Positions 1-34,015 of a DNA stretch of 34,015 nucleotides are shown in pieces; the first letter of the stretch is position 1, and every line of letters starts with the position of its first letter. The notes under the pieces were generated by a model. It had not been told where the DNA came from. It did no database searches and saw nothing but the letters and a program-made list of their open reading frames with translations. This DNA is from Cypionkella aquatica. GTDB lineage: Bacteria > Pseudomonadota > Alphaproteobacteria > Rhodobacterales > Rhodobacteraceae. Made by a program: the position numbers and the translations under genes. Where the stretch lies: the NCBI RefSeq assembly GCF_030161095.1, contig NZ_BSPP01000016.1:1-34015 (forward strand). Reading direction: 5' to 3'.

Positions 1-774
1 CTCTGCCTGCGCCAAAAGGTCGGTCGCAATCATCTCGGCATCGCCAGTCTCATCCGCCAGAGTGTAGATCTCGGTGGTCGCCGTATCATTAAAAAACCCC
101 ACCGGACCAAACACCTGCCGCTTGGCTTCGTTCACAAAAGCATTGCCCGGCCCCATGATCTTCATCACACCCGGCACAGTCTCGGTGCCAAACGCCATCG
201 CCGCAATCGCCTGCGCGCCTCCAATGCGGAAAATCCGATCCGCGCCAGACAGATGGCACCCCGCCACCATCGCCTCATGCGCATTGGGCGGCAGACACGC
301 GATCACCTCAGGCACACCCGCAACCTTTGCCGGAACAATCGTCATGATCGGCGCCGACAACAGCGGAAACCGCCCACCCGGCACATAGCAGCCCACCCGG
401 TCAATCGGGATAACCCGATGCCCCATGAACACACCGGGAAGCGGCTCAATCTCAAGCGGCAAAATCGTCGCCAGTTGCGCCTCGGCAAAGCGGCGGACGT
501 TGGCGATGGCGAATTCAGTGTCCTTCCGCGTCTGCGGATCAAGCGCCGCCACAGCCGCCTCACGCTGCGCTTGCGTCACTTCAAACGCCTGCAGGTCTGA
601 TTTGTCGAATTGCGCCGAATACTCCCGCACCGCCGCATCGCCGCGCGATTTGACGTCAGCGAGGATCTTGGCGACCAGTTCGGCCACAGGTTTGTTATCG
701 CTTTCGGCATTGCGGCTGGGCGCTTTTACCCAAGAAATTTTTGCGGTCGGATAGGCTTCGGACAGGTTCGACAT
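1..774 (-). CDS. HisD-family dehydrogenase (HpsN-like), partial and adapter-corrupted
   Basis: The 258 visible codons form the N-terminal part of a zinc-dependent dehydrogenase of the histidinol/sulfopropanediol dehydrogenase family; the C-terminus lies beyond the window. Family marks are RGDAAVREYS near residue 40, GCYVPGGRFPLLSAP, RIGGAQAIAAMAFGTE, MGPGNAFVNEAKRQVFGPVG, and DLLAQAE just before the edge, where the zinc-binding Gln lies. Where the family has [11 protein letters not shown], this frame reads VGFFNDTATTEIYTL, the peptide encoded by a poly-T plus Illumina P5 oligo (positions 62-96), so that stretch is not genomic. ATG at 774 is preferred; ATG at 777 is also possible. GGAG at 779-782 gives 4 nt spacing to 774 but only 1 nt to 777. 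The gene is divergent from the related dehydrogenase at 1029 and shares its upstream region. Substrate unknown; likely a polyol or sulfonate alcohol. Confidence 0.85.
   Translation of the reverse strand, partial: MSNLSEAYPTAKISWVKAPSRNAESDNKPVAELVAKILADVKSRGDAAVREYSAQFDKSDLQAFEVTQAQREAAVAALDPQTRKDTEFAIANVRRFAEAQLATILPLEIEPLPGVFMGHRVIPIDRVGCYVPGGRFPLLSAPIMTIVPAKVAGVPEVIACLPPNAHEAMVAGCHLSGADRIFRIGGAQAIAAMAFGTETVPGVMKIMGPGNAFVNEAKRQVFGPVGFFNDTATTEIYTLADETGDAEMIATDLLAQAE
62..96 (-). other. Illumina P5 flow-cell oligo sequence embedded in the assembly
   Basis: Read on the minus strand, 90 down to 62 is identical to the 29-nt Illumina P5 sequence (begins AATGATACGGCGACC, ends GAGATCTACAC). It is preceded at 96-91 by TTTTTT, matching the poly-T linker of the grafted flow-cell oligo. 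It encodes FFNDTATTEIYTL inside a HisD-family protein exactly where [10 protein letters not shown] is expected, with the reading frame and spacing preserved. The 3' part of the oligo (ACCGAGATCTACAC) could coincide with true codons for TEIYT, which would explain mispriming there. This is an artefact rather than biology. Confidence 0.95.
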
Positions 775-827
775 CATGCTCCTTTCGGGCCAGAAGGGCC
801 TTTGTTTTGCGGTTAGGCTAGTCAATC

Positions 828-841
828 TGCATACGTTTGCA
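828..841. promoter_or_regulatory. LacI/GalR-type operator candidate
   Basis: TGCATACGTTTGCA is a 14-bp near-palindrome centred on CG with one mismatched pair, the architecture typical of LacI-family operators. It lies in the 254-bp region between the two divergent HisD-family genes. Its 12-bp core ATACGTTTGCAA (831-842) recurs as an exact inverted copy at 999-1010. No LacI-family gene is visible in the window. Confidence 0.5.
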
Positions 842-996
842 AAGCCCTGTTTCACATTCGCGCGCATTTTGCCCGCAACCCCCTTAAATCTTTGGGGTTT
901 TGTTTGCCATGAAGCCATTGAGCGGCAATCTCTCGCTGAGATTTTACAGAAATCTGCACAACAGTCTTGCCATCTTGCCCGGGCTTGGTCTATCCA

Positions 997-1012
997 TATT
1001 GCAAACGTATTC
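997..1012. promoter_or_regulatory. Second, inverted operator candidate before the HisD-like gene
   Basis: TTGCAAACGTAT (999-1010) is the exact reverse complement of 831-842, and ends 18 nt before the ATG at 1029. Two copies 157 bp apart on either side of a divergent promoter would suit looping repression by a LacI-family protein. Its own internal symmetry is weaker than that of the first copy. Confidence 0.45.
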
Positions 1013-1028
1013 ACTGCCGAGGATTGAA

Positions 1029-2339
1029 ATGGCTGTAACCTGGCTCAAACGTGGCAAGCCCGAAACGGAACGCGCGGCCGATGATGCGAAAACCCGCGCG
1101 ATGGTCGAATCTGTGCTGGCCGATATCGAATCGCGTGGCGATGCGGCGGTGCGCGATCTGTCGGTGAAGTTCGACCGCTATGACCCGCCCAGCTTTCGGT
1201 TGACCCCGTCCGAGATCGAAGCCGCGATGCAAAAAGTCTCTGCGCGCGACATGGAGGATATCCGGTTCGCGCAGACCCAGATCCGCCGATTTGCAGAAGC
1301 GCAGCGTGCCAGCATGACGGATATAGAGGTTGAAACTCTGCCCGGCGTCTTCCTTGGCCATCGCAATATCCCGGTGCAGTCGGTCGGCTGCTATGTTCCG
1401 GGCGGCAAGTTTCCGATGGTTGCCAGCGCGCATATGTCGGTGCTGACGGCGTCGGTTGCTGGTGTGCCGCGCATTGTGGCGTCGGCCCCGCCGGTGAATG
1501 GTGCGCCGCATCCGGCGATTGTGGCCGCGATGGCCTTGGGCGGCGCGCATGAGATTTACGTTCTGGGCGGGATGCAGGCCGTGGGGGCGATGGCGATTGG
1601 CACCGAAACCATCACGCCCGTGGATATGCTCGTCGGCCCCGGCAATGCCTTTGTGGCCGAGGCCAAGCGCCAGCTTTATGGCCGCGTTGGCATTGATCTG
1701 TTTGCGGGCCCGACTGAAACTATGGTGATCGCTGACGATACGGTGGATGCCGAGCTTTGCGCCACTGACCTGCTGGGTCAGGCCGAGCATGGCTATAACT
1801 CGCCCGCCGTATTACTGACCAACAGCCGCAAACTGGCCGAGGCGACACTGGCCGAGGTGGACCGCCTGCTGCAAATCCTGCCAACCGCCGCGACGGCATC
1901 GGTCAGCTGGGCCGATTACGGCGAGGTGATCGTCTGCGACAGCTATGATGAGATGCTGGCGGTCGCCAATGATATCGCCTCCGAGCATGTGCAGGTGATG
2001 ACCGACCGCGACGACTGGTTCCTGCAAAACATGCACTCTTATGGTGCGCTGTTCCTTGGCCCGCGCACCAATGTCGCCAATGGCGACAAGGTGATCGGCA
2101 CCAATCACACCCTGCCGACCAAGAAAGCTGGCCGCTATACGGGCGGGCTTTGGGTTGGCAAGTTCCTGAAAACCCACAGCTATCAGCGCATCACCACCGA
2201 CGCTGCCGCAGCCGAAATCGGGGCCTATGGCTCGCGCCTGTGCATGCTGGAGGGCTTTGTTGGCCATGCCGAGCAATGCAATATCCGCGTGCGCCGCTAT
2301 GGCGGGCAGAACGTGCCTTACGGGGCGGCCGCCGAATGA
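1029..2339 (+). CDS. HisD-family zinc dehydrogenase (sulfopropanediol 3-dehydrogenase HpsN-like)
   Basis: A 436-residue NAD-dependent dehydrogenase of the histidinol dehydrogenase family; family members carry out a two-step oxidation of a primary alcohol to an acid. Visible family residues by analogy with E. coli HisD: Gln251 and His254 (GQAEHG), Asp353 and His413 as zinc ligands, Glu319-His320 (ASEHVQ) as catalytic acid/base, His360 (NHTLPT). Other blocks: [11 protein letters not shown] at 121-130 and [13 protein letters not shown] at 203-215. Start chosen at the ATG preceded by GAGG (1019-1022, 6 nt spacing); the frame is open further upstream but without family-like sequence. It heads a five-gene run with overlaps or short gaps. 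It lacks his-operon context and its sequence is HpsN-like, so histidine synthesis is unlikely. The true substrate is not evident: the cluster has no sulfonate lyase. Confidence 0.9.
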
Positions 2340-3100
2340 GCCTGCCGCGCACGCCTTCGTTCCGGCTGGACGGTCGCCGCGCGCTGATTGCGGGGGCGTC
2401 GTCTGGCATCGGGCTGGCGGCTGCGGTTGCGCTGGCAGAACAGGGCGCGCATGTGACCCTGTGCGCCCGCCGCGCTGTCGAGCTGGCGGGTTTGGTTGAG
2501 GATCTGCGGGCCGAGGGCTTTGCCGCGCAGGCGCTGCCCTTGGATATCACCGACACCAAAGCAACCGAGGTCGCGCTGGCAGCCTTGCCAGCGTTCGATA
2601 TTCTGGTGAACTCGGCTGGCGGTGCGCGCCACAGCCCCGCGATCGAGACCACGCCCGAGGATTTCGATTTCGCCACCAACCTGAACCTGCGCGCGGCCTA
2701 TTTCCTGACCCGCGCTGTCGCCGCCCGGCTGATTGCCGAAGGCAAACCCGGCAGCCTGATCAACATCACCAGCCAGATGGCGCATGTCGGCGGTATCGAC
2801 CGCGCGGTGTATTCGGCCACCAAGCACGCGGTGGAAGGCATGACCAAAAGCATGGCGATTGAGTGGGGCAAGCACGGCATCCGCGTCAACACCATCGCGC
2901 CGACCTTTATCCGCACGGCACTGACAGCTGCCACTTTCGCCAACCCCGAGCGCGCGGCTTGGATTGCCAGCAAGATCAAGCTGGGGCGCGTCGGCGAAGT
3001 CACCGACATCATGGGGGCCGTGGCGTTTCTGGCCTCGGATGCCGCAAGCCTGATCACCGGAACCTCTCTTCTTATCGATGGCGGCTGGACCGCCGATTAA
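2336..3100 (+). CDS. Short-chain dehydrogenase/reductase (SDR)
   Basis: A 254-residue classical SDR. The cofactor loop is GASSGIG (residues 20-26), NSAG replaces the usual NNAG at 92-95, and the catalytic triad is Ser146, Tyr159 and Lys163 (YSATK). The C-terminal part ends with the typical [11 protein letters not shown] motif. Cys-Ala-Arg-Arg after the second strand suggests NADP(H) or mixed use, but this is inference. The ATG overlaps the stop of the HisD-like gene (ATGA), so the two are translationally coupled. It probably oxidises or reduces a hydroxyl group of the same substrate as its neighbour. Gluconate 5-dehydrogenase-like and 3-oxoacyl reductase-like SDRs look similar; the exact substrate cannot be read from sequence. 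Confidence 0.9.
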
Positions 3101-3115
3101 CCGCAAAGGTGCCCT

Positions 3116-4084
3116 ATGACTCCGCAAGAAATGGAAGCCCGCATCGTCCGTTATGGCGATCTGCGCCCCTGCAAGACCGCGTTTATTGACGCGCATACCC
3201 CCGGTTCCAACCGTAAGGAAAACTTCACCATCATCGGCGGTGGCGTGTCGGAAAGCCCAGACCAGCATGTGCATATCGTGGACACCCCCGGCTTTAACAT
3301 CGGGGCTGCGGGCCAGCCGCCCGGTTGCCGCAACAGCCTGCATACCCACCGCACCGCCGAAGTGTTCTTCGTGCTGAAAGGCCGTTGGCGGTTCTTCTGG
3401 GGCCGCTATGGCACGGCTGGAGAGTTCATCGCCGAAGAGGGCGATATCTTCAACATCCCCACCGGCATCTTCCGCGCCTTTGAAAACGTCGGCACCGATT
3501 ACGGGATGATCATGGCCGTGCTGGGTGGTGATGATGCGGGCGGTGGCGTGGTCTGGGCGCCGCAGGTGATCACTGATGCCAAGGATTACGGCTTGACTCT
3601 CGGCAAGAATGGCAAGCTTTATGACACCAAAAAGGGCCAGAACCTGCCCGAAGGCGTGGTGCCGATGCCGCTGTTGACTGAAGAAGAGCTGAAAGCTTTC
3701 CCCGAACCCACCACCGCCGAGGTGATCCCCAATTGCGTGGCACGCTATTGGGATCTGATGGCTTTGTCTGATCGTCAGCCCGCCAAGGTGATCGGCGCGG
3801 AAGGCAAACTGCGCGACCGTCCGGGGTTTGAGGTTGACTTCCTGTCGCGCAACTCGATCACTGATGCCCCCTACAGCCTTGACCAGCATGAGATTCTGAT
3901 GCCGATGCGCGGGCATTGGCGGCTGACTTGGGCGGGTGGCACCACGGCGCTGAACCCCGGCGATACGGCAGCGATTCCCCCCGGCCTTGAACACAGTCTG
4001 ACGCCTGCAATGACGGGTGAAGCCTCGCTTTACCGGGTGATCAGCACCGAAGATCAGGCGGGTCTGACCGGGCGCTTGTTGTAA
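3116..4084 (+). CDS. Bicupin-domain protein (gentisate dioxygenase-like fold)
   Basis: A 322-residue protein with two cupin barrels. The first has the metal-site pattern HTHRTAEVFFVLKG (His76, His78, Glu82) followed by GDIFNIPTGIFRAF. The second, near residues 255-310, has MPMRGHWRLTWAG and NPGDTAAIPPGLEHSL. The first site keeps probable metal ligands; the second looks less complete. The fold is shared by gentisate/salicylate dioxygenases, sugar isomerases and small binding proteins. It sits 15 bp after the SDR and 3 bp before the hydrolase, so it belongs to the operon. Role may be a ring- or C-C-cleaving dioxygenase or an isomerase; I cannot choose between these. Confidence 0.8.
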   Translation: MTPQEMEARIVRYGDLRPCKTAFIDAHTPGSNRKENFTIIGGGVSESPDQHVHIVDTPGFNIGAAGQPPGCRNSLHTHRTAEVFFVLKGRWRFFWGRYGTAGEFIAEEGDIFNIPTGIFRAFENVGTDYGMIMAVLGGDDAGGGVVWAPQVITDAKDYGLTLGKNGKLYDTKKGQNLPEGVVPMPLLTEEELKAFPEPTTAEVIPNCVARYWDLMALSDRQPAKVIGAEGKLRDRPGFEVDFLSRNSITDAPYSLDQHEILMPMRGHWRLTWAGGTTALNPGDTAAIPPGLEHSLTPAMTGEASLYRVISTEDQAGLTGRLL

Positions 4085-4087
4085 GCC

Positions 4088-4765
4088 ATGCTGCTGCTGA
4101 TCCCCGGCATGATGTGCGATGCGCGGATGTGGGGCGACCTGTCTGGGTTGCCCTGCACGGTGCATCACGCCGACATGACGGGGGCGGACAGCGTGCAAGC
4201 CTTGGCCGCCGCGATCCTGCAACAGGCCCCCGACAAATTTGATCTGGCGGGCCTGTCGATGGGCGGCATCGTGGCGATGGAGGTGCTGCGGCAAGCCCCC
4301 GAGCGGGTTCGCCGTGTTGCGTTGTTAGACACCAACCCGCGTGCAGAATTGCCCGCTGTGCAGGCCCTGCGCGCACCACAGATCGCCCGCGCACTGGCTG
4401 GCGATCTGGCGGCACTGATGGCGCAGGACACAATCCCCCGCTATTTTGCCATGCCGCGCCCAGACTTGGCCGCACTGTGCCTCGACATGGCTCTGGATTT
4501 GGGTCCCCAGACCTTTGCCCGACAGTCGCGCGCCTTGCGTGACCGCCCTGAGCAGACCGAAACGCTCGCAGCGTTCAAAGGCCCGGCTTTGGTCCTGATG
4601 GGCGCGCATGACCAGCTTTGCCCGCGCGACCGCCATGAGCAAATGCACAGCCTGATGCCGCAATCGCGCTTTGAGATCATTGCAAACGCGGGCCATCTGC
4701 CGACGTTGGAAAATCCCGGCGCCACCCAATTGGCTTTGGTAAACTGGCTAAATCAACCTGTATAG
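4088..4765 (+). CDS. Alpha/beta hydrolase
   Basis: A 225-residue alpha/beta-hydrolase fold protein. It starts directly on the first strand (LLLIPGMMCD, the oxyanion region), has the nucleophile elbow GLSMGG with Ser57, and completes the triad with Asp175 (MGAHDQLCP) and His203 (NAGHLPTLENP). No signal peptide is visible, so it acts in the cytoplasm. It follows the bicupin by 3 bp and precedes the aldolase by 10 bp. In this setting a hydrolase acting on a lactone, ester or beta-diketone ring-cleavage product is plausible, but the substrate is inference only. Confidence 0.88.
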   Translation: MLLLIPGMMCDARMWGDLSGLPCTVHHADMTGADSVQALAAAILQQAPDKFDLAGLSMGGIVAMEVLRQAPERVRRVALLDTNPRAELPAVQALRAPQIARALAGDLAALMAQDTIPRYFAMPRPDLAALCLDMALDLGPQTFARQSRALRDRPEQTETLAAFKGPALVLMGAHDQLCPRDRHEQMHSLMPQSRFEIIANAGHLPTLENPGATQLALVNWLNQPV

Positions 4766-4775
4766 GATCTCTGCG

Positions 4776-5555
4776 ATGCCCCAAATCCGCCAAGTTTTTG
4801 CCAATGGCGCCAAGGCCGTCAATGGCTGGTGCGCCATACCCTCGCCCGTCACCGCAGAGATCATGGGTCGGCAGGGCTTTGATCTGATGACCGTCGATTT
4901 GCAGCATGGGTTGATCGACTATCAAACCGCCCTGACGATGTTGCAGGTGTTGCAGGGCCTGGCCGCCCCCGTCATGGCCCGCGTGCCGTGGAACGAGCCC
5001 GGCATCATCGCAAAGGTCTTGGATGCGGGCTTTGCGGGGTTGATTTGTCCGATGGTCAACACGGTCGAAGATGCGCAGCGTCTGGTGCAGGCGACCCGCT
5101 ACGCGCCGATGGGCAGCCGCTCTTTTGGGCCAACGCGGGCGAATATGGTTTTTGGCCCGGGCTATGCAAAATCCGCGAACACTGAGGTTATGGTGTTTGC
5201 GATGATTGAAACCCGCGAGGCATTGGGCAATCTCGACGCCATTCTGTCTGTGGCGGGCATTGATGGGGTTTATGTCGGCCCGTCTGATCTTGGCCTGTCC
5301 TTGGGCTACGAGCCGACGCTTGATCCGACAGCCGCCGAAGTGCTGGACGCCATCGCCACCATCGCAAATCGCACCAAGGCGGCAGGTCGGTTGGCGGGTA
5401 TTCACACCGGATCGCCTGAAATGATCCGACGCGCCTTTGTACAAGGCTATGACTTTGCATCCCTGCTTACCGATGCGCGGTTGTTCACCTCTGCAGTCGC
5501 GGGGCAACTGGCGCTGGTGCATCAGACGACGATCGAAGCGGTGAAGGGCTATTAG
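4776..5555 (+). CDS. HpcH/HpaI-family class II aldolase
   Basis: A 259-residue metal-dependent aldolase resembling 4-hydroxy-2-oxoheptanedioate aldolase (HpaI) and 2-keto-3-deoxy-rhamnonate aldolase. Family residues are present: catalytic His44 (DLQHG), Arg69 (MARVPW), metal ligands Glu145 (MIET) and Asp171 (GPSDLGLSLG). These enzymes split a 4-hydroxy-2-oxo acid to pyruvate plus an aldehyde. As last gene of the operon it probably ends the pathway by feeding pyruvate to central metabolism. A malyl-CoA lyase role is unlikely because CitE/Mcl marks are absent; a separate Mcl is present at 29777. Confidence 0.9.
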   Translation: MPQIRQVFANGAKAVNGWCAIPSPVTAEIMGRQGFDLMTVDLQHGLIDYQTALTMLQVLQGLAAPVMARVPWNEPGIIAKVLDAGFAGLICPMVNTVEDAQRLVQATRYAPMGSRSFGPTRANMVFGPGYAKSANTEVMVFAMIETREALGNLDAILSVAGIDGVYVGPSDLGLSLGYEPTLDPTAAEVLDAIATIANRTKAAGRLAGIHTGSPEMIRRAFVQGYDFASLLTDARLFTSAVAGQLALVHQTTIEAVKGY

Positions 5556-5571
5556 GGCGCTTTGGAACTGC

Positions 5572-5596
5572 GGCTGCTTGTCTGGGTACAGCAGCC
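5572..5596. terminator. Possible hairpin between convergent operons
   Basis: GGCTGCT (5572-5578) and AGCAGCC (5590-5596) form a perfect 7-bp stem with an 11-nt loop, between the end of the aldolase gene and the end of nadC. There is no clear T-run on either strand, so it is only a weak candidate for a terminator. Confidence 0.3.
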
Positions 5597-5684
5597 TTGT
5601 GAAGGTTTTGGGGCAAGCGTTTGGCTCCCGACAAGGCGCGGTGCTGGCAGCAAGCGGTCGACATTGCGCCAGCCGCTTTGGTGG

Positions 5685-6539
5685 TCAGAAATCCAAGCCT
5701 AAGTCCAATGTCCGGGCCGAATGGGTCAGCGCGCCGCAGGATATGTAATCCACCCCCGTCGCTGCGACTTCGGCGATGCGGGGCAGCGCCATGTTGCCCG
5801 AGGCTTCGGTTACCAAGCGCCCTGCCACCAGCGTCACGGCTTGGTGTAGGGTGGGCGTATCCATGTTGTCCAGCAGCACGACATCTGCACCACCAACCGA
5901 CAGCACTTCGGCGAGTTGGGCCAAGGTATCAACCTCAATTTCGACCTTCATCATATGCGAGACGTTGGCGCGGGCGGCTTGCAGGACCGCGCTGATGCCG
6001 CCTGCCGCTGCGATATGGTTGTCTTTGATCAGGATGGCATCGGACAGCCCGAAGCGGTGGTTGAAGCCACCGCCATGCAATACGGCGGCTTTTTCGACCA
6101 TACGCAGACCCGGCGTGGTCTTGCGGGTGCAGGTGATGCGGGTGGCGGTGCCCTTGGTCTGCGCGACAAAGGCGGCGGTCAATGTGGCAATGCCGGACAA
6201 GCGCCCAGCGAAGTTCAAAGCGATACGCTCGGCGGATAGGATCGAGGCGGCAGCGCCTTCGATCTGCATCAGAACATCGCCGGGGGCGCAAAGGCTGCCA
6301 TCGGGGCGGTGCAGGGTGATGGCAAGTGACGGGTCCACCAGCCGAAACGCGATGGCGGCCAGTTGCATACCAGACACCACGCCCGCCTCGCGCGCGTTCA
6401 GCCGTGCGTGGTAGCGCGTGCCTGCCGGGATCACGGCGCGGGTTGTGACATCGCCATTCGGGCCAAGATCTTCGATCAATGCCGCGCGCACCAAGGGTTC
6501 CAGCAGCAGATCGGGCAGCGGTGCGAAGGCAGCGGTCAT
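5685..6539 (-). CDS. nadC: Nicotinate-nucleotide diphosphorylase (quinolinate phosphoribosyltransferase)
   Basis: A 284-residue NadC, usual length. It converts quinolinate and PRPP to nicotinate mononucleotide, CO2 and pyrophosphate, the last of the three de novo steps. Marks: EDLGPNGDVTT near the N-terminus, ARLNAREAGVVSG, the signature TRKTTPGLRMVEKAAVLHGG, ILIKDNH, VEIEVDTLAQ, VLLDNMDT, EASGNM and GVDYISCGALTHS at the C-terminus. Its ATG overlaps the nadB stop (ATGA), so translation is coupled. Confidence 0.97.
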   Translation of the reverse strand: MTAAFAPLPDLLLEPLVRAALIEDLGPNGDVTTRAVIPAGTRYHARLNAREAGVVSGMQLAAIAFRLVDPSLAITLHRPDGSLCAPGDVLMQIEGAAASILSAERIALNFAGRLSGIATLTAAFVAQTKGTATRITCTRKTTPGLRMVEKAAVLHGGGFNHRFGLSDAILIKDNHIAAAGGISAVLQAARANVSHMMKVEIEVDTLAQLAEVLSVGGADVVLLDNMDTPTLHQAVTLVAGRLVTEASGNMALPRIAEVAATGVDYISCGALTHSARTLDLGLDF

Positions 6540-8110
6540 GCGGAAGTCTCCGTTACGGATTGGCGCAGGGCGAGGGCTTGGGTCAGCGTCAGGGTGCTGC
6601 GATGCGCCAGCGCGGGGTTGGTATCGGGGAAATCACGGCGGCACTGCGCGCCGCGCGATTCCTGACGCAGCAGGGCGGCAGCTGCGATCAGGGTGGCTGT
6701 TGCCGTCATGTTCAGGAAACCCGGATTGCCTTTCGCCTGCGCTTCCAGCGCGGCAATGTGGCAGAGCGCGGTTTTCAATCCAGCCGCATCGCGCACAACG
6801 CCGACATGTTCGGTCATGGTCTGGCGCAAGGAAGCGACCAAGGCAGGGTCAGGCGGCAAGCCGCCGTTTGGCAACGTCAGCGTCACGGGCGGCGCATCGC
6901 TGCGGTCCAGACCCTTCGCAATATCACGGGCGGCGCGGCGACCGTAGACCAGTGCTTCGAGCAAGCCATTAGAGGCAAGGCGGTTGGCGCCGTGCAATCC
7001 GGTGGCACTGGCTTCGCCGCAGGCCCAAAGCCCGGACAGACTGCTGCGCCCCTGTGCCGAAACTGCGATGCCCCCCATGTGGTAATGCGCGGCGGCGGCA
7101 ACCGGGATGGCTTGGGTGACCGGATCAATACCGCCGCGTCGGCAGGCCTCGGCCACGGCGGGAAAGCGGTGCGTGATCTCTGCACCGATGGCGGTGCGGG
7201 TATCCAGCATCGGGCGGCGTCCGGCTTGGGTTTCGGCAAAGATCGCACGGGCGACCACATCGCGCGGAGCAAGTTCGGCATCGGGGTGAATGTTCAGCAT
7301 AAAGCGGGTGCCGTCGCGGTTGATCAGGGTGGCGCCTTCGCCGCGCAAAGCCTCGGTCGCCAAGGGGGCGGGGTCTTCGCCCATGTCGATGGCGGTGGGG
7401 TGGAACTGCACAAACTCGGCATCAGACATCACCGCCCCTGCCCGCGCGGCCATGCCGATCGCCTGCCCCCGGATGCGCGGTGGATTGGTGGTCAGCGCAT
7501 ATAGCCCGCCCGAGCCGCCACCCGCCAAAAGCACTGCGGTGCCACGCAGCCGGATCGGCCCCGAGCCATCGGTGGCCTCGATCACCACCCCGGTAATTTT
7601 TCCGTCTGAGGTCGACAAATCCGTGGCGACAACACCCTCGATCACCTGCACAGACGGGGTGCGCCGCACTTCGGCAATCAGTGCGGCCATGATTTCGCGG
7701 CCCGCCTGATCGCCTTGCACCCGGACCACGCGCGCCAGACCATGCGCGGCCTCGCGCGACAGCACGTAGCCACCCTGCGCATCGCGGTCGAACGGCGTGC
7801 CTATTGCGGTCAGATCAAGTATATGCGCGCGGGCCTCGGCGGTGACAAAGGCGGCCACATCGGCGTCAACCGTGCCTGCCCCAGCGCGGATGGTATCGGC
7901 GGCATGAGCTTCGGGGCTGTCGGCTTCGGCCATCGCGGCGGCGATACCGCCCTGCGCCCAAGCCGAACTCGCCCCCTGCCCCAGCGCGTCGGGAGAGATC
8001 ATCAGCACCGGATGCGGCGCAAGGTTCAGTGCGGCATAAAGCGCGCCCAGACCCGCGCCGACAATGATCACCCGTTCGGTATCAACGCTGTGCGGCGGTT
8101 GCGCTGTCAT
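6536..8110 (-). CDS. nadB: L-aspartate oxidase
   Basis: A 524-residue FAD enzyme that oxidises L-aspartate to iminoaspartate. The N-terminal FAD-binding motif is VIIVGAGLGALYAALNL. SSAWAQGGIAAAM, HYHMGGIAVS and GEASATGLHGANRLASNGLLE are characteristic of the succinate dehydrogenase/fumarate reductase flavoprotein family in its NadB form. The C-terminal helical domain includes ESRGAQCRRDFP. Length is normal. It lies 3 bp after nadA and overlaps nadC; its product is used at once by quinolinate synthase. Confidence 0.97.
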   Translation of the reverse strand: MTAQPPHSVDTERVIIVGAGLGALYAALNLAPHPVLMISPDALGQGASSAWAQGGIAAAMAEADSPEAHAADTIRAGAGTVDADVAAFVTAEARAHILDLTAIGTPFDRDAQGGYVLSREAAHGLARVVRVQGDQAGREIMAALIAEVRRTPSVQVIEGVVATDLSTSDGKITGVVIEATDGSGPIRLRGTAVLLAGGGSGGLYALTTNPPRIRGQAIGMAARAGAVMSDAEFVQFHPTAIDMGEDPAPLATEALRGEGATLINRDGTRFMLNIHPDAELAPRDVVARAIFAETQAGRRPMLDTRTAIGAEITHRFPAVAEACRRGGIDPVTQAIPVAAAAHYHMGGIAVSAQGRSSLSGLWACGEASATGLHGANRLASNGLLEALVYGRRAARDIAKGLDRSDAPPVTLTLPNGGLPPDPALVASLRQTMTEHVGVVRDAAGLKTALCHIAALEAQAKGNPGFLNMTATATLIAAAALLRQESRGAQCRRDFPDTNPALAHRSTLTLTQALALRQSVTETSA

Positions 8111-8113
8111 GGC

Positions 8114-9169
8114 TTAGGCCGCGGCCCGGCTGATGTCGATCATCCGCTGCACCGCGATACGGGCGCGGGCGGATACTTCGGGGTCAACCTCTACTTGGCC
8201 GGTCATCGTGTGCAGGGCATAGAGGATTTTCTCCAGCGTGATCATCTTCATATAAGGGCACATGTTGCAGGGCTTGGCGAATTCGACCTCGGGCAATTCA
8301 TCGGCGATGTTTGCGGCCATCGAACATTCAGTGACCAGCATCGCCTTGGCGGGTTTGTGTTTGTGCACCCAATCAATGATGCCCTTGGTCGAGCCGGTAA
8401 AATCAGCCTCGGCCACCACTTCGGGGGTGCATTCGGGGTGGGCGATGATTTTCACGTCGGGGTCATGTTCGCGGTAGGCGCGCAAATCGGCAGCTGTGTA
8501 CAGTTCATGCACGATGCACGAGCCTTCCCACCACACCACGCGTTTATGGGTCAGCGCGGCGACGTTGCGGGCCAGATATTGGTCGGGCGTCATGATCACG
8601 GTGTCGCCGGGCATGGCGTTGACGATCTGCAGCGCATTGGCAGAGGTGCAGCACACATCTGACACCGCTTTCACCTCGGCAGTGGTGTTGACGTAAGATA
8701 CCACGGGCGCGCCGGGATAGAGCGCGCGCATCTCGGCCACGCCCTGCGCCGTGATCGATTCTGCCAGGGAGCAGCCCGCATCCATATCCGGCATCAGCAC
8801 GGTTTTGGACGGGTTCATGATCTTTGAAGTTTCCGCCATGAAATGCACGCCGCATTGCACGATCACATCGGCCTCAACCTCGGTCGCCTTGATTGCCAGT
8901 TGCAGGCTGTCGCCGACGAAATCGGCAACGCCGTGGTAAATCTCGGGCGTCATGTAGTTGTGGCCTAAGATCACCGCGTTGCGTTCGGCTTTCAGGCGGT
9001 TGATGGCGATGACATAGGGCGCGAAGGTTGCCCAATCGGCCAATGGCACCACGCGGTCCATCTTGGCATGGATGTGCTTGGTGGCTTCGGCGGCGGCAAG
9101 CGATGGGGCAAGGTCATAGCTGGCGGCCAGTTCGGCGCGCATCTTTACAACATCGGACAAATTCGCCAT
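8114..9169 (-). CDS. nadA: Quinolinate synthase A ([4Fe-4S])
   Basis: A 351-residue NadA, which condenses iminoaspartate with dihydroxyacetone phosphate to quinolinate. The likely [4Fe-4S] ligands, by analogy with E. coli Cys113, Cys200 and Cys297, are Cys133 (DAGCSL), Cys218 (EGSCIVHE) and Cys304 (CNMCPYM). Other marks: ILGHNYMTPEIYH, GDSLQLA, FMAETSKIM and AHPECTPEV. It is the first gene of nadABC. The start is preceded by AAGGG only 1 nt away, a weak ribosome site, but the N-terminus has family length. Confidence 0.97.
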   Translation of the reverse strand: MANLSDVVKMRAELAASYDLAPSLAAAEATKHIHAKMDRVVPLADWATFAPYVIAINRLKAERNAVILGHNYMTPEIYHGVADFVGDSLQLAIKATEVEADVIVQCGVHFMAETSKIMNPSKTVLMPDMDAGCSLAESITAQGVAEMRALYPGAPVVSYVNTTAEVKAVSDVCCTSANALQIVNAMPGDTVIMTPDQYLARNVAALTHKRVVWWEGSCIVHELYTAADLRAYREHDPDVKIIAHPECTPEVVAEADFTGSTKGIIDWVHKHKPAKAMLVTECSMAANIADELPEVEFAKPCNMCPYMKMITLEKILYALHTMTGQVEVDPEVSARARIAVQRMIDISRAAA

Positions 9170-9612
9170 TCCCTTACTTGGATGTGGGATAAACCCATTC
9201 GGTGCTAGAGCGCCCTATAGTGCCTTTTGTGGATGACGCAAACCCTTCATAATGCGACGTTTTTGATCTTTTGGTGAAATGGCGCAGACCGGATCGGTCG
9301 ATCAGAGGTGTGCTGAAACCGTTTTTCCTATCTGCGCCGCGTATATAGTCAAGTTAGGCGGGCGTCGCTTGCGCAGCGGCAAGACTGGCTGTGATTCACC
9401 TTCATGCGGGCGCCTCTGCCTAAATTGCGCAATGCAGCATCAGCGCACGCAATATCGTCGCAACATGATGGCTTCAGAAGGCGCTCATGACAGAAAAGAG
9501 CAAAGGTATCGGCGGCAAAGCTAGAGATGCTTTGCGATCTGCCCTATGCTGCATCTGACAAAGCGACATAAAAGCGCGTGTCAGTGCGGCATTTCTGTCG
9601 GGCAGCTTTATC
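9170..9612. other. Intergenic region between nadA and the glycosyltransferase
   Basis: These 443 bp between divergent genes hold the putative nadA promoter at the left side. Short open frames in the rest lack ribosome sites and family resemblance. No tRNA or clear terminator is visible. Confidence 0.6.
9214..9241 (-). promoter_or_regulatory. Putative sigma70-type promoter for nadABC
   Basis: On the minus strand TTGCGT (9241-9236) and TATAGG (9219-9214) are separated by 16 bp, about 45 bp upstream of the nadA ATG. This is the best promoter-like pair in the interval. I see no convincing NrtR or NadQ site. Confidence 0.4.
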
Positions 9613-11250
9613 GTGGCAAATCGGTCGCGTTGGACATCGACGGTGAGTGGCGGGCGGCATCAGGTGAATTTGGACAGCATATTTGATAGCAGCTATTATC
9701 GCCTGCAGAGCGGGCTGGATTTTGATGATGCCCAAGCGGTCCTACATTTTCAGACACAGGGCGACGCGCTTGGGCTAGATCCAAACGCCTGTTTTTCGAC
9801 GGTTTGGTATAAAAACCGCTATCCGAAGTGGAGCCGTCGCGGGGCGCAAACTGCGGTCGAAGATTTCCTGCGCCGCAGCGAGAAGGGCGAAGACCGCCAG
9901 CCACATCCGTTGATCGACCCTGCCTTTTATCGCGCGACCTACCCTGATCTTGCGGATCTGGGCGGGCGCGCAGCCCTGCATTTCATAGCACTTGGCGATG
10001 ACGAGGGGCGGAGGCCCTCTGCTGGATTTGATACCGATTTTTATCAGCGGTGTTATCTGCGACCGGGACAAAACGGCGCGCTGCGCCACTATGTGACCGC
10101 GGGCAAGGCCTTAGGGCATTTGCCCCGCCCCCTGCCCCGCAATCGGGCTCAGTCCGCCTTGGCGATGCGGCAAGCGATCACTGCATTGCGGACAACCGGG
10201 ATGCGGCCGATCTTGCTGGTCTGCCATGACGCGCAGGCTGCCGGAGTGCCGATCTTGACGCTTGATCTGGCGCGCGCCCTGCGCGCTCGGTCCTATGCGC
10301 CGATATTTCTGCTGGGCAATGCCGGCCCGCTGACTGCGCGGTTCCAAGAGTTGGGACCGGTCTTTGTGCAATCCGAGGGGTGGGACACCACTGGCTTGGC
10401 CGAAGGCTTGCCGAAAGGCACGCGCGCCTTGATCAATACGGGCGCAGCTGCGGGCATGGCCGTGCCACTGGCCAAATTTGGGCTTGAGTGTCTGCTTTTG
10501 ATCCATGAGATGCCTGATTATCTGCGCGAACAGAGCTTTTTACAGCCTCTGCGGGCTGCGCGAGATGCGGGTGCGCGGCTGGTGGCTTCGATGCCCTTGA
10601 TGGCCAAAGCATTGGAGCCGGAGTTCGGAGCGTTGAACGTAGTGACGCCGGGCATCGTGTTGCCGCCGACGCCGCTTGCGGCATTTGTGCAGCGGCGCAA
10701 ATCTCGGGGGCATGGGCCGGTGTTCATCGGAGCCGGCTATGCTGATCGGCGCAAGGGATTTGATCGGTTCATCGAGGCCGCTGAAGCTATCGCAGGCCAA
10801 TCGCCAAGGGCCAGATTTGTCTGGCTTGGTGCGCTTGATGCTTGGGCGCAAAGTCTGGCCGATGCTGCAAAAGTGCGTGGCTTGAACTTGACCCTGCCGG
10901 GCTTTGTCGATGACAGCCTTGCCTGGTATCGGGGAGCCGATGTTTATCTGTTGACCTCTCGGCAAGATCCGGGGCCAACGACCGTGATCCATGCGGCAGC
11001 CGTCGGCACGCCCTTTGTCGGCTATGCCGCCGATATCGGGCTGATCGGTTTGACCGAAGGCATCGGGCAGTTTCTGCCCGTGGCGCAACAGGCAAACTTT
11101 GCAGCTTTGGCGTTGGATATGGCTGCAGGTGTTACCGCAGCTTCGCGCCGCAGGCTGCGCCGTCTGATCCGGCAGAAAACCGACTTTGCGCGCTATGTCG
11201 ATACGCTGGATAAGCTGCTCACCGCGTCTTTAACAACCGCTGCAACCTGA
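9613..11250 (+). CDS. Glycosyltransferase (GT4-like) with N-terminal FD-x-FY-x-YPDL repeats
   Basis: A 545-residue cytoplasmic protein starting at GTG. Residues about 24-170 contain four degenerate units of 35-40 residues (IFDSSYYR, CFSTVWYKNRYP, LIDPAFYRATYPDL, GFDTDFYQRCY), each followed by a leucine-rich helix with LHF or LRHY and a G-x-x-x-G-x-x-P turn. This module is common in alphaproteobacterial polysaccharide glycosyltransferases. From about residue 197 a GT-B fold follows (RPILLVCHDAQAAGVPILTLDLA), with the nucleotide-sugar half at 370-500 (FIGAGYADRRKGFDRFIEAA; TSRQDPGPTTVIHAAAVGTPFVGY). The E-x7-E motif of GT4 is modified: Pro-Thr-Thr follows the glycine and a second Glu is not clear. 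Likely role: surface or extracellular polysaccharide assembly. The GTG start is the least certain point. Confidence 0.85.
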   Translation: MANRSRWTSTVSGGRHQVNLDSIFDSSYYRLQSGLDFDDAQAVLHFQTQGDALGLDPNACFSTVWYKNRYPKWSRRGAQTAVEDFLRRSEKGEDRQPHPLIDPAFYRATYPDLADLGGRAALHFIALGDDEGRRPSAGFDTDFYQRCYLRPGQNGALRHYVTAGKALGHLPRPLPRNRAQSALAMRQAITALRTTGMRPILLVCHDAQAAGVPILTLDLARALRARSYAPIFLLGNAGPLTARFQELGPVFVQSEGWDTTGLAEGLPKGTRALINTGAAAGMAVPLAKFGLECLLLIHEMPDYLREQSFLQPLRAARDAGARLVASMPLMAKALEPEFGALNVVTPGIVLPPTPLAAFVQRRKSRGHGPVFIGAGYADRRKGFDRFIEAAEAIAGQSPRARFVWLGALDAWAQSLADAAKVRGLNLTLPGFVDDSLAWYRGADVYLLTSRQDPGPTTVIHAAAVGTPFVGYAADIGLIGLTEGIGQFLPVAQQANFAALALDMAAGVTAASRRRLRRLIRQKTDFARYVDTLDKLLTASLTTAAT

Positions 11251-11917
11251 CCCAGTCTCGCAGCGGTATGGCAGGATTGCCCACCATCCGCGCGCCCGGG
11301 GCGACATCGCGCATCACGGCGGCACCAATCCCGATCACCGCGCCATCGCCAATAGACAAAGGCCGCGCGCGGGTGCCATTCATCAGGATGGCACCCGGTG
11401 CGATTACCACATTGGCGCCAATCTTGACATGCCCCAACACCGTCGCCCCAAAGCCGACAGAGGTATTTGCGCCAATCTCGACATCATGACCCAGCACTGC
11501 ACCCAAGATTTGCGCCATCGCACCGATCCGCACATTGGGGCTGATGCGCAGATGCGGCACACAGAGACTTCCCGCGCCATATTCAGCACCCGGATCAACA
11601 TGGCCCATCCCAAAGCAAGTGGCGGTGGCCAACATGGCCCCCTCGGACGCAAGCTGGGCCGCCATTCTTGCGCGCAGATTGCCGCTTCCCGGCGTCACGA
11701 GCACCGGAACATCCCCAAACATCGCACGGCGCTCACCAGAGGATATCACAGGAATATCCAAGGCCGGGTGACGGAACCCGTGTTCGATATCGTCGATCAA
11801 AGCGTGAATTTTCACCCGGCCTTGCCAGTGCTCTTCCATCGCTTGCAAGATCACCAAACTATGGCCACGCGCGCCAAAGACGGTGATTTCATCGAACTGT
11901 GTGGTGGCTTGGATCAT
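11219..11917 (-). CDS. NeuD/PglD-type sugar O/N-acyltransferase (left-handed beta helix)
   Basis: About 232 residues. The N-terminal small Rossmann-like part (ITVFGARGHSLVILQAM) is the PglD/NeuD nucleotide-sugar-binding motif, and the C-terminal half is made of hexapeptide repeats (IGAMAQILGAVLGHDVEIGANTSVGFGATVLGHVKIGANVVI broken into IG-x4 units) ending with GNPAIPLRDW. Family members acetylate the 4-amino group of UDP-4-amino sugars or sialic acid. I chose ATG 11917, which has GAGG with 5 nt spacing; an ATG at 11932 overlaps the upstream stop but lacks a ribosome site. Its pairing with the aminotransferase upstream suggests successive steps, 4-amination and then N-acylation. The gene ends inside the last codons of the convergent glycosyltransferase (32-bp overlap of the 3' ends). 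Confidence 0.87.
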   Translation of the reverse strand: MIQATTQFDEITVFGARGHSLVILQAMEEHWQGRVKIHALIDDIEHGFRHPALDIPVISSGERRAMFGDVPVLVTPGSGNLRARMAAQLASEGAMLATATCFGMGHVDPGAEYGAGSLCVPHLRISPNVRIGAMAQILGAVLGHDVEIGANTSVGFGATVLGHVKIGANVVIAPGAILMNGTRARPLSIGDGAVIGIGAAVMRDVAPGARMVGNPAIPLRDWVRLQRLLKTR

Positions 11918-11928
11918 GCCTGCCTCTT

Positions 11929-13053
11929 TCATTGCATCACAGACCGGACCACAACTGCGATGCGTTTGACGTCCGATGCCGTAACCCGGCCATGCATGGG
12001 AAGGCACAGCACTTGCGCCCCAAGGCTGGGCGCTAACGCCGGGCCGCCCTCTGCGGTCACGATGCTTGCATCGGGCCAAGGGGTGCCCTGCCCGCACAAA
12101 ATGGGAAAGTGATCGCGCGCGATGATCCGGCTTTCGGCCAGTGCCACATGTAACCGCGCGCGCAAATCCGGTGCTAGGCGCAGCGCATAATAGCCAAGAC
12201 TGTCGCTCGCCTCCGCGCGCGTTGCATGCAGCCGCAGCCCCGGTATCCCGCCAAGCGCCGCGTCGTAGCTGCGGCGCAATGCGGCCCGAGCCTGCAATTC
12301 GCTTGCAAGATCTGGCAGCAACGTCAGGCCCAAGGCCGCTTGCAGCTCTGAAAGTTTGCCGTTGAGGCCCATACCAACGGGCTTGCCCGCCTCAAGCCCA
12401 AAGTTGCGCATCCGGCGAAAGGCTTGCGCCTGACCGCGCCGTGTCACCACATAGCCGCCCTCGCCCGTGTGCAAAATCTTGGTCGCGTGCAGCGAAAAGG
12501 CCGCTGCATCGCCGTAATGCCCAAGCGGCTGGCCCCCAAAGCTGACATCAAACGCATGCGCCGCATCATACACCAGCCACAGCCCATGCTGCTTGGCAAT
12601 TTCCGCCATGGCTGCAACGTCGCAGGGGACACCCAGAAAATGCACCGGCAAAATCGCCGAGGTGCGCGGCGTGATCGCCGCCTGAACAGCGCGCGGACAT
12701 AGCGTCAGCATTTCGGCGTCGACATCGGCGAAGACCGGGCGCAATCCGCTCCACGCGATGGCTTGCGCCGTCGCAGCAAAGCTAAGCGGCGTCGTGATCA
12801 CCTCGGAGCCAAGCGGCAGATTGCCCAGCCCAAGCGCCAGCATCAGTGCCATCGTGCCCGATGAGGTCAGCGATGCCGCATCAGACGCAGCCTCTCGGCG
12901 GGTCAGTGCTTGCTCGAGTTGCATATGCAGCGCGCCGCCATTGCTGAACCAGTTCGCGGCGATGGCCTCTGCCATCAGTTCGGCCAAGCGGACAGGATCG
13001 GGCGACATCGGCGCGCCAATCGTGATGATCCGACGGAGATCTGGTTCAGCCAT
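11929..13053 (-). CDS. DegT/DnrJ/EryC1-family sugar aminotransferase
   Basis: A 374-residue PLP enzyme of the sugar aminotransferase family. Lys192 (LHATKILHTGEGG) is the Schiff-base lysine, with Asp163 (VYDAAHAF) binding the pyridine nitrogen; SSGTMAL (64-70) and TTPLSFAATAQAI are family blocks. It likely transfers an amino group from glutamate to a keto-sugar nucleotide, as PglE or PerA do. Its stop overlaps the ATG alternative of the following acyltransferase, showing a two-gene operon. The start has a GGGGGA ribosome site about 9 nt upstream. No sugar dehydratase (PglF-like) is present in the window, so the 4-keto precursor must come from elsewhere. Confidence 0.9.
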   Translation of the reverse strand: MAEPDLRRIITIGAPMSPDPVRLAELMAEAIAANWFSNGGALHMQLEQALTRREAASDAASLTSSGTMALMLALGLGNLPLGSEVITTPLSFAATAQAIAWSGLRPVFADVDAEMLTLCPRAVQAAITPRTSAILPVHFLGVPCDVAAMAEIAKQHGLWLVYDAAHAFDVSFGGQPLGHYGDAAAFSLHATKILHTGEGGYVVTRRGQAQAFRRMRNFGLEAGKPVGMGLNGKLSELQAALGLTLLPDLASELQARAALRRSYDAALGGIPGLRLHATRAEASDSLGYYALRLAPDLRARLHVALAESRIIARDHFPILCGQGTPWPDASIVTAEGGPALAPSLGAQVLCLPMHGRVTASDVKRIAVVVRSVMQ

Positions 13054-13514
13054 TCATAAATTCCCCCGCACCGGCTAATGTTCGACCACTGCCATCACTG
13101 AACCGCATCTTGCTGCCGCCGTAAACCGGGTTAAACAGCCACTAAGCAGCACCTTTGACCCTTTGCCATGAAACCACCCTATCGCAATTTCTGACATCGG
13201 GGAATGCAGTGCCGCTGAACGGCTTTTGGTGCCATTTTGGGGCCTTGGCACTGCGGCTTGACCAAGAAGCATCAAGCGCTGCTGAGCCTTGGCGGCAATG
13301 TTTTGAAATATGATGGGCCTTCAATCGGGCGTTTGCCGTCAGACAGCATCGCAGCCTGTCGCTTGACAACTTGAACCCGCGACTGTTGACTATACCGGGG
13401 CAGCCGCCAGCAAAGTCCGATCTGCTGGCTTGGAGAATGGACGCAAGATCTGCCCAAAATATAGATGCTGTTTCCAAAGCATCTGCAATATAGTGGCCAA
13501 ATTTTGAGTAGTAT
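13054..13514. other. Intergenic region between divergent polysaccharide genes
   Basis: These 461 bp lie between the DegT gene and the GT/RgpF fusion. Small open frames on the minus strand have no ribosome site or recognisable family. GCAGTGCC (13206-13213) and GGCACTGC (13247-13254) are an inverted repeat with a 33-nt spacer, too loose to name. Base composition becomes AT-rich toward 13500, so the junction of the acquired segment may lie here. Confidence 0.5.
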
Positions 13515-16025
13515 ATGTCGAGTAATCACGCGGAAACCAAGATAGATACAATTTCCGGGGTTGTTTATATATTCGTCCCTGTATCTCGGGTGAAATTCAA
13601 GAAGACGGGTGAGTTTCAGTTCATTCTCGGGCTGCAAAGGGCGCTATCACGGTGCCGCATCAAAAGCCAAACGATCTTGCTGGGTGAAACAGTCAGTGCC
13701 CTGCAGAATGGAGATATTGCCCTTCACATTTGCGGACAATATTATCGCCCTCCCATCCCCGGCGTGCCAAATATACTTTGGGTTATTTCCAATCCGCAGC
13801 TGCTGACTTTGCCATTGGCCCGCAGCTATCAACATATCTTCAGCAGTTCGAGACGGTTTGTGCGTTGCCTCGAAGGGTTGGGCCTGAACAACGTCAGTTT
13901 TTTGTCGCAGTGCACGGATCTTGGTGTTTTTAAGCCTCCTGAAGTATCAGGGAACCGACACAGATCATTTTTCTTTGCTGGCAACATGCGGCAGGACTTT
14001 CGGCGCAGCAATGTTGAAATGTTGCTGTATCTGGGCGTAGATATCGAAATTGTTGGGCGCGGCTGGAGCCTTCTGAACCACCCGACACAACCAACCAAGC
14101 CTTGGATCAAAACCGATGAGCTTGTCAAAAAATATCAATCTTCTCGGGTGGTTGTAAATCATCATCGTCAATCAATGCGGGCGCTGGGCTTTGCAAACAA
14201 CCGCATTTTTGATGCGCTGGCTTGTGGTGCCAGGGTGCTAAGTGATGACGTTGAAATCCCTGCTGAACTGCAACCCTACGTTACAACTTCGTCCACTGGC
14301 ATATTACACAAAGATGCATTGGAGGCGCTGAGCTTGGCTCCGCCAATCGTTGGCGAAGAGCTTGAGATTTTAAGGAGTATCTTGCAGAACGAATATTCCT
14401 TTGATGCAGCTGCACGCAAAATCATCGGAAAGGTAGCCGATCTTGCGACGAATGGTATCGTTTTCCAAGCACCGTTTGACAAATTGCGCGCCCATCCGCT
14501 GACTATGCCTGCGACAAAGTGGTCTATTAATACCTGCGATGACCCTGACTTGTTTGACCTTCTGTCTAAGAATGTAGATAAAAACACAATATGGACGCCC
14601 GGATCACCTATTCCCAATGATACTGTGCTTGTTGCCCCGAAGCATCTCATGGTTGCTACTGACGCAATGCCCGAGCGATCAATTTCATTTCTGCTGGCGC
14701 CCGTAAATCGGCATAACAAACTAGATGCCGAAAAGATGAGCATTGATCTTGCCGTGCATATCCGGCGCTTATCCACATTAGCAATGGTGTGCGCCGATGT
14801 TGGGATACTGGGACGATTTAGATTTATCAAGATCGACGAGATTGACCCTAGCCAAGACTCTGCCAATCCGCTTTGTAGCATCGCACGCGACATTTACTCG
14901 ACTTGGGATAAATCCCCGATAGACAATATGACGTTCTCCCTCACCAGTTTGCAAGATTCGCTAAGCAAAAATAAACCTGTCGCTACGGAAATAGTTTTGC
15001 CGCAAATAAACGACGCCATCATACGTTTTAGCCCAGATGCTTCGAGCGAACCTCTTGATAAGTTGCTAAGTCGCATATCAAGTGACACGCCCGAACGTCA
15101 GTACGAAGAACTTGCCAATAATATTTTTTACCAATCACAGATAAACACTAATTTCGTGCTCAAGGAAATGAACGTGCGAAGGTTGGACTCAGAAGGTCAA
15201 GGCAATTCGGCCAAAGTAGAAGCGATTTCTTTCCAGTCGAGACTAAGTGCCCCCAAACCCACCAATCCAGTTGGTGTTTTCATTCATTTGTTCTACCTAG
15301 ATGGTATCGACGCCATCAAAGATATTCTATTGCGCATCAATGCACCTATGCATATCTACATTTCAACTGATTGTGATATTAAGCGAGAATTGATCAAAGA
15401 AAAATTTGAAAACTTTCAAACTGACATTCGTGTCTTCAAGAATCGGGGCAGAGATATTTATCCGAAGCTTTTTGGTTGGATTCCCGAACATCAGCACCAT
15501 GAGCTTGTGCTTCATTTGCATGGAAAGAAATCTGACCATATTCGTCCACTTGCACAATCTTGGTTTGATGATATCACCGAATGCCTTGCACCTGATGAGG
15601 GAACGGTTAACAGCATCATTGCAATGTTTAAGAATATTAAAGGTCTGGGTATGATCGGCCCCCGTCCATTCCAACAGATTGCCAACAACATACACTGGCG
15701 CAACAATCACAATATTGGGCGCGAGATTTTGCGGCGAATTGGTATGGCCAGCAATATTGCCGATCTACCGTTGCAATTTCCAGCTGGAAGCATGTTTTGG
15801 GCTCGACCATCGGCTTTGGCACCGCTGTTCAAACTGGCGCTAGATGCAGATGATTTTCCGCCAGAGCAAGGTCAATTGGATGGAACTTTGGCGCATGCAT
15901 TGGAGCGCTGCCTTGCTTTGTCGTGCGAGTTTGCGGGGCTTCGGTATTTGGAGGTCGCGCCGGGCACCGAAGGCCGTGAAAAAATGGATGTAGGTGCGGT
16001 TCGAGCTTTACTTAAGGCCAATTAG
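13515..16025 (+). CDS. Glycosyltransferase fused to a rhamnan-synthesis protein F (RgpF)-like domain
   Basis: An 836-residue cytoplasmic protein. The N-terminal ~300 residues resemble CgeB/Glyco_trans_1_2 glycosyltransferases: FFFAGNMRQDFRR, VDIEIVGRGW, VVVNHHRQSMRALGFANNRIFDALACGARVLSD and a conserved valine-aspartate strand. After a poorly conserved middle (about 310-590), residues from about 597 match RgpF-type domains: VGVFIHLFYLDGIDAIKDIL, VFKNRGRDIYPKLFGW, HELVLHLHGKKS, GMIGPRPF and FPAGSMFWARPSAL. The protein probably adds and extends sugars on a cell-surface glycan. The DNA is visibly more AT-rich than all neighbours, with many AAA, AAT, ATA and TTT codons, a sign of transfer. The start ATG has only a weak GAG upstream. 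Confidence 0.87.
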   Translation: MSSNHAETKIDTISGVVYIFVPVSRVKFKKTGEFQFILGLQRALSRCRIKSQTILLGETVSALQNGDIALHICGQYYRPPIPGVPNILWVISNPQLLTLPLARSYQHIFSSSRRFVRCLEGLGLNNVSFLSQCTDLGVFKPPEVSGNRHRSFFFAGNMRQDFRRSNVEMLLYLGVDIEIVGRGWSLLNHPTQPTKPWIKTDELVKKYQSSRVVVNHHRQSMRALGFANNRIFDALACGARVLSDDVEIPAELQPYVTTSSTGILHKDALEALSLAPPIVGEELEILRSILQNEYSFDAAARKIIGKVADLATNGIVFQAPFDKLRAHPLTMPATKWSINTCDDPDLFDLLSKNVDKNTIWTPGSPIPNDTVLVAPKHLMVATDAMPERSISFLLAPVNRHNKLDAEKMSIDLAVHIRRLSTLAMVCADVGILGRFRFIKIDEIDPSQDSANPLCSIARDIYSTWDKSPIDNMTFSLTSLQDSLSKNKPVATEIVLPQINDAIIRFSPDASSEPLDKLLSRISSDTPERQYEELANNIFYQSQINTNFVLKEMNVRRLDSEGQGNSAKVEAISFQSRLSAPKPTNPVGVFIHLFYLDGIDAIKDILLRINAPMHIYISTDCDIKRELIKEKFENFQTDIRVFKNRGRDIYPKLFGWIPEHQHHELVLHLHGKKSDHIRPLAQSWFDDITECLAPDEGTVNSIIAMFKNIKGLGMIGPRPFQQIANNIHWRNNHNIGREILRRIGMASNIADLPLQFPAGSMFWARPSALAPLFKLALDADDFPPEQGQLDGTLAHALERCLALSCEFAGLRYLEVAPGTEGREKMDVGAVRALLKAN

Positions 16026-16180
16026 GCCATTCGGACCGGCCCGGCGGTGCCATCGGCAAGCTTTTGCGGCGCTCATTGGGATCTTCGTGGGTAGGCGGCC
16101 GAGCCTCTTGCATCGAATATGCTTTCACATCGCCGCAAGACCCGGTAAGCATCACAATCTTCGCAGATTTGGGAAAAAAC

Positions 16181-16726
16181 ATGGCGCAAAATGCCACCGT
16201 TTACAAAGTTGAGCTTTCCGTCTCAGACATGGATCGCCACTATTATGAAACGCATAAACTGACCATAGCCAAGCATCCTTCGGAAACGGATGAACGGTTG
16301 ATGCTGCGTATTGTCGCTTTTGCGCTGAACGCCCATAAAAATCTGGAAATGACTAAAGGAATTTCAACCAATGACGAGCCCGACATCTGGCAAAAGAGCC
16401 TGAGTGGCGAGTTGGAAGTTTGGGTCGCACTCGGCTTGCCGAGCGAGAAAGTTATGCGACAATCCTGCAGTAAGGCTGATAAAGTCGTTGTCTACCCATA
16501 CGGTGGTAAAACTGCCGAGATTTGGTGGGACAAGATCAAAGACGGAAGCCTTCGGTTCGCAAATTTGCAAGTTATAGGGTTTTCCGAAAAGGATACAACC
16601 GAACTGACCAAGCTGGCGAACCGCACGATGCAGTTGCAGGTCAATATTCAGGATGGCGAATTGATGGTCAGCGTCGCAGATCACATTGTTTATTTGACGC
16701 CGTTAAAATGGAAGGCCGCCGCGTAG
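16181..16726 (+). CDS. yaeQ: YaeQ family protein
   Basis: A 181-residue protein, exactly the usual YaeQ length. Marks: KVELSVSDMDRHYYETHKLTIAKHPSE (read as KVELSVSDMDRHYYE then HPSETDERLMLR), EPDIWQKSLSGE, ELWVALGLP-like EVWVALGLPSEKVMRQSCSKAD, VVVYPYGG and WWDKI. The fold belongs to the PD-(D/E)XK nuclease-like superfamily, but the biochemical role of YaeQ is not settled. The chosen ATG at 16181 gives family length; the frame is open 39 codons upstream without resemblance. It stands alone, 155 bp after the fusion gene. Confidence 0.93.
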   Translation: MAQNATVYKVELSVSDMDRHYYETHKLTIAKHPSETDERLMLRIVAFALNAHKNLEMTKGISTNDEPDIWQKSLSGELEVWVALGLPSEKVMRQSCSKADKVVVYPYGGKTAEIWWDKIKDGSLRFANLQVIGFSEKDTTELTKLANRTMQLQVNIQDGELMVSVADHIVYLTPLKWKAAA

Positions 16727-17067
16727 CTGACCAGCAACGACTATCTTTAGTGCAGTGATTATTAAGGGCTCTGAATCAAAGCTTTCTCACCGATTTGCCT
16801 GACATTTTCAAAGGCATGTTGCGTCCCTAGCTGGGAAACTTTGCTTAGCATACCTAACCAGCGATATATATTTTTTCAGAGCGCAAATAGTTTTACGCTT
16901 GCTCAGCCAAGGGTCGCTGACAGACATATTGCTGTGGGATATGCTGCCTGCCATCGCGTGCCGGATCAACGTCCGCACCACGCGGCTGGGATTATTGCGG
17001 CGACCGACACTATGGGCTTTGCCGCACCAAAATCTGATTGGAGCGCGCCAGCTTCAGCATTGTTTGC
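16727..17067. other. Intergenic region between convergent genes
   Basis: These 341 bp separate yaeQ from the 3' end of the galactosidase operon. I see no gene, clear terminator or repeat; the AT-rich patch near 16865-16885 is only low-complexity. Confidence 0.5.
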
Positions 17068-19137
17068 TCATATTTTTATTCCCTCGACCATCCAGATAGA
17101 GGCAGGCCATGCAACTGGCAACAAGATACCCTGTGCCATCAGTGCGGCTCCGCTTAGGCGCAGCGGGCCGGTGGCCAAAGCACATTTGGCCCGCGATTGC
17201 GGTGGCGCATCATCGGCGTTCATCAGGCGGATTTCATAGTGCGCTGCGGGGTCAAGCCCGGTCAGACGCAGGGCTTTGGGCAGAATCTGTCGGCTCATCT
17301 CGATCTGGGCTGAGGCCAGCACAAATCGCCCGCCATCCTCGGAAACTTGCATCTCGGCAAGCACGGCAGGATCAGCGCTGTCCAGCCGCAGCGTTGCTGC
17401 CCGCATGAGCCAATCGCGGTTGGCTTTCCACCACGCAGTCACGTGGCCCAGTGTCTGCGCCTCGGCAGTGTCGAGCGCGCGAAGGTCCATCTCAAAACCA
17501 AAGTGCCGGGTGGCCGCGACCCAAGCGCGCAGCGACATGGGATGCGCGCGCCCGGTGGTGTGGGATTTGCGCGCACCGACATGGCTGCCGACAACACAGG
17601 ACGGCAAGAACAGGGCGGCGTCATGCTGGATGCGCAGCCGTTCGATCGGATCAAGGCAATCGGACAGCCAGACGCGCTGGGTCTGCGCGAGTATGCCTGC
17701 GTCGATCCGACCGCCGCCCGAGGCGCAGCTTTCCAACTCGACCAGCGGATGTGCAGCGCGCAGGCGGGCCATCAGGGCATAGATGCCACGGGTCTGCTCG
17801 GCGTCCACCACTGGCAGCAGGCGGTTGTGATCCCATTTCAGATAATCGATTGGATAGGCCCGCAACAATGCCGAAAGCACTTCAAACAGATGGTCCTGCA
17901 CCGCTTGTAAGCCAAGGTTTAGCACCAGTTGGTTGCGCCCGGTGGTTTGATCGGCATGCCCCAGCACCCAATCGGGATGGGCGCGGTAGAGGTCGCTGTT
18001 GGGGTTGATCATCTCGGGTTCGACCCAAAGGCCGAAGGTCATGTTCAGCGCGTGGATGTGGGCGATCAGCGGATGCAGGCCCTGCGGCCATTTGCGCAGG
18101 TCCACCGTCCAGTCGCCAAGGCTGGAAGTGTCGTTGTCGCGTAGTTTGAACCAGCCATCGTCGAGCACGAAACGCTCGGCCCCCAAGGCGGCTGCACGGG
18201 TGGCGATGTCGGATAGGGTGGCAAGGTCGTGGTCGAAATACACAGCCTCCCAGCAGTTGTAATGCACCGGGCGCGGGCGGGCGGGGTCGGGCCATGTCAC
18301 CACGCGGTCGCGGATGTCGCGCTGAAAGGTCTGACCGATGCCATTCAGGCCGCTGTCTGACACCGCCGCCAGCAGTTCAGCCGATTGAAACTGTGTCGAG
18401 GTTTCCAGTTCTGCGCCCCATGCTTGGCCAAACTGCACCTGACGCCGGCCGTCGGGCATCTCTTCCGCGACCATGCGGTGCCCGCCTGACCATGCATAAT
18501 GCAGCGCCCGCACCTTGCCTGCGGTATTGGTGCAGCCGGGTTCTGGGAACAGCGCATAGGGCGGATGTTCTTGGCCCGAGCGCCCAGTGCGGGCCTCGCG
18601 CAGGCGGGCGCCGACAGACCATGGCTGGCGCTGCAGTTGAAACTCGCCGAGCCATTTGCCCGCAACGTCGATCATTTCGGTGCCCAAGGCTGGGATTGGC
18701 AGCACAGGCGCTGCCAGCCAGTGCAGGCGGACCGGGCGATCTGCTTGCAGCGCGGTGGTCATTGCGATCACGCCCGTGGGGTGGGCGCGGAAGCTGTGGC
18801 TTAGGCGCAGTCCGTCTGCGGTGCTGTGCAGGGTCAGAGCATCTGGGGCAATCTCGGCATGGTCGAACCGAAAGCGTGGGGTGATCTGGTGGCCGTCTGC
18901 CTCGCTAAGCGCCATGCCGGGTTGGCCCTGCCAATCGGACCCCGGCAGCGGGCAAAGCGACAGATCGGGCAGACGGTCGAGCATCCCGCCTGTCAAATCA
19001 GACACTTGAGACAGCGCAAGCGCCTCCAGATCTTCGGATGCGGGCAGTGGCGCACCCCAATAGACCACCTGAGGCATGATGCCTTCGGTCGCCAGAACAA
19101 GCGTTTGCTGCGGGGTATCCAGACGCCACTGCGGCAT
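17068..19137 (-). CDS. Alpha-galactosidase, GH36
   Basis: A 689-residue glycoside hydrolase family 36 enzyme that releases alpha-linked galactose. The (beta/alpha)8 domain shows NCWEAVYFD (294-302), LDDGWF (325-330), FGLWVEPEMINPNSDL (368-383), the nucleophile Asp436 in YLKWDHNR, CASGGGR (471-477) and the acid/base Asp493 in LSDCLD. The N-terminal beta-sandwich includes HPPYALFPEPG. Length is normal for the family. No signal peptide is present, so it acts on imported galactosides. It is the last gene of the operon, 3 bp after the GH42 gene. Raffinose-series sugars, melibiose or galactosylglycerols are possible substrates. Confidence 0.95.
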   Translation of the reverse strand: MPQWRLDTPQQTLVLATEGIMPQVVYWGAPLPASEDLEALALSQVSDLTGGMLDRLPDLSLCPLPGSDWQGQPGMALSEADGHQITPRFRFDHAEIAPDALTLHSTADGLRLSHSFRAHPTGVIAMTTALQADRPVRLHWLAAPVLPIPALGTEMIDVAGKWLGEFQLQRQPWSVGARLREARTGRSGQEHPPYALFPEPGCTNTAGKVRALHYAWSGGHRMVAEEMPDGRRQVQFGQAWGAELETSTQFQSAELLAAVSDSGLNGIGQTFQRDIRDRVVTWPDPARPRPVHYNCWEAVYFDHDLATLSDIATRAAALGAERFVLDDGWFKLRDNDTSSLGDWTVDLRKWPQGLHPLIAHIHALNMTFGLWVEPEMINPNSDLYRAHPDWVLGHADQTTGRNQLVLNLGLQAVQDHLFEVLSALLRAYPIDYLKWDHNRLLPVVDAEQTRGIYALMARLRAAHPLVELESCASGGGRIDAGILAQTQRVWLSDCLDPIERLRIQHDAALFLPSCVVGSHVGARKSHTTGRAHPMSLRAWVAATRHFGFEMDLRALDTAEAQTLGHVTAWWKANRDWLMRAATLRLDSADPAVLAEMQVSEDGGRFVLASAQIEMSRQILPKALRLTGLDPAAHYEIRLMNADDAPPQSRAKCALATGPLRLSGAALMAQGILLPVAWPASIWMVEGIKI

Positions 19138-19140
19138 GGC

Positions 19141-21087
19141 TTAAACCTTTTCCGATAGGGACTTAGCGACGGTGACGCTTTGCGCGGGCATCTGATGGTT
19201 GCCCAGCACACATTCAAAGCTTTCTGGCAGGCTCCATGCCTCGGGGCCATAGTTGGTGAAGAACCACAGATCGCCCCGGCGGCGCAGGCGGATGTGTTCG
19301 GGCAGCGGCATGGTGTGCAGGCCCGCGGTGTGGCAGACCAGATCCATCACCGACCCGAGTAGTGCCTCATCCGGCCAGCACAGCAGATGCAGGGCTTGGC
19401 CGTGTTGGGTCAGCGCAGGGCCGCCGTCTTCAAAGCGGGCCAGCACCTGCGCTGTTGTTGTCGCGTGGTCGCGCCAGCGGGTGGCGTGGCCTTCAACCCC
19501 GCCGCTGACGGTTTGGGTCAGACCGGGGCGTAGCGATGCGACTTCGATCACGCGGTTTTGCGTCAGGTCGTGCAGCGGGCCGGGGGGCAGATCGTGCGGG
19601 ATGGCAAAGCTGCGGGTGCGCGAGCCTGCCCGCGGGCCAATCAGCACCACGCCCTTTGCGGACTCCAGTGCCGCCTGTGCGGCATCGGTGACGTGGATCA
19701 TGGTGGGCACGATCACCGCCGCGTATCCGCCCAAGGGCGCACCGGGGCGGACCACATCGACATCAAGGCCGCGACGGCGCAAGGCCTCATACCAGCGGAA
19801 AGCAAGTTCTTCGTAGCGGAAGTCGCAGCCCTGTGGCTGCACCATGGTGGCCCAATAGCTGGCATAGTCGAACACAATGGCCACCGGAGCCTGCTGCACA
19901 GCAGGAAGTTGCCCGAGTTGTGCTATTTCTTGCGCAACGCGGCCCGCTTCAAGGCCGCCGGGCGACAGCGCGTCCGCCCCCGGCAGGTTCAAGCCGGCGT
20001 GATATTGTTCCTGCGCAAAGGGGGCCTGACGCCAGCGGAAATAGCTGACGACTTCGGCCCCGTGGGCCATGGCTTCCCATGTCCACAGCCGCACCATGCC
20101 GGGTTTGGGCACCGGGTTCCATGCCGCCCAGTTCACCGGGCCGGGCTGCTGCTCCATCACCCAGAACCGGCCACGTCCGACACCTCGGTAAAGATCGTGA
20201 TGCCACGGGGCGATGTCGGGGTGCGAGGTTTCGGCCCAGCGGTTGCGCTCGGCTTCCGAGAACGGGAATTTTTCGACAAAGCCAATCGGGTAGCTATCCC
20301 ATGATGCCAGATCAAGGTGATCGGCCACGGCGAAATGATCAAAATCTGACACAAAGCCCATGAAGTTATGGGTGATCCAGCGGCCCGGTGAATGGGCGCG
20401 GATGATGTCGCATTGCATCAAGTCATAAGCCGCGACCTGATCGGAATGGAAGCGCCAGAAATCCATCCGATGCGCCGGGTTGGCCTCGGTCACGGTCAGG
20501 TTCGGCAGGGTGACTTCCGCGAAATCGGCGACCTCCATCGACCAGAACACCGCGCCCCAAGCCTCGTTCAACTGATCGCAGGATTGATAGCGGCGGCGCA
20601 GCCAGTCTTGGAACGCCCGCAAATCTTCCGGGCCCCAAGACAGTGTTGTGTCGTGGCAGCCGTATTCGTTGTCGGTTTGCCAGCCAACCAAGCCGGGATG
20701 ATCGCCGTAACGCTGCGCAATCGCGGTGACGATGCGGGCGCTTTCGCGCCACCAAGCTTGCGACGACATGGTGTAATGCCGGCGCGAGCCAAAGCCGCGC
20801 ACGCGGCCTTGTTCGTCGTAGGGCAGAATGTCGGGACATTCATCAACCAGCCATTTCGGCGGCGTGGCGGTGGGCGTGCCAAGCACGATCTTCAGCCCTG
20901 CGGCGTGCAGCACATCCATGGCGCGGTCGAGCCAGCCAAAGTTGAACTGATCGCGCGCAGGTTCGATGCGAGACCATGCAAATTCGCCGATGCGGACGAA
21001 GGATATGCCAAGCTCGCGCATCCGGCGCGCATCGGTGGTCCAGCGGGCTTCGTCCCATTGTTCGGGGTAGTAGCAAACTCCAAGCAT
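19141..21087 (-). CDS. Beta-galactosidase, GH42
   Basis: A 648-residue GH42 enzyme. The N-terminus LGVCYYPEQWDEARW is characteristic of the family. Catalytic acid/base is Glu141 (GWQTDNEYGCH) and nucleophile Glu312 (FWVMEQQPGPVNW). A typical trimerisation-like middle domain (RWRQAPFAQEQYHAGL, VVLIGPRAGSRT) and a C-terminal beta domain follow. No export signal is present, so it is intracellular. Its ATG overlaps the stop of the ATPase gene by one base, so it is part of the transport operon. Agrobacterium lacEFGZK also couples a GH42-type LacZ with a similar importer, which supports a galactoside role. Confidence 0.95.
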   Translation of the reverse strand: MLGVCYYPEQWDEARWTTDARRMRELGISFVRIGEFAWSRIEPARDQFNFGWLDRAMDVLHAAGLKIVLGTPTATPPKWLVDECPDILPYDEQGRVRGFGSRRHYTMSSQAWWRESARIVTAIAQRYGDHPGLVGWQTDNEYGCHDTTLSWGPEDLRAFQDWLRRRYQSCDQLNEAWGAVFWSMEVADFAEVTLPNLTVTEANPAHRMDFWRFHSDQVAAYDLMQCDIIRAHSPGRWITHNFMGFVSDFDHFAVADHLDLASWDSYPIGFVEKFPFSEAERNRWAETSHPDIAPWHHDLYRGVGRGRFWVMEQQPGPVNWAAWNPVPKPGMVRLWTWEAMAHGAEVVSYFRWRQAPFAQEQYHAGLNLPGADALSPGGLEAGRVAQEIAQLGQLPAVQQAPVAIVFDYASYWATMVQPQGCDFRYEELAFRWYEALRRRGLDVDVVRPGAPLGGYAAVIVPTMIHVTDAAQAALESAKGVVLIGPRAGSRTRSFAIPHDLPPGPLHDLTQNRVIEVASLRPGLTQTVSGGVEGHATRWRDHATTTAQVLARFEDGGPALTQHGQALHLLCWPDEALLGSVMDLVCHTAGLHTMPLPEHIRLRRRGDLWFFTNYGPEAWSLPESFECVLGNHQMPAQSVTVAKSLSEKV

Positions 21088-22175
21088 CAGCGCGTCAAGT
21101 CCCCGTTCAATACGGCATTGCCGTCTGCATCAAACAAGTGGCAGGCGCGCGCCGGAAAGCCGATCTGCATCGTATCACCGGGACGCTCGGCTGCCAGACC
21201 GTCTGCCTTGACGGCGATTTCGGTGCCATCCGCCAGACTGACAAAGAACAGGGTTTCGGACCCCAGATGTTCTGCCAGTTGCACCTTTGCAGGCAGAACC
21301 GCGTCACCTGCCCCCGTAGCGCTGGCATGTTCGGGGCGCAGGCCCAAGGTCATCTTGCCCGCAGCCGCCAGCGTTCCAGCCAGTTGCAGGGTGGCTCCGC
21401 CCGGTAGTGTCACTTCGATGCCGCCGTTGTGGGGGCGGGCGTCAACCGGGATGAAATTCATCTTGGGGCTGCCGATAAAGCCCGCGACGAACAGGTTTTT
21501 CGGGCGGTGATACAGTTCCAGCGGGCTGCCGACCTGTTCAATGCGCCCCGCCGATAGCACGACGATCTTGTCGGCCATCGTCATCGCTTCGACCTGATCA
21601 TGCGTCACATAGATCATCGTGGCACCCAAGTCCTGATGCAGACGCGAGATTTCGCCGCGCATCTGCACCCGCAGCGATGCATCAAGGTTCGAGAGCGGCT
21701 CGTCGAACAGGAACACTTCGGGGTTACGCACGATCGCGCGGCCAATCGCCACCCGCTGGCGTTGCCCGCCCGAAAGCTGGCCGGGTTTGCGTTCCAGCAG
21801 GGGTTCCAGTTGCAGCATCTTGGCGGCGGCGGCGGTGCGCTTTGCAATCTCGGCCTTTTCATGGCCGGTCATGCGCAGCCCAAAGCCGATGTTCTCGCCC
21901 ACCGTCATGTGCGGATAAAGGGCATAACTTTGGAACACCATCGCCACACCGCGATCTGACGGGCCGATTTTCGTCATGTCGCGGCCACCGATGCGCAACG
22001 CGCCCTGCGAGATGTCCTCTAGCCCAGCGATCATCCGCAGCAAGGTGGATTTGCCGCAGCCCGAGGGGCCGACAAACACGCAGAACTCGCCGTCTTTGAT
22101 CTCAAGGTCGATGCCCTTGATGATGCTGATTGCACCAAAGTCTTTTTTGACGTTGCTTAGGCTTACTTCGGCCAT
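21087..22175 (-). CDS. Sugar ABC transporter ATP-binding protein (UgpC/MsmK/LacK type)
   Basis: A 362-residue ATPase of the carbohydrate uptake class 1 family. Walker A is GPSGCGKST (36-44), followed by the Q-loop [12 protein letters not shown], signature [14 protein letters not shown], Walker [13 protein letters not shown] and H-loop [12 protein letters not shown]-terminal MOP/TOBE regulatory domain includes [13 protein letters not shown] 22175 is chosen because GGAG lies 6 nt upstream. An in-frame ATG 12 codons earlier would overlap the permease gene further and lacks a site. It powers the two permeases encoded upstream. Confidence 0.95.
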
Positions 22176-22191
22176 GACAGGCTCCTTTTCA

Positions 22192-23040
22192 TCAGCCCTT
22201 GGTCGCGCCAAGGGTCAGTCCGGCAATGAAGTGCCGCTGCATTAGGAAAAACATCAACACGGGGGGCAGGGCTGCGACGATGGACCCGGCAGAGACCAGG
22301 TGCCACGCGGCCACCCATTGCCCGTTAAGTGCGTAAAGCCCTGCGGTGACGGGCATGGCGTGTTGGCCCTGCACCAGAACCGTGGCCCAGAAGTAATCGT
22401 TCCACACGAAGGTGAATACCAGCACTGACAGGGCTGCGATGGCGGGGCGCATCAGGGGCAGCACGATATGGCGGAATATCTGCCATTCGCTGACCCCTTC
22501 CACCCGCGCGCTTTCGATCAAGGCAAACGGCATACCCTTGATGAAATTGCGCATGAACAGAGTGCAGAACCCGGTCTGGAAGGCGACGTGAAACAGCACG
22601 AGGCCGAGTGTGCTGTCATAGAGCCCGGCCTTCAGCGTCAGATCGCGCACTGGCACCATCAGGATCTGGAACGGGATGAAGTTGCCCGCAACAAAGGCAA
22701 AGAACACCCAAAGATTGGCGCGAAAGCCGTAGACCGCCAGCGCAAAGCCGGTCAGGCAAGACAGGCCCACCGCGCCGATCACCGTCGGGATCGTCACCTT
22801 GAACGAGTTCAGGATATACCAGCCGATCGGGCTGTCGCGGAACACCGAAGCATAGTTTTCAAACGCGATGGACGAGGGCACACCAAAGTAATTGCCAGCC
22901 GCCAGATCGGATGCCGGGCGCAGCGACGTTACCGCCACACCGATCAGCGGAAACAGCCAGATCACCAAAGCGATGGGCAAGGCAATCTGATAGGCAAGTC
23001 TGGTGGGGCCCGAGGCTTTTTGAATCGGGGTCGGAAACAT
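22192..23040 (-). CDS. Sugar ABC transporter permease (MalG/LacG type)
   Basis: A 282-residue inner-membrane permease with about six membrane segments, starting with [18 protein letters not shown]. The EAA loop [28 protein letters not shown] lies near residue 180-210 and contacts the ATPase. [15 protein letters not shown] is typical of the MalG group. Its ATG overlaps the last base of the partner permease gene. The stop lies 16 bp before the ATPase start. Confidence 0.94.
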
Positions 23041-23945
23041 CAGCGGTTCCTTTCCTGTGCGATCATCCGCACGATGAACAGCGTGATAAACACCATCATG
23101 ATCAGGAACAGCACCACCGCGATGGCCGCCCCGTATCCCATGCGATAGCCGTATTCGGACAGGGCCTGTTCATACATGAAATACGACAGCACCTGACTGG
23201 AGCCATAAGGCCCGCCCGCCGTCATGATCGACACCAGATCGAAACTGCGCAACGCCCCGATCACGGTCACGACCATGGCGATGAAGGTCGCGGGCGCCAG
23301 TTGCGGCAAGATCACATGGCGCAGCAGACGCCAGCCACGGGCATTGTCCATCCGCGCGGCCTCGATCTGTTCCGAGTTCAGGTTGTTCAACCCGGTCAGA
23401 TACAGGATCATGCAATAGGCGGTCTGCGGCCATAGCCCTGCTACGATGATGCCATAAGTGACATAGCGTTCATCCGCGAGAATCGCCACTTCGCTGCCGG
23501 TCAACCATTTGATCATCTGCGAGAACAGGCCGAAATCGGGGGCGTAGAACCATGTGAACATCAGGCCGACAACGACTTGGCTGATCACGAAAGGAAAGAA
23601 GAACATCGACTTGTAAAGCCGGATACCCCAGACGTTCTGGTTCAGAAACAACGCGGCTGCCAGCCCCATCGGGATCGCCAGCAGATACAGTCCCAGCCAC
23701 AGCAGGTTGTTTTTCAGCGCGACATAGAAAGTATCGTCGTCCAAAAGCTCGACATAGTTGGCCAGACCGATCCAGGTTTTTGGCCCGAGGCCATCCCAAT
23801 CCTGAAAGCTGATCCAGATGGATTGCACAATCGGGATCAACACATAAATCGAGAACATCAGCGCACCCGGAGCAAAAAAGACGTAGGGTGCAATCTTCAT
23901 CTGGTTCCGTTTCCAGAACCCGGCAGGCTGGGGATCGTGCTGCAT
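23040..23945 (-). CDS. Sugar ABC transporter permease (MalF/LacF type)
   Basis: A 301-residue permease of the MalF/UgpA group. The first membrane segment is YVFFAPGALMFSIYVLIPIVQSIWISF, given here as APGALMFSIYVLIPIV. The EAA loop is EQIEAARMDNARGWRLLRHV followed by ILPQLAPA. FDLVSIMTAGGP is a conserved family block. It follows the binding-protein gene by 69 bp that contain two hairpins, and overlaps the next permease by one base. Confidence 0.94.
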   Translation of the reverse strand: MQHDPQPAGFWKRNQMKIAPYVFFAPGALMFSIYVLIPIVQSIWISFQDWDGLGPKTWIGLANYVELLDDDTFYVALKNNLLWLGLYLLAIPMGLAAALFLNQNVWGIRLYKSMFFFPFVISQVVVGLMFTWFYAPDFGLFSQMIKWLTGSEVAILADERYVTYGIIVAGLWPQTAYCMILYLTGLNNLNSEQIEAARMDNARGWRLLRHVILPQLAPATFIAMVVTVIGALRSFDLVSIMTAGGPYGSSQVLSYFMYEQALSEYGYRMGYGAAIAVVLFLIMMVFITLFIVRMIAQERNR

Positions 23946-23969
23946 AGCGACCTCGTTAATGAAGCGGGT

Positions 23970-24015
23970 CGGGGCCGCCAGAAGGCGACCCCGTAGTCGG
24001 GGGAGGAGTCCGACT
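23970..24015 (-). promoter_or_regulatory. Two hairpins between binding-protein and permease genes
   Basis: Downstream of the binding-protein stop, AGTCGG (24000-23995 complement side) pairs with CCGACT at 24010-24015 with a 9-nt loop, and CGGGGCCGCC (23970-23979) pairs with GGCGACCCCG (23984-23993) around a 4-nt loop with one G-T. The second is a very stable 10-bp stem. There is no T-run, so partial termination or mRNA 3'-end protection is likely. That would give more binding protein than permease, as in malE-malF. Confidence 0.6.
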
Positions 24016-25247
24016 TATTTGTAGACCTTGGCGCGGGTTTTCTCGAGCCGTTCAAGGATGCGGTCCAGATCGTCGGGCTTGACCATGAATTCCTGAAAGC
24101 CCTCCATCCCGGCCTTGGCCATTTCGGCAGGCGCGTCGCGGTCATAGAACTGCGCCAAAGCATGCGCGTTCGACAGCATGGTGAAGCCTGCTTCAAGGAA
24201 GGTGTCGGTGGGTTTTGCCGCTTGATTGTTGACCGGCAACTGGCCCAGCGTCGTGTTCATCTTGGCTTGCGCTTCGGGCGAGGCGAGATAGGCAAGGAAC
24301 GTCTTCGCGTCTTCCTTGTTCTTCGCCCCGGCAGGGATGTGGAACGTGTCGGTCGGCGCATCTTCCGACATCGGAATACCTGCGGTAATTTCCGGGAACT
24401 GCATAAAGCCGATCTGGTCTTCGCTCAGCCCGCCGTCTTTCATCGTGGCCACCGCAAAGTTGCCCATCAGATACATCGCAGCCTTGCCCTGCACGATTTG
24501 CGGGATGGCATCTTGCCAATCAATCGCCGCATGGTTGGCGATGAAATAGCCCGGCTTGACCAGTTCTGCCCATTTCTCGAACACGGCTTTGACCCGCGGA
24601 TCGGTGTAGGGCACTTTGCCAGACGTCAGCTCCATGTGGAATTCATAGCCGTTGACTCGCAGATCGAGGTAGTCAAACCAACCAGCAGTCGGCCACAAGG
24701 CTTTGGTTCCAATGGCGAAAGGCACGATTCCTGCGGCATTCAGCTTTTCACAGGCGGCCAGCAGTTCGGCCCAGTTTTTCGGCGGCGTGATGCCGTTCTG
24801 TTCAAACAGGTCTTTGCGGTAGTAGATGCCCCACTGATAGTAAGTGTAAGGCACACCCCACTTTTTACCATCAATGGTCATAGACGAGGCGGCCGATTTC
24901 AACTGATCATCCAGACCATTGGCCGCCCAAACGTCGCTTACGTCCTCGAACAGGCCGGCTTTGACAAATGGCTCCATCCGGTTGCCCGCATACCAAGCGG
25001 CCACATCCGGCGGATCGGCGGTCAGAAAGTTGCGGATCGCGGCCTTGTAGCCTTCGTGATCGAAGTTGTTCCATTTGACGGTAATGTCAGGATGTTTCAC
25101 CTGAAAATCTGCAATCAACTCTTCCATCGCCTTTTTCGGCGTCGGGTCCGAGTGATCCGAGTTGATGGTGATCTCGCCTGCAAATGCAGCTGAGCCCATT
25201 AGAAAAGCGCTAAGCGCCAGCCCGGTGAGGGCTTTTGTGAGTGTCAT
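24015..25247 (-). CDS. Sugar ABC transporter substrate-binding protein
   Basis: A 410-residue periplasmic binding protein of the maltose/galactoside (family 1) type. The N-terminus MTLTKALTGLALSAFLMGSAAFA is a Sec signal peptide with probable cleavage after AAFA. Then follow ITINSDHSDPTPKKAME, FLTADPPDVAAWYAGNR, WGVPYTYYQWGIYYRKDLFE, GKAAMYLMGNF and FHIPAGAKNKEDAKTFLAYL. ATG 25247 has a strong GGAGG with 5 nt spacing; the frame is open 28 codons upstream but those residues are not signal-like. First gene of the operon; the ligand is probably an alpha- or beta-galactoside given the two hydrolases. Confidence 0.95.
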   Translation of the reverse strand: MTLTKALTGLALSAFLMGSAAFAGEITINSDHSDPTPKKAMEELIADFQVKHPDITVKWNNFDHEGYKAAIRNFLTADPPDVAAWYAGNRMEPFVKAGLFEDVSDVWAANGLDDQLKSAASSMTIDGKKWGVPYTYYQWGIYYRKDLFEQNGITPPKNWAELLAACEKLNAAGIVPFAIGTKALWPTAGWFDYLDLRVNGYEFHMELTSGKVPYTDPRVKAVFEKWAELVKPGYFIANHAAIDWQDAIPQIVQGKAAMYLMGNFAVATMKDGGLSEDQIGFMQFPEITAGIPMSEDAPTDTFHIPAGAKNKEDAKTFLAYLASPEAQAKMNTTLGQLPVNNQAAKPTDTFLEAGFTMLSNAHALAQFYDRDAPAEMAKAGMEGFQEFMVKPDDLDRILERLEKTRAKVYK

Positions 25248-25260
25248 GGTTTCCTCCCTG

Positions 25261-25277
25261 AAACCGGAAATCGGTTT
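25261..25277. promoter_or_regulatory. Palindromic site in the divergent promoter region
   Basis: AAACCG and CGGTTT form an inverted repeat around GAAAT. The 9-mer ACCGGAAAT (25263-25271) recurs inverted as ATTTCCGGT at 25367-25375, 96 bp away. Both copies lie between the binding-protein gene and the AraC-type regulator, so they are candidate regulator sites. Confidence 0.4.
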
Positions 25278-25395
25278 TGCCCCAGAAGTCTCTCCTCTTA
25301 AAGAGCATCTGGTTGCGGTTGAATTTGGCATGAAATGCAGTAAACTCTACCGACATGCGGCCTAATATTTCCGGTATTCTAAGGTGTCTGTGCAA

Positions 25396-26322
25396 ATGAA
25401 ATCCGAAACGACGGCGAATACGCGTTTTGAGTCCACGCCCGCGCAGCCCGAGTATGACCCGCTCCATCCGCTTGTGGTGTTTGGCGATCATCGGTTTTGC
25501 GCGAGCCCGACGCAGGATGTTCAGTGCATGGCAGGGCCGCATATGCACAGCCAGATCGAGCTGAATTTCGTTCTGGAAGGTGAGATGACCTATTGGTTTG
25601 ACGGGCGAGAGTTGACGGTGGATGCCGGCCGGCTGTGCCTGTTTTGGGGGATGGTGCCGCATCAGGTGATTTCCCGTGCCGATCCGACGTGGTTTGTCTG
25701 CCTATATGTGCCGATGTCCGTGTTTCTGGGGTTTGGCTCGCTGATCCGGTTTCGCGATGCGGTGTTTCGTGGGGCTTTGATCGAGGCGATGCATCTGACC
25801 GCTTGGGACCGCGATATCTTTCTGCGGTGGCGCGACGAATTGCTGTCGGGCGATGCCGGCCTGTCTGAGATTGTCCGCAATGAATTGACGGCGCGAGTGA
25901 TGCGGATCGAACGCGATGGCTGGCGTGATCTGCGCGAGGCAGGTTCGGCGATCGCCAGCCCTGCCCCACATGGCGCAGAGCGGATTGAACATGTCGAGCG
26001 TATGCTGCGCTATGTGGCGGAACATGCTCCGGGCGACGTGCGGGCTGAAGCGGTGGCAGCCAGCAGCGGCCTGCATCCGAACTATGCGATGTCACTGTTC
26101 AAACGGTCGGTTGGGCACAGCATCACGCAAGCCATCACCCGGCACAGGTTGGATACGGCGCAGTCGCTGTTGATCTCGACAGACAAATCCATCACCGAAA
26201 TTGTGTATGAATCCGGCTTCGGGTCGATCTCGCGCTTTTATGAAGCGTTTTCCGACAGATTTGGCGAGCGCCCAAAAAAGTTCCGCCAACGCTTGCGCGC
26301 CAAGGCTGTGCCTTCTTCTTAA
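25396..26322 (+). CDS. AraC-family transcriptional regulator
   Basis: About 308 residues. The N-terminal half has a cupin-like sensor domain (GPHMHSQIELNFVLEGEMTYWFDGRE split as GPHMHSQIELNFVLEG and WFDGRELTVDAGRLCLFWG). The C-terminal 100 residues carry two helix-turn-helix motifs, VRAEAVAASSGLHPNYAMSL and SITEIVYESGFGSISRFYEA, ending in FGERPKKFRQRL. It is divergent from the transport operon with a 148-bp gap and is the likely galactoside-responsive activator. The start is uncertain: GTG 25384, GTG 25390 and ATG 25396 are in frame, and only the ATG has AAGG upstream, at a long spacing. Confidence 0.92.
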   Translation: MKSETTANTRFESTPAQPEYDPLHPLVVFGDHRFCASPTQDVQCMAGPHMHSQIELNFVLEGEMTYWFDGRELTVDAGRLCLFWGMVPHQVISRADPTWFVCLYVPMSVFLGFGSLIRFRDAVFRGALIEAMHLTAWDRDIFLRWRDELLSGDAGLSEIVRNELTARVMRIERDGWRDLREAGSAIASPAPHGAERIEHVERMLRYVAEHAPGDVRAEAVAASSGLHPNYAMSLFKRSVGHSITQAITRHRLDTAQSLLISTDKSITEIVYESGFGSISRFYEAFSDRFGERPKKFRQRLRAKAVPSS

Positions 26323-27014
26323 GTTTGCAGGCGTCGCTGCGAAAGATATGGCGGGCTTAGCATGCGCGAAGCAACCGCACTGTGACCAAGCTGCTTTGGC
26401 TTTCAGGCGCGAAAGCGACGCGCCTGCCCCTGATATCTTGAAAGCCCTTCACCATCCTCAAAATCGCGCCGTGTCATCGACGTTCACGCGGCCATTTTCA
26501 GACTTCGGACGGATAAGACGCGGCCGATGCCAAGCCTTGCCCCTTTTGACGCACTACTCTCGTCGGGCGCTTGCGCAGTGGGCAGTTTTGATGACCGAGC
26601 ACCCTGCCCCCAATCGCCGCAGTCAGTCCGGCCAGACAGGGCCTGCTGCCGTTGAGGCAGATGCACGTTCTCACGGCGCGATGATTGTTCGAGAGATTGG
26701 CGACCATGTTGCGCTGCAGGTTCAGGCACTGTCAGGTGGGCAAGGTTGTGCTTAGCGTTGCTGGCTAAAGGCGGCCAGCCAAAGGCGACGGGACGTTGGA
26801 TGGGCCTTCGCTCCAGCCGCGTTCGGATGACTGCGCACAGGCCGAAGCGCAGTTGTAACCCGGTCTGCGACGCGGTTTCTTTGCGCAGGAATGATCCGGT
26901 TGGCCGCAATGGAATCGCATGCTTTTAGGGTTACGACAACGGCCTAGCAGGCGTGGGGGACAGATTGCGGCCAGCGTGCGTCGACCGAGTTGGACTGTGC
27001 AAACAACACATCTC
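26323..27014. other. Region without a recognisable gene
   Basis: These 692 bp lie between the AraC-type gene and the 3' end of the XRE regulator. Apart from the hairpin at 26404-26426 I see no element. Open frames up to about 180 codons exist on both strands, but they are arginine- and proline-rich, lack good ribosome sites and match nothing I know. Decayed coding sequence is possible. Confidence 0.5.
26404..26426 (+). terminator. Strong hairpin after the AraC-type gene
   Basis: CAGGCGCG (26404-26411) and CGCGCCTG (26419-26426) form a perfect 8-bp GC-rich stem with a 7-nt loop, about 80 bp after the regulator stop. No T-run follows on the plus strand, so terminator function is only possible. 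Confidence 0.35.
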
Positions 27015-28412
27015 TCAGACGTCGTACCGTGTGACCCCGCGGCGCAGGGCATCGACTGGTTGGGTGAGGATTACCGCTTGATGGGCCCGCTGGTCGCAGT
27101 TTGAACGCGGACAAATGCGGCAGTTGATGCCGATCTGAGTCATCCGGGCCTCAGACATCGAGAAGCTTTCAGCATAGCCAATTTCCGGCGCATATTGGAC
27201 AGCGCAGCCCATCGCGACAGCCAGACGATTGTCTTGGGCGTGACGCGCCCATGTCGGGCGATCCACGGTGCGGGAAAATACGAAGAACTGACTGCGATCA
27301 GGCATCTCGACAAATTGCGGCACGATGCGGTTGGGGGTGCGGAACGAGGTATGCACTTCCAGCCGCGGGCAAGCACCGCCATATTCGGCCAGATGAAAAT
27401 CTGTGGCGTTGAAGCGTTTGGTGACATTGCCGCCCTTGTCTATGCGCAAGAAGAAAAACCGCACCCCCTGTGCGCCCTCGCGTTGCAACGTGGTGGCGCG
27501 GTGACAGGCCTGCTCGAAGCTGACGTCAAAGCGGGTGGCAATGTGGTCAAAGTCATATTTCGAGGCGCGGGCCTCGGCCAGAAACTCTGCATAGGGCATC
27601 AGGACGGCTGCGGCGAAATAGTTGGCCAGTTCCACCCTCAGACGGGCGATTCCCCGCGCCTCATGGATGCCACTGCGCTGAATCAGGCTGTCCAAAAGGT
27701 CGCGCTGTTCCAAAAGCCCCACCATATGTACCAGCTGAAACGTGCGGTTGGGTTGATCCAGCGCCTCAGAGAGCAGGATTTCGCGGCGGGTCTCATCGTA
27801 TTGGCGCAGAGCGCCCGGCAGATCCTCGACCCGGCACAGCCTGACCGTGACCCCAAGATTGTCGCGCAGCCTTTGCTTGAGCATCACATAAATCTCGTCC
27901 CTTTCGATCAGAGGACTGGGCCAAAACGCTTCGGCGGCCTCTTCCAGCTCACGAAAGTGGTTGCGGTTGCGGCGAAACACATCATGCACCGCCGCTTCGG
28001 GAGAAGCCGAGGTTTGCGGCGCGCCGCTTTCGGTCAGGGCCAAAAGCTGATCCGACACGACCTGATAGCTGCGATAAAGTGTCATGAAACTGTAAACCAG
28101 CCCCGGCGCATGGACCAATGCTGCCCGCAATTGCGGCAAATCAGGGCGGGTCTGTGTAAACAGCGGATCCTGAATAACCGCGCGCAAATCCGAGAGCTGG
28201 GCGGTGCCATCCTCGTTGGCAATGTCGCGCCACTCGACTCCATAAGCCTCGAACAGGCGCAGCAGAACCTGCACCGATACAGATCTTTCGTTGTTTTCCA
28301 GAAGGTTGACATAAGACGCGCTAATTCCAAGCGCCTTGGCCATCGCACCTTGGGTTTCTTTGCGTTCCAACCGAAGGCGACGCAGGTGGGGGCCGATGAA
28401 GGTCTTTTTCAT
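27015..28412 (-). CDS. XRE-family regulator with ImmA/IrrE-like and short-chain fatty acyl regulator (ScfR) domains
   Basis: A 465-residue regulator. The N-terminal helix-turn-helix (about 5-60) includes LRRLRLERKETQGAMAKALG and ISASYVNLLENNERSVS. A middle region with ANYFAAAVLMPYAEFLAEA resembles the IrrE/ImmA-type domain, though the HExxH zinc motif is not intact (HMVGL stands near its place). The C-terminal part resembles the ScfR/DUF2083 domain and carries a CRICPRSNCDQRAH cysteine cluster close to the end. Relatives such as RamB control acetate, propionate or glyoxylate metabolism. It is divergent from the sgaA-mcl-mtkAB operon and is its probable regulator. ATG 28412 was chosen; GTG 28424 is an alternative. 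Confidence 0.9.
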   Translation of the reverse strand: MKKTFIGPHLRRLRLERKETQGAMAKALGISASYVNLLENNERSVSVQVLLRLFEAYGVEWRDIANEDGTAQLSDLRAVIQDPLFTQTRPDLPQLRAALVHAPGLVYSFMTLYRSYQVVSDQLLALTESGAPQTSASPEAAVHDVFRRNRNHFRELEEAAEAFWPSPLIERDEIYVMLKQRLRDNLGVTVRLCRVEDLPGALRQYDETRREILLSEALDQPNRTFQLVHMVGLLEQRDLLDSLIQRSGIHEARGIARLRVELANYFAAAVLMPYAEFLAEARASKYDFDHIATRFDVSFEQACHRATTLQREGAQGVRFFFLRIDKGGNVTKRFNATDFHLAEYGGACPRLEVHTSFRTPNRIVPQFVEMPDRSQFFVFSRTVDRPTWARHAQDNRLAVAMGCAVQYAPEIGYAESFSMSEARMTQIGINCRICPRSNCDQRAHQAVILTQPVDALRRGVTRYDV

Positions 28413-28557
28413 ATCATCCCACACAAGGTAATTTTGCTGAATTTACAATATTACATCGTTTCAATTCTGTAAACTCTCGCACTCACAGCGAAACGTGTTT
28501 TCATTTTGCACAAGTTTGATGCAGTGCGAAGGCTGCCTCTGACCCAAGGAGGACACC
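28413..28557. promoter_or_regulatory. Divergent promoter region, XRE regulator / serine-cycle genes
   Basis: The 145 bp are AT-rich. TTTACA and TGTAAA (about 28443-28474) form an inverted repeat with a wide spacer, and ATTTTGC occurs twice (near 28431 and 28504). RamB/ScfR-type regulators bind TTTGCAA-like elements, so these are candidate operators. AGGAGG stands 6 nt before the sgaA ATG. Confidence 0.35.
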
Positions 28558-29754
28558 ATGCGCACCGGCATCAATCACCTGTTCATTCCCGGCCCGACCA
28601 ATGTGCCAGAAACCGTGCGGCAGGCCATGAACGTGCCAATGCAGGATCACCGGGCCCATGATTTCGGGGGCTTGAACCTCGGGATTTTTGCCGATCTCAA
28701 GCGCCTGTTTCGCACCACAACAGGACAAGTGCTGTTGTTCCCCGGCTCTGGCACCGGGGCGTGGGAGGCCGCGATCACCAACGCACTGTCGCCGGGGGAC
28801 CGGGTGCTGATGGCGCGACATGGCCATTTTTCTGTCCTGTGGGCGCAGATGGCGCTGCGGCTTGGCCTGAATGTGGACCTGATCGATCTGCCATGGGGCG
28901 CGGGCGCGCCGATCAGCGAATTCGCCCGCAAGCTGGGTGCGGACACCAATGGAGAGATCAAGGCGGTTTTCGTCACCCATAATGAGACGGCAACCGGAGT
29001 GACTTCGGACATTGCGGCGGTGCGGCGGGTGATGGAAGAGTCGCTTCATGACGCGCTTTTGTTTGTCGACGGCGTCTCGTCCATCGGATGTCTGCCGTTC
29101 GAGATGGACGATTGGGGCGTAGATCTCGCGGTGACCGGCAGCCAGAAGGGGCTGATGATGCCGCCCGGTCTGGGTATTCTGGGGGTCAGTGCAAAAGCGA
29201 TGAAGGCCAGCCAAGCCGCAACCATGCGGCGGGCCTACTTTGACTTCGCCGATCAGGTCAGCGGCAATGAGACTGGCTATTTTCCATATACCCCGCCGAT
29301 CCAGCTGCTGCACGGCCTGCGCGCCGCACTTGATCGCATGCAGGACGAGGGCTTTGACACCATCATCGCCCGCCACCGCCGTCTGGCCGCAGGCGTGCGT
29401 GCGGCGGTTCAGGCTTGGGGACTGGAGGTCTGCGCAGAAAGCCCGACGCTTTACTCCGACACAGTGACTGCCATTCGCACGCCAGCAGGCGTCGACGCGC
29501 GCGACGTGATCCGCATCGGTTATGATCGCTACAATGCCGCGTTCGGCTCAGGCCTTGGCCCGCTGGCGGGCAAGGTGTTTCGCATCGGCCATATCGGCGA
29601 CAGCAACGAAGGCATGTGCCTGACTGCAATCGCTTTGGCCGAATTGTCACTGGCGGCAGCGGGAGCCTCGATCCGGTTTGGGTCAGGGGTCGCAGCGGCG
29701 CAAGAGGTCTACGCCCTCCCCGCACCTGAACCCGCACAAATCGCCGCAGAATAG
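28558..29754 (+). CDS. sgaA: Serine-glyoxylate aminotransferase (class V)
   Basis: A 398-residue PLP aminotransferase of class V. Lys197 (VTGSQKGLMMPPG) is the Schiff-base lysine; FIPGPTNVPETVRQAM, FPGSGTGAWEAA, VTHNETATGV and DGVSSIG are typical of the alanine/serine-glyoxylate group. In the serine cycle it converts serine and glyoxylate to hydroxypyruvate and glycine. The related aspartate-glyoxylate enzyme BhcA is very similar, but the partner genes here (mcl, mtkAB) fit the serine cycle better than the beta-hydroxyaspartate cycle, whose bhcBCD are absent. Strong ribosome site AAGGAGG. First gene of the operon. Confidence 0.88.
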   Translation: MRTGINHLFIPGPTNVPETVRQAMNVPMQDHRAHDFGGLNLGIFADLKRLFRTTTGQVLLFPGSGTGAWEAAITNALSPGDRVLMARHGHFSVLWAQMALRLGLNVDLIDLPWGAGAPISEFARKLGADTNGEIKAVFVTHNETATGVTSDIAAVRRVMEESLHDALLFVDGVSSIGCLPFEMDDWGVDLAVTGSQKGLMMPPGLGILGVSAKAMKASQAATMRRAYFDFADQVSGNETGYFPYTPPIQLLHGLRAALDRMQDEGFDTIIARHRRLAAGVRAAVQAWGLEVCAESPTLYSDTVTAIRTPAGVDARDVIRIGYDRYNAAFGSGLGPLAGKVFRIGHIGDSNEGMCLTAIALAELSLAAAGASIRFGSGVAAAQEVYALPAPEPAQIAAE

Positions 29755-29776
29755 ACCGCAATAGCAGGAGCCTAAA

Positions 29777-30715
29777 ATGAGCCACACTCTTCACCCCATG
29801 CGCAAGCCGCGTCTGCAACGGTCGGAACTTGCGGTTCCGGCCTCTAATCCCACCATGATCGACAAAGCAGCAGACGGTCTGGCAGATTATGTGTTTCTGG
29901 ATCTGGAGGATGCCATTGCCCCTTCGGAAAAAGAGCAAGCGCGCAAGAACGCCATTCAGGCGCTGAATGACATCGACTGGCGGGCCAAGGGCAAGACGGT
30001 TTCGGTGCGCATCAACGGGCTGGATACCCATTACATGTACCGCGACGTGGTGGACGTTATGGAGCAGGCCGGTGATCGGGTCGACACCCTGCTTGTGCCC
30101 AAAGTCGGCGTCACCGGCGACCTTTACATGGTCGAGGCCATGGTCAACCAGATCGAACAGGCCAAAGGTTACAGCACCCGCGTCGGGCTGGAGGCCCTGA
30201 TCGAAACCGCGCTTGGCATGGCCAATGTCGAGGCCATCGCGCAGTTCGGTGGCAGGCTAGAGGCGTTGCACTTTGGCGTGGCAGACTTCGCGGCCTCGAT
30301 GCGGGCACGGACGACGAACATCGGCGGGCTTAATCCGCATTATCCGGGTGACCAATGGCATGCCTCGATCAGCCGGATGGTAGTCGCATGCCGGGCCTAT
30401 GGCTTGCGGGCGATCGACGGGCCCTTTGGTGATTTCAGCGACCCCGAAGGCTACAAGGAAGGCGCCCGCCGGGCTGCGGCTTTGGGATGCGAGGGGAAAT
30501 GGGCGATCCATCCGTCGCAGATCACGCTGGCGAACGAGGTCTTCTCGCCGCCCGAACCCGAAGTGACCCGGGCGCGCCGCATCATCGAAGAACTGCGCAA
30601 GGCCGAAGCCATGGGCAAAGGGGCAGCTCAGCTGGATGGCCGGATGATCGACGCGGCATCCGAGCGGATGGCCATGAATGTATTGGTTTTGGCGGATGCA
30701 ATCGCGGCCAGGTAG
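29777..30715 (+). CDS. mclA: Malyl-CoA lyase (HpcH/CitE family)
   Basis: A 312-residue CoA ester lyase cleaving L-malyl-CoA to glyoxylate and acetyl-CoA. Family marks: RSELAVPASNPTMI near the N-terminus, FLDLEDAIAPSEK, Arg78 in SVRINGLDT, VPKVG, metal ligands Glu143 (ALIETALG) and Asp170 (HFGVADFAASM), and GKWAIHPSQI. The length agrees with Mcl enzymes of methylotrophic and phototrophic alphaproteobacteria. AGGAG precedes the ATG by 6 nt. Adjacent malate-CoA ligase makes its substrate, so the two form one functional module. Beta-methylmalyl-CoA activity is possible too. Confidence 0.92.
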   Translation: MSHTLHPMRKPRLQRSELAVPASNPTMIDKAADGLADYVFLDLEDAIAPSEKEQARKNAIQALNDIDWRAKGKTVSVRINGLDTHYMYRDVVDVMEQAGDRVDTLLVPKVGVTGDLYMVEAMVNQIEQAKGYSTRVGLEALIETALGMANVEAIAQFGGRLEALHFGVADFAASMRARTTNIGGLNPHYPGDQWHASISRMVVACRAYGLRAIDGPFGDFSDPEGYKEGARRAAALGCEGKWAIHPSQITLANEVFSPPEPEVTRARRIIEELRKAEAMGKGAAQLDGRMIDAASERMAMNVLVLADAIAAR

Positions 30716-30790
30716 CCGGAAAACTTCTGCGAAAACTCAACAGTTGAAGCGTCTGAATTGACACCCAATTCAGGACGCAGAGGGGAAAAG

Positions 30791-31975
30791 ATGGACATTC
30801 ACGAATATCAGGCCAAAGAAATCCTTGCCCGTTTCGGCGTGCCCGTGCCCCGCGGCGGACTGGCTTACAGCCCCGAGCAGGCAGGCTACCGCGCGCGGGA
30901 ATTGGGCGGCAGCGCTTGGGTGGTCAAGGCGCAAATCCACTCTGGCGGCCGCGGTGCTGCAGGTGGCGTTAAACTGTGCAAGACCCCGGACGAGGTCCAT
31001 GCCTTTGCCGCCACGCTGTTCGGCAAGCAACTGGTGACCAAGCAGACCGACGCCAACGGCAAAGGCGTCTACCGTGTGTGGGTAGAGGGCGCTTCGGACA
31101 TCGCGCAGGAACTTTACCTTGGCTTCGTGCTCGACCGCAAATCTGAGCGCATCATGATCGTGGCCTCGGCCCACGGCGGGATGGAGATTGAGGATCTCGC
31201 CGACAGCGACCCCAACAGCTTGCGCCGCATGACCATCGATCCAGCCGTGGGATTGTCCGAATTTCAAGCCCGCGAGCTGGCGTTTCAACTGGGTCTGCAA
31301 GGGGGACAAGTGGCGCAGATGGTCACGACTTTGCGGGCCTGCTACCGCGCCTACCGCGATCTCGATGCGGTCATGGTCGAAATCAATCCGCTGGTGATCA
31401 CCCACTCTGGCGACCTCGTGGCGCTGGATGCCAAGATGAGCTTTGACACCAACGCGCTGTTTCGTCAGTCACAGATTGCAGAACTGCGAGACCGCAGCCA
31501 AGAAGACCCGCGCGAAAGCACGGCAGGCGACCACGGCTTGTCCTATGTCGGACTTGACGGCGATATCGGTTGCATCATCAACGGAGCGGGCCTCGCGATG
31601 GCCACGATGGATATGATCAAGCTGGCCGGGGGCGAGCCTGCAAACTTTCTGGACATTGGCGGCGGTGCCTCGCCCGAGCGTGTGGTGCGCGCTTTCAGGA
31701 CGGTGCTGGCCGATGGCAATGTTTCTGTCATCCTTGTGAACATCTTTGCCGGCATCAACCGCTGCGATTGGGTGGCCCAAGGTGTGGTGCAGGCCTACAA
31801 AGAGGTCGGACTGACCATTCCTGTCGTCGTGCGACTTGCGGGCACCAATGTCGAGGAAGGCAAGGCCATCATCGACAGCTCCGGGCTGCCGCTGATCTCT
31901 GCCGATACGCTTGCCGAGGCTGCCGCCGCTGCGGTTGCGTCCCGCCCCAAACCTGCCACGCACAAAGCCGCCTGA
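30791..31975 (+). CDS. mtkA: Malate-CoA ligase beta subunit
   Basis: A 394-residue ATP-grasp subunit of the succinyl-CoA synthetase family. It starts [20 protein letters not shown] and has [41 protein letters not shown] and GGGASPERV, with [13 protein letters not shown] near the C-terminus. Resemblance to SucC is strong. The gene next to mclA and an mtkB-type alpha subunit identifies it as malate thiokinase. ATG 30791 follows AGAGGGG at a good distance; the frame is open 11 codons earlier without support. It produces L-malyl-CoA from malate, CoA and ATP together with mtkB. Confidence 0.92.
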
Positions 31976-31986
31976 AGGAGGACACT

Positions 31987-32883
31987 ATGGCCATTCTTAT
32001 CACCGAACAAACCCGCGTCATCGTGCAGGGCATGTCTGGCCGGATCGGCAGCTTTCACGCCGCCGACATGATCCGGCATGGAACCAACGTCGTGGGCGGC
32101 GTCACCCCGGGTAAGGGCGGCGAAACCATTCTGGACCGCCCACTTTTCAATACCGTGCGTGAGGCTGTTGAGGCGTTGGGCGCCGAGGCCACCCTTATCT
32201 TTGTGCCACCGCCCTTCGCGGCAGATGCCATCATGGAGGCGGCGGATGCCGGGATCAAAACCGCCGTCTGCGTGACCGACGGCATCCCCAGCCAGGATAT
32301 GATGCGGGTCAAACGCTTTCTGCGGCGCTATCCCGAAAGCCGCAAGATGCGGTTGATCGGGCCGAATTGCGCTGGGATTATCTCACCCGGCCGCGGCTTC
32401 ATGGGGATCATGCCGCCGCATATTTACATGCCGGGGCGTATTGGCATCGTGGGCCGATCAGGCACGCTGGGCTATGAGGCGGCCGCGCAGATGAAGTCCT
32501 TGGACATCGGCGTATCCACTTCGGTTGGGATCGGCGGCGATCCGATCAACGGGTCTAGCTTCCGCGATATTCTTGAACTGTTCGAGGCCGACCCCGAAAC
32601 CGATGCCGTGATGATGATCGGCGAAATCGGCGGCCCGCAAGAAGCCGATGCGGCAGCCTTTGTGCGCGACCATATGCGCAAGCCAGTCGTCGCCTACATC
32701 GCCGGGCTGTCGGCACCCAAGGGTCGCAAGATGGGTCACGCCGGGGCCATCGTCAGCGCGTTCGGGGAAAGCGCACAAGAGAAGGTCGAAATCCTTTCGG
32801 CAGCCGGTATAACCGTCGCCCCCAACCCCTCGTCGATGGGCCAGACTATGGCCAACGTGCTGTCACGACGTCGCGCGGCCTGA
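31987..32883 (+). CDS. mtkB: Malate-CoA ligase alpha subunit
   Basis: A 298-residue CoA-binding subunit. ILITEQTRVIVQGMSGRIGS opens with the CoA-binding Rossmann part; GGVTPGKGGE, FVPPPFAADAI and CVTDGIPSQDM follow. GRSGTLGYEAA and the phospho-histidine loop GHAGAIVSAFG (His251) are catalytic. AAGGAGG stands 5 nt before the ATG, 11 bp after the mtkA stop. Length matches known MtkB proteins. It ends the serine-cycle operon. A standard succinyl-CoA ligase SucD is the alternative, but the neighbours argue against it. Confidence 0.92.
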   Translation: MAILITEQTRVIVQGMSGRIGSFHAADMIRHGTNVVGGVTPGKGGETILDRPLFNTVREAVEALGAEATLIFVPPPFAADAIMEAADAGIKTAVCVTDGIPSQDMMRVKRFLRRYPESRKMRLIGPNCAGIISPGRGFMGIMPPHIYMPGRIGIVGRSGTLGYEAAAQMKSLDIGVSTSVGIGGDPINGSSFRDILELFEADPETDAVMMIGEIGGPQEADAAAFVRDHMRKPVVAYIAGLSAPKGRKMGHAGAIVSAFGESAQEKVEILSAAGITVAPNPSSMGQTMANVLSRRRAA

Positions 32884-32910
32884 TCTCGGCAATCTCCCGT
32901 TGGTCGGGCA

Positions 32911-33113
32911 GGCTCACCGGGCGAGTCCGTAAGACATGGGACTTGCGCAAGCTGCAGTCTTCCGAGGAGAGCATCCGTATCGTGCTGTCTGGCGTTCGTG
33001 GCGCAGACAGCCTCGCCGAGTTGTGCCCAAGGAAAGGACTTCCGGTTGCTGAGGGATGCCAAACCGATGTCATCATGGGTGTTTCGGTCATGATCACGCC
33101 AACCACCGCATGA
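32911..33113 (+). pseudogene. IS3-family transposase orfA fragment
   Basis: A frame through 32949 reads RKLQSSEESIRIVLSGVRG and then ADSLAELCPRKGLPVAEG, resembling the N-terminal helix-turn-helix of IS3-family OrfA proteins (EEKIRIVLEGLRGE-x-SIAELCRREGI). The expected NLYYRWSKEFLEAGKKRL continuation is missing, and the frame turns into unrelated residues and stops at about 33113. No orfB follows. It is therefore a truncated remnant directly downstream of mtkB. Confidence 0.6.
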
Positions 33114-33653
33114 CGTTTGATTTCTAGCGTGCGCGCCTGCGTACTCCTGAAATATGCGCCGCCCGGTTTTTTACGTCAGCTTCCTTTCGACATTAAGTCA
33201 ACGCTGGGGCCATGCGCGCGGGTCGGAAACCATACCGCCAAGTGGGCGGGGCAGAAACGGGCGCTCCAAATGGGCGGATTCAGAAGGGGAGAATCTGGTC
33301 TGTCCACCTGCCACAATTCCCGAAGGGCCGGGCGAAAAGGTGCGCTATAATATCAAACAAAATCGATGATTTATATGTGGCGGTGCATGTAGTTTCGATA
33401 GAGCCAGTCTCGAAAGAGGTCGCGCCAATTCTTGTTTTGACAAAGTGTCGTGATTACAGCAGGTTATCGGCAGATCGCGCTTGCCGAATGGAGCGATCTG
33501 GGGCAAAGCAGGCCTATAGCAACCGCCGAGCGATTGCGCTTATCTGGGATCGGGATGCCAAAATCCGGATGTAATTGCGGTAGCGCGGGCCAAGATTGCC
33601 AATGTGCGCCTGGACATGGCGACCACTGCGTAGACAACTGATCGGCTGAGACG
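33114..33653. other. Region without an intact gene
   Basis: Composition becomes mixed and open frames are short. One frame near 33573-33631 reads VIAVARAKIANVRLDMATTA before a stop and may be decayed coding sequence. No RNA gene or terminator is visible. Confidence 0.45.
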
Positions 33654-33657
33654 TGTC

Positions 33658-33720
33658 ATTGCCGTTATCTGAAAAACGATTGTTGTTATGTGGGAACAAA
33701 TTGTCGTTTTGCGGGAATGA
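33658..33720. repeat. Three tandem 21-bp repeats, possible transposon end
   Basis: Units 33658-33678, 33679-33699 and 33700-33720 follow the pattern ATTG-YY-GTT-W-T-S-Y-GRRAA. Pairwise identities are 13, 16 and 12 of 21 for 1-2, 2-3 and 1-3. The array begins within TGTCATTG (33654). Arrays of about 20-bp repeats starting TGTCA/TGTCG occur at the ends of Tn5053/TniA-type and IS21-type elements, where transposase binds. No matching second end is seen in the window. Confidence 0.5.
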
Positions 33721-33899
33721 CGGCGGCAGCGATGTGAGACTAACAAGGAGCCCGCATTTCTGACAGATCCTAGCTCGCTTTGGTTGTGTTGGTGGGCGGG
33801 CTAGTGATCTGGCCAGAAAGTCGCCTCGAACTGGGCGCACCGCAGGGTCCCAAAGATTGCCGCGCTACGCTCTACCGGCCAAAAACTGCTAATCAACGT

Positions 33900-34015
33900 A
33901 TGCTAGGGTTGCTCAGTTACTCTCCTAGAAACGGCCGTTCATGCTCAGTGCAGAAACCTGAGGCGATCACAGCGGGGCTTGTCGCCGAGAGTTTGGAAAG
34001 ACTTTCAAATGCGGC
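33900..34015 (+). CDS. Possible 5' end of a gene cut by the window edge
   Basis: From ATG 33900 an open frame runs to the edge and reads SVQKPEAITAGLVAESLERL near its end, with helix-like composition. There is no clear ribosome site. The opposite strand is also open from the edge to TAA near 33922 (AAFESLSKLSATSPAVIASG), so the coding strand is undecided. Function unknown. Confidence 0.2.
   Translation, partial: MLGLLSYSPRNGRSCSVQKPEAITAGLVAESLERLSNA

Follow-up and report, generated by a model that had tools for sequence, protein, structure and literature searches.

A T-Spacer-Linked Illumina P5 Sequence Overwrites 35 Bases of a HisD-Family Gene in a Cypionkella aquatica Assembly, Probably by Mispriming of the Flow-Cell Oligonucleotide

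The Foreign Block and Its Host Gene

Thirty-five bases close to the start of a contig of Cypionkella aquatica are foreign and, for all practical purposes with certainty, represent an artefact that says nothing about the bacterium. The whole stretch of DNA that was analyzed (34,015 bases, hereafter the window) contains the Illumina P5 oligonucleotide (AATGATACGGCGACCACCGAGATCTACAC) on its minus strand, identical at 29/29 bases and preceded by six T (AAAAAA on the plus strand), inside a HisD-family gene. Most probably, the oligonucleotide fixed to the Illumina flow-cell surface, composed of a T6 spacer and P5, misprimed within library inserts, and the resulting mixed clusters were read in phase. 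The surface oligonucleotide and priming by it are well supported as the source, and the in-phase hand-over between strands is probable. A match to P5 with up to three mismatches was obtained in 0/100 dinucleotide shuffles. The features concerned are listed in Table 1.

Table 1. Features of the window in and around the foreign block.
Feature	Position	Strand	Basis or remark
Illumina P5 oligonucleotide, 29/29 bases	62..90	-	Absent from C15, the other copy of the region
T6, taken to be the 5′ spacer of the surface-bound P5 oligonucleotide	91..96	-	Not in C15; T runs at other P5 sites
CCGAGATCTACA, probable priming match, alike in P5 and the true gene	63..74	-	Alignment of C16 with C15
HisD-family gene, 5′ part, genuine	97..777	-	Profile scores, identity to C15, match to 8wwe
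Same HisD-family gene continued, genuine	1..61	-	Identical to C15; contig stops 61 bases past the artefact
Second HisD-family gene, divergent	1029..2339	+	TIGR00069 428.4 bits; context only

Within the block of 35 bases, the true sequence is altered at 14 positions and retained at 21, so that the original prediction, which had proposed the replacement of about 21 bases, set the number too high. At the peptide level, the true IDQLAGPSEIYI reads FFNDTATTEIYT in the window. The 12 bases of CCGAGATCTACA are common to P5 and the true gene. The proposal that the 3′ part of the oligonucleotide coincides with genuine codons is therefore correct for this stretch and incorrect in the codons named, which are SEIYI rather than TEIYT. 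The 3′-terminal base of P5 (window position 62) is mismatched to the true base of the hisD-like gene. The corresponding place in the intact copy (C15:33942-33954) is one of 11 loci at which the assembly deviates from the 13 bases at the 3′ end of P5 by exactly one mismatch; these 11 include one artefact site. P5 is not followed by any further adapter sequence in the window, and the true gene resumes from position 61 downwards.

The assignment of the host gene to the HisD family was borne out by scores above the curated cut-offs of TIGR00069 (252.2 bits; cut-off, 243.8) and PF00815 (261.4 bits; cut-off, 27), despite both the artefact and the truncation of the gene, which leaves the contig at base 1. 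The nearest solved structure is that of (R)-DHPS dehydrogenase (8wwe, E 1.2e-57), and the protein alignment with it is ungapped in the artefact region; small gaps occur near the site in the alignment with E. coli HisD (1k75). The damaged gene thus belongs to the same family as (R)-DHPS dehydrogenase and L-histidinol dehydrogenase, and the variant peptide in the window is no property of this protein family. In addition, two HisD-family genes lie side by side in divergent orientation, the host gene (positions 1-777) and that on the plus strand. Since the closest solved structure to the product of the host gene is that of (R)-DHPS dehydrogenase, this gene may have a role in sulfonate use rather than in histidine synthesis.

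The Intact Copy and Redundant Contigs

The window corresponds, letter for letter in 1-1590 and 14016-34015, to contig C16 of the assembly (4,042,650 bases). This contig is a redundant near-copy of C15:1-34015, a second contig of 75,144 bases in which the HisD-family gene is uninterrupted. The two differ at 14 positions, every one within 62-96, with zero differences in bases 1-61 and 97-34015, and a congener (G247) agrees with C15 at 35/35 bases of the overwritten block. In-register replacement without a change of length, as originally proposed, is therefore confirmed, and so is the warning that the peptide should not be taken as biology; the caution advised for bases 1-61 proved unneeded.

Three other contigs, C6, C12, and C14, resemble C16 in that an artefact lies near a contig end with exactly 61 bases beyond it. 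C12 shows no difference from C11 over 15,000 of 15,635 bases, a compared part that excludes the artefact. C14 shows 20 differences from C7 in the first 19,998 of its 42,055 bases, all inside the artefact, and a 200-base piece of its tail is also found in C7. C6 is covered completely by one blastn match in C1, with 17 mismatches, one gap, and an N nearby in C1. Together, C6, C12, C14, and C16 amount to 115,148 bases (2.8% of the assembly) and are redundant as far as compared. The contamination value of 2 listed for this genome may be accounted for by this duplication of contigs. It was also observed that, at four P5 sites joined by a single N in scaffolds (L001, L002, L004, and L008), the overlapping contig ends were written twice, giving false short duplications.

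P5 Sites in the Assembly

A search of the assembly for P5 with up to three mismatches, made without requiring T, yielded eight sites (seven exact and one with a single mismatch), and the reversed control pattern gave no match in the same assembly. The original prediction had proposed searching the rest of the assembly for the 29-mer, and this search was decisive: given eight P5 sites and a further copy of the region that is intact, its reading as an artefact with priming at a chance match holds. Each of the eight sites has a T run before P5, of six or seven T at seven of them and of five T after an N at L008, and at 0/8 does P5 continue as adapter. The exact 29-mer was absent from 393 other genomes of the family (exact matches only), and P7 with up to three mismatches was absent from the assembly itself. 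P7 could misprime as well, yet it is absent here, which counts against the best explanation.

Wherever both flanks are present (six sites), the overwrite spans exactly 35 bases and the true neighbours lie at the right distance. This exchange was seen in the comparisons C16/C15, C6/C1, C12/C11, and C14/C7, and in L001 and L004 relative to the congener, where the net gap is zero and the base-level alignment contains balancing gaps. Four of the eight sites coincide with scaffold joins, each of which shows a single N. For L002 and L008, the contig sequence behind such an N opens with the T run, as would be expected if the template ended at this point.

When T6 plus P5 was compared with the true sequence (taken from the congener at L001 and L004), the 14 bases at the 3′ end showed 10 to 13 agreements at 8/8 sites, the longest uninterrupted stretch being 8 to 12 bases, against just 2 to 10 agreements in the first 21 bases. 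This concentration of agreement at the 3′ end points to priming by the 3′ end of P5, as predicted. At L008:1501-1529, the P5 copy keeps the true base G where P5 has T. In contrast, C14 and C16 keep the P5 bases at mismatches, and this difference counts against the best explanation.

T Runs and P5 in Public Genomes and Viral Contigs

The pattern of T6, P5, and a following base other than T was found in at least 117 stretches (at least 118 sites) of species genomes, and a T run plus P5 was present in 33 stretches of viral contigs. Patterned chips carry a T6 spacer. In the species genomes, 95 sites among the matches listed have 10 or more bases ahead of the T run. With at least six T required by the pattern, the T-run lengths at these sites were 6 (30 sites), 7 (10), 8 (4), 9 (3), 10 (22), 11 (14), 12 (8), and longer (4). 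Peaks at 6-7 and 10-11 with a dip at 8-9 are evidence for two spacer lengths, which would be expected to give such a distribution. In viral contigs, each of the 21 P5 sites with a flank of this length has 9 or more T. P7 occurs there at no fewer than 123 sites, of which 41, among the matches listed, have such a flank (36 with 10 or more T, 2 with 9, and 3 with 6 or 7). A T10 spacer also occurs on home-made solid-phase slides, for which the available text of PMC11123353 describes T10 joined to the first 22 bases of P5 as a means against steric hindrance.

Among the matches listed, both collections together hold 139 distinct P5 sites, 52 of which continue as adapter and at most 87 of which do not; the latter number is an upper bound, as some sites, for example L045, L086, L099, L102, L137, L163, and L169, resemble an index or part of a read primer on inspection. 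Upstream of the T run, these 87 sites, again among the matches listed, carry 40 or more bases of other sequence (70), end at the T run (6), or show poly-C (4), poly-A (2), an N (2), or a short flank (3). In the direction of reading, this poly-C appears as poly-G, which two-colour machines record when a cycle yields no signal. Some templates thus seem to stop at the T run, with nothing read beyond it, whereas others go on with other sequence. The simplest joint account of templates that end at the T run and others that continue would be a two-strand cluster read in phase. Poly-C was also noticed next to a T run of 9-11 followed by P5 and adapter at L070, L087, L091, L097, L133, and L172, near contig ends, where it is probably dark-cycle poly-G fixed in public contigs.

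Proposed Origin and Alternative Explanations

Library P5 primers begin at AATGATAC, without T6 or T10. The six T are part of the foreign oligonucleotide, which fits chip-bound P5 better than a library primer because it is surface-bound primers that carry a T spacer at the 5′ end. Briefly, during cluster amplification the 3′ end of chip-bound P5 would anneal to a fortuitous match in an insert and then be extended. The priming match in the present case would be CCGAGATCTACA of the hisD-like gene, with the 3′-terminal base mismatched, and retention of P5's own base at this mismatch would fit an enzyme without proofreading. The cluster would then comprise full-length copies and short copies ending in P5 and T6, all with one sequencing start. 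From the opposite end, both kinds of strand would read alike as far as the priming site. Past it, the dominant short strands would contribute P5 followed by the six-base linker, which appears as A6 when read this way, and when these strands run out, the full-length strands would supply the true bases again, in phase. A read produced by such a hand-over would carry an ungapped 35-base overwrite. The assembler would keep both paths as separate contigs, and C16 would for this reason duplicate C15.

The strongest alternative, which appears improbable, is that real chimeric molecules were formed when a short strand ending in the complement of P5 and A6 re-annealed in register to a full-length strand and was extended past its mismatched 3′ end. 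Such molecules would likewise yield ungapped 35-base exchanges and would require no mixing of signals. They would, however, need extension from an unpaired A6 end at every site without slip, given the exact length at 6/6 sites, and the poly-C on the 5′ side of the T run at four sites without adapter suggests that templates end there.

That a free adapter or P5 library PCR primer misprimed before the library reached the chip is considerably less likely, since such primers lack the T run that stands at 8/8 assembly sites. The idea gains something from L086, L099, L102, L163, and L169, where P5 is followed by an apparent index and part of the read primer, and longer adapters may misprime. Moreover, the available text of PMC5941783 names free primers or adapters as the probable source of the spurious extension that library strands undergo in ExAmp chemistry.

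It is very unlikely that the assembler joined unrelated reads through the shared adapter, with junctions present in no read. The breaks exactly 61 bases past the artefact in C6, C12, C14, and C16 do imply that graph structure is involved in the contig ends, but the flanks are true neighbours at the exact distance in 6/6 cases, and a shared 35-mer would link different sites. That the 29-mer is real DNA of the strain, as a variant or an engineered sequence, can practically be dismissed: the reading frame is open through it, but the ordinary sequence is found in the same assembly and in the congener, and eight copies of one commercial oligonucleotide stand at unrelated sites. Real strain variation and an engineered tag were accordingly ruled out by the intact copy in C15, the congener, and the eight unrelated sites, and plain adapter read-through was ruled out as the true gene follows P5 and 0/8 sites continue as adapter.

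Register and Recurrent Genes in the Wider Set

With regard to the wider set, the same best reading frame was found in both flanks at 9/20 sites with clear frames (chance 1/6, P 0.003) and differed at 11/20; this test left out 133 of 153 sites (64 with adapter, 38 ambiguous, 29 with a short flank, and 2 duplicates). In a looser test, the count was 47/52 against 33.8 expected, with 12 of 64 candidates left out for having no open frame in a flank. The reading-frame evidence is informative but weak because several frames stay open in GC-rich flanks and certain genes terminate a short way past the site. Two sites that do not pass the frame test, L129 and L130, nevertheless align to XerD ungapped inside the artefact, which indicates that the test misses some true cases.

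Protein homology gives the clearer picture. In alignments with XerD (1a0p), the artefact is ungapped in 5/5 Xer-type proteins (L051, L094, L104, L129, and L130), L104 having one gap shortly upstream of it. Against aspartokinases, it is ungapped in 2/2 proteins with an upstream flank (L103 and L117). When 34 proteins with the NDTATTEIYT frame and at least 30 codons on each side were compared with Pfam, 4 matched Phage_integrase, 2 matched AA_kinase, 20 matched other families, and 8 matched none. L129 and L095, which are below this length rule and were added after reading of the peptides, match the Phage_integrase and AA_kinase families, respectively. A T run plus P5 thus falls on EIYT codons in five Xer-type recombinases and in three aspartokinases (L095, L103, and L117). 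These two families hold 8 of at most 87 sites without adapter among the matches listed, where, considering gene numbers per genome, well under one would be expected.

The recurrence in Xer-type and aspartokinase genes is attributed to the 3′ end of P5, ACC ACC GAG ATC TAC AC, which reads T-T-E-I-Y-T. The motifs it meets are E/QIYT of XerC/D-type recombinases, which holds the catalytic tyrosine, EIYT-D of aspartokinases, and SEIY of HisD relatives. It seems rather likely that this 3′ end primes readily on conserved codons in some families, which would be recurrent, in-frame, and hence unnoticed targets of corruption in public genomes, and that the length of the T run (6 or 10) records the type of chip. 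A pattern search of genome contigs for P5 fused to HisD-type codons (NNTNGCNGA) gave no match, so that HisD is a single case and recurrence in this family is not shown.

Comparison with Known Artefacts

The oligonucleotide found here is the same as in common Illumina adapter and P5 contamination, and the cure, screening and masking, is the same. In ordinary read-through, P5 is followed by an index or read-primer sequence, as in 52 of 139 distinct sites among the matches listed. Unlike such cases, P5 in the window has a T spacer, true insert on both sides, and an in-register overwrite. Index swapping and free-adapter extension in ExAmp chemistry, as far as covered by the available text of PMC5941783, likewise involve priming by oligonucleotides on library strands during on-chip clustering. 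According to the same text, index swapping exchanges the index end, whereas the match used for priming here, of 8-12 bases, lies within the insert; and unlike the free adapters discussed there, the primer appears to be the surface oligonucleotide itself. No description of in-register overwriting by a surface oligonucleotide was found among the open-access literature matches listed, at the level of titles and the beginnings of abstracts, and the peptide NDTATTEIYT was in no paper of the open-access literature searched.

Implications

An error of this kind keeps the length of a gene and can keep its frame, and is accepted by models of protein families, as illustrated by the damaged half-gene that passes the HisD cut-off. 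A one-line screen for T6-T10 plus P5 would detect such overwrites, and FFNDTATTEIYT is usable as a flag at the protein level. The error is silent, can hit conserved motifs, accompanies the duplication of whole contigs, and is present in published species genomes.
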